Source: Desulfovibrio aminophilus DSM 12254
GTDB lineage: Bacteria > Desulfobacterota > Desulfovibrionia > Desulfovibrionales > Desulfovibrionaceae
Length of the DNA stretch: 64,000 bases
Assembly (NCBI RefSeq): GCF_000422565.1
Contig: NZ_KE383875.1
Span: forward strand, 193,742 to 257,741
Direction of reading: 5' to 3'
Shown here: one piece after another, positions 1 through 64,000 of the stretch
How positions within the stretch are numbered: position 1 is the stretch's first letter
How the letters are laid out: the number at the start of each line of letters is the position of its first letter
Made by a program: the position numbers and the translations under genes
Notes under the pieces: model-generated
What the model saw: the letters and a program-made list of their open reading frames with translations, nothing else
Databases searched by the model: none
What the model was told of the DNA's origin: nothing

Positions 1-156
1 AACAGTCCGCACCACAACGGCCGCGAATACCACCTGGAGATCACCGACCCGACCGCCCTCGTGGACATCGACAGCCCCGGCGACCTGGAGCTGGCGCGGC
101 GGGTGATCGAAAACAATCTTTTCAGGTGCCCGCCATGCACATCCTCCTGCCCATAG
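1..156 (+). CDS. Cytidylyltransferase (CMP-sugar synthase), C-terminal end only
   Basis: The frame is open from the first base and stops at 154-156, giving the last 51 residues of a protein that begins outside the window. The segment VDIDSPGDLELARRVIE matches the C-terminal signature of acylneuraminate cytidylyltransferases, where an Asp-x-Asp stretch precedes a final helix. Enzymes of this family activate nonulosonic acids with CMP in the cytoplasm. The stop lies inside the next gene, so the two are translationally coupled. A second complete cytidylyltransferase lies at 16837-17538, so this one may use a different sugar. Confidence 0.7.
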   Translation, partial: NSPHHNGREYHLEITDPTALVDIDSPGDLELARRVIENNLFRCPPCTSSCP

Positions 157-1478
157 CCCTGGAACCGACTCAGCGGACCGCCCAGGCCGCCGCTCCCGCG
201 GACCCGGGACCGGTGCTGGAGTTGGCGGAACGGCTGGCCGCGACTCCCGGCTGGCGTCTGCACACCGCCACCAACAACCTGGCCGTACGCAACGGACTGG
301 CTCGTCTGGGTCTCCCGGCGCGCCCCCTGCCTCCCGCGGACGGAACCCCGCATCTGGCCCCCTGCGCCGCGCCGCTGCTGCGCCGGCTCCTGGACGACGG
401 CGCGCTCGGCCCGGAAGAAACCGTCTGCGTCCTGGACCCACGCAACGTCCTGCTCTCTCCGGACACGATCCGGCGGGCCCTGGAACGCCACGCCCAGACC
501 GGCCTGTCCGTGCTCTCGGGCCACGAACCGGCGGACCACCCGGTCCAACTGCGCCTGTTCCACGACATGCTCGATTGCGATCTGCTCTGCCTCGCGGGAC
601 GCGCCCCCCGGAATGGAGCCATGCTCACCGGCCGCCCCTTCCCCCTGGACTGGAGCGCCCTGGGCGTCCAGAACCCCGAATCCGGCAGGGTCTACCTGCG
701 CCGGGGACGCCAGACCGAGCCGCTGAAGGAGTTTCCGCCCGCCGGGGGCTGCCCGCCCTTGGGGGTGCTCCTGCTCTGCGAGGGACGGCACAGGGCCCGT
801 CGGCTCCTGGACGCCGAGGACGCCTCCCCCGCCCTGGGCGAGCTGACGGGATTCTCGGCCCTTCGCCCGCCCCACGCCTCGGCGGCCTTCCTGCTCCAAG
901 GCGAGAACGACCGGCGGCCGCGTCTCTTCATCCGCCAGGATCTCCACACGGAACACGCCGTGTGCCTGCTGACCCCCTATACCGAGAACGGCCCGGATTC
1001 CCGCCGCGCCCTGGAGTTCCCCCTGGCCGGTGAAGCCTGGGCCGAAATCCTGCGCCTGGGCGGCACGGCCTTCCTCGCCGCCCCCCTGGCCCCGGAGCCC
1101 GGCCCGGACGATCTGGGTTTCCTCCTCGCCGTCAGCTCCCTGGGACGGGCCGGAGGACGCGACTTCAGCGAACCACTGGACCGGGCCAACTTCCTCTGGT
1201 GTTTCTCCCCCGACGGCCGGGCCATGCTCGACCGCGCGACCGGAGAACCCATCCACGGCCGACAGTGCTTCCCGCCGGTGCTGGCCCTGGACGGCGCGCT
1301 CTTCGTGGGTCGTGCCGAAGACTGCCTGGACCTGGAAAACGTCCTGGAGCGGACCCGCTTCCGGCTCCAGCCCCTGGCCGAGCCCGAGAATTTCAAGGTC
1401 CGCAACGCCGTGGACGCCCTGCGCATCCCCCTCTTGCGCGACGAACGCCGCCAGACGCGGCGGGAGGCCTGCTCATGA
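135..1478 (+). CDS. Divergent cytidylyltransferase-like protein of glycan locus
   Basis: This is a 447-residue protein of no firmly recognised family. Around residues 95-135 it reads VCVLDPRNVLLSPDTIRRAL and then LSVLSGHEPADHP, which resembles the middle of CMP-sugar synthases (Asp-x-Pro, a helix of the 'I..A' type, then a Ser..His-Pro stretch). The last 60 residues (EDCLDLENVLERT) also resemble the end of that family. The N-terminal nucleotide-binding signature with its Lys/Arg-rich loop is not visible, so it may be inactive or specialised. ATG at 135 has AGG at 124-126 as a weak ribosome site; GTG at 126 is possible. It overlaps the upstream cytidylyltransferase and is followed by an ATGA overlap. 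Confidence 0.6.
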   Translation: MHILLPIALEPTQRTAQAAAPADPGPVLELAERLAATPGWRLHTATNNLAVRNGLARLGLPARPLPPADGTPHLAPCAAPLLRRLLDDGALGPEETVCVLDPRNVLLSPDTIRRALERHAQTGLSVLSGHEPADHPVQLRLFHDMLDCDLLCLAGRAPRNGAMLTGRPFPLDWSALGVQNPESGRVYLRRGRQTEPLKEFPPAGGCPPLGVLLLCEGRHRARRLLDAEDASPALGELTGFSALRPPHASAAFLLQGENDRRPRLFIRQDLHTEHAVCLLTPYTENGPDSRRALEFPLAGEAWAEILRLGGTAFLAAPLAPEPGPDDLGFLLAVSSLGRAGGRDFSEPLDRANFLWCFSPDGRAMLDRATGEPIHGRQCFPPVLALDGALFVGRAEDCLDLENVLERTRFRLQPLAEPENFKVRNAVDALRIPLLRDERRQTRREACS

Positions 1479-2800
1479 ACGCTCTCGCCCTGGCCAGAGC
1501 GATGGACGAAAAGCTCGGGGATCTGCGTGAGCGCGCGGTCCGGGAGCACGCCGCCGGATTCGCCGATTCCATGGAACGCTTCCGCAGGGACCGGGCGCTC
1601 ATGGAGGACGAGTTCCAGCAAGACTACCTGGACCTTTTCAATCTGCTCAAGTTCGCCCAGGCCAAGTCCGGCGGGGCGAGTCCCGACCTTCTGCGCCGCT
1701 TGAACCGGGCCTGCGAACTGATGACCCCGCTCTTGCCCCAGCGGCTGGAAGGGGCCTTGGACGAAACCCGGGCCCACCGGTTCCTGGGCCGGGCCTCGAC
1801 CCTCCTGGAGGCCGGGGACCCTCGCGGGGCACTGGAGGCCCTGCTGCCGGCTGCGGACGCCATTCCCGACAGGATGGACGCGCCCCTGCTGCTCGGCCGC
1901 ATCCTGGACGCCGACCCCGGCCTGGAGGATCTGGCCCGGGAACGCCTGGCTCCGCGCACCCTGTTCCACGCCGGGCGCATCCGCCACGACTTTCTCGCCC
2001 GGTGCGCCGATCTGACTGTCATCGACGGACGCATCCTGGCCGTGGGCTACGACACCCCGACGGTCCATTCCATGGACCCGGACGGCGGGCGGCTCTCGAT
2101 CCAGGATCTGGGCCTGCGCCAAGCCATCGGCATCTTCCCCGGCCCCGACGGGACGCTCTGGATCTGCGACCGGGGCAATGCCCGCCTCGTGGCCTTGGGG
2201 GCCAGCGGCGAGGTTTCAACGCCCCTGGACTTCGCCGCTTCCACGGACCCGTTCCTGCGCGATCGGCTGCCCACCTGGGGCGCCTTCGCCGACGGGGCGC
2301 TGCATCTCATCGTCAATCGCCGCGACAACCTGGGGGACGTGGCCCTGGTGCGCCTGCCGCTGTCCGAGGGACTGCGCCGGGCCCAGCCGGTGGACCTTCC
2401 CGGACTGCGCTTCCCGCACCAGCTCCAGCCCTGGGGCGGCGGGCTCGCCCTGCGCGACTTCGAGGCCAACGCCCTCCACCGCCTCGGCCCGGACGGAAGC
2501 CTCTCCCGGCTCTTCACCGCCGACACCGCATCCCGGGCGTTCCGCTTCTGCCCCTGCGGCGACGACTTCTTCATCATGTACGAAGGCCAGTTCAGGAAAT
2601 ACGGGCCGGACGGCGAGCCCCTGCTCGTCTCCCGCACGGACGCCGAGGGCCGCCCCCACGGCTATCTCCTGGGCTGCCACTGCGCCCTGATCAAGGGACG
2701 GGAAACGCTTTTCGTCCTGGACCAGACCCAACGCTGCATCCATGTGTTCCGGGTGGACGCCGAAGCCTGGCGCGAACGCATGCATCCGGCACACCAGTAA
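1475..2800 (+). CDS. Cytoplasmic beta-propeller (NHL-like) protein
   Basis: The protein has 441 residues. The first 130 or so are helical and charged (RRLNRACELM, LEALLPAADA), with a TPR-like look. From about residue 165 there are repeated blades of the NHL or SMP-30 type: GRILAVGYDTP, DGTLWICDRGNARLVAL, GGGLALRDFEANALHRL, ETLFVLDQTQ. No signal peptide is seen. It starts with ATG overlapping the previous stop (ATGA at 1475-1478). The catalytic role is unknown; a structural or carbohydrate-binding role in glycan assembly is only inference from position. A second propeller protein lies at 15094-16110. Confidence 0.65.
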   Translation: MNALALARAMDEKLGDLRERAVREHAAGFADSMERFRRDRALMEDEFQQDYLDLFNLLKFAQAKSGGASPDLLRRLNRACELMTPLLPQRLEGALDETRAHRFLGRASTLLEAGDPRGALEALLPAADAIPDRMDAPLLLGRILDADPGLEDLARERLAPRTLFHAGRIRHDFLARCADLTVIDGRILAVGYDTPTVHSMDPDGGRLSIQDLGLRQAIGIFPGPDGTLWICDRGNARLVALGASGEVSTPLDFAASTDPFLRDRLPTWGAFADGALHLIVNRRDNLGDVALVRLPLSEGLRRAQPVDLPGLRFPHQLQPWGGGLALRDFEANALHRLGPDGSLSRLFTADTASRAFRFCPCGDDFFIMYEGQFRKYGPDGEPLLVSRTDAEGRPHGYLLGCHCALIKGRETLFVLDQTQRCIHVFRVDAEAWRERMHPAHQ

Positions 2801-2819
2801 TCCGGCAAGGAGTACGACC

Positions 2820-3815
2820 ATGCTCAACGACAAGAACATCATCGTCCTCGGCGGCACCGGGTCCTTCGGCCAGAAATTCGTGGAGACGGTGCTCGCCCGC
2901 TACACGCCCAGGCGGCTCATCATCTTCAGCCGCGACGAGTACAAGCAGTACAAGATGTCCCAGCGTTTCAACACCTCCGCGCACCCCTGCATCCGCTACT
3001 TCATCGGCGACGTGCGCGACCGCGACCGCCTCTACCGCTCCTTCGACGGCATCGACTACGTGGTCCACGCCGCCGCCCTCAAGCACGTCCCGGTGGCCGA
3101 GTACAACCCCGAGGAAGCCATCAAGACGAACATCTTCGGGGCCTCGAACATCATCAACGCGGCCATCGACTGCGGGGTCAAGAAGGTCATCGCCCTGAGC
3201 ACCGACAAGGCCGCCAACCCCATCAACCTCTACGGCGCGACCAAGCTGTGCAGCGACAAGCTGTTCGTGGCCGGAAACAACTACGTGGGCAAAAAGGACA
3301 CCCGCATGTCCGTGGTCCGCTACGGCAACGTGGTGGGCAGCAGCGGCAGCGTCATCCCCTTCTTTCTCAAGAAACGGGCCGAGGGACGTCTGCCGATCAC
3401 CGATCTGCGCATGACCCGTTTCTGGATCACCCTGCAGCAGGGCGTGGATTTCGTGCTCTTCTGCCTGGAGAACATGGTCGGCGGCGAACTCTTCGTGCCC
3501 AAGATGCCGAGCACCTCCATCGTGGACCTGGCCAAGGCCATCGCCCCGGAGTGCGCCCTGGACGTGATCGGCATCCGCCCCGGCGAGAAGCTCCACGAGG
3601 TCATCATCCCCACGGACGAGTCCCACAACGCCCTGGAGTACGACAACCACTTCATCATCAAGCCGACCTTCAACTTCTTCGAGCGCCGCTTCTGCGCCAA
3701 CGGCTGCCGCCCGGTGCCCGACGGCTTCCAGTACGACTCCCAGAGCAATTCCTGGCACCTCTCCGTGGAGGAGATCCGGGAGATGATCGCCAATCTGCCC
3801 CCCGTGGCGGCGTAG
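2820..3815 (+). CDS. pseB: UDP-N-acetylglucosamine 4,6-dehydratase (inverting), PseB
   Basis: PseB converts UDP-GlcNAc to the 4-keto-6-deoxy-L-arabino intermediate, the first step of pseudaminic acid synthesis. The 331-residue protein has the NAD(P)-binding GGTGSFG loop (11-17), the family stretch SRDEYKQYKM, the STDKA catalytic strand (127-131) and YGATK (138-142) containing the Tyr-x3-Lys pair. Length is normal for the family. ATG at 2820 follows AAGGAG at good spacing. The next gene, pseC, starts 11 bases after the stop, as expected for the pathway. Confidence 0.95.
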   Translation: MLNDKNIIVLGGTGSFGQKFVETVLARYTPRRLIIFSRDEYKQYKMSQRFNTSAHPCIRYFIGDVRDRDRLYRSFDGIDYVVHAAALKHVPVAEYNPEEAIKTNIFGASNIINAAIDCGVKKVIALSTDKAANPINLYGATKLCSDKLFVAGNNYVGKKDTRMSVVRYGNVVGSSGSVIPFFLKKRAEGRLPITDLRMTRFWITLQQGVDFVLFCLENMVGGELFVPKMPSTSIVDLAKAIAPECALDVIGIRPGEKLHEVIIPTDESHNALEYDNHFIIKPTFNFFERRFCANGCRPVPDGFQYDSQSNSWHLSVEEIREMIANLPPVAA

Positions 3816-3826
3816 GGGACGGTCCG

Positions 3827-5380
3827 GTGCGCGGCATCGACCACGGCATTCTCCTGGCGGCCCTGGACCCGGACGCCCCCGGCCGCGCGGCCGCCCTCGC
3901 GGCGCTCTCCGGCCCGGACGTTCCGGCCGCGACCGACGAGGAGATTCTCGCCTTCCTGGAGAGTGCGCCGGAACAGCCCAGCGCGGCGGCCTTCTGGCGG
4001 GAGTTGCGGGACGGCGGCCGAGTCCGCGTCCTGCCCGCTTCGCCGGCGGCCTTCGAGGCGGTCCTGGACCGGGCGGCCCAAGGCCGCGCTGAGGACGTCC
4101 GGGCCGCGCGGACGGCCCTGACCCTGGTCGAGGCCGGGATCGACACGCTGCTGACCGCTTGTCCCAAACGCTACCCCGAACTTCCGGGCCTGACGCTGGA
4201 ACGGCTCCAGCCCGGCTCCGACCCGGTGTCCCGCTATGGACGGCAATGGCTGGACGAGGCCGATCTGGCCGCCGTGACCAGGGCCCTGCGCTCCGACTGG
4301 CTGACTACCGGACCGACGGTGGAGCGCTTCGAACGGGCCGTGGCCCGCGTGGCCGGAGCGGCGCACGGCGTGGCCGTTTCCAGCGGCACGGCGGCCCTGC
4401 ACTGCGCCATGGCCGCCCTGGACATCGGCCCGGGCGACGAGGTGCTGGTCCCGCCCCTGACCTTTTCGGCCACGGCCAACTGCGTGGTCTACCAGGGCGG
4501 CACCCCGGTCTTCGCGGACGTGGAGCCCGGAACCCTGCTCCTGGACCCCGAGGCCGTGCGTCGGGCCGTGACCCCGCGCACCCGGGCGATCATCGCCGTG
4601 GACTACACGGGCCAACCCTGCGACTACGGCTCCCTGCGCGCCATCACCCGGGAACACGGCCTGGCGCTGGTGGCCGACGCCTGCCATTCCCTCGGGGCCT
4701 CGGAAAACGGCCATCCGGCGGGAAGCCTCGCGGACATCACCTGCTTCAGTTTCCATCCGGTGAAGCACATCACCACCGGCGAGGGCGGCATGCTCGTCAC
4801 CGACGACCCGGCCCTGGCCGAGGCCGCCCGGCGCTTCCGCAATCACGGCATCACCGCGGATTTCCGCCAGCGGGAACGCTCGGCCAGCTTCGCCTACGAC
4901 ATCCCCCGGCTCGGCCGCAACTACCGGCTCCCCGAGTTCAACTGCGCCCTGGGTCTCTCGCAACTGAACAAGCTGCCACTGTTTTTGGCCCGGCGGCGGG
5001 AACTGGCCGAGACCTATCGCCAAGCCCTGGCCGGTGTCGCGACCCTCGCCCCCCTGGCACTCCGGCCCGAAGTGGAGCACGCCTACCACCTGTTCGTGGT
5101 CCGGGCGCGCACCGAGTCCATCCGCGACAGCCTCTTCGCCGCCCTGCGCGGCAGGGGCGTCGGCGTCAACGTCCACTACATCCCAGTGCATCTTCTTGAT
5201 TTCTATCGCCGCACCCTGCACACCGGGCCGGGCCTCTGCCCAGAGGCCGAGGCCGCCTTCGAAACGATCCTGACCCTGCCCCTCCATCCGGGAATGCGCC
5301 CCGGGGACGCCCGGCGCGTGGCCGGACTAATCATGGAATGCCTGGAGAACGGACAAAAAAACAACGAGCCGAACGCATGA
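3827..5380 (+). CDS. pseC: PLP-dependent 4-aminotransferase PseC with N-terminal extension
   Basis: The DegT/DnrJ/EryC1 part starts near residue 135 (SRYGRQWLDE) and runs to the end. It carries WLTTGP, the ADACHSLGA stretch, and the PLP lysine in FHPVKHITTGEGG (Lys313). It should transaminate the PseB product to the 4-amino sugar. The family is usually about 385 residues; this protein has 517, because about 134 extra residues precede the enzyme core (LLAALDPDAP, ILAFLESAPE). That extension contains no motif I recognise. The GTG start at 3827 follows GGGGAC. The stop overlaps the next start (ATGA). A later start closer to the core cannot be excluded, but the reading frame upstream is continuous and has normal codon use. 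Confidence 0.88.
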   Translation: MRGIDHGILLAALDPDAPGRAAALAALSGPDVPAATDEEILAFLESAPEQPSAAAFWRELRDGGRVRVLPASPAAFEAVLDRAAQGRAEDVRAARTALTLVEAGIDTLLTACPKRYPELPGLTLERLQPGSDPVSRYGRQWLDEADLAAVTRALRSDWLTTGPTVERFERAVARVAGAAHGVAVSSGTAALHCAMAALDIGPGDEVLVPPLTFSATANCVVYQGGTPVFADVEPGTLLLDPEAVRRAVTPRTRAIIAVDYTGQPCDYGSLRAITREHGLALVADACHSLGASENGHPAGSLADITCFSFHPVKHITTGEGGMLVTDDPALAEAARRFRNHGITADFRQRERSASFAYDIPRLGRNYRLPEFNCALGLSQLNKLPLFLARRRELAETYRQALAGVATLAPLALRPEVEHAYHLFVVRARTESIRDSLFAALRGRGVGVNVHYIPVHLLDFYRRTLHTGPGLCPEAEAAFETILTLPLHPGMRPGDARRVAGLIMECLENGQKNNEPNA

Positions 5381-6015
5381 GCGAAACGAATCGAACCCAG
5401 TCCGAGCAGGAGGCCCTCTGGGCCGGAAGCTTCGGGGACGACTACATCCAGCGCAACGATCGGAACAACCCGCGCTGGAACTCCGCGGCCTTCTTCGCCC
5501 GCATACTATCGCGCACCGGCGGCGTGCGCAGCATCCTGGAGTTCGGCCCCAACGTGGGCTCCAACCTGGACTCCATCCACCGCCTCCTGCCCCAGGTCGA
5601 ACTGCACGCCGTGGAGATCAACCCCACGGCCGCCGAACGGCTGCGCGGCCTGGGCTTCCTGGCCGAGGTGCACCAGGGCTCGGCCCTGGATTTCCAGCCC
5701 GCGCGCGCCTACGACCTGGCCTTCACCAAGGGCGTGCTCATCCACATGAACCCGGACGACCTTCCGGCCATGTACGACGTCATGCACGCCGCCAGTTCGC
5801 GCTACATCCTCCTGGCCGAGTACTACAACCCGACGCCTGTGGCCGTGCCCTACCGGGGCCACGGCAATCAGCTCTTCAAGCGCGACTTCGCCGGGGAATT
5901 CCTGGACCGTCACCCGGACACGCGGCTGGTGGATTACGGCTTCGCCTACCGCCGCGACAACACCTTCCCCATGGACGACTTCACCTGGTTCCTCCTGGAG
6001 AAGGTCGGACGCTGA
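5377..6015 (+). CDS. Pseudaminic acid biosynthesis-associated methylase
   Basis: The 212-residue SAM-dependent methyltransferase opens with EALWAGSFGDDYIQRN, the hallmark of the methylase family found beside pse genes. Motif I is ILEFGPNVGSNL, followed by HAVEINPTA. LAFTKGVLIHMNPD corresponds to the post-motif region. The substrate is not established; it probably methylates the nonulosonic acid or an intermediate. The ATG at 5377 overlaps the pseC stop by four bases, and the upstream ATG at 5338 lies inside pseC and is less likely. Confidence 0.85.
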   Translation: MSETNRTQSEQEALWAGSFGDDYIQRNDRNNPRWNSAAFFARILSRTGGVRSILEFGPNVGSNLDSIHRLLPQVELHAVEINPTAAERLRGLGFLAEVHQGSALDFQPARAYDLAFTKGVLIHMNPDDLPAMYDVMHAASSRYILLAEYYNPTPVAVPYRGHGNQLFKRDFAGEFLDRHPDTRLVDYGFAYRRDNTFPMDDFTWFLLEKVGR

Positions 6016-6028
6016 GAGGAAACGACGC

Positions 6029-6724
6029 ATGGACGCGCGCATGGCCCTGGTGGGACGCGGCCTGAACCGCGACGGATGGGCGCCGGTGCTCCGGCTCCTT
6101 CGGGAGCGGAACGTCTCCTGGGGCGTACACGAGGCCCCCGAGTCCCTCACGGAGCCCTGCGATCTGGGCCTGCTCCTGGGGTGTTCACGGCTGCTGCCAC
6201 CCGAGACCCTGAACCTGGCCCGGCTCGGCTTCGTGGTCCTGCATTCCAGCGACCTGCCCCTGGGACGGGGCTTCGCGCCGATCTACAACACCCTCACCCG
6301 GGGCCTGCCCCTGGTGCAGACGCTGCTCTTCGCCGCGAGCGGAGCCGACTCCGGCGACATCCTGGCCAAGGCCCGCTATCCCCTGGACGGCGACGAGACC
6401 GAGGAGGAGGTGCGGCGCATCGACGACGCCCTCTCGGTCCTGCTCCTGGAGGCGACCCTGGACGACCTGCTGGCCGGAGCGGCGCGCGGCGTCCCCCAGG
6501 ACGAGGCCCGGGCCTCCTGGTGGCCCCGGCGGCGCGCCGAGGATTCGCGCCTGGACCCCACACGCAGCGTCGCCGAACTGTTCGATCACCTACGCGCCCT
6601 CCCGGCCGAGGCTCCAGCCTTCTTCGAGCACCGGGGACGGCGCTTCGCCCTGCGCCTGGAAGCCCTCGGCCCGGCCCGGGACTTCGACCCCCGCCGGGTC
6701 ATCCTGGAACGCCACAATGACTGA
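6029..6724 (+). CDS. Formyltransferase-like protein (PseJ-like candidate)
   Basis: The 231-residue protein resembles the catalytic half of methionyl-tRNA/sugar formyltransferases: LGFVVLHSSDLPLGRGFAPI followed by NTLTRG and GADSGDIL. Family members normally use an Asn-x-His pair plus an Asp. Here the His and the Asp are present, but the Asn position reads Val (V-L-H). Between the methylase and PseG it is well placed to acylate the 4-amino sugar, a step usually done by the acetyltransferase PseH, which I do not find in the window. N-formylation of the pathway intermediate is inferred. The stop overlaps the next start. Confidence 0.65.
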   Translation: MDARMALVGRGLNRDGWAPVLRLLRERNVSWGVHEAPESLTEPCDLGLLLGCSRLLPPETLNLARLGFVVLHSSDLPLGRGFAPIYNTLTRGLPLVQTLLFAASGADSGDILAKARYPLDGDETEEEVRRIDDALSVLLLEATLDDLLAGAARGVPQDEARASWWPRRRAEDSRLDPTRSVAELFDHLRALPAEAPAFFEHRGRRFALRLEALGPARDFDPRRVILERHND

Positions 6725-8444
6725 GTCCGGACACAACGCCCGCGTGGCCATCTTCTGCGACTGCCTGCCCTCCACCGGGATCGGCCACGCCGTCCGCTGT
6801 CTCGCCCTGGGCCGGGAGCTGGAGGCCCGGGGAGCGCTGGTGCGCCATGTCCTGGCCGAAGGCTCGGCCACGGAGCCGCACCGCATCGCGGGCGTTGTTC
6901 CCGATCTGCTGGCCGCCGCGCCGGACTCCCCGGACCTGGCCGGGATCTTGGATAACTTTCTGCGCCGGACGGAGGCCGATCTTCTCGTGGCGGACTCCTA
7001 CCTGGCCCGGCCCGCCTTCTACGCCGACCTGGCGGCCGCCCGCCCCACTTTGCCGGTGCTGGCCTTCGACGACCAAGGCGAAAAGGCCGGACTGCCCCTG
7101 CTCGGGGTGCTGGCCACGGGGCTCGCCGCCGAGCCGGACCCATTCCCCGGACGATTCGCGCCCTTCAGCGCCGTGGGGCCGGAATTCTTCCCCCTCTCCG
7201 AGACCTGCCGCCGCACGTTTGAACGCGCCCCGCGCCATGACGGCCGCCTGGAACGGCTTCTGCTGGTCATGGGCGGCTCGGACCCCGAAGGCCAGACCGT
7301 GCGGCTGGCGCGCCTCCTGCGGACCCTGGATAATCTCCCGGAAGTCCACGTGGTGGCGGGCCCCCTGTTCGGCGACACGGCCGAGCTGCGCCGGACCCTG
7401 GCGGACGACCCGCGCTTCCGTCTGCACGAGTCCCCGCCCGATCTTCACGCCCTGGCCGCGAGCTGCGACCTGGTCTTCACCGGCGCGGGGATCACCCTCG
7501 TGGAGCTTCTCTCCCTGGGAGTGCCCGTCGCCGCCCTGATCTTGGCCGACAACCAGGAACCCGCCGCCCGCGCCCTGGGAAAACGGGAGATGGGCATCGT
7601 CCTGGGCCGTTTCGACCAGCTGGACGACGAGGAGCTTCTCGCGGCCGCGCGCCGGGCCATGGCGGACCCGGAACGGCTGGAGCGGTCGGCCGCGAAGGGC
7701 CGGGCGCTGATCGACGGGCGGGGAGCGGGGCGGCTGGCCGACAAGATTCTGGAAATCCTGGCCCGCTACCGGGGCGAGACCTTCGCCGCCGACGAGGTGG
7801 TCGAGGAATACCGCCGAGCCTCGGCGCATCCCGAACCCTACCGCAAGGCCCTCTGGGGCTCGGCCGAAGGCATGACGAACCGTTTTCTTCTGGCCCTGGA
7901 GGCCCTGGGCCCCGGACCGCTCGGCTCCTGGTGCGACGTGGGCTGCGGCACCGGGGACTTCCTCCTGACCGCCGAATCCGCGCGGGAGGTGGAGTCCTGC
8001 ACGGGCCTGGACCTGAGCCCGGAAATGATCGCCTTCGCCTCGGGCCGCGACTTCCGCACCCGCGACCGCCGTTTTCTCCGGCAGTCCTTCCTGGAACCGG
8101 TGCCGGGCGCGCCCTTCGACCTGGTCACCTGCCTGGGTGTGCTCCAGAAGTGCGGCCTGGGTCTGAAGCGGGCCGTGCGCGGCCTGGCCCGCATGGTCCG
8201 GCCCGGCGGCCGCGTCCTGGTGAGCACAAAGAATCTCGACTGGAAGGCCTTCGACGCCCCCGGCTTCCTGCCCTACCCCGGCCACCACTGGTTCCGTCCG
8301 GCCCAGATCCGGGAGGCCTTCGAGGAGGCCGGACTGCGCCTGGAGTTCCTGCGCGGCATGGACACCCGGACCAAAACGTTCCAGGCCCCGGAAGACTCCC
8401 ACAACCTGCTCGTGCTGGGCGTCAGGGAGGGCGGCCATGCTTGA
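6717..8444 (+). CDS. pseG: PseG-like UDP-sugar hydrolase fused to SAM methyltransferase
   Basis: Residues 10-350 look like PseG, which removes UDP from the acylated diamino sugar. STGIGHAVRCLAL (19-31) carries the conserved His24, MGGSDPEG is the central Gly loop, and FTGAGITLVELLSLGVP is the second nucleotide-binding site. From about residue 400 there is a class I methyltransferase: WCDVGCGTGDF (405-415), GLDLSPEMI, and a LVTCLGVLQKC motif. PseG alone is about 275-330 residues and this protein has 575. The fusion suggests that methylation follows hydrolysis, but which sugar is methylated is unknown. Starts and ends overlap the neighbouring genes by eight bases. Confidence 0.85.
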   Translation: MTESGHNARVAIFCDCLPSTGIGHAVRCLALGRELEARGALVRHVLAEGSATEPHRIAGVVPDLLAAAPDSPDLAGILDNFLRRTEADLLVADSYLARPAFYADLAAARPTLPVLAFDDQGEKAGLPLLGVLATGLAAEPDPFPGRFAPFSAVGPEFFPLSETCRRTFERAPRHDGRLERLLLVMGGSDPEGQTVRLARLLRTLDNLPEVHVVAGPLFGDTAELRRTLADDPRFRLHESPPDLHALAASCDLVFTGAGITLVELLSLGVPVAALILADNQEPAARALGKREMGIVLGRFDQLDDEELLAAARRAMADPERLERSAAKGRALIDGRGAGRLADKILEILARYRGETFAADEVVEEYRRASAHPEPYRKALWGSAEGMTNRFLLALEALGPGPLGSWCDVGCGTGDFLLTAESAREVESCTGLDLSPEMIAFASGRDFRTRDRRFLRQSFLEPVPGAPFDLVTCLGVLQKCGLGLKRAVRGLARMVRPGGRVLVSTKNLDWKAFDAPGFLPYPGHHWFRPAQIREAFEEAGLRLEFLRGMDTRTKTFQAPEDSHNLLVLGVREGGHA

Positions 8445-9279
8445 CGCCCACGTCTACAGCCTGCCCGCCCGGCTGCGCGACCCGGCCGTGGACCTGCCGC
8501 CCGGCGACGAGGCCGTGGCCCGCGCCATCCATCGCCACCCCGAAGGGCCCCACGCGCTCTCACTCTCGGCGCCGGAGGCCATCCGGGAATCCATGGACCG
8601 CTGCGGCATCCGGCGCAGCGTCCTGGTGAGCTTTCCCTGGAACTGCCCCGGGCTGTGCCGGGAGAACAACGACCATGTGCTCGGGCAGGCGGCCGCCGAT
8701 CCGCGTTTCCTGGCCGTGTGCTCGGCGCGTCCGGGCCTGCCGGGATGGGAGGAGGAGGTCCGGCGGACCCTGGCCGCGGGCGCGGCGGGCATCAAGATCA
8801 ACCCGGTCTGGCAACACCTGGAGCTGGACGGGCCCGAGGTTCTCGAACTGGCGGCCCTGGCCGAGGAGGCCGGAACCTTTCTCATGGTCCACGTGGACCA
8901 CGCCTACCGCCGCTCCCCGGCGTCGCCCGCCCGGCTCTTCGCCTTGGCCGAGCGCAGGCCCGGCCTGCGCATCCTGGCCGCCCACCTGGGCGGGCTGCTG
9001 GGCCTCTACGCCCTGCATCCCCCGGTGGCCCGGACCCTGGCCAACGTCTGGTTCGACACCGCCGTCTCCTCCACCCTGGAGATGGTGGGCTTCTGCCACC
9101 GCGCCGGGCTGGCCGAGCGCCTCGTCTTCGGCTCGGACTTCCCCTTCAACCACTGCCACGACCAGATCACGGTCCTGGAGGGCCTGCGCCGCCTGGGGCT
9201 GCCGCCCGCCGACCTGGAGGCCCTGCTGGAGGGCAACTTCCTGCGACTGGCCCGGATCGCCCCGGAGAAACGGCCATGA
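8437..9279 (+). CDS. Amidohydrolase-2 family TIM-barrel protein
   Basis: This 280-residue protein has the barrel landmarks of amidohydrolase family 2: GIKINPVWQHL, MVHVDHAY, ILAAHLGGLLGLY and LVFGSDFPFNHC near the end. The opening strand, which usually reads Asp-x-His-x-His, here reads DAHVY, so the second metal-binding His is a Tyr. It might still bind one metal, or it might be a repurposed fold. Its role in the glycan locus is unknown; hydrolysis or decarboxylation of a sugar-derived acid is conceivable. ATG at 8437 overlaps the previous gene. Confidence 0.7.
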   Translation: MLDAHVYSLPARLRDPAVDLPPGDEAVARAIHRHPEGPHALSLSAPEAIRESMDRCGIRRSVLVSFPWNCPGLCRENNDHVLGQAAADPRFLAVCSARPGLPGWEEEVRRTLAAGAAGIKINPVWQHLELDGPEVLELAALAEEAGTFLMVHVDHAYRRSPASPARLFALAERRPGLRILAAHLGGLLGLYALHPPVARTLANVWFDTAVSSTLEMVGFCHRAGLAERLVFGSDFPFNHCHDQITVLEGLRRLGLPPADLEALLEGNFLRLARIAPEKRP

Positions 9280-9998
9280 CCGTGGTCAGCGGCCACCAGC
9301 CCGCCTACCTCCCCTGGCTCGGGCTCCTGCACAAGACCAGCCTGTGCGACGTCTTCGTCTTCATGGACGACGTGCAGTTCCTGGACCGCGACTTCATCCA
9401 CCGCAACCGGGTCATGGCCCCGGACGGCAAGGTTTTCTGGCTCACCGTACCGGTGGCCCGCAAGGAATCCGAATCCCCGCGCATCAAGGACATCAGGATC
9501 GCCGAGGGCGGCGGCAGGCCGGACTGGCGCAAGGCCCACTGGCTCACGCTCCAGACATGCTACGGCAAGGCCCCCTTCTTCCGGGAATACGCCCCGTTCT
9601 TCCAATGGCTCTACCTGGAGAACCGCTGGGAGCGGCTGGCCGACCTGAACCGGGCCATTTTCGACCAGGCATTGGAATGGTTCGGCCTCTCCCCCCGGGT
9701 CGTCACCGGCTCGGAGCAGAACTTCCAGGGCAGGAAATCAGACCTGGTCCTGGAACACGGCCTGCGTTTCGAGGCCGACACCGTGGTCACCGGGGCCATG
9801 GGGCGGGACTACATCCGTTGCGGGGACTTCGAGGCCCGAGGCATCCGGGTGGTCTTCCAAGACTACGTCCATCCCGTCTACGACCAGGGCCGGGAGCCCT
9901 TCACGTCGCGCCTGTCCTTCGTGGACCTCCTCTTCCGGCGCGGCCCGGAGAGCGCCGCCGTCTGCCTCTCCGGCAACCTCTCGAGGAGCGCGCTATGA
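9276..9998 (+). CDS. WbqC family protein
   Basis: The 240-residue protein starts with SGHQPAYLPWLGLLHK (5-20), the clear WbqC signature, followed by FMDDVQFLDRDFIHRNRV. WbqC-like proteins occur in O-antigen and flagellar glycan clusters and are thought to act in amino-sugar assembly, though their reaction is not firmly known. ATG at 9276 overlaps the previous stop by four bases (ATGA), and its own end overlaps the next gene in the same way. Confidence 0.88.
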   Translation: MTVVSGHQPAYLPWLGLLHKTSLCDVFVFMDDVQFLDRDFIHRNRVMAPDGKVFWLTVPVARKESESPRIKDIRIAEGGGRPDWRKAHWLTLQTCYGKAPFFREYAPFFQWLYLENRWERLADLNRAIFDQALEWFGLSPRVVTGSEQNFQGRKSDLVLEHGLRFEADTVVTGAMGRDYIRCGDFEARGIRVVFQDYVHPVYDQGREPFTSRLSFVDLLFRRGPESAAVCLSGNLSRSAL

Positions 9999-11071
9999 AC
10001 GGGTTCGTCCCGATGGTGGAACTGGAGGGCCGTTGCATCGGCCCAGGCCGGCCGGTCTTCGTCATCGCCGAGATCGGGATCAACCACAACGGCGACCTGG
10101 ATCTGGCCCGCCGCAGCGTGGACGCGGCGGCCGAGGCCGGGGCGGACTGCGTCAAATTCCAGACGTTCCGGGCCGAGGAATTCATGGCCGACCGGGAGCT
10201 GGAATACGAATATCTTTCCGCCGGAACGCCCGTGCGCGAAAAGATGTACGAGATGTTCAAACGCCTGGAGCTGCCCTTCGCCTGGCACCGGACGCTTTTC
10301 GAACACGCCCGTTCCAGGGGCCTCGTTCCGCTCACCTCGGTGGCCGACCCGCTCTGCGTCGAGGCCGCCCTGGAGGCCGGAGCCGGAGCCTTCAAGCTGG
10401 CCTCCGAGGATCTCATCAACCTGCCCCTGCTGGACTCTGTCGCCGCCCGGGGCCTGCCCCTGATCCTCTCCACCGGCATGGCCGACGAGGAGGAGATCGC
10501 CGACGCCCTGGACGTGCTCAGGCGGCGCGGCGCCGATCGGACGATCTTCCTGCACTGCGTCTCGCTCTATCCGACGCGCGACGAGGAGACCAATCTGCGG
10601 CGCATGACGGCCCTGGCGCGGGTCACCGGAGCCGTGACCGGCTATTCCGACCACACCCTGGGCTCCGAAGCCTGTCTGGCCGCCGTGGCCCTGGGGGCTT
10701 GCGTCCTGGAGAAGCACTTCACCCTGGATCGTTCCCTGCCCGGCCCGGACCACTCCCTGAGCGCCGATCCCCGGGAACTGGCCGACCTCGTGCGCTCGGT
10801 GCGCCGCGTGGAGGCCATGCTCGGCGGAGAAAGCCTGGAAATCGCCGCGCGCGAGCGGGAATTCCGGCACGCATTTCGCAGATCGGTGGTCGCGGCGCGC
10901 CCCTTGCGGCGCGGGACCGTGCTGACCGCCGATGACCTGACCCTCAAACGTCCCGGTTCCGGTCTTCGGGCCCGGGAAATCCCCCGGCTTCTCGGCCGCG
11001 TCCTGGACAGGGATCTGCCCGGGGACGCCCAGATCGCCTGGGGCATGCTGCAAACGGAGCGGAACTCATGA
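9995..11071 (+). CDS. pseI: Pseudaminic/sialic acid synthase (PseI/NeuB family)
   Basis: This enzyme condenses a 6-carbon amino sugar with phosphoenolpyruvate to give a nine-carbon nonulosonic acid. The 358-residue protein has the family opening EIGINHNGDLDLA (Glu26, Asn30, His31), VKFQTF, KLASEDLINLPLL, ILSTGMAD, TGYSDHT and EKHFTLDRSLPGPDH. A C-terminal SAF (antifreeze-like) domain runs from about residue 295 (RRSVVAARPLRRGTVL). It completes the PseB-C-G-I series, so I call it PseI, though sequence alone cannot fully separate it from NeuB or LegI. ATGA overlap joins it to WbqC upstream. Confidence 0.92.
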   Translation: MNGFVPMVELEGRCIGPGRPVFVIAEIGINHNGDLDLARRSVDAAAEAGADCVKFQTFRAEEFMADRELEYEYLSAGTPVREKMYEMFKRLELPFAWHRTLFEHARSRGLVPLTSVADPLCVEAALEAGAGAFKLASEDLINLPLLDSVAARGLPLILSTGMADEEEIADALDVLRRRGADRTIFLHCVSLYPTRDEETNLRRMTALARVTGAVTGYSDHTLGSEACLAAVALGACVLEKHFTLDRSLPGPDHSLSADPRELADLVRSVRRVEAMLGGESLEIAAREREFRHAFRRSVVAARPLRRGTVLTADDLTLKRPGSGLRAREIPRLLGRVLDRDLPGDAQIAWGMLQTERNS

Positions 11072-12192
11072 AGGCCCAGACCACGCCCCGCGAAAACTTC
11101 CAGAAGCTCATCAACCGTTTCGTGGACCAGCTCGCCTTCGCCCGGAACCCCTCGGAGGAGGCCCCGGCCTTCCCCCAGCACATCCACATCGAGCCGACCA
11201 ACGCCTGCAACCTGCGCTGCATCCACTGCGTGCAGGACACCATGTCGCGCAAGCGCGGCTTCATGGACATGGAAATCTTCCGCCGGATCATCGACGAGAT
11301 CGGACCGTTGGGCTGCGCCATCACCCTGGACGTGCAGGGCGAACCCCTGCTCCATCCCCGGGCCCTGGACATGGTGGCCTACGCCAAGGCCGCCGGGTGC
11401 CACGTCTCGCTGCTGACCAACGCCACGCTCCTGGACGCGGCCAAATCCGCCCGGCTGATCGAACTGGGCCTGGACCGCGTGGTCTTCTCCTTCGACGCCG
11501 TGGACCCCGAGCTGTACGAACGCATCCGCCTGCGCTCCAAGTTCAAGCCCACCCTGGCCAACATCCTGGAGTTCCTGCGCCAAAACGTGGAGGCGGGCTC
11601 CCCCACCTTCGTCTGCGCCTCCATCATCCACCAGGAGGCCACGCGCGGGCACCTGGAGGACTACAAGCGCTATTTCACGGAGCTGCCGGTGAACACCATC
11701 TTCGTCAGCGAACTGCTCAACATGTCCGGCCACTCCCGCGTCTCCGGCGAAATCGACCTCTCCGGCAAATCCGGCGTGGAGAAGGACGCGCGCCCCATCT
11801 GCCGGGTGCCCTGGGAAAACATCACCGTGAACTGGGACGGCCGAGTCTGCTCCTGCCCCTTGGACTTCGAGGTTTCCTGCCCGGTGGGCGACGTCCATTC
11901 CCAGTCCCTGAACGAAATTTGGACGAGCGGCGCCTTCCGGGCCTTCCGCCGGGCGCACCTGGACCGCGACTACGCCCGCTTCGAAAAAGACCAGACCCTC
12001 TGTTCAGCCTGCAACTGCCTCTGGGATCCGGAATACGACTTGCGGGCCTATGACGGGTTCGTGAAGAAGGCCATCGTGCGCCAAGCCTCGCATTACGCGA
12101 CCGCCCTGGCCGAAAAGAAGGACGATTCGGGAATGGAGGCCAAGCGCGCCGCGCTCATGGCCCGCATCGAGGAACTCAAGGCCGCGGACTGA
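11068..12192 (+). CDS. Radical SAM protein with SPASM-type C-terminus
   Basis: The 374-residue protein has the radical SAM cluster motif as Cys47-x3-Cys51-x2-Cys54 (TNACNLRCIHC), then GEPLLHP and SFDAVDPELYERIR. Near the C-terminus further cysteines (CRVPWENITVNWDGRVCSCPLDF, then LCSACNCLWD) suggest SPASM auxiliary iron-sulfur clusters. It should cleave SAM to start radical chemistry on a sugar, peptide or lipid substrate that is not identifiable. It overlaps the pseI stop by four bases and is the first of three radical SAM genes in the cluster. Confidence 0.85.
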   Translation: MKAQTTPRENFQKLINRFVDQLAFARNPSEEAPAFPQHIHIEPTNACNLRCIHCVQDTMSRKRGFMDMEIFRRIIDEIGPLGCAITLDVQGEPLLHPRALDMVAYAKAAGCHVSLLTNATLLDAAKSARLIELGLDRVVFSFDAVDPELYERIRLRSKFKPTLANILEFLRQNVEAGSPTFVCASIIHQEATRGHLEDYKRYFTELPVNTIFVSELLNMSGHSRVSGEIDLSGKSGVEKDARPICRVPWENITVNWDGRVCSCPLDFEVSCPVGDVHSQSLNEIWTSGAFRAFRRAHLDRDYARFEKDQTLCSACNCLWDPEYDLRAYDGFVKKAIVRQASHYATALAEKKDDSGMEAKRAALMARIEELKAAD

Positions 12193-12224
12193 GCCGCGAC
12201 GCATTCCGGAACAAGGAGATCAGC

Positions 12225-13901
12225 ATGTCTGTCCGCACGGTTCTTCTGGTCGACGTGATCCAGTTCCCCAAAAGCGAACTGCTCAAGGTTCTGGGCAAGG
12301 ACGTCCACGAGGTGTTCTACCACTACCAGATCAAGCCCGAGCCCATCGGGCTGCTCTACGTCGGGGCCGCGCTGAAGAAGGAGCGCCCCGACATCGAGGT
12401 CAAGATCCTCGACCTGAACAACCTCTTCTCCCTGGCCATGGAGGACAACTACTTCCAGACCAGGAGCCTCGACGACTTCCTGCGGGAGCAGTTCGAGCCC
12501 GTGCTGCGCCGGATGCGGCCCGAGGTCGTCGGCCTGCAGTACCTCTTCAGCGCCAGCAAGGAGTACGTGCTGCATTTGGCCGAGCTGACCAAGAAAATCC
12601 TGCCCGAGGCCAAGGTGGTCATCGGCGGCAACGCCGCCACGGCGGTCTCCGACGCGCTCCTCAAGCTCCCCTCGGTGGACTACGTGCTTCTCGGCGAGGG
12701 CGAACGTCCCATGGCCCGGCTCGTGAACCACATCGACGCGGGCGGCGACGGCGATCCGGACATCCAGGGCGTGGCGGGGAAGACCGTGCGCAGCACGGAA
12801 CGCGACCTCCTCGACGACCTCGACGAGATCCCCTTCCCGGACTTCGACCTCCTGCTCATGGACAAGGAGTGGTACTTCAACCAGCTCGGCTGGGGCCGGA
12901 TCACCTATCCCGACGAATGGGCCGAACCCGGCGCGGTCTACCGCTCGGCGGCCTTCCTCCACTCGCGCGGCTGTCCCTACCAGTGCATCTTCTGCGCCAG
13001 CCACGTGGTCCACGGCCGCAAGCTCCGCCAGCGTTCCATAGAGAATGTCCGCGAGGAGCTGACCATGTACAAGGAGAAGTACGGAATCAACCGCGTCCTG
13101 GCCAACGACGACACCTTCAACTTCGACAAGGACCGCACCCTGGCCCTCTGCGAGATCATCTCCGGCCTGGGCATGGAGCTGGTCCTGCCCAACAACATCT
13201 CCATGCGCGTGCTGGACGACGACATCTGCAAGGCGTTCAAGTCCACCCGCACGAAGTCCCTGCACATCGCCATCGAGAGCGGCAACCAGGAGATCCAGCT
13301 CAAGGTCATGAAGAAGAAACTGGACCTGGAGGACATCCGCCGCAAGGTCCACCTGCTGCGCAAGTACAACTTCTGGGTCCGGGCCTACTGGGTTCTCGGC
13401 CTTCCCGGCGAGACGCCGAAGACCGTGCGCGACACCATCGAGTACGCCGCGAGCCTGCCCCTGGACTGGAACGTCTTCCACATGGCGACCCCCCTGGTGG
13501 GCAGCGAGATGTTCGACATCGCCCAGCGCACGGGCATCATGCGCTACAAGGACGACACGGACATCCACTACGAGAACCTGAGCATGGACGTGCTCGAGCC
13601 CTACGGCGTGAGCATCCGCGAGGTCTACGACTACGCCAACATCAGCGTGAACTTCATGGACAACCACAACATGATGAACGGGGAGCTGAACCGCGCGGTC
13701 GGAGCCTTCAAGGACGTGTTGCGCTGCTACCCCTTCCACGCCATCGGCTGGCACTGCCTGAAGCAGTGCTACGAGCGGATGGGCGACGCCCAGGGCCTGG
13801 CCGAGGCCGAGGCCGGGCTGGACAAGGCCCTGGAGAATCCCGACGGCCGGGCGGCCTTCGACAAGTACGTGACCCGGGGCTTCCGGGTGGAGCTCCAATG
13901 A
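12225..13901 (+). CDS. B12-binding-type radical SAM protein
   Basis: The 558-residue protein has an N-terminal Rossmann-like region typical of cobalamin-binding domains (VVIGGNAATAVSDALL, YVLLGEGE). The radical SAM motif follows at Cys250-x3-Cys254-x2-Cys257 (GCPYQCIFC). A helical TPR-like tail (GWHCLKQCYERMGDAQGLAEAEA) follows. Related enzymes methylate unactivated carbon or phosphorus; the substrate here is unknown. ATG at 12225 follows AAGGAG. The 32-base gap before it is one of the larger gaps in the operon. The next gene starts by ATGA overlap and is itself a C-methyltransferase-like protein. Confidence 0.85.
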   Translation: MSVRTVLLVDVIQFPKSELLKVLGKDVHEVFYHYQIKPEPIGLLYVGAALKKERPDIEVKILDLNNLFSLAMEDNYFQTRSLDDFLREQFEPVLRRMRPEVVGLQYLFSASKEYVLHLAELTKKILPEAKVVIGGNAATAVSDALLKLPSVDYVLLGEGERPMARLVNHIDAGGDGDPDIQGVAGKTVRSTERDLLDDLDEIPFPDFDLLLMDKEWYFNQLGWGRITYPDEWAEPGAVYRSAAFLHSRGCPYQCIFCASHVVHGRKLRQRSIENVREELTMYKEKYGINRVLANDDTFNFDKDRTLALCEIISGLGMELVLPNNISMRVLDDDICKAFKSTRTKSLHIAIESGNQEIQLKVMKKKLDLEDIRRKVHLLRKYNFWVRAYWVLGLPGETPKTVRDTIEYAASLPLDWNVFHMATPLVGSEMFDIAQRTGIMRYKDDTDIHYENLSMDVLEPYGVSIREVYDYANISVNFMDNHNMMNGELNRAVGAFKDVLRCYPFHAIGWHCLKQCYERMGDAQGLAEAEAGLDKALENPDGRAAFDKYVTRGFRVELQ

Positions 13902-15097
13902 CCAGGATCGCGTCCTGCGGCGTCTGCGCCTCCACGGACCATGAGTCCGTCCTGTCCCGGCGCTTCGAGATATCCTTCATGGAGGGGCTGCCGGTCTTCG
14001 AATACGCCCGCTGCGAGGACTGCGGCTTCGTCTTCGTCCGCGATCCCCTGGACGAGAAGCGGGCCGAGGCCTACTACAACTCCTCCTTCCGCTGGGGCCA
14101 CGTCTACGAAACTCCACCTCCGTCGGCGCGGGCCATCTGGGAATCCCAGGCGGCCTTCCTGTCCGGGGCCATACCTCCGGGCGGCCGGGTTCTGGAAATC
14201 GGCTCCGGGCCCGGCTACTTCCTGCGGCTCCTGCTCGACACGGGCCTGGCCGGGAAGGCCGTGGGCCACGAGATGTCCCCCCGGGCCCTGGAATACGGCC
14301 GGAACGTCCTCGGCCTGGGCATGACGGACGCCGGAACGGTCTCCCTGGAGGAGATCACCGCCGCCGGTCCCTACGACCTCGTGGTTCTGCGGCACGTCCT
14401 GGAGCACATCCCGGCCCCGGACCGCTACCTGGCGGGCCTGCTCCCGCTTCTGGGCCGGAGCGGGCGGCTGTTCGTGGAGACGCCCTGCCTGGACGTCCTG
14501 GACGCCCGGGCCCAGGCATTTCCGGTCTTCGAACACGTGAACTACTTTTCCCAGGCCCAGATGGCGCATCTGCTCGGCCGTCTCGGGCTGACGCTTCTGG
14601 CCGAAGGCCGGGACGTCTACTCCCCGGACTCCGAGAAGCCTTACAGAGTCCTGCGGGCCCTGGCCCAGGCGGGCGGGAGGACGTCGGCCGCTCCGGCCCC
14701 CCGGTCCCCCCTGACCGCCCGGGACTTCCAGGAATTCTCCGCCCGCTCCGACGTGCTCGGCGCGGCCGAGAAGGCCGTTCTCGACGCCCTGGCCTCGGAC
14801 CCCGGCCCGGACACGGTCTACGCCTTTCACGCCGCCTCCAACGAAACCCTGGCCCTGCTGCGGCGCACCGGTCTGGTCGAAAAACGCCCGGTGGCGGCCA
14901 TCTTCGACAGCAACACCGGCAAGTGGGGGCAGACCATCGAAGGGGTGCCCGTAATGTCGCCGGAGCAGATGAAAGAAATCAGACCGCAACGCATCATCAT
15001 CGGCTCCAGCGCCTTCCGCCGCGAGATCGGCGAGGGCCTCCGGGCGGCCGGAGTGGAGGAATCCCGAATCCTCGACCCCTGGGAGCCGATCCCATGA
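13898..15097 (+). CDS. Sugar C-methyltransferase-like protein with zinc ribbon
   Basis: The 399-residue protein starts with a small zinc site (Cys7-x2-Cys10 and Cys39-x2-Cys42). A SAM-binding core follows (VLEIGSGPGYF, 98-108; LVVLRHVLEHI; LFVETPCLD). A C-terminal third domain (YAFHAASNETLALLRR, AIFDSNTGKWGQTIEGVPV) closes the protein. This three-part layout is that of NovU/TylC3-type TDP-sugar C-methyltransferases. The natural substrate here is not known, but a ketosugar nucleotide is likely. ATG at 13898 overlaps the previous stop. Confidence 0.82.
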   Translation: MTRIASCGVCASTDHESVLSRRFEISFMEGLPVFEYARCEDCGFVFVRDPLDEKRAEAYYNSSFRWGHVYETPPPSARAIWESQAAFLSGAIPPGGRVLEIGSGPGYFLRLLLDTGLAGKAVGHEMSPRALEYGRNVLGLGMTDAGTVSLEEITAAGPYDLVVLRHVLEHIPAPDRYLAGLLPLLGRSGRLFVETPCLDVLDARAQAFPVFEHVNYFSQAQMAHLLGRLGLTLLAEGRDVYSPDSEKPYRVLRALAQAGGRTSAAPAPRSPLTARDFQEFSARSDVLGAAEKAVLDALASDPGPDTVYAFHAASNETLALLRRTGLVEKRPVAAIFDSNTGKWGQTIEGVPVMSPEQMKEIRPQRIIIGSSAFRREIGEGLRAAGVEESRILDPWEPIP

Positions 15098-16110
15098 ACG
15101 GGACGTTGAACATGCGGGAAATCCCCCTGCCCGGACCGGACCGGGCCGCCGACTGCCAGGCGTTCTCCATGCGCGCCGTGGGCGGCGTACTGTATTTCGG
15201 CACCAGGAACCGGGGCGGGGCGCGCCTCCACCGCCTCGGGCCCGACGGGCGCGTGGAGCCGGTGCTCCGGCTCGACCCCGACAACGTGGACATCTACGGC
15301 ATCTTCCCCTTCGGCGGACGGCTCCTGCTGGGAACCTACAACGAGAAAGGCGGACAGCTCCTGCGGCTGCATCCCGACGGACGGCTGGAGATGATCTTCG
15401 ACCGGGGCCTGGACGACCCGGACAACAAGGACATCTGGTCCCTGGCCGAGCACCGCGGGCGGCTCTACTTCGGCACCTGGAACAACCGGAGCGGCGGCAA
15501 GATCTACCAGGGCGACGGCGAGTCCTTCCGGCGCGTCTGGGATTCCGGCGATCCGGCCGTGTCCTATGTCCGGGCCTTCGCGGAGCTGGACGGACGGCTC
15601 CACGCCTCGCTGGGCAACCGCTGCTCCCCGCCGGTGCTGCTGCATCTGGACGGGGAACGGGTCGAAACCGTGCCCACGCCCATGCTCCCACCCCGAGGCG
15701 ACGTGTACGTCCTGCGGGCCTTCCGCGACCGGCTCTTCCTCGGCGTGGCCGCCTACCACGCCAACGAGGCCGTAGGCGGGGCCGAGGTCTGGTCCTTCGA
15801 CGGGCGGAACTTCTCGCCCAGCGCCCTGGGCGGCTTCGGCAATCCGAACAACATCTACATCCTCTCGATCACGGAGTGGAACGGGACGCTGGTCTGCGCC
15901 ACATACAACTTCAAGGACGGCTGCGAACTCTGGGCCAGCGCCGACGGCGACGCCTGGAAGCCGCTCGTCCGGGGCGGATTCGGCCAGGGTCCGGCCAACG
16001 AGAGCGTGGTCTACGGCCTGGAGGTTCTGGACGGCAGGCTCTACGCGGCCACCCGAAACACCCGGGACGGCTGCCGCCTGTACGTCCTGGACTGCGACGA
16101 GCGGAGGTGA
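15094..16110 (+). CDS. Second beta-propeller-like protein
   Basis: The 338-residue protein is made of repeated blades with an 'LYFGT..N' core: GVLYFGTRNRGGARLHRL, RLLLGTYNEKGGQLLRL, RLYFGTWNNRSGGKIYQ, LFLGVAAYHANEAVGGAEVW, LVCATYNFKDGCELW and LYAATRNTRDGCRLY. That suggests a six-bladed propeller. No signal peptide or membrane segment is seen. The function is unknown. It sits between two methyltransferase genes, starts by overlap at 15094, and is not an obvious duplicate of the propeller at 1475-2800. Confidence 0.68.
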   Translation: MNGTLNMREIPLPGPDRAADCQAFSMRAVGGVLYFGTRNRGGARLHRLGPDGRVEPVLRLDPDNVDIYGIFPFGGRLLLGTYNEKGGQLLRLHPDGRLEMIFDRGLDDPDNKDIWSLAEHRGRLYFGTWNNRSGGKIYQGDGESFRRVWDSGDPAVSYVRAFAELDGRLHASLGNRCSPPVLLHLDGERVETVPTPMLPPRGDVYVLRAFRDRLFLGVAAYHANEAVGGAEVWSFDGRNFSPSALGGFGNPNNIYILSITEWNGTLVCATYNFKDGCELWASADGDAWKPLVRGGFGQGPANESVVYGLEVLDGRLYAATRNTRDGCRLYVLDCDERR

Positions 16111-16113
16111 GCC

Positions 16114-16830
16114 ATGCCCGATCCGACTCTCTTCCGTGAACATCCCGACTACGTGGGCGACGAGCGCGCCGTGGACCTCGTCCTGGACGACCTCTTCCCG
16201 GCAGAAATCCTGCGGCCCGCCTTCGAAGGCTGCCTGGCCGGGGCTCCCACCGAGTACCACGAGGCCATCCTGAACCTGCGCGAGAACAACTTCCGCCACC
16301 GTACCGAAATCTTCATCAGCAACCTCGGCCTGAACACCGTCCGGCCGCGCCGGGTCATCGACGTGGGCACGGGAATGGCCCACTTCCCGCGCCTGTGCGA
16401 GTACTTCGGCCACGACACCCTCTGCACGAGCCTGGAAAGCGAGGACAGCCGTGATTACTACGTCTGCGTCCGCCGCAGGCTTGGTTATCCGGACCCCGTC
16501 GACCTGGAGGTCCGGGCCATGGAGCCGCTGCCCGGGGAACTGCGCGACCTCGACGACTGGATTTTCCTGAGCCCGACGTTCAACATGCAACACGGAGAGC
16601 GCCACTGGGACACGAGCCGCTTCTGGCCCATCGAGCCCTGGCTCTTCCTCTTCCGCGACCTGGCCACGAGGCTGCGCCCCGGCGGCCGCGTCTATTTCTA
16701 CGCCGTGCGCTGCGCGGCGGAACACCTGGGCATCCTGCGGCGGGAGTGCTCCGGCCTCTTCGACTTCCTGAAGGCCAAGCCCTGGGACGGAGAAAAGGAC
16801 TTCGGGGAAATCCTCCTGCGCGCGAAGTGA
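16114..16830 (+). CDS. SAM-dependent methyltransferase-like protein
   Basis: The 238-residue protein has a Rossmann-type motif RVIDVGTGMAHFPRL around residues 78-92 and LRPGGRVYFYAVRC late in the chain, which fits a class I methyltransferase. The acidic residue normally ending strand beta-2 appears in TSLESEDS. The middle (FLSPTFNMQHGERHWDTSRFW) is unusual and may form the acceptor site. The substrate is unknown. It starts three bases after the propeller gene, with GGAGGTGAGCC in front. Confidence 0.7.
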   Translation: MPDPTLFREHPDYVGDERAVDLVLDDLFPAEILRPAFEGCLAGAPTEYHEAILNLRENNFRHRTEIFISNLGLNTVRPRRVIDVGTGMAHFPRLCEYFGHDTLCTSLESEDSRDYYVCVRRRLGYPDPVDLEVRAMEPLPGELRDLDDWIFLSPTFNMQHGERHWDTSRFWPIEPWLFLFRDLATRLRPGGRVYFYAVRCAAEHLGILRRECSGLFDFLKAKPWDGEKDFGEILLRAK

Positions 16831-16836
16831 GGACAC

Positions 16837-17538
16837 ATGGAACGCGTTCTGACCGTCATTCCGGCCAAGGGGCACTCCCGGCGGGTGCCCGGCAAGAACA
16901 GGGCCCTCCTGGCGGGCAAGCCGCTGGTGATTCACGCCGTGGAGCAGGCCCTGGCCTCCGGGGTCTGCGGCGAAATCTGCGTGGGCACGGACAGCGTGGA
17001 GATCGCCGCGCTGGCCCGCGAGGCCGGGGCTTCGGTTCCCTTCCTGCGCACGGACGACGTGGACGACATCACCCCCGTGGGCGTGGCCGCGCTGAACATC
17101 CTGCTCCGCTACCGCGAGGAGCTGAACCGCACCTTCGACCTGCTCTGTCTGCTGCTGACCACCTCGCCGCTGCGCTCGGCCGAGGACATCCGGGCCTGCC
17201 GCGACGTGCTCCTGTCCCGGCCGGACCTGGACGCCTCCATGAGCTTCGTGCGGGCCGAGAAGCACCCGGCCTGGGCCTGGAAATTCGCCGATGGGGGGCG
17301 CATCGAGCCCATGTTCCCGGACCGCTGCGACCTGGGGCGGCACGAGCTGGACCCGGCCTACTACGTGGACGGCGCGGTCTACTGGGCCAGGGTTCCGTTC
17401 TTCGAGCAGGCGGGCGGCAACCAGTACGCCGGCCGGGTGGGCGGGCACGTCATGGACCCGGAGCGGGCCGTGGACGTGGACACCCCCCTGGATCTGGCCT
17501 TCGCGGAATATCTGCTGACCCGGGAGCGCGGACGGTGA
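16837..17538 (+). CDS. pseF: CMP-nonulosonic acid cytidylyltransferase (PseF/NeuA family)
   Basis: The 233-residue enzyme activates a nonulosonic acid with CTP before transfer. It has the nucleotide-binding start IPAKGHSRRVPGKN, the LLLTTSPLRSAEDI stretch (the counterpart of the LQPTSP motif), and DPERAVDVDTPLDL at the end. The Gly-Gly-Ser of the common IPARGGS signature is Gly-His-Ser here. Length is normal. Its gene overlaps the next by four bases (GTGA). With the partial copy at position 1, the locus has at least two such enzymes. Confidence 0.87.
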   Translation: MERVLTVIPAKGHSRRVPGKNRALLAGKPLVIHAVEQALASGVCGEICVGTDSVEIAALAREAGASVPFLRTDDVDDITPVGVAALNILLRYREELNRTFDLLCLLLTTSPLRSAEDIRACRDVLLSRPDLDASMSFVRAEKHPAWAWKFADGGRIEPMFPDRCDLGRHELDPAYYVDGAVYWARVPFFEQAGGNQYAGRVGGHVMDPERAVDVDTPLDLAFAEYLLTRERGR

Positions 17539-18518
17539 GCCCGCGCCTGGCGGTCGTCGGCCTGGGCCGCATCGGATGCGGCCTGGACATGGGGCCCGGG
17601 GGCAACCTCGGACAGACCCACGCCGGAGCCGCGCGCCTCTGTCCGGGCCTGGAACTGGCGGGCGGGGCCGATCCGGACCCCGGACGGCGCGAGGCTTTCC
17701 GGCTGGCATTCGGGGTTCCGGCCTTCGCCTCGGCCGAGGAGATGTTCGCTGCGCTGCGGCCGGACATGGCCGCCGTGGCGACTCCTCCCGATCTGCACGC
17801 GGACGGGGTTCTGGCCGCCCTGGACGGCGGAGTCCGGGCCGTGGTCTGCGAGAAACCCCTGGAGGCTGATCCGCGCCGCGCCGGAGAACTCGTGCGGCAA
17901 TGCCGCGAACGCGGCGCGATCCTGGCCGTCGCCCACTGGATGCGCTGGAGCGCGCCCTGGACCGGGGCCGCGCGGATGCTGCGCGAGGGAGGCCTGGGAA
18001 CCCCGCGCCGGGTCCGCTACCTCTATTCCAAGGGACTTTTCAACAGCGGCACCCACGCCCTGGACATCCTGCGCCTGCTCTTCGGGGAGATCGCGGAGGT
18101 CCGGGCCGAGGGCGCGTCCATGCTGGACACCGGCGAACTCAACGTGGACGGCCGGGTCCGGTTCCGGAACGGCTTGGAGGCCGAACTGCGGACCCTGGAC
18201 TACCGTGAGCACTTCACCACGGAATGCGACATCCTCGGCGGCCTGGGCCGCCTCGTGCTGGGCGACGAGGTCCGCCTCCTCAGACCCGCCGGGCCCGGCG
18301 GCCGCCTGGAGCCGATGACGCCGCCCTTCCCGACCGCCGACGCGGAGAGCCCCTTCGTGGCCCTCTACCGCGATCTGGCGCGGATTCTGGAACACGGCGG
18401 CGAACCCCGCTGCACGGGCCGCGACGCCCTGGCCGCGCTGCTGACGGCCCGGGCCCTGCTCCGCTCCCTGGAGGAAGGGGGCCGAACCATCATCCCGGAG
18501 AGTCCGGACCATGTCTGA
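17535..18518 (+). CDS. Gfo/Idh/MocA family oxidoreductase
   Basis: This is a 327-residue NAD(P)-dependent sugar oxidoreductase. The dinucleotide loop is VVGLGRIGCGLD, and ADMAAVATPPDLHADGVL and VVCEKPLEADPRRAGEL contain the family Glu-Lys-Pro signature. The second half has the expected sheet domain with FNSGTHALDILR carrying a likely catalytic His. It could oxidise or reduce a nucleotide sugar to create a keto group for the neighbouring aminotransferase. GTG at 17535 overlaps the cytidylyltransferase stop, and the gene ends overlapping the aminotransferase start. Confidence 0.85.
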   Translation: MSPRLAVVGLGRIGCGLDMGPGGNLGQTHAGAARLCPGLELAGGADPDPGRREAFRLAFGVPAFASAEEMFAALRPDMAAVATPPDLHADGVLAALDGGVRAVVCEKPLEADPRRAGELVRQCRERGAILAVAHWMRWSAPWTGAARMLREGGLGTPRRVRYLYSKGLFNSGTHALDILRLLFGEIAEVRAEGASMLDTGELNVDGRVRFRNGLEAELRTLDYREHFTTECDILGGLGRLVLGDEVRLLRPAGPGGRLEPMTPPFPTADAESPFVALYRDLARILEHGGEPRCTGRDALAALLTARALLRSLEEGGRTIIPESPDHV

Positions 18519-19752
18519 ACAACTGGCCCTGCTGGGCGGAGAGCCCGTCAGCCGCGAATCCTGGCCCTTCTACAACACCATCGGCTCCGAGGAGAAGGCG
18601 GAGGTCATGGACGTCCTCGACAGCGGGGTGCTCTCGGACTACCACGCCACGCCCGGCCCGCGCTTCCTGGGCGGCCCCAAGGTCCGTCTGCTGGAAGAAC
18701 GCTGGAACGAGGCGTTCGGCGTCCCGCACTCCGTGGCCATGAACTCCGCCACGAGCTGCCTGCACGCGGCCCTGCACGCCTGCGGCGTGGGCCCCGGCGA
18801 CGAGGTCGTGGCGCCCCAGCTCGGAATGTCCGCCGCCGCCGCGGTGGTGACGGCCCTGGGCGCGCGGCCCGTTTTCGCGGACTGCCGCCCCCGGACCATG
18901 CTCCTGGACCCCGCGGACCTCGCCCGGCGCTGCGGCCCGAAGACCAAGGCCTGCATCGTGGTGCATCTGGCCGGGCAACCCGCGCCCATGGACGAGATCA
19001 TGGCCCTGGCCGCCGAGCGCGGCTTCAAGGTCGTGGAGGACAACGCCCAGGCTCCGGGCGCCCTGTACAGGGGCCGCCCGGCGGGGACCATCGGCCACGT
19101 GGGCTGCTTCAGCCTGAACTGCCACAAGATCATCCAGTGCGGCGAGGGCGGCGTGGCCTGCACCCACGACCCGGAACTGGCCCTGCGCCTGCGGCTCTTC
19201 CGCAACCACGGCGAGAAATGCGCCACCGCCTATGGCCTGGCGGCCGAAGCCCCCTACGGTCTGAACCTGCGGCTCACCGAACTGTCCGCCGCCGTGGCCG
19301 TGCATCAGCTGGGCCGCCTCAAGGAGCTCAACGCCCGCACCGTGCTCATGGCCGAGCGCCTGACCGCCGCCCTGAACCTGCCCGGCATCCTTCCCCCGGA
19401 GCGTGTGCCCGACACCACGCACGTCTACTACATCTATCACTGGGAGTACCTGGCCGAGGCCGTGGGAGTTCCGGCGGAACTCTTCGCCCGCGCCGTGCGG
19501 GCCGAGGGTTTCCCGGTCCACGCCCACTACGGCTATCTTCTCTCCGACCTGCCGCCCTTCAACGGCGGCCGCGCGCCCGCCCCGGCCCCGCAGTCCCACC
19601 CGGACTACCCCGGAGCCAGCCAGGCCATCCGCGACTCCCTCTGGACCATGTTCCTGCGCCCGCACCTCTCCCTGGAGGACGTGGACCTCCTGGCCGAGGC
19701 CGTGCGCAAGGTCCACCGCCACCGCGAGGCCCTGCGGAGGTCCGCCGCATGA
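18511..19752 (+). CDS. DegT/DnrJ/EryC1/StrS sugar aminotransferase
   Basis: This 413-residue PLP enzyme has AMNSATSCLHAALHA, VVEDNAQAPGALYRG and the PLP lysine in FSLNCHKIIQCGEGG (Lys206), followed by NLRLTELSAAVA. It transfers an amino group to a keto sugar. The oxidoreductase gene just before it overlaps by eight bases, which suggests the pair makes an amino sugar by oxidation and transamination. The start AACTGGCC after ATG at 18511 is preceded by GGAGAGTCC. It is more like the StrS/KdnA-type enzymes than PseC. Confidence 0.87.
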   Translation: MSEQLALLGGEPVSRESWPFYNTIGSEEKAEVMDVLDSGVLSDYHATPGPRFLGGPKVRLLEERWNEAFGVPHSVAMNSATSCLHAALHACGVGPGDEVVAPQLGMSAAAAVVTALGARPVFADCRPRTMLLDPADLARRCGPKTKACIVVHLAGQPAPMDEIMALAAERGFKVVEDNAQAPGALYRGRPAGTIGHVGCFSLNCHKIIQCGEGGVACTHDPELALRLRLFRNHGEKCATAYGLAAEAPYGLNLRLTELSAAVAVHQLGRLKELNARTVLMAERLTAALNLPGILPPERVPDTTHVYYIYHWEYLAEAVGVPAELFARAVRAEGFPVHAHYGYLLSDLPPFNGGRAPAPAPQSHPDYPGASQAIRDSLWTMFLRPHLSLEDVDLLAEAVRKVHRHREALRRSAA

Positions 19753-20822
19753 AGGCCCTCTTCCTGGCCGCCGAACCGGGTGGGGCCACCACCCTGGGCC
19801 CCGTGGCCGCCCGCCTGCCGGGCGCGCCGGTCTACGCCAGTTCCCGGGCCGCCCCCGGATTCGCGGAATTCGGGGTCCGGGCCCGGGTCCTGCCCGATCC
19901 GTCCGGCCCGGAGGAGGGGATGGACGTGGTGCGGGGCCTGCTGGAGCGCCACCGGCCCGACGTGCTGGTCGGCTCCCTGCTCGGCCCCCCGGAAACCTCC
20001 CTGGACCGGGCCGCCGCCCGGGTGCTCTCCGGCCTGCCCACGCGGCACCTGGCCGTCCTGGACAGCTGGATGCACCTGGATCTGCGCTTCGACCGCCGGG
20101 ACGGCCGGTTCGTCCACCTGCCGGACATCGTGGCCCTGCCCGACGGCTTCGTGTTCCAGGAAATGGTCGACCTCGGCTTTCCCGCCGAACGGCTGGCCGT
20201 CACCGGGCACCCGTTCTTCGACGGCATCGTCCCCCACCCCCGTTCCGGCGCGGGCTCGCGCCCCCGGCGCCTGGGCTTCCTGCTCCAGCCCCTGGCCGGG
20301 CTCGTGGAGGCGGGCCACGTGCCACACCCCGGCTACACCGAGACCGAGGCCGTGCGGCTCTTCTTCGAGGCCCTGGAACTGGCCGGGGAACAGCTGCCGG
20401 AGGTCGAGATTCTCCTGCGTGAGCACCCGCGCCGCGACTCACGCTACGAGATTCCGGCCGCGTTCCGCTCCCGGGTGCGCGTCTCCCGCGAAGGCGGCGG
20501 CTGGGAGTTCACCCGCGGCCTGGACGCGGTGGCTGGCATGAGCGGCACCCTGCTCGTGTACTCCTTCCTGGCCGGCCAGCCCACCGTGGTCTGCCAGCCC
20601 GGACTGACGCAGACGCCGGACCCGAACGTCCTCACCCGCTTCGGCATGACCCCCAACGCCGACACCGCCGGGCGCCTGGCCCGGGAGCTGACGGCGGCCC
20701 TGACCGACCCGGCCTACCAGTTGGACGAGACCGCGCGGAAGGCGCGGGACCGCTTCCCCCTGGACGGCGGCAACTGCGGGCGCATCCTCGCCCTCATGGA
20801 GGACGGCCGTGTCCGACGCTGA
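19749..20822 (+). CDS. Putative GT-B-type glycosyltransferase
   Basis: The 357-residue protein has the general look of a GT-B transferase: an N-terminal Rossmann part (ALFLAAEPGGATTLGPVAARL, HRPDVLVGSLLGPPETS) and a C-terminal part with LLREHPRRDSR and AVAGMSGTLLVYSFLAGQPTVV. The last stretch corresponds to the nucleotide-binding loop that selects the donor. I do not recognise the exact family. It overlaps both neighbours and lies among sugar-modifying genes. Confidence 0.6.
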   Translation: MKALFLAAEPGGATTLGPVAARLPGAPVYASSRAAPGFAEFGVRARVLPDPSGPEEGMDVVRGLLERHRPDVLVGSLLGPPETSLDRAAARVLSGLPTRHLAVLDSWMHLDLRFDRRDGRFVHLPDIVALPDGFVFQEMVDLGFPAERLAVTGHPFFDGIVPHPRSGAGSRPRRLGFLLQPLAGLVEAGHVPHPGYTETEAVRLFFEALELAGEQLPEVEILLREHPRRDSRYEIPAAFRSRVRVSREGGGWEFTRGLDAVAGMSGTLLVYSFLAGQPTVVCQPGLTQTPDPNVLTRFGMTPNADTAGRLARELTAALTDPAYQLDETARKARDRFPLDGGNCGRILALMEDGRVRR

Positions 20823-21831
20823 ACGCACCTTGCGGCCCGAGGAAGCGCATCGCCTCTTTCACGAGGCCCTGGCCCGCGAGGAAGCCCGGTACGTGGACCC
20901 GGCCACGGGAGCCGTCCGCGCCGGAATGGGCGCGACGCCCGCGGCCTGCGCGGCCTGCGGCGGCCCCCTGAACGAGGCGGGGGGGGGCTACGCCGCCTGC
21001 CGGGACTGCGGCACCCTGAACAGCAGCCCCCGTCTGGACCCGGAACTCCTGCCCGAATTGTGGACCGACGACGGGGCGGCGGCCTTCTTCCATCGTCACG
21101 TCTACGCCCCCACCGCCGCGCGGCGCATGGGCCTCATGCGCGAACGGGCGGCCGTGCTGGCCGGGCTCCTGCCCACCGGCCGGGTGCTGGAGGCGGGCTG
21201 CTCCATCGGCCTCTTCCTGGACGCCCTGACCGAACGGGGATTCCACGCCGAGGGCGTGGAAGTGGTTGAGCACTGCGTGGAGACCTGCCGCGCCAAGGGC
21301 CATCGGGTCCAACGCGCGGCCTTCGAGCAGGCCGACCTGGGGGAGGGAGTCTATGACGGGCTGGCGGCCTTCGAGGTTTTGGCCCACCTGGCCGATCCCC
21401 GGGCCTTCGCGGACAGGGCGCGGCGCTGCCTGCGGCCGGGCGGAGTGCTGTTCCTGACCACGCCCAACGCGGCGGGACTGGAGTACGACACCATCTGGGA
21501 GGGCGGGACCGCCCGGCACGACAACCTCAAGCCGCACGTCTTCCTGCAGATCCTCACCGCCGAGGGCCTGCGCCGCCTCCTCGAAACGGCCGGGTTCGAG
21601 GTGCTCCGGCTGGAGACCCCGGGGCGCATGGACGTGGAGAACATCCGCAACACGGCCCTGGGCGAAAGCCGACGCTTCTCCTGCTGCTTCTTCGACGGAC
21701 TGTTCCTGGACGAGGGCCCCGAGGCGGAAACCGCGCGGGCGGCGTTCCAGAAATTTCTCGCGGACACGGGGCGTTCCGGCCACATGCTGCTGCTCGCCAG
21801 GGCCGGTGAGACGCGCCCTCCTGGCCGGTAG
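20809..21831 (+). CDS. Zinc-ribbon SAM methyltransferase with poly-G tract
   Basis: The 340-residue protein has a zinc ribbon (Cys47-x2-Cys50, Cys64-x2-Cys67), the SAM loop RVLEAGCSIGLFLDAL, and FLTTPNAAGLEYDT. It is a class I methyltransferase, probably acting on a glycan. GTG at 20809 follows GGAGG. A run of nine G (20979-20987) encodes Gly58-Gly60 within the zinc ribbon. Slippage there would shift the frame early in the gene, so the gene could be phase variable. Confidence 0.78.
   Translation: MSDAERTLRPEEAHRLFHEALAREEARYVDPATGAVRAGMGATPAACAACGGPLNEAGGGYAACRDCGTLNSSPRLDPELLPELWTDDGAAAFFHRHVYAPTAARRMGLMRERAAVLAGLLPTGRVLEAGCSIGLFLDALTERGFHAEGVEVVEHCVETCRAKGHRVQRAAFEQADLGEGVYDGLAAFEVLAHLADPRAFADRARRCLRPGGVLFLTTPNAAGLEYDTIWEGGTARHDNLKPHVFLQILTAEGLRRLLETAGFEVLRLETPGRMDVENIRNTALGESRRFSCCFFDGLFLDEGPEAETARAAFQKFLADTGRSGHMLLLARAGETRPPGR
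20979..20987 (+). repeat. G9 homopolymer in methyltransferase gene
   Basis: Nine consecutive G residues fall at codons 57-60 of the methyltransferase at 20809-21831. This is the longest single-base run I noticed in the window; other G or C runs are mostly six or shorter. In the present length the frame is open. Confidence 0.9.
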
Positions 21832-21895
21832 GCGCAATTTTTGCTAGCGTTTCGGGGGCAGGCACCTTTTTGACCCGTTACAAGGATCTCGGACC

Positions 21896-23500
21896 ATGAA
21901 CGTGACTTTCATCTTCCCCGACTGGGTGGACCCCGAGGCGACCATTGAGCACGACAAGCAGGGGCACGGCATCGGCCACCTGAGCTTCGCCGTGGCCACG
22001 CTCTCGGCCGTGCTCAAGCAGAGCGGTCACGACGTGAACCTTCTGCACATCTGCTACACGCCCAAGGAGACGTCCTTCAAGGACATGCTTCGTGAGCAGT
22101 GCGGAAAGACCGACCTCTTCGCCTTCTCGTTCACCGAGGTGGAGAAGTTCTGGGTCCGGGACATGGCCCGCTGGATTCACGAGGAGACGGGCAGGCCCTG
22201 CATCGGAGGCGGCATCTATCCGACCCTGGAGCCGGAAAAGACCCTGCGGATGCTCGGCCTGGACATGGCCTGCATCGGCGAGGGCGAGGACGCCATGCTC
22301 GAGGTCTGCGCCCGCATGGAGCAGGGCCGGGACGCCGAGGGCGTGGAGAACATCTGGTTCCTGCGCGGCGAGGAGCTGGTCAAGAACCCCACCGGCCGCT
22401 TCGTGGAGGACTTGGACACCCTGCCGCCCTTCGACTACGACCTTTTCGACCCCAGCCGCCTGAAGATCTTCGTCTCCAACCTGCCCCGGCTCTACTACCT
22501 CTGCACGCGCAACTGCGTCTTCGGCTGCGCCTTCTGCGCCAACCACGCCAAGCGCCAGGCCATGAAGTGCGGCAGCAAGTACGTGCGGCGCTTCAGCCCG
22601 GAGCGCGTCATCTCCGACCTCAAGCTCTACCTGAGCAAGTTCCCCCAGGTGCGGCTCATCCACTTCGCCGACGAGGTCATCCACCAGGACAAGGAGTGGT
22701 TCGGCCGCCTCATGAAGCTCTACCGCGAGGAGATCGCCCTGCCCTGGCGCTCCTACGCCATGGTCAAGGTGCTCGACGAGGAGGTCATCGGAATCATGGC
22801 CCGCTCCCATTGCGCGCGGGTCAACCTGGGCATCGAGGCCGGTTCGGCGCGGGTCCGCAAGCTCTACAACCGCCCCGAGGTCACCGAGGAGGAGATCATC
22901 GGAAAGATCAAACTCCTCAAGCGCCACGGCATCGACGTGCACACCTCCACCCTGCTCAACGCGCCCACCGAGACCCTCGACGAGATGATCGAGACCATCA
23001 AGCTGGTGGCCCGGGCCGACACCGACATCGCCGTGACCGGCATCGTGGTGCCCTACGACGGCACGCGCCTGCGCCGCATGGCCGAGGAGATGGACCTCTA
23101 CGACGAATTGGCCGTGGAGAACACCGGAGTGAGCATCCGGCCCGTGGACTGCACCCCGAACAAGGTTCTCTTTCTCTACCACGCCTATCGGCTGCTGGTG
23201 GAAGTCTACAAATACCTGTACAAGCGCCCGGGCCTGAGCCGCTTCCTGATGCCCGCGGTGGACGCGGTGGTCAAAAGCCCGCTGCTGCCCCACACGCTGC
23301 TCATCGCCATCCGCAAGCGCTTCTTCGAGGGCCGCATCCTGAACTGGGCTTACCGCAAGGCGGAAACCCGCCTGGGCAGGGAAGAGCGGAATCTGAAGAC
23401 GGCCATCAACGAGGTGGTCGACCTGGACCATCAGGTCGCCCTGCCTCCGGGCCGGGAACAAGTCGTAAGGAGGATGGGCCATGCCGCCGATCCCCGCTGA
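21896..23500 (+). CDS. B12-binding-type radical SAM protein
   Basis: The 534-residue protein has an N-terminal cobalamin-type domain (CIGGGIYPTLEPEKTLRMLG, ACIGEGEDAM) and a radical SAM motif at Cys207-x3-Cys211-x2-Cys214 (CVFGCAFC). Later stretches INLGIEAGSA-like and IVVPYDGTRLRRMAEEM are typical of the BchE/P-methylase-like superfamily. The substrate is unknown. A 64-base gap with GCTAGC and a T-run precedes it, so it may have its own weak promoter. AAGGA lies before the ATG. It overlaps the deacetylase gene by 20 bases. Confidence 0.85.
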   Translation: MNVTFIFPDWVDPEATIEHDKQGHGIGHLSFAVATLSAVLKQSGHDVNLLHICYTPKETSFKDMLREQCGKTDLFAFSFTEVEKFWVRDMARWIHEETGRPCIGGGIYPTLEPEKTLRMLGLDMACIGEGEDAMLEVCARMEQGRDAEGVENIWFLRGEELVKNPTGRFVEDLDTLPPFDYDLFDPSRLKIFVSNLPRLYYLCTRNCVFGCAFCANHAKRQAMKCGSKYVRRFSPERVISDLKLYLSKFPQVRLIHFADEVIHQDKEWFGRLMKLYREEIALPWRSYAMVKVLDEEVIGIMARSHCARVNLGIEAGSARVRKLYNRPEVTEEEIIGKIKLLKRHGIDVHTSTLLNAPTETLDEMIETIKLVARADTDIAVTGIVVPYDGTRLRRMAEEMDLYDELAVENTGVSIRPVDCTPNKVLFLYHAYRLLVEVYKYLYKRPGLSRFLMPAVDAVVKSPLLPHTLLIAIRKRFFEGRILNWAYRKAETRLGREERNLKTAINEVVDLDHQVALPPGREQVVRRMGHAADPR

Positions 23501-24188
23501 CTTCGGCCCGGTTCTGGTGGTCGCCGCGCACCACGACGACGAGGTTCTGGGTTGCGGCGGGGTTCTGGCCCGCCTGGCCCGCGCCGGGCATGACGTGCAT
23601 GTGGCCATCCTGGGCGAGGGGGCGACCTGCCGCCTGGACGACGGCGACGAGGCGGCCAAGGCCGCGCTCGCGCGGCTCCAACAGGACCAGGCCCGACGCG
23701 CCGCCGCCATTCTCGGTGTGCGCGCGGTCCATTTCGGCGACCTCCCGGACAATCGCTTCGACTCCCTGCCCCTGCTGGATGTCGTGCGCCGGGTGGAGGC
23801 CCTGGTCCGCGAGGTCGGCCCCGGCCTCGTGCTGACGCATCACCACGGCGACCTGAACGTGGACCACGCCGTGACGGCGCGGGCCGTGCTCACCGCCGCC
23901 AGACCCCTGCCCGACCGGACGACGCGGGCCGTCCTGAGCTTCGAGGCCCCCTCCTCCACTGAATGGGCCTTCGGGCTTCCCGGCTCCCCGTTCCGCCCGA
24001 CGCTGTTCGTGGACATCGCCGAGCACCTCCAGGCCAAGCTGGAGGCCCTGGCCGCCTATGGCGACGAAATGCGGCCCTTCCCCCACCCCCGTTCGGCCGA
24101 GGCGGTCCGCCACCTGGCCGCCCTGCGGGGTGCGACGGCGGGACGGACCGCCGCCGAGGCCTTCGAAATCCTTCATTGGACCATGTAG
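23481..24188 (+). CDS. PIG-L/LmbE family N-deacetylase
   Basis: The 235-residue protein has AHHDDEVLGCGG near residues 15-26, the zinc-binding signature of PIG-L/LmbE deacetylases, and THHHGDLNVDH, which provides another zinc ligand and the catalytic region. Such enzymes remove an acetyl group from N-acetyl sugars. In this cluster it probably trims an amino sugar of the glycan or its precursor. ATG at 23481 follows GGAGG and lies inside the end of the radical SAM gene. Confidence 0.88.
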   Translation: MPPIPADFGPVLVVAAHHDDEVLGCGGVLARLARAGHDVHVAILGEGATCRLDDGDEAAKAALARLQQDQARRAAAILGVRAVHFGDLPDNRFDSLPLLDVVRRVEALVREVGPGLVLTHHHGDLNVDHAVTARAVLTAARPLPDRTTRAVLSFEAPSSTEWAFGLPGSPFRPTLFVDIAEHLQAKLEALAAYGDEMRPFPHPRSAEAVRHLAALRGATAGRTAAEAFEILHWTM

Positions 24189-24201
24189 CGAGATCCGCGC
24201 C

Positions 24202-25830
24202 ATGAAATCCGCTGAGAAAACCGCCCCCCCCTGCGATTCCTTCAGCAAGCTGCTGCACGCCTTCAGCGGCCTGCGGGGCTCCGTTCCGGCTCCCACGCGC
24301 CCGGAAACCGTGCTCTTCTGGCGTTCGCCCAGCGGCGTCCTGCCCTCCCTGACCATCGAGATGGTGGTGGCCCTGGGCCTGCGTCGACGCGGCCTGCGGC
24401 CCGTCTTCTCCATCTGCGGCGGGCTGCTCTCCGGCTGCCTCATGCGCGAGATGCACCGCGACCGGGACATGGACCGCTGGGGCAGGGAGTGCGCCCCCTG
24501 CGCCGAACAGGCCCGCGCCCTGCTCCGGGCCGCCGGGCTGGAGCAGGTGGAGGCCGGGGAGACGGTGACCCCGGAGACCGCCGCGCGCCTTGATGAACTG
24601 GCCCAGGCCCTGCCCCTGGCGGACATCCCCGGGCACACGGCCCACGGGGTCAAGACCGGCGAATTCGCCGTCTCCTCCCTGGCCCGCTACCTCGGCGGCG
24701 TGACCATGGACCCCGCGAGCCCGCTCTACGAGCGCCTGCTGCGGGCCTTCTTCTCCAGCAGCCTGCGGAACACCGAGGCCGCCGCGGCGACCCTGGACCG
24801 CCTCCGCCCGGACCGCGTGGTCATGCAGGACGGCATCTACGTGGACTGGGGCCCGATGTTCAATCTCTGCCTGACCCGGGGCATCCCCGTGACCCGCTGG
24901 GAACGCGGCTACGTCCTGGATCATCTCATCATGCGCACCTGCGTGAACGAGAACCGGCACATCTATTCCCTCAGGGACGCGACCTGGGCCGAACTGGCCG
25001 GACGCGGCCTGGGCGAGCGGGAGGACCGGCTGCTGGACGAGTACTTCGCCCAGCGCAAGTCGGGAGTCCGCAGCCTGCATCTGCTCTTCACCGAAAAGCC
25101 CCTGGACCGCGAGGCCTTCCTGGACCGCTACGGACTGGACCGCGACAAGCCCGTCTGGTGCGTCTTCCCGCACGTGGGCTGGGACGCCGCCTTCGCCCTC
25201 CAGGATCTCGTCTTCGAGGACCAGACGGAATGGCTCACCGCCACCCTGGAGATCATCCGCCACGTGCCGGAAGTCACTTGGCTCATCAAGGTGCACCCCT
25301 CGGAACACAAGCTGGACACCCTCTACGGGGTCCGCGAACTGGTCCGCGACCGCTTCCCGGACCTGCCGGGGCACATCCGGGTCATCCCCTCCGACGACGG
25401 GATCAACACCTACGGCATGCTCCCACACATCCACGGCGGGATCACCTGCATGGGCACCGTGGGCCTGGAACTGGCCGCGCACGGCAAACCGGTCATCCTC
25501 TCCGAGCGGGCCCACTACGGCGGCAAGGGCTTCACCCGGGACTCGGCCTCGCGTGAAGAGTACGCGCGGACCCTGCGCGAAGCGGGCGGCATCCCGGCCT
25601 TGACCCCGGAGGAGACCGCCCTGGCGCGGATTTACGCCCACGCCTACTTCGTGTCCCGGCAACTGCCCTTCCGCTTTATCCATCATTTCGACAACCTCAC
25701 CTTCACCTCCCTGGAGGAGCTGGACCCCGGCCGCGACCGGGCCATGGACCTCATCTGCGGGTCCATCCTCGACGGCGGGGAGTTTCTGCTGAACCCCGAA
25801 CCGGAACTCACCCCCGAAGGAAGCCGATGA
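24202..25830 (+). CDS. Capsule-type glycosyltransferase with poly-C tract at start
   Basis: The 542-residue protein resembles capsule-biosynthesis transferases of the KpsS/LipB kind. It has VMQDGIYVDWGPMFN, WLIKVHPSEHKL in the GT-B linker, and ITCMGTVGLELAAHGKPVIL, a donor-binding loop. No membrane segments are seen. Codons 8-10 include a run of eight C (24224-24231), so slippage would stop translation almost at once. ATG at 24202 is 13 bases after the deacetylase stop. The next gene begins by an ATGA overlap. Confidence 0.72.
   Translation: MKSAEKTAPPCDSFSKLLHAFSGLRGSVPAPTRPETVLFWRSPSGVLPSLTIEMVVALGLRRRGLRPVFSICGGLLSGCLMREMHRDRDMDRWGRECAPCAEQARALLRAAGLEQVEAGETVTPETAARLDELAQALPLADIPGHTAHGVKTGEFAVSSLARYLGGVTMDPASPLYERLLRAFFSSSLRNTEAAAATLDRLRPDRVVMQDGIYVDWGPMFNLCLTRGIPVTRWERGYVLDHLIMRTCVNENRHIYSLRDATWAELAGRGLGEREDRLLDEYFAQRKSGVRSLHLLFTEKPLDREAFLDRYGLDRDKPVWCVFPHVGWDAAFALQDLVFEDQTEWLTATLEIIRHVPEVTWLIKVHPSEHKLDTLYGVRELVRDRFPDLPGHIRVIPSDDGINTYGMLPHIHGGITCMGTVGLELAAHGKPVILSERAHYGGKGFTRDSASREEYARTLREAGGIPALTPEETALARIYAHAYFVSRQLPFRFIHHFDNLTFTSLEELDPGRDRAMDLICGSILDGGEFLLNPEPELTPEGSR
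24224..24231 (+). repeat. C8 homopolymer near start of glycosyltransferase
   Basis: Eight C residues occupy the end of codon 8 and codons 9-10 of the gene at 24202. The position, within 30 bases of the start codon of a surface-glycan transferase, is typical of phase-variable genes in other bacteria; variation here is untested. Confidence 0.9.
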
Positions 25831-26882
25831 ACATCCACGCCATCATGACCGCCCCGGCCGGGCTCTCGCCCAGCGACAAGGCCCTGATCTCGCTGCTGGC
25901 CCTGAACTGCCCGCCCGGCGGCACGGCCGTGGAGGTCGGCACCGGCTTCGGCGGTTCCTCCTTCATCATGCGCCAAGCCCGCCCGGACCTCACGATCCAC
26001 AGCCTCGACGTGCGCGTCTGGCCGGGTGTGCCGGAACGCCTGGACCCCATCGGGATCAAACGCTTCCTGGGCGACGCCGGGGCCTTCACGGCGGCCTGCC
26101 CGGACGAGGCGGACCTCCTGTTCATCGACGGCGACCACTCCTTCACCGGAGTGCGCAAGGATTTCGAAACCCTGGCTCCCAGGCTCAAGCCCGGCGGCGC
26201 CATCGCCTTCCACGACCACGCCATGTTCGCGGTGCGCCTCTTGTGCGACACCCTGCAGGACACCGGCGCGCTCGTGGACGTCTGCGGCGCGCACAACTTC
26301 CTCGTGGGGAAGCTCGCGCCCGGATTCCGCCCGCCCGACGCCGGAGACTACGCGCGCACCCTCTCGCGCCTCGTGCAAGCCGAAATCCACGGCGGTGCTC
26401 CCCGGGCGGTGACCCCGGACCCCTGGCCCCAGCGGCCCTACCTGGGCGACTTCGACGACCTCGCGGACACCCGGCTGGTGGGCAAGGGATGCTGCGGCTG
26501 GTTCATCAAGGAATTCTTCGACCTGCCCAGGGAGCTGTTCATCGATTCGGGCCAGGCCGAGAACCCCGGATTGCGCCACATCGTGCTCAGCAGCTTCGTG
26601 TCCGAGATCATCACCAACCTGCACGTGCGCAAGCAGGTGCCCTCGGACCACATTCTCGTCTTCCCGCAATACCGGCTGACGCAGCTCTTCCTGGACGATC
26701 TGGCCCGGGGCGGGGAACGCCTGCTGCGCATCGCGGCCGACGCGGTCGAGGCGGAGATCATCCGCCAGGCCCTGCTGCCTCTGGACGCCCCGACCCGCCT
26801 CGCCCTGGCCGGTACGGGACTGCCCGCCGCCTTCCTGCGGGGATTCTGGTATTTCCGCTGGCACACGGCCTTCGGCGCCTAG
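25827..26882 (+). CDS. SAM-dependent methyltransferase, Methyltransf_24 type
   Basis: The first 175 residues of this 351-residue protein form a SAM domain: TAVEVGTGFGGSSFIMRQ, ADLLFIDGDHSFTGVRKDFE and LKPGGAIAFHDHAM. This is the pattern of the Methyltransf_24 family often found with cephalosporin hydroxylase-like and glycan genes. The rest (LRHIVLSSFVSEIITNL onward) is not recognised and may bind the acceptor. It starts by overlapping the glycosyltransferase stop. Confidence 0.78.
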   Translation: MNIHAIMTAPAGLSPSDKALISLLALNCPPGGTAVEVGTGFGGSSFIMRQARPDLTIHSLDVRVWPGVPERLDPIGIKRFLGDAGAFTAACPDEADLLFIDGDHSFTGVRKDFETLAPRLKPGGAIAFHDHAMFAVRLLCDTLQDTGALVDVCGAHNFLVGKLAPGFRPPDAGDYARTLSRLVQAEIHGGAPRAVTPDPWPQRPYLGDFDDLADTRLVGKGCCGWFIKEFFDLPRELFIDSGQAENPGLRHIVLSSFVSEIITNLHVRKQVPSDHILVFPQYRLTQLFLDDLARGGERLLRIAADAVEAEIIRQALLPLDAPTRLALAGTGLPAAFLRGFWYFRWHTAFGA

Positions 26883-26924
26883 ACACCCTCAAACCAACAC
26901 AGGACGACACACCGCAGGCGGATC

Positions 26925-29900
26925 ATGCGCATTCTCCTCTACCCCACCATCCGCACCCAGGACGAACTGGACGACCTGTACCACCGCCTCTGCTGGTACC
27001 TGCCGGACATGGCCGGCCACACCGTGGTTTTCCCCTTCCTGCACGGGGTGCTGACCCCGGGCGCGCCGCCCGAGGGCTTCGGCACCCTCTGCGGGCCGGA
27101 ATTCACCCCGGAATACGTGCATACCCCGGACAACCCGGACCAGATGCGCCAGCTCAACCGGGCCGACGCCCTGCTGCTCTGGAACGACCGGCTCAATCCC
27201 ATGGAGCGCTACAACCTCTCCGGGACGTCGCGCTACCCCTACAACATCTGCAAGGACTCCCTGGAATCCCGGCACGAGGCCTACCACCTGGCCATCCTGC
27301 GTCACGAATATCTGCCCGCGTCCGAACGCGCCGGGCTGGCGCGGGCCAACCTGGACCGCTTCGCGGCCGTGGCCGACTCTCTGCGCCGGGAACGCTCCTA
27401 CGTCTTCGGCACCGGCCCGTCCCTGGCCCGGGCCATGGAGCGGGACTTCTCCGACGGCCTGCGCATCGTCTGCAACACCACGGTCTGCAACGAAGAGCTC
27501 ATGGACCATCTGCGGCCCCAGGTCATCGTGGCCGCCGACCCGGCCCTGCACTTCGGGGTTTCCCGCTACGCGGCCCGCTTCCGCGAACATCTCGTCCGGG
27601 CCATGGAGCGCCACGGCTCATACCTGTTCATGCCTTTGGGCTACTGGCCGCTGTTCGTGCGGCGCTACCCGGAGCTGGCCGACCGGACCTTCGGCGTGCC
27701 CGTGGTCCCGACCAAGCCGGAGAACGTCAGCCTGAACCTCCTGGAACGCTACCAGATCGCCTGCTACGCCAACATCCTGACCCTGCTCCTGCTGCCCCTG
27801 GGCTTCACCCTGAGCCGGGAGGTCGGAGTCCTCGGCTGCGACGGCCGCGCCCCGGAGGGCGTGCCCTCGGGCAACGCCTCGCCCTTCTGGCGGCATCACG
27901 AGGCCTCGGAGCTGAGCGCGCTCTACGACACCCTCAAGACCTGCCACCCGAGCTTCTTCGCCCTCGACTTCGAGGATTGGTACGCGGGCCACTGCCAGGG
28001 CGTGAAGGTTCTGGTGGACCAGGCGACCGAGGCCGGAATCACGGTGACGTCGCTGACGCCATCGTACATCCCCTGCCTGACCGAACGCATGGAGGGGCCG
28101 GAACGGAGCGAGATCGAGACCGCCGTGCGCGAGGCCCCGGCCCCGCGCCCGGAGTTCGAGGACCGCGTGGACACCCGGACCAAGGGCGCCTACCGGGTGG
28201 CGGTCATCGTCTCGCTCTACAAGGCCGAGCGCTTTCTGGCCCCGATGATGGAGAACCTCCTGGGCCAGACCGCCTACCGGCGCGGCGAGGTGGAGATCCT
28301 GCTCATCGACAGCGCCTCGCCCCAGAACGAGCGCCGCATCCTGGCCCCCTACCTGGAGCGTTGCGAGCACCTCTTCTACGGCCGGACCCCGGAACGCGAG
28401 ACGCTCTACGGCTCCTTCAACCGGGCCATCCGCCACAGCCGCGCGCCCTACGTCATGAACCTGGACGTGGACAACCGCCTGCGGCCCGACGCCATCGACA
28501 TCTTCGCCGAGGCCCTGGACCTGCGGCCGGACGTGGGCTTGGTCTACGGCAACCAGTTCGTGGGCCAGTTCCAGAACGAGGGCTTCCACAACCACGTGCG
28601 CTTCGGGCGGCTGCACCGGCCCCGCTTCTCGCGGGACATGATGCTGCACAAGTTCTACTTCGGCTCGGAGATGATGTGGCGCAAGAGCCTCCACGACGAG
28701 ATCGGCTACTACGACGACTCCTTCGTGGTGGCCGCGGACTACGAGATGGTCTGCCGCTACGCCACGGTCACGGACTTCCTGCACGTGGACCGATTCTTCG
28801 GCCTGTACCTGAAGAACCTCCAGGGCGTGGAGTACACCAACCTGCCGCTCTGCCAGTCCGAGGACGAGCGCATCCGCGAGCAGTACCGGAAATCCTTCCC
28901 GGCCCCGGTGGACCCGCCGCGCGTTCACGTGCACTACCCCATCGACCCGAAGAATCCCGACGACTACCTCACCGTGGTCTGCCAAACCATGAGCTTCGAC
29001 AAGCCGATCACCCGGAACATCATGAAGCTCCTGGAGAACTTGGAGTTCCCGCACATCATCTATTGCCTGGACCAGAACTCCTCCCAGGCCACCCGCGAGA
29101 GCATCGCCCATCTGGTGGGCGAGGGTCTGGTGGTTCCCGGCGAGGAACTCCTGCCCCAGGCCCGGCGGCTGTTCGAGTCGCGCATCGCCTACCGGCCCAC
29201 GATCTGCTTCTGGCTTCTGGCCCACGGCGAAACCATGCTGCTGGATCAGGATTTCCTGAAGATGAACCGGCCCCGGCTCACGGCCTACTTCCGCGAGGCC
29301 CACAAGGAGCTGACGGCCCGCTTCCGCACCCCCTCCGGGGCCTTCGACCCGCTCAAGACGCCGATGTTCTGCGATCACCACGAATTCGAGCGTCTGGACC
29401 TGACCCCGCACCTGACCGTGGACGCCGACGGCCTGGCCAACGACGAGCCCGCCGACATGGCCGTGTTCATCCAGCACTTCGCGCCCGAGCCGCAGACCGA
29501 AAAATACCGCGAGGCCCTCAAGCGCTGCATCGCCTCCGTCCGGGCCCAGGACTTCGGCGGCCGGGTGCGCGTGGTGGTCACGGACGACGGTTCGGCCTGG
29601 TCCCGGGAGCTGGCCGGAAGCGACCCGGCACGGCTCATCAAGGCCCACGACCGGGCCTCTCTGGCCCGCTTCGAATGCGCCCGGGACATCGACGCCGACC
29701 TCTACCTCTACAAGCCCCGCACCGGCTACTTCTCCAAGGGCCTGCTCTGGAACGCGGCCCTCGGCCGGACCCGCGAACCCCTGCTCCTGTTCATGGACGA
29801 CGACCAGCACTTCCTGCGCCCGGACTCCCTGAGCCGCTACGCCCGGCATCTGCGGGACTACGAGTTGGTCATCGGGCACACCCGCAGCTACCGCTTCCGG

Positions 29901-31394
29901 GACATCGACGGAGTGGTCCACAACATGGGTCTGGGCTATTCGAGCCCGGTGGTCCAGGGCTCCAACTTCGGCCTGCGCCGCCCCCTGCTGGAGGCGGCCG
30001 GGGGCTTCGATACCCGGACCTTCCTCTGGGGCACCGGCGACGACCCGGCCCTGTTCTGGAAGCTCTATCTGCTCCTGCGTCCCCTGGACGGCGGCCCCAT
30101 GCGGGCCTGCTACGCCGAGGACATCGTCACCGAGAACCCGTATTCCGGCCGCTGGCGCGCGGACTGCCGCGTGGACCTGGAACTGTTCATCCGCGATTTC
30201 CTGCGCCTCCACGGGGTGCATCCCAACTCCAACCCCAGCCGCGACCGGAGCGCCTGGGTCCGGCTCCTGCCCGCCGAACAGCCGGACGACACCGCGCCCG
30301 CCGCGCGGGACACCGCCCAGCCTCAGGGCCTGACCATGATCGTGCCCGCCGCCGGGGCCTCGGCCGAAGACCTCTGGCTGACCACGGCCTCGCTGCTGGA
30401 GCAGCGCCTGCCCGAGCCCTTGCGGGTGATCCTGGCCGCCGGTCCCGGAGGTCTGCCGCCGGAAACCCTGCTGCCCGCCCGGGTGGAGGTGCTGCGCACC
30501 GCCTCGGACGAGCCCGGCCCTGCCGTGCTGGAAGCCCTGGCCGCCGCGGACACCCCCTTCGCGGGCTGGGTCGCGCCCGGCGCGCTCCTGGCCGAGAAGG
30601 CTCTCAAAGGGTCGCTCACGGCCCTGCGCGACGGCGGACGTGACGCGGTCCTGGGCGCGAGCCTGGCCTTCGACCCGGCGGGGAGCCGCCTGGAATACCG
30701 CCAGCCCCCCTTCCCCTCGGGCGGCGGCCTGCTGCCCTGGGCCGGGCTGTGGCTCGGCGGCCAGCCGGTGATCGGCCGCGCGGACCTGCTCAAAAAACTT
30801 CCCGCCGAGGCCGCCCTCGGCCCGGCCTGGGACGCCTCCCTGCTCCTGGCCCTACGGGACCACGCGGCGGGCGGTTCCCGCGAACAGATCCACTCCCTGC
30901 ATCTGCCCGGAGCGGTCCGGCCGGTGGAGCCCGGGCTCCTGGCCCCGCTCCTGGCCGGAGAACCCGAAACGCTGGCCACGGCCCTGACCGGGCTGTCCCG
31001 GCACCTGAACCAGTCCCGGGAGACCGGCGAGGCCGAACACCTGCGCCAACTGCCCTGGGCCCGCGCCCATCTGCACCGGCTCCAGTCCCTGCGCCAAGCC
31101 TTCGACGCGCTGGTCCGCCGGGGCGTGCGCCGGGTGGCCCTCTACGGGGCCGGGGCCCACAGCCGCAACGTCCTGACCTGGCTCTGGCCCGCCGGGATCG
31201 AGGCCGTCTGCCTCCTGGACGACGCCGTGAAGACGGGCGAGGTGGCCGGTCTGCCGGTGTTCCCCGCCGACGCCAAGGAGACGCCGGAGCACGACGCGGT
31301 GCTCGTCTCCACGCCGCGCCACGAGGCCGCAATCCTGAAGAAGTGCCGCGAACGCGGCCTGGAGGCCGTGCCCCTGTACACGGCCGCGTCCTGA
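26925..31394 (+). CDS. Giant multi-domain glycosyltransferase (DUF115-like, GT2, GT2, GT2-like, Rossmann)
   Basis: The protein has 1489 residues in at least five parts. Residues 155-390 resemble the DUF115/Maf fold (SYVFGTGPSLA, IVCNTTVCNEELMDHLRPQVIVAADPALHFG). A GT-A family 2 domain starts near 423 (VAVIVSLYKAERFL, then MNLDVDNRLRP). A second starts near 845 (IQHFAPEPQTEKY, then LFMDDDQHFLRPD, WGTGDDPALFW). A third, weaker one starts near 1136 (LTMIVPAAGAS) and lacks a clear DxD. Residues 1403-1489 form a Rossmann segment (RVALYGAGAHSRNVL) like sugar-acyltransferase or GFO-type binding domains. Maf proteins attach nonulosonic acids to flagellin, so this could build and attach the glycan. 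It follows a 42-base gap and is soluble by appearance. Confidence 0.8.
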   Translation: MRILLYPTIRTQDELDDLYHRLCWYLPDMAGHTVVFPFLHGVLTPGAPPEGFGTLCGPEFTPEYVHTPDNPDQMRQLNRADALLLWNDRLNPMERYNLSGTSRYPYNICKDSLESRHEAYHLAILRHEYLPASERAGLARANLDRFAAVADSLRRERSYVFGTGPSLARAMERDFSDGLRIVCNTTVCNEELMDHLRPQVIVAADPALHFGVSRYAARFREHLVRAMERHGSYLFMPLGYWPLFVRRYPELADRTFGVPVVPTKPENVSLNLLERYQIACYANILTLLLLPLGFTLSREVGVLGCDGRAPEGVPSGNASPFWRHHEASELSALYDTLKTCHPSFFALDFEDWYAGHCQGVKVLVDQATEAGITVTSLTPSYIPCLTERMEGPERSEIETAVREAPAPRPEFEDRVDTRTKGAYRVAVIVSLYKAERFLAPMMENLLGQTAYRRGEVEILLIDSASPQNERRILAPYLERCEHLFYGRTPERETLYGSFNRAIRHSRAPYVMNLDVDNRLRPDAIDIFAEALDLRPDVGLVYGNQFVGQFQNEGFHNHVRFGRLHRPRFSRDMMLHKFYFGSEMMWRKSLHDEIGYYDDSFVVAADYEMVCRYATVTDFLHVDRFFGLYLKNLQGVEYTNLPLCQSEDERIREQYRKSFPAPVDPPRVHVHYPIDPKNPDDYLTVVCQTMSFDKPITRNIMKLLENLEFPHIIYCLDQNSSQATRESIAHLVGEGLVVPGEELLPQARRLFESRIAYRPTICFWLLAHGETMLLDQDFLKMNRPRLTAYFREAHKELTARFRTPSGAFDPLKTPMFCDHHEFERLDLTPHLTVDADGLANDEPADMAVFIQHFAPEPQTEKYREALKRCIASVRAQDFGGRVRVVVTDDGSAWSRELAGSDPARLIKAHDRASLARFECARDIDADLYLYKPRTGYFSKGLLWNAALGRTREPLLLFMDDDQHFLRPDSLSRYARHLRDYELVIGHTRSYRFRDIDGVVHNMGLGYSSPVVQGSNFGLRRPLLEAAGGFDTRTFLWGTGDDPALFWKLYLLLRPLDGGPMRACYAEDIVTENPYSGRWRADCRVDLELFIRDFLRLHGVHPNSNPSRDRSAWVRLLPAEQPDDTAPAARDTAQPQGLTMIVPAAGASAEDLWLTTASLLEQRLPEPLRVILAAGPGGLPPETLLPARVEVLRTASDEPGPAVLEALAAADTPFAGWVAPGALLAEKALKGSLTALRDGGRDAVLGASLAFDPAGSRLEYRQPPFPSGGGLLPWAGLWLGGQPVIGRADLLKKLPAEAALGPAWDASLLLALRDHAAGGSREQIHSLHLPGAVRPVEPGLLAPLLAGEPETLATALTGLSRHLNQSRETGEAEHLRQLPWARAHLHRLQSLRQAFDALVRRGVRRVALYGAGAHSRNVLTWLWPAGIEAVCLLDDAVKTGEVAGLPVFPADAKETPEHDAVLVSTPRHEAAILKKCRERGLEAVPLYTAAS

Positions 31395-31418
31395 ACCGGA
31401 AACCATCGAGGATTTTCC

Positions 31419-32150
31419 ATGTTCGACTACGCCAAGATCTCCGTGACCCTGGACCTGCACGACAACGACGTGGACTGCCTGAGCGAGAAGGGCAAATGCG
31501 TGCGGGCCTGGGAATGGCCCTGGACGCTCAAGATCGCCCGGGAATGGCCCCGGCGCGGGCGGGCCCTGGACGCGGGCTGCGGCACCAGCCGGATGCCCCT
31601 GTGGCTCAAGGAGCTGGGCTACGAGGCCTACGGCGCGGACAACTTCGACTACGCCGACGCCGACCCGGACTACGTCAAGCGCGCCCGCGAGCACTTCGCG
31701 GCCAACGACAAGGAGACGACCGGGCTGACCCTGGTGGAGGCCGGTCTGGACAAGCTGCCCTTCCCGGACGGCCACTTCGAGGTCATCACCTGCGTCTCGG
31801 TCATGGAGCACATCTACGATCCCAAGCAGCCCACGGCCCACCACCGGCACGTCCTGGAGCTGGCGCGCGTGCTCAAACCCGGCGGGGTGCTCATCTGCAC
31901 CTATGACGTGCACGTGACCCCGGGGGTCAACGACCGGGTCATCGGCTTCGACTACCGCGTGGACATCGAGTATCTGCTGCGCAACGGCCTGAAGCCCCTG
32001 GTTCCGGGATACATCGCCAGCCGCCTGGACATGGCCCTGGACGACGACACCCTCTGCTATCCGCCGTACATTTTCATGAAGTACCACTACAAGTCGCGGC
32101 GGGCCTTCAGCCGCCAGAGCGCCTTCGGCTTCGCCCTGGTCAAGGAGTAG
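31419..32150 (+). CDS. Class I SAM methyltransferase
   Basis: The 243-residue protein has RALDAGCGTSRMPLWL as motif I, LPFPDGHFEVITCVSVMEHI as the motif II region and LKPGGVLICTYDVH as motif III. The order and length are normal for a small-molecule or glycan methyltransferase of the Methyltransf_11 type. The substrate is unknown. The start at 31419 is 24 bases after the giant transferase. Confidence 0.82.
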   Translation: MFDYAKISVTLDLHDNDVDCLSEKGKCVRAWEWPWTLKIAREWPRRGRALDAGCGTSRMPLWLKELGYEAYGADNFDYADADPDYVKRAREHFAANDKETTGLTLVEAGLDKLPFPDGHFEVITCVSVMEHIYDPKQPTAHHRHVLELARVLKPGGVLICTYDVHVTPGVNDRVIGFDYRVDIEYLLRNGLKPLVPGYIASRLDMALDDDTLCYPPYIFMKYHYKSRRAFSRQSAFGFALVKE

Positions 32151-32155
32151 CGACC

Positions 32156-32890
32156 GTGAAGCGGGTCGTCTTCTTCCACATTCCGAAGACCGCCGGGTCG
32201 TCGTTCAACCGCATGTTGCGCGAGAACTACGGGGAGACCCTGTACTCCTGCGACCTGAACGGCAGTCATCACGCGGGCCGGGAGCGTTTCCAGGCCATGC
32301 CGGAGGAAGAGAGGTTCCGCTTCCGCTGCATCACCGGGCACCTGGTGCCGGAATTCCTGGCCCATGTGCCGCAGCCCTACACGCTGCTGACCTTCCTGCG
32401 CCACCCCGTGAGCCGGGTCGTCTCGCTCTACAACTACTTCATGACCGTGGACCAAAGCCCCCTGCGGGACTCCCTGCGCGCCTCCGGCGTGGGGCTGCGC
32501 GACTACGTGACGTCCGGTCCGGAAGACGAGGCCCGCAACGGCATGGTCCGGCGACTCACGGGCACGCTCTACCGCCCGACCTCGCTGTCCGGAGACGAAC
32601 TCCTGCGCCAGGCCAAGGACGCCCTGCGCAAGTACTTCCGTTTCGTGGGCCTGCAGGAGAACTTCGACGCCTCCTGCCGGGCCGTCCAGAAGCTCTGCGG
32701 CCTGACGAAGGTGGTTTCCTGCACGGTCAACCCGAGCCGGGGCAGGAAGCCGTCCGACCTGAAACCGGCCACGGTCCAGGCCATCCGCCGGGCCAACGTC
32801 CTGGATATGGAGCTGTACCTCTACGGCCTGAAACTGCACGGCAGACACATGCACGCCCTGGGACTGGGCGAATTCGCGATCCCGACGTGA
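32156..32890 (+). CDS. Sulfotransferase-like protein
   Basis: The 244-residue protein starts with VVFFHIPKTAGSSFNRML, the PAPS 5'-phosphosulfate loop of the eukaryotic-type sulfotransferase superfamily, and has TFLRHPVSRVVSLYNY, the 3'-phosphate site. It should transfer sulfate from PAPS to a glycan, perhaps in the cytoplasm. GTG at 32156 follows AAGGAG at 32143-32148. It shares the C-terminal LDMELYLYG stretch with the sulfotransferase part of the gene at 34008, so the two are paralogues. Confidence 0.82.
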   Translation: MKRVVFFHIPKTAGSSFNRMLRENYGETLYSCDLNGSHHAGRERFQAMPEEERFRFRCITGHLVPEFLAHVPQPYTLLTFLRHPVSRVVSLYNYFMTVDQSPLRDSLRASGVGLRDYVTSGPEDEARNGMVRRLTGTLYRPTSLSGDELLRQAKDALRKYFRFVGLQENFDASCRAVQKLCGLTKVVSCTVNPSRGRKPSDLKPATVQAIRRANVLDMELYLYGLKLHGRHMHALGLGEFAIPT

Positions 32891-32904
32891 GGAGAACGGA
32901 GACG

Positions 32905-33831
32905 ATGACGCACAACGACGCGCGCCTGGCGGAGCTGCTGGCCGAACTCAAGGCCTATTTCGGCGACGTGCCCTCGGCGCGCAGGCACTTCGCCCAGGCC
33001 GAGGCCGCCGGGCTGCACGTGACCCCGGTGCATTTCTACTCGCCCATCCCGGACGTCTCCCGGCTGGAGCCGGAGATATTCGAACGCGACTCGGAGTTGC
33101 CTGGGGTGGACATGGACGAGGCCGGACAGCTGCGCCTACTGGAAGAGGTCTTCGCCCGCCACACCGAGGACTTCCGGGGCTTTCCGCTCAAAAGCCGGGG
33201 AAACGACCTGGAGTTCAGCTTCGACAACGACCAAATCTCCGGGGCCGACCCCTTCACGATCTACGCCCTGACCCGCCACCTGCGGCCCAAACGCATCGTG
33301 GAGGTCGGCAGCGGCTACTCCACCCTGGTCACGGCCCGGGCCGTGCGCGAGAATGGGAGCGGCAGCATCCTCTGCGTGGAGCCCTACCCCCGGGCGTTCC
33401 TGGAACGGGCCGTGGAAGGCGTCGGCGAGGTCCGCCGCCAGCCGGTGCAGGACACGCCCCTGGAAGTCTTCGAGGAACTCGGCGCGGGCGACATCCTGTT
33501 CATCGACAGCACCCACACCGTACGCATCGGCGGCGACGTGAACCGCCTCTTCCTGGAAATCCTGCCGCGTCTGAAACCCGGGGTCTGGGTCCACGTCCAC
33601 GACATCTTCCTGCCGCACGACTACCCCCGCCAATGGATCGAGGAAATGCGCTTCTTCTGGGCCGAGCAATACCTGTTGCAGGCCTTCCTCTGCTTCAACC
33701 GCGCCTTCCGCGTGCGTTTCGCCGTGGGCTACATGGGCCGTCGGCATCTCGACCGCATGCGGGCCATCTTCCCCGGCTACCAGCTCGGCATGGGCGGCGG
33801 CAGCTTCTGGATGGAACGCGTGACCGTGTAA
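32905..33831 (+). CDS. SAM methyltransferase, Methyltransf_24 type
   Basis: The 308-residue protein has IVEVGSGYSTLVTARAV as the SAM loop, ILCVEPYPRAFLE, ILFIDSTHTVRIGGDVNRLF and VHVHDIFLPHDYP. This is the class that often modifies surface sugars. ATG at 32905 has AGGAG ten bases upstream; the GTG at 32887 that overlaps the previous stop is an alternative. A 176-base gap follows, with no gene seen in it. Confidence 0.8.
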   Translation: MTHNDARLAELLAELKAYFGDVPSARRHFAQAEAAGLHVTPVHFYSPIPDVSRLEPEIFERDSELPGVDMDEAGQLRLLEEVFARHTEDFRGFPLKSRGNDLEFSFDNDQISGADPFTIYALTRHLRPKRIVEVGSGYSTLVTARAVRENGSGSILCVEPYPRAFLERAVEGVGEVRRQPVQDTPLEVFEELGAGDILFIDSTHTVRIGGDVNRLFLEILPRLKPGVWVHVHDIFLPHDYPRQWIEEMRFFWAEQYLLQAFLCFNRAFRVRFAVGYMGRRHLDRMRAIFPGYQLGMGGGSFWMERVTV

Positions 33832-34007
33832 CGCGACACGTCGTTTTTCCGTCTCTCTTCCGTCATCCGACAGCGGCCAGGGAGCGAGGTCCGGACCGAG
33901 CCTCCCGCGAATTACCTATTCATGCATGTTTGCGGGCGACACGCAATGCAAGCACACACTTGTACGTTTTTTGCAAAACAGCGGAGCATCCAAAAAAGGA
34001 GCCCGCC

Positions 34008-36107
34008 ATGCACCATCTGCTGCGCCACGGCGAACCCTTCGCTCCCCGGCACGAAGATTCCCTGTGCCTCTTCCACCACATCCCCAAATGCGCGGGATCG
34101 AGCTTCAACGCCCTGTTGCGCCGCAGCCACGCCGAACGCTTCATCCACCTGGACCAGCCCGCCGACTACGAACGCCTGGCCCGGCTGGGCTCCGGGCCCT
34201 GGTTCCTTTCCGGGCACATCGTCTGGGGCTGCCACGCCGCCGTGCCCGGCAACCGCCGGACGGCCTACGTGACCTTCCTCCGCGATCCGCACCGGACCTT
34301 CCTGTCCCTGCACCACTATCTCTGGAAGAGCGGCCGGATGCAGAAAGATCTGGAGCAATACCTGCTCACCGAGCACCAGCCCAACCACATGGTGCGCTGG
34401 CTCGGCTCCGGCAGCCTGTCCCTGGCCAAGGAGCGGCTCGAAGGCCTCTTCCTCCATTTCGGACTGGTGGAGCGCATGGAGGATTCCCTGCGGCTCATGG
34501 CCTCGGACCTCGGCCTGACCCTCGGGGACATGCCCAGGGTCAACGTCTCCGGAGCCGCCCGCCTGGAATTTCCAGCCGATCTGCTCCCGGCGTTCCTGGA
34601 AACGAACGCCCTGGACATGGAGCTGTACGCCTGGGCCGTACGCCTCTTCACCAAGCGCGCGATCGACCTGCCGCCGGTCGCAACGCTCGACGTCTGCGAT
34701 CCGCCCGCCGCCACGCGCACCGACTGGAACCGCTTCGCCGTGAAGGCGCTGGATTCCGGCCGCTACGAGGATGCGCTTCTGGCCCTGGAGGAAAAGACGC
34801 CCCGACACCCCCGCGATTACGGCCTGCTGGCCCAGGTGCAGGAACGCCTGGGCCGTTTCAGCCGGGCCCTGGCCCTGTACCGCAAGGTCGAAGCCGCCCA
34901 CCCCCATTCCTACGCCCTGGAGATGTCCCGTATCCTGCTGCGCTGCGGCCAGGTCGAACAGGCCCTGGCCACGGCCCGGAGGCATGACCTGTTCTGGAGC
35001 CGCTTCACGCCCGGCTTTCCCGACGCCCACGCCGTGGGCCGGCGGCTGCTGACCCGGCGCTTCCTGGCCCAGTCCCTGCTCGACCTGGGACGCAGGACCG
35101 AGGCCCTGAAAACGGCCCTGTCCGTGGTTGAACTGGAGACGGTGGGCTGCCGGAACCGCCTCTGGCTGGCCGGATTCCTGCTCGACTGCGGCGAGACGGC
35201 CGCCGCCCGCCACCTGCTCGAAACACTGGCCGCGCCGGAAGACGCCTCGGAACGAGGGCTGTTGCATTCGCTCACGGCCCGACTGCTGGAGGCCGAGGGA
35301 AACGGCGCCGGGGCGCTCGCCGAGCACGACCGGGCCCTGGCCGCTGCTCCCCTGTCCTGGCCCGTGCTCCAGAACGCTGTGACCTGCGCCCGCAGGCAGG
35401 GTGAACACCGTCGGGCCGTGGAGGCGCTACGCGCCTTCCGCCGGGACCGCCGGGACCATGAATTGCTCGCGCGGGTGGACCGTGAGCTGTCAGCCACGCT
35501 CTTCGAAGCCGGCGAGGTGGAGGAGGCCGCCTCGGTCTTTTCCGGCATCCGTTCCGATGACCGTTTGATCGGCCCGGCCTGGGGCGATCCCCGCCGGGAG
35601 CTGTCCCTGACGCGCGTCTTCGTGAGGACCGGCCGCATGCTCGTGCTGCGCACCGCGCCCTGGGTCCACTTCTTCGCCTTCCTGCAGAAGGCCCGCCCCT
35701 TGTTCCACGGCAGAATGGACGTACTGACCGCCAACCCCGACTTCCTGACCCAGCGGAACCCCGACGGGATGGGGAGCATCCTGGCCATGCCCTCCGGCAG
35801 GTTCAGCCATGCCGAGCACGCCGAGACGCTGGCTCCGGCCATCTTCAACGGGATGTACGACGCGGTGGTGGTCCTGACCTCGAACCTGGACGCGCGCTGG
35901 TACGGCGACATCTTCCGCCTGGCCGGGGACATCCCGGCGGCGGAGCGTCTGATCTATTCCATGGATCAGGCCGCCTCGAGGCGCTTCCGCTCCTTCTTCC
36001 TGCCGCTGCCCCCGGAACGGGAGCCGGACAACGCCGCTCCGCAGCCGGCCGAGGTTCTCCCCGAGGAGCGGTCCACCCGGCCCGCCAGGAGCCTCTCGGC
36101 CAGATAG
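34008..36107 (+). CDS. Sulfotransferase-TPR fusion protein
   Basis: The 699-residue protein starts with LFHHIPKCAGSSFNALL (21-37), a PAPS-binding loop, and YVTFLRDPHRTFLSLHHYL, making the first 230 residues a sulfotransferase domain. Residues about 245-530 are TPR-like helical repeats (RYEDALLALEEKTPRHPRDY, RFSRALALYRKVEAAHP, GEHRRAVEALRAF). The last 150 residues (RVFVRTGRMLVLRTAPWVHF, MYDAVVVLTSNLDARWYGDI) are an unknown domain. ATG at 34008 follows AAAGGAG. It ends seven bases from the convergent methyltransferase at 36115, closing the plus-strand operon. Confidence 0.75.
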   Translation: MHHLLRHGEPFAPRHEDSLCLFHHIPKCAGSSFNALLRRSHAERFIHLDQPADYERLARLGSGPWFLSGHIVWGCHAAVPGNRRTAYVTFLRDPHRTFLSLHHYLWKSGRMQKDLEQYLLTEHQPNHMVRWLGSGSLSLAKERLEGLFLHFGLVERMEDSLRLMASDLGLTLGDMPRVNVSGAARLEFPADLLPAFLETNALDMELYAWAVRLFTKRAIDLPPVATLDVCDPPAATRTDWNRFAVKALDSGRYEDALLALEEKTPRHPRDYGLLAQVQERLGRFSRALALYRKVEAAHPHSYALEMSRILLRCGQVEQALATARRHDLFWSRFTPGFPDAHAVGRRLLTRRFLAQSLLDLGRRTEALKTALSVVELETVGCRNRLWLAGFLLDCGETAAARHLLETLAAPEDASERGLLHSLTARLLEAEGNGAGALAEHDRALAAAPLSWPVLQNAVTCARRQGEHRRAVEALRAFRRDRRDHELLARVDRELSATLFEAGEVEEAASVFSGIRSDDRLIGPAWGDPRRELSLTRVFVRTGRMLVLRTAPWVHFFAFLQKARPLFHGRMDVLTANPDFLTQRNPDGMGSILAMPSGRFSHAEHAETLAPAIFNGMYDAVVVLTSNLDARWYGDIFRLAGDIPAAERLIYSMDQAASRRFRSFFLPLPPEREPDNAAPQPAEVLPEERSTRPARSLSAR

Positions 36108-36114
36108 GAAGGAT

Positions 36115-36675
36115 TCAGGCCTTGTCGGCCTCCACGTTCAGGCTGATGAGCCTGCCGTGGTCCTTGTCCATGTGCGGGATGTAGGCCTGGGAGTAGTCGT
36201 CGTAGCCCGCCAGCTCGCCGGTGAAGATCTCGCGCCAGTCCCAGCGCCGGACGCCCGCGAAACCGCAATCCTCCAACACGCCCTTCAGGGCGGCGAAGTC
36301 GTAGACCGTGCGGTGGTGCAGCACCGGGCCGCCGGGCACCTCCCAGCGCCCGTAGAGCGGGCCGATGACCAGTCCGAGGTTCCCGCTGTCCAGGTAGACC
36401 CGGGCCAGGGCCTCGAAGTCCGGCACGGCCAGCCGCAGCGTTCCGCCCGGCCGCAGCACCCGCCGCCACTCCGCCAGAACCTCGCGGACCTCCACCCGGT
36501 CGAAGTATTCCAGGGTGTGCGAGGCGTAGAGCAGGTCCACGGTTCCGTCCGCGAACATGGGCAGGGTGCGGATGTCGTGGCGGTGATCGATGTGCGGATA
36601 GTCGGCCAAGTCCACGTGCGCATAGCCCGCCAGACGGCGCTTGCCGCAGCCGAGATGCACCTTGAGCGCGCTCAT
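36115..36675 (-). CDS. SAM methyltransferase of glycan locus
   Basis: The 186-residue protein starts MSALKVHLGCGKRRLAGYAHVDL, a SAM loop at the very N-terminus, then DLLYASHTLEYF and LRPGGTLRLAVPDFEALARV. This is the short predicted-SAM-methyltransferase form common in LPS clusters. The start at 36675 overlaps the stop of the upstream aminotransferase gene by four bases. Longer readings of this frame run back through that gene and are not credible. Confidence 0.8.
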   Translation of the reverse strand: MSALKVHLGCGKRRLAGYAHVDLADYPHIDHRHDIRTLPMFADGTVDLLYASHTLEYFDRVEVREVLAEWRRVLRPGGTLRLAVPDFEALARVYLDSGNLGLVIGPLYGRWEVPGGPVLHHRTVYDFAALKGVLEDCGFAGVRRWDWREIFTGELAGYDDYSQAYIPHMDKDHGRLISLNVEADKA

Positions 36676-37769
36676 GCCCGGCCCTCCATGAATTCGCGAA
36701 CCTCGGCGCAGACCCGTTCCACGTCCTCGCGCGGCAGGCCGATGGACGAGGGCAGCCAGAGCCCGCGCACGGCCAGCTCCTCGGACACCGGCAGACCGTC
36801 GGGAGGGGTCAGCCGGGCGTACACGGGCTGGGCATTCACCGGCGGGTAGTAGGGACGGCTGCCGACGCCCCGGGACTTGAGGTGGACGGCCAGGCCGTCG
36901 CGCAGCTCCCGCGAGGGCAGGAGCGGGTCCACGAACCAGGGCGTGACCTGGGTGAGGTCCGCCGGGGGGAAAACCACGCCGGGCACGCCGGCCAGAAGTT
37001 CGCGGTACCAGCCGTAGACCTCGCGGCGGCGGCCGATGCGCCAGGCCAGATCCCTGATCTGCTCGATGCCGACCACGGCCTGGAGATCGGTGAACTTGAA
37101 GTTGAAGCCCACGGCGTCGTGCTGGTCCGTGGCCGGGGCCGTGCGGCAGAAATCCTTGAGCCTGCGGACCTCGCGGTCCAGGGCCGGATCGTCGGTGACC
37201 ACGGCGCCGCCCTGGCCGGTGGTGATGATCTTGTGCGGGGTGAAGGAGAAGACCCCCATGGCCCCGAAGGAGCCCAGGGGCCTGCCGTTCCAAGAGGAGC
37301 CCAAAGCCTGGCAGGAATCCTCCAGCAGGGCCATGCCGCGCGCGCGGCAGAAGGCCGAGACCGCCTCCATGTCTCCGCGGCGGCCGTTGATCTCCACGTA
37401 GATCATGGCCTTGGCCGGAACGTCCGGGACCGTGCCCAGATCCAGGCAGAGGGTGGCGGGGTCCACGTCGGCCAAGACCGGCTCGGCCCCGGCCCAGACC
37501 ACGGCGTTGACCGTGGCGATCATCGTGTAGTTAGGCACCACCACCCGGTCGCCCGGGCCCACGCCCAGGGCCTTGAGGGCCAGATACAGGCCCACGGTGC
37601 CGTTGGTCAGGACCGCCGCGTGGGCCACTCCGGCGGCCTCGGCCACCAGGGCCTCGAACTGCCGGGTCTTCTCGAACTCGGTGAGCCAGCCGCCCGAGTC
37701 CAGGTATTCGGCCAAGGCCGTCTTCTCGCGACCGGAAAGATAAGGCTCCACCTGGTGCAGGAACTTCAT
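36672..37769 (-). CDS. DegT/DnrJ/EryC1/StrS sugar aminotransferase
   Basis: The 365-residue PLP enzyme has AAVLTNGTVGLYLALKAL, LLEDSCQALGSSWNG (Asp151) and the PLP lysine in FSFTPHKIITTGQGG (Lys180), followed by NFKFTDLQAVVG. It resembles perosamine-synthase-like transaminases that act on GDP- or UDP-4-keto sugars. It forms a two-gene minus-strand unit with the methyltransferase. A TTGACA box at 37837-37842 (minus strand) with GCTAGC 16 bases on lies upstream of its start. Confidence 0.88.
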   Translation of the reverse strand: MKFLHQVEPYLSGREKTALAEYLDSGGWLTEFEKTRQFEALVAEAAGVAHAAVLTNGTVGLYLALKALGVGPGDRVVVPNYTMIATVNAVVWAGAEPVLADVDPATLCLDLGTVPDVPAKAMIYVEINGRRGDMEAVSAFCRARGMALLEDSCQALGSSWNGRPLGSFGAMGVFSFTPHKIITTGQGGAVVTDDPALDREVRRLKDFCRTAPATDQHDAVGFNFKFTDLQAVVGIEQIRDLAWRIGRRREVYGWYRELLAGVPGVVFPPADLTQVTPWFVDPLLPSRELRDGLAVHLKSRGVGSRPYYPPVNAQPVYARLTPPDGLPVSEELAVRGLWLPSSIGLPREDVERVCAEVREFMEGRA

Positions 37770-37813
37770 GCCGCCTCCTCGCGCTGCCCGGCCCTGGTCC
37801 GGGCCTGGGCTCC

Positions 37814-37842
37814 AGCTAGCCTCCGCCCCGGCGGATTGTCAA
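37814..37842 (-). promoter_or_regulatory. Candidate promoter for the minus-strand aminotransferase pair
   Basis: On the minus strand a perfect TTGACA (37842-37837) is followed after 16-17 bases by GCTAGCT (37820-37814), 45 bases before the ATG at 37769. The -35 match is exact, but the -10 match to TATAAT is poor. This divergent gap (37770-37924) also has TTGACT at 37861-37866 facing the plus-strand glycosyltransferase. Confidence 0.4.
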
Positions 37843-37924
37843 CCGATCCGGGCCTCCGCGTTGACTGGCCCGGGCCGTTGTGTCAGTCTCGGCACGGCCG
37901 CCGGAGCGGCCAAGGGAGTCCGTC

Positions 37925-38737
37925 ATGCCCCTCGTCTCCATCGTGGTGCCGGTCTACAACCAGGCCCAATATCTGCCCATGACCCTGGACGCGGTCATGT
38001 TCCAGGAGCACCCCGACATCGAGCTCGTCATCGTCAACGACGGCTCCACCGACGACACGCCCGCGGTCATCGAGGACTTCCTGACCCGGGTCCGGACGGA
38101 AACGGCCTCTTTCGCCCGGCGCTACGACGAGGCCGCCGACACTGTGGAGCGCGAGGTCCATCCCCGCTACCCCCAGAACCGGCTGATCCGTGTCCTGCAT
38201 CACGAGCGGAACAGCGGCCTGGGCGCGACCCTGAACACCGGCTTCCGGGCCGCCACGGGCGAATTCTGCACCTACATCGCCTCCGACGACATGCTCCTGC
38301 CGTCCATGGTTTCCGAATGTCTGGCCGCCATGGAACGGACCACAGCCGACTTCGCCTACGCCGACATGCACGTGGTCGACGACCGGGGCCGCATCCTGCG
38401 GCGCTTCTCCCTGCCGGAAGCCGACTTCGCCGCCTGCTTCGGCGACTGGTACTTCTGCGGGGTCTGCAAGCTCTACCGCCGCTCCCTGCACGAGCGCCTG
38501 GGCTGGTACCGCGAGGATCTCCTGTCCCACGACCACGAGCTTTACCAGCGCTTCGCCATGCACGGCGTCCCCTTCGTCCATGTTCCCAAGGTCCTGGCCA
38601 ACGTGCGCATCCACGGCGCCGACCGCCAGGTGGACAACCACACCCCGGGCCAGTGGAACCGCCTCTTCCGTGAATCCATCGCCCTGGTGCGCGAGGCCCG
38701 CGAGTTCCTGCGCACCGGAAAGACTCCCCAGCCCTGA
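37925..38737 (+). CDS. Family 2 glycosyltransferase
   Basis: The 270-residue protein is a GT-A transferase: PLVSIVVPVYNQAQYLPMTL at the start, ELVIVNDGSTDDTPAVI, then NSGLGATLNTGFRAATGEF and IASDDMLLP with the metal-binding Asp-Asp. It adds one sugar from a nucleotide donor in the cytoplasm. ATG at 37925 follows AAGGGAG. It is followed after seven bases by nadE, so they are probably cotranscribed even though the functions differ. Confidence 0.87.
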   Translation: MPLVSIVVPVYNQAQYLPMTLDAVMFQEHPDIELVIVNDGSTDDTPAVIEDFLTRVRTETASFARRYDEAADTVEREVHPRYPQNRLIRVLHHERNSGLGATLNTGFRAATGEFCTYIASDDMLLPSMVSECLAAMERTTADFAYADMHVVDDRGRILRRFSLPEADFAACFGDWYFCGVCKLYRRSLHERLGWYREDLLSHDHELYQRFAMHGVPFVHVPKVLANVRIHGADRQVDNHTPGQWNRLFRESIALVREAREFLRTGKTPQP

Positions 38738-38744
38738 GGCCGCC

Positions 38745-40394
38745 ATGAAACTCGCCTTGCTCCAGATCGATCCCCTGGTCGGCGACCTGGACGGCAACGC
38801 CGCGCGCATCGCCGAGGCCGTCAGGAAGGCGGCCGCCCTCGGCGCGGACCTCTGCCTGACCCCGGAGATGGCCCTCCTGGGCTATCCGCCACGCGACCTG
38901 CTGCTCTACGACGCGGTCCTGGAACGGACCCGGGTCCGGGCCGAAGATCTCGCCGCCGAGCTGGCCGGGCTGCCGCCGGTGCTCGTCGGAGCCGTGGAGG
39001 TCAACCCCTCGCGCGAGGGACGAGGGGCCTTCAACTGCGCCCTGCTCCTGCGCGACGGCGCGGTGGAGAAAAGCTTCCGCAAGACGCTCTTGCCGACCTA
39101 CGACGTCTTCGACGAGGATCGCTATTTCGAGCCATCGACCCCGGGCTGGGACAACTTCTTTCAGTTGGGCGGCCGGACCATCGCCGTGACCATCTGCGAG
39201 GATCTCTGGAACGACGGCGATTTCTGGCCCAGGCCGCGCTACCACGCCGACCCGGTCAAGGAGATCGCCCGCCGCCGGCCGGACCTCGTGGTCAACCTCT
39301 CGGCCTCCCCCTTCTCGCTGGGCAAGCAGGCCCTGCGCCAAAACCTGCTTGGGGCCCTGGCCGCCAAGCTCGGCCTGCCCCTGGCCTACGCCAACCAGGT
39401 GGGCGGCAACGACGACCTGGTCTTCGACGGCCGCTCCTGCGCCTTCGGCCCGGATGGTGCGCTGCTGGCGCGAGCCCGGGGCTTCGACGAGGACATCCTC
39501 CTGGTGGACCTGGACGACGGGGGAAACCGGATCGAGGACGACGACCTCTCGCCGGAGTCCGAGAGCTGGCGGGCCCTGGTGCTCGGCGCCCGGGACTACA
39601 TGCGCAAGAGCGGCTTCTCCAAGGCCCTGCTGGGCCTCTCCGGGGGCATCGACTCGGCCCTGGTGGCGGTGGTGGCGGCCGAGGCCGTCGGCCCGGAAAA
39701 CGTCACCGGCGTGCTCATGCCCTCGCCCCACTCCAGCGCGGGCAGCGTGGACGACTCCCTGGAACTGGCCCGGCGGCTGGGCATCCGCACCGTGACCCTG
39801 CCCATCGGTCCGCTCATGGGCGGCTTCGCCGAGACGCTCAAGGACGCCTTCGCGGGACTGCCCGAGGACGTCACCGAAGAGAACATCCAGTCGCGCATCC
39901 GGGGCAACCTGCTCATGGCCCTGTCCAACAAGTTCCGCGCCCTGCTCCTGACCACGGGCAACAAGAGCGAGCTGGCCGTGGGCTACTGCACCATCTACGG
40001 CGACATGTCCGGCGGCCTGGCGGTCATCTCCGACCTGCCCAAGACCGCCGTGTACCGGCTGGCGCGCTGGATCAACGCCCGCCGGGGCGCCCCCATCCCC
40101 GAGGCCGTCCTGACCAAGGCCCCCTCGGCCGAGCTGCGGCCCGGACAGGTGGACCAGGACAGCTTGCCGCCCTACGACATGCTGGACGAAATCCTGGCCC
40201 TGCACATCGAGGGCCGCCGATCCGGGGAGGAAATCGCGACCCGGGGCTTCGATCCGGCCACGGTGCGCCGAGTGCTCGGGCTGGTGGCCGCCGCCGAGTT
40301 CAAGCGCCGCCAAGCCGTGCCCGGCATCAAGCTCACCGAAAGGAGCTTCGGCACGGGCTGGCGCATGCCCCTGGCCTGCCGCCGGATGCTCTGA
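38745..40394 (+). CDS. nadE: Glutamine-dependent NAD+ synthetase
   Basis: The 549-residue enzyme makes NAD+ from deamido-NAD+ with glutamine as nitrogen donor. Its first half is a nitrilase-type glutaminase with the triad visible as Glu41 (TPEMALLGYP), Lys113 (RKTLLPTY) and Cys151 (ITICEDLW). The second half is the ATP pyrophosphatase domain with LLGLSGGIDSALVAVVAA and TTGNKSELAVGYCTIYGDMSGG. Length is normal. A hairpin follows at 40435-40461. Confidence 0.95.
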   Translation: MKLALLQIDPLVGDLDGNAARIAEAVRKAAALGADLCLTPEMALLGYPPRDLLLYDAVLERTRVRAEDLAAELAGLPPVLVGAVEVNPSREGRGAFNCALLLRDGAVEKSFRKTLLPTYDVFDEDRYFEPSTPGWDNFFQLGGRTIAVTICEDLWNDGDFWPRPRYHADPVKEIARRRPDLVVNLSASPFSLGKQALRQNLLGALAAKLGLPLAYANQVGGNDDLVFDGRSCAFGPDGALLARARGFDEDILLVDLDDGGNRIEDDDLSPESESWRALVLGARDYMRKSGFSKALLGLSGGIDSALVAVVAAEAVGPENVTGVLMPSPHSSAGSVDDSLELARRLGIRTVTLPIGPLMGGFAETLKDAFAGLPEDVTEENIQSRIRGNLLMALSNKFRALLLTTGNKSELAVGYCTIYGDMSGGLAVISDLPKTAVYRLARWINARRGAPIPEAVLTKAPSAELRPGQVDQDSLPPYDMLDEILALHIEGRRSGEEIATRGFDPATVRRVLGLVAAAEFKRRQAVPGIKLTERSFGTGWRMPLACRRML

Positions 40395-40434
40395 CCCTCC
40401 GACGTCACTCTCCCCTCATCCCGCCGAAACGACG

Positions 40435-40461
40435 AAGGCCCGACCGAATCGGCCGGGCCTT
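40435..40461. terminator. Convergent hairpin between nadE and aminotransferase
   Basis: AAGGCCCG and CGGGCCTT form a perfect eight-base stem with a second CCG/CGG stem inside. It sits between the stops of nadE (plus) and the aminotransferase (minus). No long T run follows, so termination strength is uncertain. Confidence 0.6.
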
Positions 40462-40487
40462 CCTGGAATTCCGCTTTGTTCCGAACG

Positions 40488-41618
40488 TCAGGCGAGCATG
40501 GCCTTGGCCACCTGCTCCTGGACCTCGGCGGTGAGGTAGGGATGCATGGGCACGCTGAAGATGCGGCTGCCCACATTCTCGCAGACCGGCAGGTCGCCGG
40601 GCTTGTGCCCCAGGGAGGAGTATGCCTTCTGCAGGTGCAGCGGCGTGGGGTAGTAGATGGCCGTGGGCACTCCGGCGGCCTTGAGCTTGGCCATGAGTTC
40701 GTCCCGGTGGGCGGCGTCACGGGCCAGCACGGAGTACTGGGCCCAGACGCTCCGGCAGTCGGCCGGGACCGTGGGCACGGTCAATCCGGGCACCTGGGAG
40801 AGCAGCGCGGCATATCGGTCGGCCGCCTCCTGGCGCAGTTCGATCTCCCGCGGGAAAAGCTTGAACTTGGCCAGAAGCACGGCGGCCTGCATGGTGTCCA
40901 GACGACCGTTGATGCCCAGGCGCACGTTCTCGTACTTGTCTCGGCCCTGGCCGTGGATGCGCACGGACTGGAGCAGGTCGTTCCACTCGTCGGAGTCGGT
41001 GAAGCACATGCCGCCGTCGCCGTAGCAGCCCAGGGGCTTGGCCGGGAAAAAGGAGGTGCAGCCGATGGTGCCGAAGGCCCCGCAGCGCTTGCCCTTGTAG
41101 AGCGCGCCGAAGGACTGGGCCGCGTCCTGGATGAGGGTCAGGCCGTGGTTCCGGCAGACCGCGTCCACGGCGTCGTAGTCGCAGGGCACGCCGAAGATGT
41201 CCACGCTGATGACCGCGCGCGGCCGCAGATCCAGGCGCTCGGCGCGGGTGCGCTGGATGACCGTGTCCAGGCTCTCGGGGTCCATGTTGAGAGTCACGGG
41301 GTCGATGTCGCAGAAGACCGGCGTGGCCCCCAGCAGGCTGACGACCTCGGCGGTGGCCATGAAGGTGAACGGCGAGGTGAAGACCGCGTCGCCCCGTCCG
41401 ATGCCCAGGGCCATGAGGGCCATGAGCAGGGCGTCCGTGCCCGAGGCGCAGGCCACTGCGTGCTTCACGCCGGTGAACTCGGCCAAGCGGGCTTCCAGGT
41501 CGCGGATTTCCGGGCCCATGACGTAGGCCCCGTGCTCCAGCACGGCCTCGATGCCTTTCTTCACCTCGTCCTGAATGAGACGATACTGGGATTTGAGGTC
41601 GATGAAGGGAATGGTCAT
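40488..41618 (-). CDS. DegT/DnrJ/EryC1 aminotransferase (WbpE/ArnB-like)
   Basis: This 376-residue PLP enzyme has IPFIDLKSQYRLIQDEVKKG at the start, VACASGTDALLMALMALG, LIQDAAQSFGALYKG (Asp165) and the PLP lysine in TSFFPAKPLGCYGDGG (Lys194). The pattern matches aminotransferases for UDP-3-keto-glucuronate (WbpE) and related sugars. ATG at 41618 has AAAGGAACG upstream on the minus strand. It is isolated from the main glycan operon by nadE. Confidence 0.9.
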   Translation of the reverse strand: MTIPFIDLKSQYRLIQDEVKKGIEAVLEHGAYVMGPEIRDLEARLAEFTGVKHAVACASGTDALLMALMALGIGRGDAVFTSPFTFMATAEVVSLLGATPVFCDIDPVTLNMDPESLDTVIQRTRAERLDLRPRAVISVDIFGVPCDYDAVDAVCRNHGLTLIQDAAQSFGALYKGKRCGAFGTIGCTSFFPAKPLGCYGDGGMCFTDSDEWNDLLQSVRIHGQGRDKYENVRLGINGRLDTMQAAVLLAKFKLFPREIELRQEAADRYAALLSQVPGLTVPTVPADCRSVWAQYSVLARDAAHRDELMAKLKAAGVPTAIYYPTPLHLQKAYSSLGHKPGDLPVCENVGSRIFSVPMHPYLTAEVQEQVAKAMLA

Positions 41619-41653
41619 TTCATTTCGTTCCTTTACTCCGGCATGTCCGGAGG

Positions 41654-42376
41654 TCAGTGGTCCATGTCGCGCAAGGTCCGCGCGGCGTCCTTTGTCAGCG
41701 CGGGACTCGCGGCCACGAGCACGCACCGGGCCCACTCGAAGGGCACCAGAATGGGCGCCTGCCGAACCAGGCCCTGCACATACAGGTTCCAGTAGAAGGC
41801 GTCCAGCCGGTCCGCCGCGCCTTTCGCGTCAAGGGTTGAGAGCCCCACGAGCGCCACGTCCAGATCCCGGGCCAGCAGCCCGGCCTTGCGCAGGGCTCCG
41901 GCGGTCAACCGGACCCGCTCCGGCTCCCCGGCCAGGACCACGGCCTCGGGCCCGGCCTCGGCCGTTCCGGCCGGGCCCAGCAGCCGGACCGCGAACTCCA
42001 GGGACCGCTCCCCGCCCAGGCTCCGGCCGGGCCGGACCACGGCCAGGCCACGGCCACGGGCCTCGCCGCCGCGCAGCACGAGACGTCGGCCGTCGTCCTC
42101 GACCTCGGCTCCGGCGGCCCGGGCCAGGGCCGCGAGCACGGCCCGAAGCGGCGCTCCGCTCAGGGGTTCGGGAGAATACAATGTCACCGGCAGACCGGCC
42201 GGGGGCGATTCCAGGACCACCTCGCGGTCCACGCAGGGCCCGGCCAGACGGACGAAATCCGCCCAGGGCACGGCTTCCATGGCTCCCGGCGAAGCCTCCT
42301 GGGCCGAAGCCGGACGCGGCGCGATGAAAAACACGGCCGCGAGGAGAACCAGCACCCAGCCGCAGCCCAACCGCAC
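41654..42376 (-). CDS. Exported protein of unknown function
   Basis: The 240-residue protein has a clear signal peptide ([22 protein letters not shown], then ASAQ as a likely cleavage site). A region near 60-100 ([38 protein letters not shown]) resembles the small secretin N0-like fold, but this is only a visual impression. The rest is not recognised. It probably acts in the periplasm. The cinA-like gene lies ten bases upstream on the same strand, so the two are likely cotranscribed. Confidence 0.65.
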
Positions 42377-42385
42377 GCGCGCCCC

Positions 42386-42874
42386 TCAGCTCCGCCCGGC
42401 CAGAGCCAGCAGGCCGGACACGGCCTCGGCCACGCTCTGTTCCCGCACCGCCGCGCGGTCGCCCTCGAAGAGGAACCGCCGGGTCGTGACGCCTCCGGCC
42501 GAGGCCCAGGCCATCCAGACCGTGCCCACGGGCTTCTCGGAGGTGCCGCCGCCGGGTCCGGCGATGCCGGAGATGGACACGGCCAGATCGGAGCAGAACG
42601 CCTCGCGCACGCCCCGGGCCATGGCCGCGACCACGGGCTCGCTCACCGCCCCATGCTGCCGCAGAAAGGTTTCCGGTACGTCCAGGAGACGGCTCTTGAT
42701 CGAGTCGTGGTAGGCCACCACGCCGCCCAGGAACCACTCCGAGCTGCCCGCCACCGATGTCAGCGCTCCGGCCAGCAGGCCGCCGGTGCACGACTCGGCG
42801 CAGGCCAGGGTAGCTCCCCGGGAGCGCAAGACAGCGCCCAATTCCAGAATATCGCCCTTCAGTTTTCCGTCCAT
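42386..42874 (-). CDS. pncC: CinA C-terminal domain protein (nicotinamide-nucleotide amidase, PncC-like)
   Basis: This 162-residue protein is the stand-alone C-terminal domain of CinA. It has TLACAESCTGGLLAGALTSVAGSS near the start, VAYHDSIKSRLL, GAVSEPVVAAMARG and ISGIAGPGGGTSEKPVGTVW. These are the conserved motifs of nicotinamide mononucleotide deamidases that recycle NMN to NaMN. It lacks the N-terminal CinA domain, as in many proteobacterial PncC. The nearby nadE also belongs to NAD metabolism. Confidence 0.9.
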   Translation of the reverse strand: MDGKLKGDILELGAVLRSRGATLACAESCTGGLLAGALTSVAGSSEWFLGGVVAYHDSIKSRLLDVPETFLRQHGAVSEPVVAAMARGVREAFCSDLAVSISGIAGPGGGTSEKPVGTVWMAWASAGGVTTRRFLFEGDRAAVREQSVAEAVSGLLALAGRS

Positions 42875-42938
42875 GCGGAATTCCTACCAGGGCCGGGAGG
42901 CTCTTGCAATGGCGCGGCCCTCCGGCCTAGACTGCGGC

Positions 42939-43370
42939 ATGGACCAAAAGCCCGGCATCCGCGAGCTGCTCTGGCGGCGGCACATCAATCCCTGGAACTG
43001 GTGGAGCCAAGTCTTCTGCCTGCTCCTCCTGGTCCCCGGGCTGTGGCTGCGGAACAAGGGCCTGCTGGGGCTGGCGCTCTTCGGCGGCGCGGCCGCGGCC
43101 TTCCTGGACCTCAAGCTGCCGCCCATGCGCCGCCTGGGCCTCGGCGGGCCGGAAAACCTGGCCGCGCGGATCATCCGCCTGGAGCACGACTGGCGCGCGC
43201 GTCCCTGGGACCGGCGCAAGAAACTCCAGGTCGCGGCTGTGGCCGTGGCCGCGCCCCTGCTGGGGCTGGCCCTCTGGACCCAGGATCTCGCGGCCCTGGC
43301 CGTGGCCCTCGGCGCGGGCTACCTCATCCGCGTGGTGATCCAGAACAAACGCGACGGCATCGATCCCTAG
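42939..43370 (+). CDS. Small membrane protein of unknown function
   Basis: The 143-residue protein has hydrophobic segments at about 22-36 (VFCLLLLVPGLWL), 41-53 (LLGLALFGGAAAAF) and 95-125 (LQVAAVAVAAPLLGLAL, LAALAVALGAGYLI). That suggests three or four membrane spans with short basic loops. No family is recognised. ATG at 42939 is the first start downstream of the divergent pncC gene; earlier starts would overlap that gene antisense. Confidence 0.6.
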   Translation: MDQKPGIRELLWRRHINPWNWWSQVFCLLLLVPGLWLRNKGLLGLALFGGAAAAFLDLKLPPMRRLGLGGPENLAARIIRLEHDWRARPWDRRKKLQVAAVAVAAPLLGLALWTQDLAALAVALGAGYLIRVVIQNKRDGIDP

Positions 43371-43418
43371 CGGGCCATTGAAAAATCCCCGCCGCCGCGT
43401 TGCAACGAGCAGCCCGCC

Positions 43419-46073
43419 CTAGAGCAGGCTGCCCCGCCCCCTGACCTCGAAGCCCAGGGCCTTGTAGATGCGGGCCATGTCCAGGCTCCCGCGCACCGCG
43501 TCGGCCAGCCGGTCCAGGGCGGGCTCCAGGTCGTAGACCGTCTGGGGTTCGCCCAGGGGGTCGAGCCCCTTGCGCCGCCGAAGGTCGTCCACAAACCAGC
43601 GCCGGAAGCGGTCGTCGTCGAACAGGCCATGCACGTAGGTGCCCCAGACGCGGCCGCCGGGCAGGCCGAAGCCCAGGGCCCGGCCCTCGGCGTCCAGCAC
43701 GGTCTCCTCCACCCTCTCGGACAGCGCGCGGCTGCGGCCGTGGTGGATCTCGTAGCCGCGCACGGGCAGGCCGCTGGCCGCGTGGCGGCCCTCCACCCGG
43801 GTCAGGGTCTTCTCCGTGACCAGGGTGGTGCTCACGGGCAGAAGGTTGAAGCCGTCCACGCCGCGGCCGTCCGACTCCAGGCCGTGGGGGTCGAGAATCT
43901 CGGCCCCGAGCATCTGCATCCCGGCGCAGAGCCCAACAATCACCGGGCCGGAGGGGTCGGCGGCCAGGGAGCGCAGCGCAGCCGCCATGCCCGCGCCCTT
44001 GAGCGCGCGCATGTCCGGCACCGTGCTCTTGCTCCCCGGCAGGATGACCGCGTCCGGCCGCCCCAGGTCCAGGGGTGACTCCACCAGCCGCAGGGCCACG
44101 TCCGGCTCGGCGGCCAGCGGGTCAAGGTCGTTGAAGTTGGAGACGCGCGGCAGGGCCAGACAGGCCACGTCCAGCCGGTCCCCGCGCTTGTCCGCGCCGC
44201 CGAAGCCCCGGCCGAAGGACACCGAGTCCTCCTCGGGCAGGCCCAGGTCACGCAGCCAGGGGACCACGCCGAGCACCGGGCGGCCGGTGAGCTCGAACAT
44301 GGCCGAAAGCGCCGGGTCGAGCAGGGAACGGTCGCCCCGGAACTTGTTCAGGGCGTAGCCCATGACCCGCGCCCGCTCGGCCTCGGTGAACAGCTCCATG
44401 GTCCCGGCCAGGGCCGCGAAGACCCCGCCCCGGTCGATGTCGCCCACCAGGAGCACCCGGGCCTCGGCATACTCGGCCATGCGCATGTTCACGATGTCGT
44501 GCTGTTTGAGGTTGATCTCCGCCGGGCTGCCCGCGCCCTCCAGGACCATCAGGTCGAACTCGGCCGACAATCCGTCATAGGCCTTCTTCACGGCCTCGAA
44601 GGCCGTGGGCTTGTACTCCACGTACTGGCCCACGTTCATGTTGCCCACAGGCCTGCCCAGGACCACCACCTGGCTGCCCGTGTCCGAGCCGGGCTTGAGC
44701 AGCACCGGATTCATGCGCGCGTCAGGGGCCAGTCGGCAGGCCTGGGCCTGGACCACCTGGGCCCGGCCCATCTCCGCGCCGTCGGCCGTGACGAAGGAGT
44801 TGTTGGACATGTTCTGGGCCTTGAACGGGGCCACGCGCAGGCCGTCCTGGAGGAAGACCCGGCAGAGCCCGGCGGTGAGCAGGCTCTTGCCCGCGTCCGA
44901 GCTGGTGCCCTGGACCATGAGCGCGGGAGTGCGGCGTCGGCGCTCGACCGCCACGGGCCGTGAAATACCGGCGATGCGCGCCAGGCCCTCCACCAGCCGG
45001 GCGTTGTCCCCGGCCCCGCGCACGCCCACCCGGAACCAGGAGTCGTCCAGGCCCTCGAAGTTGTCGCAGACCCGCACGGCGATGCGCTCGGCCAGGAGCC
45101 GGTCGAAGACCTCCCGGGCGGTCATGCCCGCGCGCAGGGTCCGACAAAGCAGAAAGTTGGCCTCCGAGGGCAGGACCTGGAACCCGGGCAGGGCCCGGAT
45201 CTCCCGGGCCAGCTCCTCGCGAAGCTCGCGGCCCCGGCGCTGCGACTCCTCCTGGTAGGCCCGGTCCTTGAGCGCCCGCGCGCCCACCCGCTGGGCCATG
45301 ACGTTCACCGACCAGGGCGGCAGCAGTTCCTTGAGCCGGGCGGCGGTTTCCGGCTCGGCGAAGGCCAGGCCCAGGCGCAGGCCCGGCATGCAGAAGAACT
45401 TGGTCAGGGAGAGCACGGCCAGGACGTTGTCCGGCCGACGGCGCACGAGGCGGTCCTGGTCCTCGCCGAAGTCCGCGAAGGACTCGTCCACCACGAACAG
45501 CGAGTCCGGGCGGCGTCCGGCTAGGTCGCGCAGGGCCTGGGCCTCGAAGCCACGGCCCGTGGGATTGTTGGGGCGGCAGAGGAAGACCAGGGACGGCGCG
45601 GTGATCTCCCGTTCCAACGCCGCCATATCCAGGACGAAGCCCTGCTCGGGCTTGAGCGCCAGGGTCCGCACCGCCAGGCCCGCCTGGCGGCAGACCCGGC
45701 CATAATCCACGTAGGTCGGCGCGGGGATCACGGCCTGCTTCCACGAGCCCAGCCGAGGTACGGCCTGGAGCAGTTCCGAGGCCCCGTTGCCCACCACCAC
45801 CTGGGTGGGCCAGACCTTGTACAGTTCACAGGCGGCCAGCCCCACGTCGGAACTCTCGGAGTCCGGGTAGGCGGCGACCTCGGCCAGGGCCCGCCCCACC
45901 TCGCGGGCCAGCCAGGGCGGCGGCCCCAGGGGGTTGAGACAGACCGAAAAATCGAGAATTTCAGAAGGCGCACAGCCCGCCTTTTCGGCCAGCTTGCGCA
46001 GATTGCCGCCATGAGCGTAGCGCCGCTCCTCGCGCAACCGTTCGTCCAGACCGCTCAGAAACGACTGCCGCAT
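43419..46073 (-). CDS. cobQ: Fused threonine-phosphate decarboxylase (CobD) and cobyric acid synthase (CobQ)
   Basis: The 884-residue protein contains two cobalamin-pathway enzymes. Residues 15-370 are a PLP CobD-type enzyme ([39 protein letters not shown] with Lys225), which makes the aminopropanol phosphate side arm. Residues 382-884 are CobQ, which amidates cobyrinate. It shows the ATP loop [11 protein letters not shown] (387-397), [12 protein letters not shown], and a glutamine amidotransferase end with the nucleophile Cys716 ([10 protein letters not shown]) and His815 (TYVHGLFD). The two steps are not adjacent in the pathway, so the fusion may aid coexpression. Confidence 0.93.
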
Positions 46074-46110
46074 GTCGATGACACCCTCCTCCGCCCGGCG
46101 GGCGATCGCG

Positions 46111-47466
46111 CTACCCCGCCACGCAGCGGGCGTGGAAGCCGCAGGTCATGTCCTGCCACCAGATGAACCCGGTCTCGGCGTCCACATACCAGGCGGCCAC
46201 GAAGGACTTCAGGTCCGCGCTCCAGAGGCGGCGCTTCTCCGGATCGAACAGGGCCTCCAGACAAAACTGCCCGGGCCGGGGGGCCTGGGCGAAGAGCGTG
46301 CCCAGTTCGTCCACCGTGGGCAGCCGCCAGTCCGTCCGCCCGCCCAGGCGGCGGGCCTTGCACCAGGCCGCATGTTCCAGGGCCTGGTCCCAGGCCAGGG
46401 GATAGTCCGAGCCGCCGCGCTCCCAGGTCAGGCCCGTGGCCCGGTCCAGGATCGTGCCGTCGCCGTTGTCCAGCAGGTCGCCGCGCGAGCCCGAAACGGG
46501 CCGCCAGAACTCGTCCAGGCCGAAGACGGATCGCGCCTCGCGGACCCCGGCCTTGAGCGGGGCGGATCGCGGCCGTTCGGCGCGGGGCGGAACGGGCGGC
46601 GGGGACTCCAGCAGGGAGCAGGTGGCCTCCTTGCGGTCCCTCCAGCGTTCCTCCAGCTCGTCCAGGGCCGCCAGCATGGCTCCGGCGGAGGTGAAACGGC
46701 CTTCCGGCGTTGGCGACAAGGATTTTTCAAAGAATTCGTCGAATTCCGAACCCAATTCCGGGTTCAATTCAACAACAGGCTTGCGGTTCTTCGGCCGTTC
46801 CTCGGGTAGGAAACCGGTGATCATCCGGTGCAGGGTCACGCCGATGGAAAAGAGGTCCGCCCGGGCGTCCGCCCCGTCCGGGTCGCGCTCCTGCTCCGGC
46901 GCGGTATAGAACGGCGAGCCCACGACCATGCCCGCGTGGCCGACGCCCACCTCGCCGCGCAGCCGCGAGAGGCCGAAGTCGATGAGCTTGACCTCGTCGC
47001 GCCCCTCGCCGAAGTCCGCCAACATGACGTTGAAGGGCTTCAGGTCGCGGTGCGCCACGCCCTCGAAGTGCAGCCGCCGCAACGCGGAAAGCATCTGGCG
47101 GGTGTAGCGCAGGCCCGTGTCCACCGGCAGGCGGCGGCAGGGCCGGTCCATCTCGTAGTCCTCGCCGAGGACCACGCCCAGGTTGTTGCAGAAATACTCC
47201 ATGACGAAGAACGGGCCCGAGGCGTCCTCGTCCACGTCCAGGATCTGGGCCACGTTGGGGTGCCGCACCCGGGCCATGGTCACGGCCTCGCGCAGGAACA
47301 GGCGGCGGCACTCCGCCATGCCCACCACGTCGGCCATGATCTCCGCCGGGCGGCAGAGCTTCAGGGCCACCACCCGGCCGGTGAGCGGGGCGGCGGCCTT
47401 GTACACCGCGCCCATGCCGCCCCGGCCGAGCAATCCCAAGATTTCATAGCGTCCGATGCGTTTCAT
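46111..47466 (-). CDS. Ser/Thr protein kinase with C-terminal DUF1566 domain
   Basis: Residues 7-280 are a Hanks-type kinase: Gly-rich loop GRGGMGAVY (14-22), the ATP lysine in VALKL (Lys36), HRDLKPFN (139-146), DFG (163-165) and the APE region TAPEQERD. After a proline-rich linker the last 120 residues ([45 protein letters not shown]) match the DUF1566/Lcl C-terminal domain, a C-type-lectin-like fold. There is no membrane segment, so the sensor domain faces the cytoplasm. A phosphoesterase gene lies 28 bases upstream on the same strand. Confidence 0.9.
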
Positions 47467-47494
47467 CAGCGTCCTTCCACATGGGCCGAGGAGG

Positions 47495-48232
47495 CTACCA
47501 GAGCCGGTCGGCGTAGACCTCGGGCATGTCCAGTTCGCGCATGCGGTCCACGGTCTTCTGGATGTCGTAGGGCACCCGGCGCACGGTCAGCGCCCGCGCC
47601 TCCGGCTCCCAGAGCACGTACTTGGCCCGGTTGTCGCCGTCGCGGGGCTGGCCCACCGCGCCCACGTTGACGATGTACCGCCGCCCCGGCGCAAGCGACG
47701 TGCGTTCGGCCAGTTCCAAATGCCGGGCCTCGGCCCCGTCGAACTCCACCAGGGCCAGCTCGTGGGTGTGGCCCACGAAGCAGAGTTCCTCGGGAAAACG
47801 CCCGAACAGCGCGGGCAGGGCCTTGTCCCGGATCATGTACAGATAGGTGTTCACCCGGTCCGGCGGGCAGCCATGCACGAAGCGCGCGCCGTACAGGCAG
47901 AGAAAACGCGGCAGCCCGGCGAGAAACGCCACGGTCGCGGGCTCCAGCAGACAGGCCGTGCGTTCCAGGGCCTGCCGTGCCTGGGGGTTGAAGCGGCACA
48001 TCTGGGCCTTGTCCGCGATGCCGTGCTCGTGGTTGCCCATGACCAGGGGAATGCCCCGCTCCCGCAGAAGCCGGACCACGGCCTCGGGCTCCGGGCCGTA
48101 GCCCACGGCGTCGCCCAGGCAGATGATCTCTTCCGCGCCCTGGGCCTCCACGTCCTCCAGAACCCGTTGCAGGGCTTCCAGATTGCCGTGGGGATCGGAA
48201 AGGACGGCCAGTCTGTGGGGAAGATTCATCAT
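47495..48232 (-). CDS. Calcineurin-like metallophosphoesterase (YfcE/PrpE type)
   Basis: The 245-residue protein has the full metal-binding set: LSDPHGN (Asp13, His15), LGDAVGYG (40-46), GNHEH (66-70) and GHTHE later. Asp and His residues fit the two-metal phosphoesterase fold. It could be a protein phosphatase partner of the kinase next door or act on small nucleotides; sequence does not tell. ATG at 48232 is immediately followed by a second ATG, and GGGGAT sits just before both. An earlier start is in-frame upstream but lacks family sequence. Confidence 0.87.
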   Translation of the reverse strand: MMNLPHRLAVLSDPHGNLEALQRVLEDVEAQGAEEIICLGDAVGYGPEPEAVVRLLRERGIPLVMGNHEHGIADKAQMCRFNPQARQALERTACLLEPATVAFLAGLPRFLCLYGARFVHGCPPDRVNTYLYMIRDKALPALFGRFPEELCFVGHTHELALVEFDGAEARHLELAERTSLAPGRRYIVNVGAVGQPRDGDNRAKYVLWEPEARALTVRRVPYDIQKTVDRMRELDMPEVYADRLW

Positions 48233-48396
48233 ATCCCCAAGATAACCCAGCCGGCTCCGCCGGTCTACCGCGTCGATCACCTCCCGTGAATGAAGCAGCC
48301 CCTCCCCGCCTTTCCAAGAGCCCCCGAAGGGGGATTGCGATCCGTTCCGTTTTCGGGATACAGCGATACAAAGGCGGTCACCCGTCACCTCCAGCC

Positions 48397-49266
48397 ATGG
48401 CGAAACTCAAGAGTCTCCTCCTCCACCCCGATCCGGCCGTGCGCGCCGAGCTGCGCCGTCGCCTGGAGAACGTGCCCTGGATGCAGATCCTGGGCGAGGC
48501 CGTGAGCGCCTTCGAGGCCCTGGAGCTGCTGGAGTCCATCCCCTACGGCGTGTTCTTCCTCGGCCTGGACCTGCCCGGCGGGGTCTCGGGCCTGGAGCTG
48601 GCCCAGATGCTGGCCGGACGCAAGCGCAAGCCCGGCCTCGTCTTCATCGCCGCCAGCGAAACCAAGGCCTACCAGGCCTTCGAGATGGGCGCGGCGGACT
48701 ACCTCCTCTGGCCGGTCTCCGAGGACCGCTTCCAGAAGACCCTGGAGCGGCTGGCGGACTTCAAGACCCGCTTCCGCGAGGTGCCCCCGCCGCCCGAGGC
48801 CTGGCCCGAGGCCGAGGAGGTCGAGGACGACGGCGAGGAGACCGTGCAGGTGAACATGGGCGACGAGGAGCAGGAATACTTCCTGAACGCCCTCAAGGAC
48901 GCCTGGGACCAGAACCGCACGCGTTCCCCGGAGATCGAGAAGCTGGCCGTGACCCTGGACGGGCGGATGATCCTCATCCCCTACGGCCAGATCGTCTTCG
49001 TCGAGGCCTACGAGGACTATTCCTACGTGCATACCGCCGGGCAGAAGTTCCTGACCTCCTACCGGCTGAAGAACCTGGAGGAGCGCCTGGAGCCGCACGG
49101 CTTCTTCCGCGTCCACCGCAAGTACCTGGTGAACCTGGACATGGTCACGGAGATCGCCAGCCTGCCGGGCAGCAACTTCATGCTCCGCACGGCGGGCAAG
49201 ACCCGCATCGAGCTGCCCATCAGCCGCCGGCGCATCGCCCGGCTGAAGCAGATCCTGGGCTTCTAG
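48397..49266 (+). CDS. LytTR-family regulator with degenerate receiver domain
   Basis: The 289-residue protein has a receiver-like domain (1-120), an acidic linker (EVEDDGEETVQVNMGDEEQ) and a LytTR DNA-binding domain (190-289; FVEAYEDYSYVHT, FFRVHRKYLVNLDMV, LPISRRR). The receiver lacks its phosphorylation residues. The usual Asp-Asp pair reads His-Pro (LLLHPDP), the phosphoacceptor in FLDIxMPG reads Gly56 (FLGLDLPG), and the Lys of YLLKP is Trp (YLLWP). It is thus probably a pseudo-receiver regulated some other way. It precedes acs by 127 bases and may control it. Divergent from the phosphoesterase. Confidence 0.88.
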   Translation: MAKLKSLLLHPDPAVRAELRRRLENVPWMQILGEAVSAFEALELLESIPYGVFFLGLDLPGGVSGLELAQMLAGRKRKPGLVFIAASETKAYQAFEMGAADYLLWPVSEDRFQKTLERLADFKTRFREVPPPPEAWPEAEEVEDDGEETVQVNMGDEEQEYFLNALKDAWDQNRTRSPEIEKLAVTLDGRMILIPYGQIVFVEAYEDYSYVHTAGQKFLTSYRLKNLEERLEPHGFFRVHRKYLVNLDMVTEIASLPGSNFMLRTAGKTRIELPISRRRIARLKQILGF

Positions 49267-49309
49267 GCCCGCCATTGGCCGGACGGCCCCGACCGCCCGC
49301 CGATATTTC

Positions 49310-49328
49310 CGGGCGCTCGAAGCGCCCG
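49310..49328. terminator. Hairpin downstream of the LytTR gene
   Basis: CGGGCGCT and AGCGCCCG form a perfect eight-base stem with a three-base loop, 44 bases after the LytTR stop. No T run follows, so it may slow rather than stop transcription into acs. Confidence 0.4.
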
Positions 49329-49353
49329 ACGACGGAAAACGTGAGAAAGGAAA

Positions 49354-49380
49354 GGCTGCGGACCCTTTTCACCCGCAGCC
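49354..49380 (+). promoter_or_regulatory. Leader hairpin before acs
   Basis: GGCTGCGG (49354-49361) pairs perfectly with CCGCAGCC (49373-49380), ending two bases before the GGAGG ribosome site (49383-49387) of acs. It could influence translation start. No T run is present. Confidence 0.4.
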
Positions 49381-49393
49381 TCGGAGGCCACGC

Positions 49394-51316
49394 ATGGACC
49401 AGAACGGAGCCCTGGACAGTCTGTTTCAGGAGGAACGGGTCTTCCGCCCCCTGCCGCAACTCGTCATCGAGGCCAACGTCAACCCCCAGGAACTGGAGGC
49501 CTACCGCCGCCAGGCCGCCCAGGACCCCCTGGCCTACTGGGAAGAAGCCGCCGACGAGCTGGACTGGTTCAAGAAATGGGATCAGGTTCTGGACGAGTCC
49601 AACCCGCCCTTCTACCGCTGGTTTCCCGGCGGGCGCTGCAACATCGTCTACAACGCCCTGGACCGGCACATCGAAACCGCCAACAAGAACAAGCTGGCCT
49701 TGATCTGGGAAGGCGAACCCGGGGACAACCGCAAGTACACCTATTACGAGCTGTACCGGGCCGTGAACCGCTTCGCCGGGGCCCTGCGCTCCCTGGGCGT
49801 GGCCAAGGGCGACCGCGTGGCGCTCTACATGCCCTCCCTGCCCGAGACGGTCATCGCCATGCTCGCCTCGGCCAAGATCGGCGCGGTGCACACCCTGGTC
49901 TTCGCCGGATTTTCGCCCAAGGCCCTGCGCGAGCGCCTGCGCGATTCCGGGGCCCGGCTGCTGGTCACGGCCGACGGCTTCTACCGCAACGGCCAGGTCA
50001 TCCAGCTCAAGCCCCTGGTGGACGAGGCCCTGGCCGGAGCCGAGGCCGAACGAGTGGACTCCGTGGTCGTGGTCCGGCGCACCAAGGTGGACGTGGAGAT
50101 GCAGGACGGCCGCGACTTCTGGTACGACGACCTGGTGCGCAACGAGCGCAACGAAGCTCCCACCGAGGTCATGGAGGCGGGCGATCCCCTCTTCCTCCTG
50201 CACACCTCGGGAGCCACCGGGCGACCCAAGGGCATCCTTCACAGCCACGGCGGCTACATGGTCGGCGTGCACCGCACCCTGACCCACGTCTTCGACATCA
50301 AGCCCACGGACATCTTCTGGTGCACTGCCGATCCGGGCTGGATCACCGGGCACACCGCCGTGGTCTACGGCCCGCTCCTGGCCGGAACCACCACCGTGCT
50401 CTACGAGGGCCACCCCAACTACCCCCAGGCCGACCGGCTCTGGCACATCGTGGACAAGTACGGGGTGACCATCTTCTACACCGTGCCGACCATGATCCGC
50501 ATGCTCATGCGCTTCGGCGTCCAGTACCCCCGCCGCCACGACCTCTCCACCCTGCGCCTGCTCGGCACCGTGGGCGAGCCCATCGGACCCGAGCCCTGGA
50601 TGTGGTTCTACAAGAACATCGGCCGCAGCGAATGTCCTCTGCTGGACACCTGGTGGCAGACCGAGACCGGCATGTTCATGCTCGCGCCCCTGCCCATCTC
50701 CCTGCTCAAGCCCGGCTCCGTGACCAAGCCCCTGCCCGGCGTGGAGGCCGACGTGGTGGACCGCGACGGCAACTCCCTGCCCTCGGGCAAGGGCGGCTTC
50801 CTGGTCATCCGGCGACCCTGGCCCGCCATGGCCGCCGGCATCCTGGGCGACGAGGAGCGCTTTCGCCGCGAATACTACGAGGCCATCCCCGGTGGGGCCT
50901 ACTTCGCGGGCGACGTGGCCAAGAAAGACGAGGACGGATTCTTCTGGATTCAAGGCCGGGCCGACGACGTGCTGAACATCGCCGGGCACCGCGTGGGCAC
51001 CGCCGAACTGGAGGCCGCCTTCGGCTCCCATCCGGCCGTATGCGAGGCCGCCGTGGTCGGCGTGCCGGACGCCATCAAGGGCGAGGCCGCCAAGGCCTTC
51101 CTCGTGCTCAACCCGGGCTTTCAGGGCTCCACCGACCTCATCCAGGATCTCAAGCGCCATGTGCGCGGCGAGCTGGGCCCCGTGGCCGCCATCAAGGGCA
51201 TCGAGTTCCGCGAAACCCTGCCGCGCACCCGCTCGGGCAAGATCATGCGCCGCGTGCTCAAGGCCCGGGAGCTGAACGTGGACCCCGGCGACCTGACCAT
51301 GCTGGACCAGGAATAG
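49394..51316 (+). CDS. acs: Acetyl-CoA synthetase (AMP-forming)
   Basis: The 640-residue enzyme converts acetate, ATP and CoA to acetyl-CoA. It has the N-terminal ACS region (RWFPGGRCNIVYNALDRH), the AMP-binding P-loop LHTSGATGRPKGILHSHGGY, WWQTETGMF, the hinge GRADDVLNIAGHRVGTAELE, and the C-terminal SGKIMRR lysine that is often acetylated for control. Length matches the family. GGAGG lies seven bases before the ATG. The preceding LytTR gene suggests transcriptional control by carbon state. Confidence 0.95.
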   Translation: MDQNGALDSLFQEERVFRPLPQLVIEANVNPQELEAYRRQAAQDPLAYWEEAADELDWFKKWDQVLDESNPPFYRWFPGGRCNIVYNALDRHIETANKNKLALIWEGEPGDNRKYTYYELYRAVNRFAGALRSLGVAKGDRVALYMPSLPETVIAMLASAKIGAVHTLVFAGFSPKALRERLRDSGARLLVTADGFYRNGQVIQLKPLVDEALAGAEAERVDSVVVVRRTKVDVEMQDGRDFWYDDLVRNERNEAPTEVMEAGDPLFLLHTSGATGRPKGILHSHGGYMVGVHRTLTHVFDIKPTDIFWCTADPGWITGHTAVVYGPLLAGTTTVLYEGHPNYPQADRLWHIVDKYGVTIFYTVPTMIRMLMRFGVQYPRRHDLSTLRLLGTVGEPIGPEPWMWFYKNIGRSECPLLDTWWQTETGMFMLAPLPISLLKPGSVTKPLPGVEADVVDRDGNSLPSGKGGFLVIRRPWPAMAAGILGDEERFRREYYEAIPGGAYFAGDVAKKDEDGFFWIQGRADDVLNIAGHRVGTAELEAAFGSHPAVCEAAVVGVPDAIKGEAAKAFLVLNPGFQGSTDLIQDLKRHVRGELGPVAAIKGIEFRETLPRTRSGKIMRRVLKARELNVDPGDLTMLDQE

Positions 51317-51326
51317 CCTCCGGCGG

Positions 51327-51347
51327 CCGGGGGTCGCGAGCCCCCGG
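51327..51347. terminator. Hairpin after acs
   Basis: CCGGGGG and CCCCCGG form a seven-base stem around TCGCGAG, eleven bases after the acs stop. It is the first of four inverted repeats in the convergent gap. Confidence 0.5.
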
Positions 51348-51380
51348 ACCCCGCGCCAGGACTTCGTCCTGGACCATCCG

Positions 51381-51431
51381 GCGAAACGAAAACGCCCGGG
51401 CTGATTTCCCGCCCGGGCGTTTTCGTTTCGC
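51381..51431. terminator. Bidirectional terminator with 21-base arms
   Basis: The arms 51381-51401 and 51411-51431 are perfect inverted repeats. A GC core (GCCCGGGC) is flanked by AAAA on the left and TTTT on the right, so transcripts from either side end with a U run after the stem. It should stop both acs and the convergent lysE-like gene. Confidence 0.85.
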
Positions 51432-51446
51432 AAGGGATTTCGACGT

Positions 51447-51498
51447 CTTCGGCGTTTTTCCCAGCGGGCGAAGCCGCCCGCTGGGAAAAACGCCGAAG
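51447..51498. repeat. Long perfect inverted repeat with 24-base arms
   Basis: Arms 51447-51470 and 51475-51498 match perfectly around a four-base AAGC loop. T run and A run are arranged opposite to a terminator (T before the stem, A after), so it is not a normal rho-independent terminator. It could be a REP-like dispersed element. Confidence 0.8.
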
Positions 51499-51533
51499 CC
51501 ATGCGGTCCAGGCCCGCGCCCTGGCCGGGGGTT

Positions 51534-51556
51534 CGAGGGGGCGGGGAGCCCCCTCG
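51534..51556. terminator. Hairpin next to the lysE-like stop
   Basis: CGAGGGGG and CCCCCTCG form an eight-base stem 7 bases beyond the minus-strand stop at 51563. Confidence 0.45.
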
Positions 51557-51562
51557 TTCTCT

Positions 51563-52183
51563 TCAGAACGCCACGACCAGCGACACCAGGGCGGCCAGAC
51601 CGAAGGCCGCGATGGTGCCGCCGGAAAGCTTGTTCACCAGCCCCAGGTGGCGGGTGATGCGTTCGCGCAGGAAGCCGGTGGCCGTGGAGAGGAAGAGCCA
51701 CCAGGCGGCCGAGCCCAGGAACACGCCGAGCACCAGGGCCAGGGCCGAGGAATGGTCCCGGCTCTCGCGGCCCAGGCCGAGGCCAGCGAAGGTGCCCATG
51801 AAGAGCAGGATGGTGGCCGGGCTGGTCAGGGCCAGGAAGAAGGTGTTCGCGAACGAGGCCCAGAGACTGCGGCCCTGGCCCGCGCGCACGCCGGGCAGAC
51901 CGGGCTGGCGGGCCATCTTCCAGCCGAGCCAGATCAGGAACAGCCCGCCGCCGAGCTTGAGCCAGACCTGCTGGCCCATGAGGAAGGACGAGATCACGGT
52001 CAGACCGAACCCGGCCACCGCGCCGTAGAAGGCGTCGGCGCAGGCCGCGCCCAGGCCGGTGAACAAGCCGTTGAGGCGGCCGCCCGCGAGGGTCCGCTGG
52101 ATGCACATGAGGCCCACCGGGCCCACCGGGGCGGCGATGGAGAAGCCCACGGCCAGACCGGTCCAGAACAATGCGGGAAGCAC
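51563..52183 (-). CDS. LysE-family amino acid exporter
   Basis: The 206-residue inner-membrane protein has the LysE/RhtB signature near the N-terminus (GFSIAAPVGPVGLMCIQRTLAGG), GAACADAFYGAVAGFGL, and about six hydrophobic segments. These proteins export amino acids or related metabolites. The GTG start at 52183 is preceded by AAGGAG on the minus strand; an earlier in-frame start would put a charged, family-unlike stretch first. It ends in the hairpin-rich gap shared with acs. Confidence 0.85.
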   Translation of the reverse strand: MLPALFWTGLAVGFSIAAPVGPVGLMCIQRTLAGGRLNGLFTGLGAACADAFYGAVAGFGLTVISSFLMGQQVWLKLGGGLFLIWLGWKMARQPGLPGVRAGQGRSLWASFANTFFLALTSPATILLFMGTFAGLGLGRESRDHSSALALVLGVFLGSAAWWLFLSTATGFLRERITRHLGLVNKLSGGTIAAFGLAALVSLVVAF

Positions 52184-52244
52184 GATTTCTCCTTGGTTGC
52201 CTGCTTCGATGCGCCGGGTTATGAGGGGCCCGGGAGGACGACGC

Positions 52245-52766
52245 ATGACCGACCGCCGCGCCGGAGAGCGGGGAGGGGGCACGTTGCGCAACCTGGCCAT
52301 CCTCGTGGTGGTGGCGGGTCTGTTTGCCCTTTTTCTCCTGCACGATCCCTTCGAAAAAAACATCCGCATCGGGCAGATCGGAGCGGACTTCTTCCAGCGC
52401 CAAAGGGGGGACGGCCCGCTCATCTTCTCCGGCGACCTGGACGAGGTGCGGCTGCACCTCACCCCGGAGGAACGGGCCAAGCTCGTGAAGTTCTTGCAGG
52501 AGAACGAAAAGACCGTCAAGCAGGTGGAAATCAAGGTTGTCCAGCAGGACTCCTATGTTGATCTACGCGGGACCTCGGAACTTTACGCGGACGTGATCAT
52601 GCGCATGCGCGACGGCACAGAGATGCGGCCGCCGACCCTGCGAGCCACCCGGGGGGAGTTGTCGGACAGGCTGCTCTGGCGGGTCCGGCGCGACCTGACC
52701 GCCTACGACAAGGCCGCGGTCAAGGGCGCGGCGGGCGGCAAGGTGGTCATCATCAATACGATTTAG
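52245..52766 (+). CDS. Single-pass membrane-anchored protein of unknown function
   Basis: The 173-residue protein has one membrane segment near its N-terminus (LRNLAILVVVAGLFALFLLH), preceded by Arg residues, so the rest probably lies outside the inner membrane. The remainder (LDEVRLHLTPEERAKLVKFL, VKQVEIKVVQQDSYVDL) is not recognised. ATG at 52245 follows GGGAGG. It precedes lepA by 111 bases. Confidence 0.65.
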   Translation: MTDRRAGERGGGTLRNLAILVVVAGLFALFLLHDPFEKNIRIGQIGADFFQRQRGDGPLIFSGDLDEVRLHLTPEERAKLVKFLQENEKTVKQVEIKVVQQDSYVDLRGTSELYADVIMRMRDGTEMRPPTLRATRGELSDRLLWRVRRDLTAYDKAAVKGAAGGKVVIINTI

Positions 52767-52877
52767 CTCCAAGGCTTTCCGGCCATTAGACAGGCCCGGA
52801 CAAATACCGTACAAGGGCCTCGCCTCGCGGTCCCTCGCGCGGATTCCCCCAGTTCTAAGGAGCACGGCCCCGAACCT

Positions 52878-54683
52878 ATGACCAAGACCGAAAACATCCG
52901 AAATTTCAGCATCATCGCCCACATCGACCACGGCAAGTCCACCCTGGCCGACCGCATTCTGGAGATCACCGGTCTGGTCTCGGAACGCGAGAAGCGGGAC
53001 CAATACCTGGACAAGCTGGAGCTGGAGCGCGAGCGGGGCATCACCATCAAGGCCCAGACCGTGCGCATCCCCTACACGGCGCGCGACGGCAAGAAATACA
53101 TCCTGAACCTCATCGACACGCCCGGCCACGTGGACTTCTCCTACGAGGTCTCGCGCAGCCTGGCCGCCTGCGAAGGCGCGCTGCTGGTGGTGGACGCCTC
53201 CCAGGGAGTGGAGGCCCAGACCCTGGCCAACGTCTACCTGGCCCTGGACCACAACCTGGAGATCATCCCGGTCCTGAACAAGATCGACCTGCCCAGCGCC
53301 GACCCCGAGCGGGTCAAGGCCGAGATCGAGGAGATCATCGGCCTGGACTGCAAGGACGCCCTGGCCGTGAGCGCCAAAACCGGGATGAACGTGGCCGAGG
53401 TTCTGGAGCGGATCATCACCCATCTGCCCGCGCCCAAGGGCGACGCGGACGCGCCGCTCAAGGCCCTGATCTTCGACTCCTGGTACGACTCCTACCAGGG
53501 CGTGGTGGTGCTCTTCCGCATCCTGGAAGGGACGTTGCGCCTGGGCGAACGCATCCAGATCTGCTCCACCAAGCGCAGCTTCGAGGTCACCAAGCTCGGC
53601 GCGTTCTCGCCCGAGCCCGTGGAGTTCAAGGAGATGGGCCCCGGCGAGGTGGGCTTTCTCTGCGCGGCCATGAAGGAGCTGGGCGACGCTCCCGTGGGCG
53701 ACACCGTCACCAAGCCCGAGAACCCCACACCCGAACCGTTCCCGGGCTTCAAGACCGTCAAGCCCATGGTCTTCGCCGGGCTCTACCCGGTGGAGCCCTC
53801 GGAGTACGAGCCGCTCAAGGTGGCGCTGGAAAAGCTGCACCTCAACGACGCGGCCTTCAGCTACGAGCCCGAGACCTCCACGGCGCTCGGCTTCGGCTTC
53901 CGCTGCGGCTTCCTGGGCCTGCTGCACATCGAGATCGTGCAGGAGCGCCTGGAACGCGAGTTCGAGGCCAAGCTCATCACCACCGCGCCCTCGGTGATCT
54001 ACGAGGTCACGACCACCAAGGGCGAGGAGCTGGAGATCGACAACCCCAGCCGGATGCCCGATCCGGTGTACATCGAGGCCGTGCGCGAACCCTACGTGCG
54101 CATGGAGGTGCACGTGCCCAACGAATACGTGGGCAACGTGCTCAAGCTCTGCGAGGAGAAGCGGGGCATCCAGAAGGACATCCGCTACCTGACCAGCACC
54201 CGGGTGATCATCACCTACGAGATGCCCTTCGCCGAGATCATGTACGACTTCTTCGACAAGCTGAAGTCCGGCACCCGGGGCTACGCCTCCCTGGACTACG
54301 AGATCATCGACTACCGCGAGGCCGATCTCGTCAAGCTGGACATCCTCATCAACGCCGACCCGGTGGACGCCTTCTCGGTCATCGTGCACCGCCAGAACGC
54401 GGCCCAGGTGGGCCGGTCCCTGGCCCTGCGGCTCAAGCGCAGCATTCCGCGCCAGATGTTCGAGGTGGTCATCCAGGCGGCCATCGGCAAGAAGATCATC
54501 GCCAAGGAAAGGGTGGCGCCGTTCCGCAAGGACGTCATCGCCAAGTGTTACGGAGGCGACATCACCCGCAAACGCAAGCTCCTGGAGAAGCAGAAGGAAG
54601 GCAAGCGCCGCATGCGCCGCATGGGCAACGTGGAGATTCCGCAGGAAGCCTTCCTCGCCGTGCTGAAAGCAGGGGACGAATAA
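52878..54683 (+). CDS. lepA: Translation elongation factor 4 (LepA)
   Basis: The 601-residue GTPase acts on ribosomes and favours back-translocation or initiation. G1 is [15 protein letters not shown]2 includes the RGITIK region, G3 is DTPGHVDF and G4 is [10 protein letters not shown]. The unique C-terminal domain is seen in [22 protein letters not shown] and [23 protein letters not shown]. Length is exactly typical. TAAGGAG precedes it. It is followed after nine bases by lepB, the usual gene pair. Confidence 0.97.
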
Positions 54684-54692
54684 GGACGGTCC

Positions 54693-55364
54693 ATGAATCC
54701 GACGTGGTGGAAGACGCTCAGGGAGTACGCCGAGGCGCTCATCGTGGCGCTGGTCCTGGCGCTGGTGATCCGGGCGTTCATCGTGCAGGCCTTCAAGATT
54801 CCCTCCGAATCCATGCTGAACACCCTGCTGGTGGGCGACCATCTGCTGGTGACCAAGTTCGCCTACGGGGTGCGGCTGCCCTTCTCGGACAAGGTCATCG
54901 TGCCCGTATCCGACCCCAAGCGCGGGGACGTGGTGGTCTTCGAATATCCCGTGGACCCGGACAAGGACTTCATCAAGCGCGTCATCGGCACGCCGGGCGA
55001 CGTGGTGGAGATCAAGGCCAAGCAGGTCTTCGTCAACGGCAAGCTCCTGGACGAGCCCTACGCGATCCACGACGAGCCCGTGGCCGTGCCCAATCCGCAC
55101 ATGTCCGAGGTCAACGCCGACCCGGCCGAGTACTTCGACCGCAACAGCTTCTCCTGGAAGCGCGACTGGATGCCCAAGACCACGGTGCCCGAGGGCAAGT
55201 ACTTCGTCATGGGCGACAACCGCGACCACTCCTACGACTCGCGCTTCTGGGGCTTCGTGGACCGCTCGGCCCTGCGCGGCAAGGCGCTCATCATCTATTG
55301 GTCCTGGGACTTCACCGGCGGCCTGGACATCCGCTGGAGCCGCATCGGACGGCTGGTGCACTAG
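54693..55364 (+). CDS. lepB: Signal peptidase I
   Basis: The 223-residue inner-membrane protease removes signal peptides from exported proteins. An N-terminal membrane segment (ALIVALVLALVIRAFIV) precedes the catalytic Ser40 (PSESML) and Lys95 (FIKRVIGTPGD). The conserved box E, MGDNRDHSYDSRFWG, lies near the end. The Lys-Arg spacing fits the family. It is cotranscribed with lepA and followed by a strong terminator. Confidence 0.96.
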   Translation: MNPTWWKTLREYAEALIVALVLALVIRAFIVQAFKIPSESMLNTLLVGDHLLVTKFAYGVRLPFSDKVIVPVSDPKRGDVVVFEYPVDPDKDFIKRVIGTPGDVVEIKAKQVFVNGKLLDEPYAIHDEPVAVPNPHMSEVNADPAEYFDRNSFSWKRDWMPKTTVPEGKYFVMGDNRDHSYDSRFWGFVDRSALRGKALIIYWSWDFTGGLDIRWSRIGRLVH

Positions 55365-55388
55365 CCCGGCCGGGGACAATGACGACAC

Positions 55389-55419
55389 AGGCCGCTCCCG
55401 CGAGGGGGCGGCCTTTTTT
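55389..55419 (+). terminator. Rho-independent terminator of lepA-lepB
   Basis: A ten-pair stem (GGCCGCTCCC with GGGGGCGGCC, one G-T pair) around a GCGA loop is followed directly by six T, starting 25 bases after the lepB stop. Confidence 0.9.
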
Positions 55420-55494
55420 CGCGCCCTTGCGGCCGGGGTTCAAAACGCTTACACCAGCCGACATGCGCTGGATGTTGAAACCATTGGGAAATCC

Positions 55495-55608
55495 ATGATC
55501 GCCAAAGCAGCCACCGCGGCCCTGCTGGGCATCGACGCCTTCCGCGTGGATCTGGAGGTGGACCTCGCCCGCCAGGGAATGCCCGCCTTCGTCATGGTAG
55601 TTCATTAG
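55495..55608 (+). pseudogene. comM: comM (yifB) 5' fragment, cut by island insertion
   Basis: ATG at 55495 opens the start of a YifB/ComM protein (MIAKAATAALLGIDAF, then DLARQGMPAFVMV). After codon 32 the chromosomal frame meets the 8-base core GTCATGGT at 55591; the frame then reads into island DNA and stops at 55606-55608, giving only 37 codons. The rest of the gene resumes at 61602. GGGAA before the ATG may be the ribosome site. ComM is an AAA+ helicase that helps branch migration during natural transformation. Confidence 0.92.
55591..55598. other. Left attachment core (attL)
   Basis: GTCATGGT at the left junction is shared with the right junction. Upstream is comM codon 32; downstream is AT-richer island DNA. 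Confidence 0.8.
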
Positions 55609-55643
55609 ACACCCCGAACCATATTTAAAAGTGGGAGCCGTGT

Positions 55644-56630
55644 ATGTCTAAACAAGATGTGATTGATGACCTCCTAGACTACCTTGAGAATCGGATGCAG
55701 ATGAGCCACATCTATCAGCCGCTAGTGATTCGTTGTCTTGTCGAGGCTGACGGCACGGCCACTATCAGACAGATAGCCCAAGCGTTCGTGGCCCAAGATG
55801 AGAGCCAACTCCAGTATTACGAGAAGCGAGCCAAGGAGATGCCCTTACGCGTTCTCCTCAAAAACGGAGTCATTGAACGCCAGGGCGATTTGGTCCGTCT
55901 GAAGGTGGGGAAGCTCACCTTCGAGCAAAAGGCCCAGTTGAAGATGACGTGTGAGCGAAAGATGCAGGAGTTCATCGTCAACAGGGGCCTCAAGATTTGG
56001 GACTACCGTCTACTTGATGGCCCTGTCTCTGGGACGGTCTACTTCGATGTGATGAAGGAATCTGGCGGCAAGTGTGCCCTTTGCGGAGCCACAAAAGAAT
56101 CTCGCCCACTGGACGTGGACCACATCATACCTGCCTCAAGAGGAGGGAAGTCCACCAAGGACAACCTTCAAGTTCTTTGTTTTAAGTGCAACCGCTCGAA
56201 GGGCAATCGGGATAGCACGGACTTCAGAAGCTCGACAGAGGCAGACTTTGAAACATCTTGCCCTTTCTGCTACTCAAACATGGAGAAGTCCAAGGTGGTG
56301 GAGGAGAATGGCACAGTGTACGCGGTCAAAGACGGCTGCCCAGTGTCAGAAGGACACCTTCTCATCATCCCGAAACGACACACTCGAGACTACTTCACGA
56401 TGACCACCCGGGAACGCCGTGATGCTGAAGACCTCCTTCGCGTTCTCAAAGCCCAGAAGGAACTAGAGGACAAGAGCGTCACAGGATTCAACGTGGGGAT
56501 GAACAGCGGGGAATCGGCAGGGCAAACCATCTTCCACGCTCACATCCACCTTATCCCCAGGCGAAATGGGGACACTCCGAATCCCCGGGGAGGTGTGAGG
56601 GGCGTAATCCCCGACAAGATGTCCTACTAG
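55644..56630 (+). CDS. HNH endonuclease-HIT domain fusion protein
   Basis: The 328-residue protein has three parts. Residues 1-90 look like a winged-helix region (RQIAQAFVAQDESQLQYYEKR). Residues 140-185 form an HNH nuclease: Cys144-x2-Cys147, Asp159-His160, Asn174 and Cys179-x2-Cys182-Asn183. Residues 205-328 form a HIT domain with a zinc pair (Cys206-x2-Cys209) and the histidine triad HAHIH (298-302). HIT proteins hydrolyse or transfer nucleotidyl groups. The combination suggests a nucleic-acid-targeting enzyme with a nucleotide-processing step, possibly for defence; this is not shown. ATG at 55644 follows GGGAG. It is the first gene inside the island. Confidence 0.85.
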   Translation: MSKQDVIDDLLDYLENRMQMSHIYQPLVIRCLVEADGTATIRQIAQAFVAQDESQLQYYEKRAKEMPLRVLLKNGVIERQGDLVRLKVGKLTFEQKAQLKMTCERKMQEFIVNRGLKIWDYRLLDGPVSGTVYFDVMKESGGKCALCGATKESRPLDVDHIIPASRGGKSTKDNLQVLCFKCNRSKGNRDSTDFRSSTEADFETSCPFCYSNMEKSKVVEENGTVYAVKDGCPVSEGHLLIIPKRHTRDYFTMTTRERRDAEDLLRVLKAQKELEDKSVTGFNVGMNSGESAGQTIFHAHIHLIPRRNGDTPNPRGGVRGVIPDKMSY

Positions 56631-56641
56631 GAGGTGGACCT

Positions 56642-57322
56642 ATGAGACGTTTCACCGTTCCTATCCCCCTTCTGCTCCTTTTCTCCCTCCTGGCTCTCCC
56701 CGCTTGGACGTGGCCTGGGAAGGTCATCAAGGTTGCTGATGGCGATACCCTCACGGTTTTGAGAGATGGGAGAGAACAGGTCAGGATTAGGCTGTACGGG
56801 ATTGATGCGCCGGAGAGTAAACAAGACTTCGGCACACGGTCTAAGCAATCTCTCTCGGACATGGCATACGGGCAGACCGTGGAAGTCACCCCTGTTGTCC
56901 AGGACCACTACGGACGCACAGTAGCGCATATCCAGGTTCGCGGGCAGGACGTGAGTGAAGCCCAGGTGAAAGACGGCATGGCCTGGGTATACCGGCAGTA
57001 CTGCACAGAGGCGGCCTGTAAAGATTGGCTGAGCTTAGAACAGCAAGCAAGGGACCGTAAGGCAGGGCTGTGGGCTGGCCCTTCCCCTATGCCCCCATGG
57101 GAGTGGCGACACGGCAGAGCGCAAAACGTTTCCCAAGCCGAGAAGAGCAAGGCTAAGCCTGATACTCAGCCCGGCATTGTCTATCACGGGAACGTCAGGA
57201 GCGGAGTATTCCACCGGCCAGGGTGCCAGCACTACAACTGCAAGAACTGCGTAGACGTGTTCCCGTCGAGAGAGGCGGCGATTAAAGCAGGGTACCGGCC
57301 CTGTCCGTTATGCCGCCCCTAA
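56642..57322 (+). CDS. Secreted thermonuclease-like protein (SNase fold)
   Basis: The 226-residue protein has an N-terminal signal peptide (hydrophobic MRRFTVPIPLLLLFSLLALPAW), so it is probably exported. The SNase domain shows VADGDTLTVL (Asp33, Asp35), RIRLYGIDAPE (Arg50, Asp55, Glu58) and DHYGRTVAHI (Arg92), matching the metal-binding and catalytic Arg/Glu of staphylococcal nuclease. The C-terminus (FHRPGCQHYNCKNC, then YRPCPLCRP) has paired cysteines that may bind zinc. It should cut DNA and RNA outside the cytoplasm. AGGAGG precedes ATG at 56642. Confidence 0.88.
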   Translation: MRRFTVPIPLLLLFSLLALPAWTWPGKVIKVADGDTLTVLRDGREQVRIRLYGIDAPESKQDFGTRSKQSLSDMAYGQTVEVTPVVQDHYGRTVAHIQVRGQDVSEAQVKDGMAWVYRQYCTEAACKDWLSLEQQARDRKAGLWAGPSPMPPWEWRHGRAQNVSQAEKSKAKPDTQPGIVYHGNVRSGVFHRPGCQHYNCKNCVDVFPSREAAIKAGYRPCPLCRP

Positions 57323-57325
57323 TCG

Positions 57326-57640
57326 CTAATCGTCATCCCCGTACCGATTGCCCCAGGTGTTGCCGTAAGAAGAGCCGTAGGGCGACCCATACGAGTTGGA
57401 AGGCCCATAGCCGGAGTTCGGGTAAGGGTCCTTGTACCCAGGCTGGCCGGTGTAGGGGTTCACGTTCCCCTTGGTAGACCAGTTGTTATACGGGTTGCCG
57501 TCAGGAGCCGAGCGCATATGCGGCTGAACGTAGGTCCCGTCCTTCCGGTAGTAGCCATTCACGTGCACCTTGCCACCGGCAAACACCGAAGTCGCCAGCA
57601 ATGTAATGGCTAAGCACAGCGCAATAATTAACTTTTTCAT
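57326..57640 (-). CDS. Small exported protein with DGTYVxPHxRS motif
   Basis: The 104-residue protein has a signal peptide (MKKLIIALCLAITLLATSVFAG) and a mature part with GYYRKDGTYVQPHMRSAPDGNP, NNWSTKGNVNPYTG, then a Gly/Ser/Tyr-rich tail (YGPSNSYGSPYGS). Short exported proteins with this motif occur in many proteobacteria, often on mobile DNA; their function is unknown. It ends three bases from the nuclease stop on the other strand. GGGGGG precedes the start. Confidence 0.8.
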   Translation of the reverse strand: MKKLIIALCLAITLLATSVFAGGKVHVNGYYRKDGTYVQPHMRSAPDGNPYNNWSTKGNVNPYTGQPGYKDPYPNSGYGPSNSYGSPYGSSYGNTWGNRYGDDD

Positions 57641-58041
57641 AGCGCCCCCCGAAGTTATAGCTCTTAAGTTATCTTAAGCTTCATACCGCGTCTAGGGGGA
57701 ATGAGCCCGCCGAACGCTCCCAGGCCCGCCCCCACGAGGGGAAGCGCCCTCTTCGCACTCAAAACGTACCCACTTCAGATTTTTGCGCCAAAATGGCCCT
57801 ACAATCGCTTCTAGCCTAACGGGTGAACAATCTACCGCCAAAGTAATTAGGATTGATTCTAGGCCATATTCTGCGCGAAATACGCCTACATGGATAGTGA
57901 CGAACTACCTCACCACCGCGCCACCACCGTGCCACCACCCGCGCCGTCCACGGACGCCCACCACCGTGGGTACACTTCGATGGTACCTGTCCTGTACTCT
58001 GCTCTCTATTGAAGTGTTGGTAGAGTAGGTGTAGCCAGGAT

Positions 58042-58202
58042 GGTATACATAAACTAGTACACTATGGATAGTTTATGATTGACTGTTTGAGTAACCTATG
58101 GTATTTTTGAAGAAGAATATAAAGGCATTTCTCTTTGTCTTTCTACTTCTAACAGTATGTTAACTAGAATTGTATACATCTAAGCTAACTATAGTGTATA
58201 CA
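58042..58202. repeat. GTATAC palindrome cluster
   Basis: GTATAC occurs at 58043-58048, 58172-58177 and 58196-58201. The last two are full TGTATACA (58171-58178 and 58195-58202), with centres 24 bases apart. The spacing suggests a paired binding site for a regulator or replication protein. Confidence 0.55.
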
Positions 58203-58305
58203 ATATCAGCCAACTCATTATTTCCCCATCCATAGCTATTACCTCTCCCTGCCAGTAGTCCGTACCTTTCCCGCGTCTTCCATATTAATTAGATAAGCGA
58301 CAAGG

Positions 58306-58340
58306 TATTAACTAGTCATCTGACTATTAACTAGTTAACA
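58306..58340. repeat. TTAACTAGTTAA repeat, left cluster
   Basis: A perfect 12-base palindrome TTAACTAGTTAA lies at 58327-58338, with a partial copy TTAACTAGT at 58308-58316; a weaker copy TTAACTAG lies at 58160. The 16-mer TATTAACTAGTTAACA at 58325-58340 recurs exactly at 59789-59804. Confidence 0.8.
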
Positions 58341-58596
58341 CCTCGGACAACTGTAGACCCTGCCCCTCCCCACAGGAAGGTATCTCCACGTCTTGCCCCG
58401 CGACGCTTGTGCGGGCCATTTTCCGGCACAAATTTCTGAGGCGGTAACAGTTCAGGCGGAACGTGGCTGTGTGTCCCCCGTGGGGGTCGCGCCTGGGCCG
58501 TGCGGCGGGGGTGTTACCCAGTCTAAGAGATATATAGCGCCGGTTCTTCTTGTCGGCAGGAGAGTTGCCGGGATTGTCGATACAGTATTCTTTAGA

Positions 58597-58622
58597 ATTC
58601 TGTCTTGACTTAATGTCAGAAT
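58597..58622. promoter_or_regulatory. Inverted repeat over the resolvase promoter region
   Basis: ATTCTGTC (58597-58604) and GTCAGAAT (58615-58622) form an inverted repeat with one mismatch, overlapping a TTGACT (58605-58610) that could be the -35 box of the resolvase. It could be a self-repression or res subsite. Confidence 0.4.
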
Positions 58623-58676
58623 CGTTTGTATTCATGGACCGAGCCACCACTTGATACACTCTAGGAGGCATCGGGT

Positions 58677-59381
58677 ATGAGTACTCCCGTGAAGGCTTAC
58701 GGATACGTCCGAGTCTCGGGCAAGGGACAGGTAGAGGGCGATGGGTTCCGCCGTCAGGAAGCTGAGATTCAAGCCTTTGCCCAAGCCAATGGCTATGAGG
58801 TTGTCCACGTGTACCGAGAGGAAGGCATCTCCGGGACTGCCGGGGAAGCGGACAGGCCAGCTTTCCAGGAAATGGTATCGGCAATCCTACGCAATGGGGT
58901 TCGCACGGTCATTGTAGAGGGCCTGGACAGGCTTGCCCGTAAGTACCGTATCCAAGAGACGTTGCTTATATACCTCACTTCCAAGGACATAGCCCTGATT
59001 GCCGCCAGGACAGGGGAGGACGTGACGGAAGCGGTCATGGCTGACCCAATGCGCAAGGCCCTGGTTCAGATTCAAGGCGTCTTTGCCGAGCTTGAAAAGG
59101 GGCTACTCGTTAAGAAGCTCAGGGTAGCCCGCGAGAGGATGCGCGAAGAAAAGGGGCAGTGCGAGGGGAGACATGCCTACACGCACGAAACGCTGCCAGA
59201 GGCCCTTAGAGAGGCCCTAGAGGCCATCAGGGTGATGCGTCGTACCAAGCCGGGGCAGAAGCGGAAGAGCTTCGCAGAGATGGCCAGCGTGTTGAATGCG
59301 CAAGGCTTGGTGACTGTTCAGGGGAAGCCGTTCACGGGGTACAATGTACAGGCTATATGGCGACGGCATAGGAAGCTTTAG
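58677..59381 (+). CDS. Small serine recombinase (resolvase/invertase family)
   Basis: The 234-residue protein has the serine recombinase N-terminal domain: YGYVRVSGKGQ with catalytic Ser14, FRRQEAEIQAFA, VIVEGLDRLARKY, and FAELEKGLL. The C-terminal part (KRKSFAEMASVLNAQGL, GKPFTGYNVQAIWRRH) is a helix-turn-helix-like DNA-binding region. It acts by double-strand exchange at paired sites. AGGAGG precedes ATG at 58677. The flanking TTAACTAGTTAA repeats are candidate sites. Its catalytic domain differs clearly from the large recombinase at 59926. Confidence 0.9.
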   Translation: MSTPVKAYGYVRVSGKGQVEGDGFRRQEAEIQAFAQANGYEVVHVYREEGISGTAGEADRPAFQEMVSAILRNGVRTVIVEGLDRLARKYRIQETLLIYLTSKDIALIAARTGEDVTEAVMADPMRKALVQIQGVFAELEKGLLVKKLRVARERMREEKGQCEGRHAYTHETLPEALREALEAIRVMRRTKPGQKRKSFAEMASVLNAQGLVTVQGKPFTGYNVQAIWRRHRKL

Positions 59382-59503
59382 TTTTGTTCCTCCCTCTGCG
59401 GCTATCAGTTTTTTAGCACGTTATCGCTTGCGTAAGTGAAAGCGTGATAAGTGTTTATATGCTCTCTGAATGCGTTATAGTGCCGCAAAAAGGAGATGTA
59501 GAC

Positions 59504-59773
59504 ATGGAATTCCTCCTCCAAGTCGATTGTGAAGATGGACGACAGATTGAGCTTGAGATTTCACAAAGATTTCAGACTGTGTATTCATCAGATGTAGCCA
59601 AGTATTGCCTATTCAATCGCCTCAAGCCGGACGTACTTGCTAGCTTTGAATTCGAGTATGACCTTATGAAGGAGCTTACACAGCGGCTAGAAAAGCTGTT
59701 TGAGCACGTGCCGAGCATGGATGAACTGGCGGCGATGAATGAAATGGAGTGGCTGGGGGTGTTAACTAGTTAA
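59504..59773 (+). CDS. Small protein of unknown function
   Basis: The 89-residue acidic protein (MEFLLQVDCEDGRQIELEI, then MKELTQRLEKLFEH) has no recognised family, signal peptide or membrane segment. AAAGGAG precedes the ATG at 59504 well, so I prefer it to an in-frame ATG at 59444. Its stop codon lies in a TTAACTAGTTAA palindrome (59761-59774). A recombination directionality factor is a possible role given its size and place, but nothing in the sequence shows it. Confidence 0.55.
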   Translation: MEFLLQVDCEDGRQIELEISQRFQTVYSSDVAKYCLFNRLKPDVLASFEFEYDLMKELTQRLEKLFEHVPSMDELAAMNEMEWLGVLTS

Positions 59774-59824
59774 CAGGTAACTTGGCAGTATTAACTAGTT
59801 AACAGTTTCTATTACTAGTTAACT
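59761..59824. repeat. TTAACTAGTTAA repeat, right cluster
   Basis: Two perfect palindromes (59762-59773 and 59791-59802) and a near copy TTACTAGTTAAC (59812-59823) follow the small gene. With the left cluster they bracket the resolvase and small-gene module at a distance of about 1.5 kb. Confidence 0.8.
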
Positions 59825-59925
59825 CTGCGTATGAATGGCGGTGTACATTGTCCTGTGTACGCCGCCTTTCATTCCATGTGTCCAGGGGGATTCACCACTC
59901 CTGCCACTTGGGACACTGGAGCCGT

Positions 59926-61539
59926 TCAACTCTCCGGGAACATCCCTTTTGCCGTAAGGTGAAAGGAGCTTGTCCCTCCGCTCTTCCAGTGAATAATGCC
60001 CAGGTTGCTTTCCCAATCCAACTCAATTTGAGTTGTGAGCTGTCTTAGCGCCCCATTCAGCTTTGCTCGTGCTGCTAGGACCGGCTCTGGGGCATCAGCG
60101 GATACGTAGGGGGTAGCTGAGGCCCGAGCTTCCTTAATGGCCTCTTCAAGCTCTTGAGCGGCGGCGCTTAATTGCTGGAGCTTCCCACGGAGAATAGGCC
60201 CGGTGAAGGCGCTAAGCTTCTGTAACGTCTCTTCTAAATTACGCTCAGCTTGGGTTTTCAGGTGCTCATAGTGGCGTAAGCGTTCTATCATGGTGGTTGG
60301 AGCCGGAGCCTTTGCGCGCTCTATATTTTCAAGCAGGCGACCAATTTGCTCTCTCAGTTTATCAAGCTCTGACTCATAGCCTCCATAAAGAGCTTTAAGG
60401 CGTGCTTCTTCGGAAGAGTCTACAGGGTAGTCTAGTATGATGTCGCCAACCTGCCACGGGAAATGTTCCTCAACCTCTTGGTATCGGAGAGAATGGTAAG
60501 AACAGCCTTTGCCGCTCCTAGCGCCGTTGCAAACGAGATAGCGCACACCGGCGTTTCGGGAGGTGAGAATCATTCGCTTCCCGCAACGGGGGCAGGTAGC
60601 AAGACCGCCGAAAATGTTGGGCACACCCTTGTATGCTGCGCGGCCATGTACCGGGCTCTTGGTGGCTCTGAGGGCCTGAACCCGCTGGTATGTCGTATCG
60701 TCCAGAATCGAAGGATAGAAGTCAGGGATTGGAGTCTGGGGAATCCTACGCCGTTTGCCGCCTTCCCGGCTATCAATATGCGGCGTGAATATGCCGAGTA
60801 CTGCCGGGTTGGTGAGTATTTTTACGATGTAAGATGTTTGCCATTCTTTCCCTTGGAAGTGTGGCACTTGCTCTTCATTTAGGGCTTTGGCTGTCAGGTA
60901 GGGCGACATACCATCAAGGGCCATTTGGAAAATTCGGCGGACAACCTGGGCGCGTTCCTCAATAACTTCATACTTGGTGCGGTCATCGGATAGCTTGAGC
61001 CATTGAGGGCACCAGCGGGTCATAGGCCGAAGAGCAGCAGCAGCTTTCTCGCGCATGTCTGCCCATGTTGCTCTCTGGCGGCGAGATTTGGTCAGGCTTT
61101 CATCATTCGCCCGAATCATGAGAGCAATGGACACAATTACATCAGTCGGGCTACTATTTAAACCGTCATGCGAATAGACCCGCTCATCGGCGAGGGTGAC
61201 AATAGTAATCCCGTCAGCTACTATGTTGAGGAAGAGTAATTGAGCTTCGACTACCGCTTCTCGTGTGAGGCGGTCTAAGCTTTCAATGAGTAGGTAGCTT
61301 CCTTCTGGAACTGAGCCTTGGTGGATGGCGGCAAGGAACTCACTCAGCTTACCAACGCGATGATGGCGGCCATGAAAAGCGGACAAGCCCAAGTCTTCAA
61401 AGCGCAACTCGTCATCAAGCACTAGCCCATGTCTCTTGGCGTAATCCTCGGCAAGCTTGGTTTGACGGCGAAAGCTATCTCCCTTAGCCTGCTCAGGAGT
61501 GGAGAAACGTAGGTAGGAATATGCGCGTGGCCGGGTCAT
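59926..61539 (-). CDS. Large serine recombinase (integrase)
   Basis: The 537-residue protein has the catalytic domain at the N-terminus (YLRFSTPEQ with Ser13; FRRQTKLAEDYA; LLIESLDRLTREAV). A Recombinase domain follows (YLTAKALNEEQVPHF, GKEWQTSYIVKIL). A zinc ribbon is present (CPRCGKRM then YLVCNGARSGKGC). A coiled-coil region follows (LEETLQKLSAFTG, LSAAAQELEEAIKEA). This is the layout of phage-type integrases that need only short attP and attB sites. ATG at 61539 follows AGGGGGG on the minus strand. The gene starts 62 bases inside the right end of the island, as is usual for such integrases. Confidence 0.94.
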   Translation of the reverse strand: MTRPRAYSYLRFSTPEQAKGDSFRRQTKLAEDYAKRHGLVLDDELRFEDLGLSAFHGRHHRVGKLSEFLAAIHQGSVPEGSYLLIESLDRLTREAVVEAQLLFLNIVADGITIVTLADERVYSHDGLNSSPTDVIVSIALMIRANDESLTKSRRQRATWADMREKAAAALRPMTRWCPQWLKLSDDRTKYEVIEERAQVVRRIFQMALDGMSPYLTAKALNEEQVPHFQGKEWQTSYIVKILTNPAVLGIFTPHIDSREGGKRRRIPQTPIPDFYPSILDDTTYQRVQALRATKSPVHGRAAYKGVPNIFGGLATCPRCGKRMILTSRNAGVRYLVCNGARSGKGCSYHSLRYQEVEEHFPWQVGDIILDYPVDSSEEARLKALYGGYESELDKLREQIGRLLENIERAKAPAPTTMIERLRHYEHLKTQAERNLEETLQKLSAFTGPILRGKLQQLSAAAQELEEAIKEARASATPYVSADAPEPVLAARAKLNGALRQLTTQIELDWESNLGIIHWKSGGTSSFHLTAKGMFPES

Positions 61540-61598
61540 TTGAAGCCCCCCTAGGTGAAAGGAAACCTATCAAGAGGCGTGGTCACAAATCAAGTACT

Positions 61599-63041
61599 AT
61601 GGTCATGGTCGGACTCGCGGAAGGCGCGGTGCGCGAGGCCAAGGAACGGGTCTTCGCCGCGCTCAAGAATTCCGGCTTCAGACTCCCGCCCTCGCGGATC
61701 ACCGTGAATCTGGCCCCGGCCGACGTGCGCAAGGAGGGCAGCGCCTACGACCTGCCCCTGGCCCTGGGCCTGCTGGCCGCCTCGGGCGCGTTCCCGGCCG
61801 AGCGGCTGGAGGGTTTCTTCTTCGCCGGGGAACTGTCGCTCACGGGCGAACTCAAGCCCGTGGAGGGCGTCCTGCCCCTGGCCATCCGGGCCCGCGACGA
61901 GGGCGCACGTGGCTTGGTCCTGCCCGTCGCCAACGCGGCCGAGGCCGCCGTGGTCAAGGGTCTGCCGGTGTTCGGGGCCGAGAGCCTCGGGCTGACGGTG
62001 GCCTTTCTCCTGGGCGAGGCCGAAATCGAGCCCGCGACTCTGGACATCGACACCCTCTGGGACAAGCGCCGCGACTTCCTCCTGGACTACGCCGACGTGA
62101 AGGGCCAGGAGCACGCCAAGCGGGCCATCGAGATCGCGGCCGCCGGCGGCCACAATCTCCTGTTCATCGGTCCGCCCGGCAGCGGCAAGACCATGCTGGC
62201 CCAGCGCATCCCCACGGTGCTCCCGCCGCTCAGGTTCGAGGAGGCGCTGGAGGTGACGAAGATCTACTCCGTGGCCGGGCAGCTCCCGCGCGACCAGGCC
62301 CTGATCGTGACCCGGCCCTTCCGCTCGCCGCACCACACCATTTCCGACGCCGGACTGGTGGGCGGCGGCACCTATCCCCGGCCGGGCGAGGTCTCCCTGT
62401 CCCACCGGGGCGTGCTCTTCCTGGACGAGCTGCCGGAGTTCAAGAAGCACGCCCTGGAGGTGCTGCGCCAGCCGCTGGAGGACGGGATGGTGACCATCTC
62501 GCGCGCGGCCGTGGCCCTGACCTACCCGGCGGACATCATGCTCGTGGCGGCCATGAACCCCTGCCAGTGCGGCTACCTCACCGACGACCGCCACCCCTGC
62601 ACCTGCACGCCCCAGTCCGTGCAGCGCTACCGGGCCAAGCTCTCCGGCCCGCTGCTGGACCGCATCGACCTCCAGGTGGAGGTTCCGGCCGTGCCCTACA
62701 AGGATTTGAAGGAAACGCGCGGCAGCGTGGACTCGGCCACCATGCGGGCGCGCATCGCCAAGGCCCGGTCCGTGCAGGCCGAACGCTACGGCGACAGCGG
62801 GCCGCACATCAATTCCGAGCTTTCGGGCTCGGCCCTGGAAAAGCACTGCCGCCTGTCCCGGCCGGAGCACGACTTCCTGGAGCAGGCGGTGAAGAAGCTC
62901 GGGCTCTCGGCCCGGGCCTACACGCGGGTGCTGCGCATCGCCCGGACCATCGCGGACCTGGACGGCGCGGAGACCCTGGCCGTGAACCACCTGGCCGAGG
63001 CCATCAACTACCGGAGCATGGACCGCCAGGGCCCGGCGTGA
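61599..63041 (+). pseudogene. comM: comM (yifB) 3' part, separated from its start by the island
   Basis: The frame resumes at the core (61602) as VMVGLAEGAVREAKERVFAAL and runs 479 residues to 63041. It keeps the AAA+ ATP loop FIGPPGSGKTML, LFLDELPEF (Walker B), MNPCQCGY and the C-terminal SARAYTRVLRIARTIADL of Mg-chelatase-like ComM. Only the first 32 residues are missing. The island supplies an in-frame ATG at 61599, touching the core, and another at 61521 with TAGGAAT before it, so a nearly complete protein might still be made. The 3' part carries no other lesion. Confidence 0.9.
61602..61609. other. Right attachment core (attR)
   Basis: GTCATGGT at the right junction, matching 55591-55598. 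The following bases continue comM in frame. Confidence 0.8.
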
Positions 63042-63051
63042 GGCCGCGACG

Positions 63052-64000
63052 ATGAACAGAAGCATCCTCCTCTCCCTCGTGGTGCTCCTCGGCCTGGCGG
63101 CCGGGGCGCGGGCGGCGAGTTTTCCCTGCGAGGACGCCGCCAACGACGTGGAAGTCCTGGTCTGCGGCGACTACCGGCTCTCGGTGCTCGACGAGCAGTT
63201 GGACGCCGTGTACCGCGTGGCCCTCAAGGCCAAGGTTCCCGATCTGACGGAGGAGCAGAAGGACTGGCTGGAGCAGGTCCGCGACCGCTGCCCGGACGCC
63301 GAGGGCCTGGCCCTGGCCTATCGCGAACGCATCGCCGCGCTCGTCAAGGCGGCCAAGACCGCCAGGCGCAAACTCTCGGACTTCGACTTCCCCCTGCTCA
63401 CCCCGGGCAAGGCCAAAACGGTCTGCGGGATCATCGCCGAACGGGCCAAGGCTGGAACCCTCCGGAGCCTGGAGGCCCAGGGCCGCGACCTCACCCAGGA
63501 GGAGCGGGCGCGCTTCGAGCCCGACGTCTCCTCGCCCACCCGGATGACCACGCTCCGCGACCGCTTCAACGGTCGGGACCAGGGCTTCCTGACGGCCAAC
63601 TCCGGCGGCTCCTGCAACACATCCTGGATCGTGGCCCTGGACGACCGGGGCCGCCCCCTGGACACCGACCAGGGAGGCGATCCCTCGGATTTCGGCACCG
63701 CCGACTTCGTGCTGACCGTCAAAGGCGAACCCTACGTGGTTCGCGCCGACGCAGGGTTACGACGGCCGACGCTCGTACGCGGCCTGCGCGAGGGCGCGCT
63801 CGCGCCGCTCTGCGGCCTGGAAACTTCTGGGGACCGGGGGATCGTGACGAAATCCGGCGACGACGCGGCATGCCGCGCGGCCCTGGCCGGAAAGCTCCGC
63901 CCCCTGGACTGGGAGCCCCTGGACTTCTGCGTCACGGCCGAAAACCGGGACAAGAACGTCTGCAAGGGCGGCCTCTGGGAACGCTCCGCCGTGGCGAAGG
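63052..64000 (+). CDS. LprI-like exported protein, C-terminus outside window
   Basis: The frame is open from ATG 63052 to the end of the window (316 codons seen). A signal peptide (MNRSILLSLVVLLGLAAGARA) precedes SFPCEDAANDVEVLVCGDYRLSVLDEQL and LTEEQKDWLEQVRDRCPD. This is the DUF1311/LprI pattern with its conserved cysteines, known from lysozyme-inhibitor-like proteins. The later part (CNTSWIVALDDRGRPLDTDQ) is not recognised. It probably acts in the periplasm or outer membrane. It begins 10 bases after the comM stop. Confidence 0.8.
   Translation, partial: MNRSILLSLVVLLGLAAGARAASFPCEDAANDVEVLVCGDYRLSVLDEQLDAVYRVALKAKVPDLTEEQKDWLEQVRDRCPDAEGLALAYRERIAALVKAAKTARRKLSDFDFPLLTPGKAKTVCGIIAERAKAGTLRSLEAQGRDLTQEERARFEPDVSSPTRMTTLRDRFNGRDQGFLTANSGGSCNTSWIVALDDRGRPLDTDQGGDPSDFGTADFVLTVKGEPYVVRADAGLRRPTLVRGLREGALAPLCGLETSGDRGIVTKSGDDAACRAALAGKLRPLDWEPLDFCVTAENRDKNVCKGGLWERSAVAK

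Follow-up and report, generated by a model that had tools for sequence, protein, structure and literature searches.

A precise 6-kb serine-integrase island at a minority target site of comM in Desulfovibrio aminophilus

Introduction

In the passages available of Durrant et al. 2022 (PMC10083194), 12.4% of the predicted site-specific serine integrases target a gene annotated as magnesium chelatase/ATP-dependent protease, and competence genes are enriched among serine-integrase targets. On our reading of these passages, the gene so annotated is YifB/ComM. According to the available part of PMC9203015, a magnesium chelatase gene is where most sr1WO prophages of Wolbachia insert, by means of a serine recombinase. 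The excerpt of Croucher 2016 (PMC4774983) lists comM and other competence genes as targets of elements and, as a separate anti-transformation means, element-borne DNases; it also gives two distinct comFA sites that are used in different genera. ComM itself is described as a helicase aiding the recombination of heterologous DNA (excerpt of PMC11472951), and the excision of SP-beta from spsM is described to reconstitute that gene (excerpt of PMC4191935).

Here we describe a 6-kb island in comM of Desulfovibrio aminophilus DSM 12254, located in a stretch of 64,000 nt that is referred to as the window, whose numbering is used for all positions. Similar to the elements in the available passages of PMC10083194, the island has a serine integrase and is intragenic, presumably in the same gene family. 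Its site is codon 33, whereas codons 216–221 are dominant among those of its relatives that were kept in the present analysis; the PMC10083194 passages do not give the site within the gene. In the part of PMC9203015 available, sr1WO resembles the island in its serine recombinase, in the gene portions on either side and in the intact gene of a relative, but it is a full prophage. The AbaR/Tn6022 and Tsy elements share the target gene and the expected effect on transformation, but differ in being Tn7-like or tyrosine-recombinase elements without a serine integrase, whose TnsF targets the Walker B region (excerpts of PMC10293859 and PMC11472951). Because of these published comM elements (PMC10083194, PMC9203015, PMC4774983, PMC11472951 and PMC10293859, each in the part available), the kind of element is already known. 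Among the papers listed on comM with Desulfovibrio and integrase, and on comM with nuclease, none was evidently about the present elements. The insertion is real, precise and ordinary in kind, and its minority target site is the interesting detail.

Results and Discussion

Junctions, Empty Sites and the Interrupted Frame

The island is delimited by the following features.

55495..55598, + strand: comM 5' piece (codons 1–32 plus core), ATG at 55495; continuous with the right piece once joined; aligns to intact comM of G002 and G001 up to 55598
55591..55598, unstranded: attL core GTCATGGT; likely crossover dinucleotide GT at 55591–55592, the dyad centre
61602..61609, unstranded: attR core GTCATGGT; second core copy, at which the congener alignments meet
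61602..63041, + strand: comM 3' piece (codon 33 to stop); TIGR00368 6.8e-178 from profile position 29

The core occurs twice on the + strand of the whole window with a spacing of 6011 bp, and no occurrence was detected on its − strand. When the flanks were joined at the core, the result was an uninterrupted YifB/ComM protein of 511 aa, which starts at ATG 55495 and in which the first codon of the core is codon 33 (V). This bears out the preliminary description, which had stated that the removal of 6011 bases restores the frame and that the right piece resumes at codon 33. The right part was recognized as a YifB-family Mg chelatase-like ATPase by both Pfam and NCBIfam, and only the profile start is missing from the match, which for TIGR00368 means the first 28 of 499 positions and for ChlI the first 7 of 121. 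Since this missing start is the stretch encoded by the left piece, the right part is an incomplete gene; a complete gene with its own N-terminus, which had been named as speaking against an interruption, was not found.

Two genomes of the same genus were aligned with the window. G002 aligns to 54094–55598 and 61602–63995, G001 to 54679–55598 and 61602–63045, and in both of them the left-flank and right-flank alignments overlap by exactly 8 bp, which are the core. Their comM is whole, with open frames of 557 and 558 aa that are 98% and 86% identical over the right part. The search for uninterrupted comM that had been proposed for related genomes thus returned two empty sites with flanks meeting at the core, and a relative with the same site lacking the core was not found, the 8-bp core being present in G001 and G002. 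The GC content of the island is 44–59% (500-bp windows), compared with approximately 62–72% in the flanks. Junctions, frame and empty sites all agree with the proposal that comM is interrupted in frame by a serine-integrase island that is precise and has a shared core, and chance is no reasonable explanation because core, frame and empty sites match to the base.

An ATG at 61521 is preceded by a purine-rich stretch and is antisense to the integrase start. It lies in frame with the right comM part, and the frame 61521–63041 is open according to the ORF list, so that an N-terminally replaced ComM might be made. Production of such an altered ComM is possible, and it might be active.

Gene Content of the Island

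The gene order from left to right is HNH-HIT, SNase, 104-aa orphan (reverse), non-coding stretch, small recombinase, 89-aa orphan and integrase (reverse).

55644..56630, + strand: HNH nuclease-like protein with HIT domain, 328 aa; Pfam HNH 4.3e-14, HIT 3.9e-17
56642..57322, + strand: SNase with C-terminal Ada-type zinc-binding domain, 226 aa; Pfam SNase 3.4e-23, Ada_Zn_binding 1.8e-7; thermonuclease structures matched
57326..57640, − strand: 104-aa orphan; no Pfam match; phrog_29674, function unknown
57660..58660, unstranded: non-coding stretch with AT-rich middle; palindromic TTAACTAGTTAA units at 58303–58343
58677..59381, + strand: small serine recombinase (resolvase-like), 234 aa; Pfam Resolvase 3.8e-27; 73% identical match in the G234 comM element
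59504..59773, + strand: 89-aa orphan; no Pfam, PHROG or NCBIfam match
59926..61539, − strand: large serine recombinase (integrase), 537 aa; Resolvase, Recombinase and Zn_ribbon_recom; phrog_95 integrase 8e-74

The Resolvase, Recombinase and zinc-ribbon Pfam models are all above cut-off in the one 537-aa integrase, which, as had been noted before, faces inward from the right end of the island; its 5' end is at the right junction. Its residues R10 and S12 and the motif E85-L87-D88-R89-R92 are invariant in a 6-row alignment, and we take them to be the conserved catalytic Ser/Arg motifs. Among solved structures, the integrase matched YokA of SP-beta. Its matches in phage (152) and plasmid (71) records are all below 60% identity, and no plasmid DNA match to the island was obtained at megablast sensitivity. 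The six element ORFs include no phage structural or replication genes (Pfam, PHROG), no relaxase domain (Pfam) and no Tns/Tni transposition proteins (Pfam, PHROG); in place of the Tns/Tni proteins and the transposon ends with a short target duplication that characterize AbaR/Tn6022 elements, a serine integrase and an 8-bp core are present.

The N-terminus of the SNase resembles a signal peptide as judged by eye, and the 104-aa orphan has, also by eye, a putative signal peptide and a G/Y/P/N-rich tail, together with two 50% matches in the G234 comM element. For the HNH-HIT protein, no phage or plasmid record covering 80% of its length was found. The TTAACTAGTTAA palindromes at 58303–58343 and 59758–59830 lie on either side of the small recombinase and 89-aa genes and may serve as operators or resolution sites. 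As for a directionality factor, none was identified in the island; as a guess, the 89-aa orphan is a candidate recombination directionality factor or regulator.

The attP Dyad and the Proposed Integration

The attP of a serine integrase is an imperfect dyad around a 2-bp crossover within a short shared core. We reconstructed attP by joining the element ends as in the circular form, which gave a dyad of 14 of 21 pairs with its centre at GT, the two bases that open the core. This level was reached by 2 of 2000 shuffles, as against 1553 of 2000 for the level of attB. A dyad was also observed for the attP of the G104 element (16/21, 0 of 1000 shuffles, centre CT) and, in weaker form, for that of the Dongia element (11/21, 28 of 1000 shuffles, centre AC), while the G284 element exhibited no such dyad (11/21, 113 of 1000 shuffles). 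In three of these elements (window, G104 and Dongia), as their sequences show, the centre precedes the GG of a glycine codon by 9/8 nt, and this codon comes after a hydrophobic stretch; among the three, the spacing holds for codon 33 and the usual site alike. The crossover deduced for G104 corresponds to codon 219 in window numbering; the usual site is written as codons 216–221 because alignment edges scatter.

With an empty site in two congeners, an 8-bp shared core, an integrase at the end of the island, an attP dyad and a restored frame, we consider it nearly certain that a 6011-bp integrative element entered comM by large-serine-recombinase recombination, splitting the gene in a manner that makes exact excision possible. 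In the proposed reaction, attP on the circular form would recombine with attB at comM codons 33–35 under catalysis by the large serine recombinase of the element, with strand exchange probably at the dinucleotide GT. Full-length ComM could then not be made from the split gene, and excision would restore comM exactly, presuming that the integrase is active and that an element-borne directionality factor permits it.

Such reversibility might be thought to serve a regulated switch, in which the element excises when ComM is needed, as the interruption is precise and in frame and SP-beta in spsM is a described precedent (excerpt of PMC4191935). Nevertheless, both congeners lack the element, which is therefore not a conserved switch, and it carries other genes, making this explanation scarcely credible. 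It is also very unlikely that the island is a dead remnant fixed in place, with the right comM part being a pseudogene or read from the new start at 61521. The single copy in one genome and the open frame 61521–63041 are compatible with a remnant, but no internal stops interrupt the matches of the recombinase, nuclease and HNH-HIT frames to their families, and the island has its two cores and the attP dyad.

For an integrative element that has split comM, the loss of ComM would lower the recombination of imported DNA and thereby may shield the element from curing by transformation, in accord with the published idea of intragenomic conflict. The same genome encodes ComEC and DprA homologues, as this transformation reading requires, although they are no proof of competence; with these homologues in the host, ComM loss could matter.

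Relatives of the Integrase and Their Target Sites

Single-protein scans of genome and viral contigs with the integrase, from which records of the same or very near genomes may be left out, returned no relative, and by these scans and the plasmid DNA search the island turned up in a single genome. Apart from the genome of the window, 33 of 348 in the class matched the integrase at E ≤ 0.001, some via small recombinases only; the match with the best score covers most of the length at 39% identity, and one 118-residue match has 53%. Scanning the six-row integrase alignment over a genome collection (84,980 species) gave 310 relatives, the best 80 of which were kept. Fifty-three of these best 80 of 310 sit in comM, 52 of them placed by script and one, L185, added since it lies beyond the 2-kb cut-off. 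Together with the 12.4% of targets in PMC10083194 and with sr1WO in PMC9203015 (both in the parts available), this count overturns the earlier impression of novelty in the targeting of comM by a serine-integrase element. The inserts measured 4.1–10.4 kb in the 23 comM loci of the best 80 relatives for which the script saw both halves.

Codons 216–221 (HNLLxIGPPGSGK; alignment edges 184–243) are broken in 51 of the best 80 relatives, and codon 33–35 in 2, namely L185 and L215; for the latter, the first comM piece was not found in the locus. The window site, codon 33, is not the commonest site of the relatives. Codons 216–221 are the usual, not the defining, site, and membership is set by gene and integrase clade. 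L185, from the alphaproteobacterium Dongia mobilis CGMCC 1.7660, resembles the window in that its integrase belongs to the same 39-row clade of the tree described below and its 5.56-kb insert breaks comM at codon 33. However, its integrase adjoins the first comM piece, whereas that of the window adjoins the second, and unlike the window its cargo includes a BglII-like restriction endonuclease and an N6/N4 methylase. When the viral relatives L251–L330 were searched for comM and the island genes, a comM piece was found to adjoin the integrase in one (L251).

Two further loci deserve description. L066 (G234, 8701–19073), apparently the same contig as L218, has an element near comM codon 216, whose resolvase is 73% identical to that of the window while its integrase is only 35–39% identical; to judge from these identities, the two elements appear to have parts in common but a different integrase and target. 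In L195 (Geomonas limicola, 5270–9942), comM seems to be broken twice, near codon 216 by an integrase element and at approximately codon 359, and an SNase match lies beyond the second break.

Phylogeny and Choice of Site within comM

In a quick 95-row tree, which was rooted at the midpoint and left out L181 (no integrase row) and L218 (a copy of L066), the window integrase was placed in a 39-row clade (SH-aLRT 99) but at no particular position inside it. The other rows of the clade are 33 from codon 216, L185 and four whose location is not known to be comM, and L215 is outside. The codon-33 label needed three changes on this tree, at least two of which are forced by starred branches, and the three codon-33 rows are no more clustered than shuffled labels. 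Because L215, outside the clade of the window, also uses codon 33, this site was reached at least twice. That the change ran from the usual site towards codon 33 we infer from frequency in the clade of the window only.

For the target sequences, 24 attB sites were rebuilt, several of them wrong (no true core in register), and matrices were made from 12, then 10 rows. On the intact comM of G002, a 39-nt matrix from 10 usual attB rows ranked the usual site first by far with a score of 48.5. Codon 33 came only 7th of 2990 with this whole matrix, at 0.4, and we accordingly rejected the idea that it is nothing more than a secondary version of the usual site. With an earlier 12-row matrix its rank was likewise 7 (score −3.3). 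The right half-matrix (−8..+12) ranked codon 33 2nd of 3028 and the left half (−27..−9) 505th of 3032, and two further sub-windows ranked it 4th of 3038 and 3rd of 3044. This half-site comparison was post hoc, with five matrix windows tried; it hints at a retargeting within comM in which one half-site was kept alike, a likeness that may partly reflect shared codon patterns. As the congener keeps a strong codon 216–221 site, the move to codon 33 does not follow from a lack of the usual site, and selection for comM breakage itself might explain it.

It is conceivable, although we hold it to be doubtful, that the integrase lineage keeps coming back to comM without one fixed attachment sequence. 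Strict loyalty to the gene was rejected, as the integrases of L065 and L070 are close in the tree to comM-resident ones but lie outside comM. L065 (G219, 7900–8620), close to the codon-216 integrase L067, adjoins a frame that by eye resembles a YjbQ protein. L070 (G015, 14900–15700), a near-copy of codon-353 integrases, has neither a comM piece nor a recognised gene adjoining, and its element end resembles that of G284. In the genomes of both, comM is whole elsewhere.

Interruptions of comM and Nuclease Cargo in the Class

comM was matched in 333 of 348 class genomes, and 36 genomes with a weak best match, picked by eye, were re-examined. At least 13 class genomes, including G000 and G004, have comM split by 6–60 kb on one contig, at about codons 33, 200, 216–221, 288 and 353–362; the number is a lower bound because the choice of the 36 was by eye. 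Cases with comM ending at contig breaks, and G293 with its halves far apart, were left out of the 13. Two candidates were rejected: the 423-aa ORF of G050:C7 is a DUF2254 membrane protein with no integrase match seen, and the comM halves of G095 overlap at contig ends.

In G291, G310 and G224 (L136–L138, L146–L147), comM is split at approximately codon 288 by 20–24 kb inserts that start with TGT. Those of G291 and G224 have ACA at the other end and 5-bp repeats (GGGGG, GCGGG), and presumably resemble Tn6022/AbaR-type elements in these ends and repeats; a large ORF at the end of the codon-288 inserts of the three genomes has no Pfam match. The two comM halves of G293 (C1:1956970–1957452 and 3878441–3879502; L071, L149) share a contig but are separated by 1.9 Mb and lie on opposite strands. 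Each half adjoins sequence resembling an end of the G284/G313 element, which suggests a large inversion through the element.

A two-domain SNase or PLD nuclease, with a signal-peptide-like start as judged by eye, was found in 6 of the 13 split-comM elements of the class (SNase in G000, G004, G284 and G313; PLD in G234 and G328), and also in the element of G317, of which only part was seen. None was found in the 10 non-comM integrase regions (12–20 kb) of the class; 1.9 kb of the G328 insert lies outside this comparison. In the wider set, the best 80 of 310 relatives, a nuclease was detected in 7 of 53 comM loci vs 2 of 27 non-comM loci, where the 7 include L195 (nuclease outside the insert) and L199 (weak 25% match), and hence there is no general rule that joins comM with a nuclease. 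SNase matches at E ≤ 0.001 occur in 288 of 348 class genomes, and most among the matches listed end before the zinc domain.

These counts bear on a double block of transformation, in which the element would break comM and also bring a secreted nuclease that destroys incoming DNA. The class counts, obtained at different comM sites, speak for it, and comM insertion and element-borne DNases have both been published, for separate elements (excerpt of PMC4774983). We regard it as unlikely, however, as the excess does not hold up in the wider set, the G284 and G313 integrases are identical or near-identical and thus not independent, secretion was judged by eye, and SNase matches are widespread.

Conclusions

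The integrative element described here adds a small serine-integrase island of this bacterial class to the known comM hotspot. Its site at codon 33 and the usual site at codons 216–221 are two natural attB sites for related integrases, which offer a handle on target-specificity change, and the specificity change of such integrases is of interest for genome-engineering tools. The same pair of sites lets one ask whether selection on islands favours the disabling of comM specifically.
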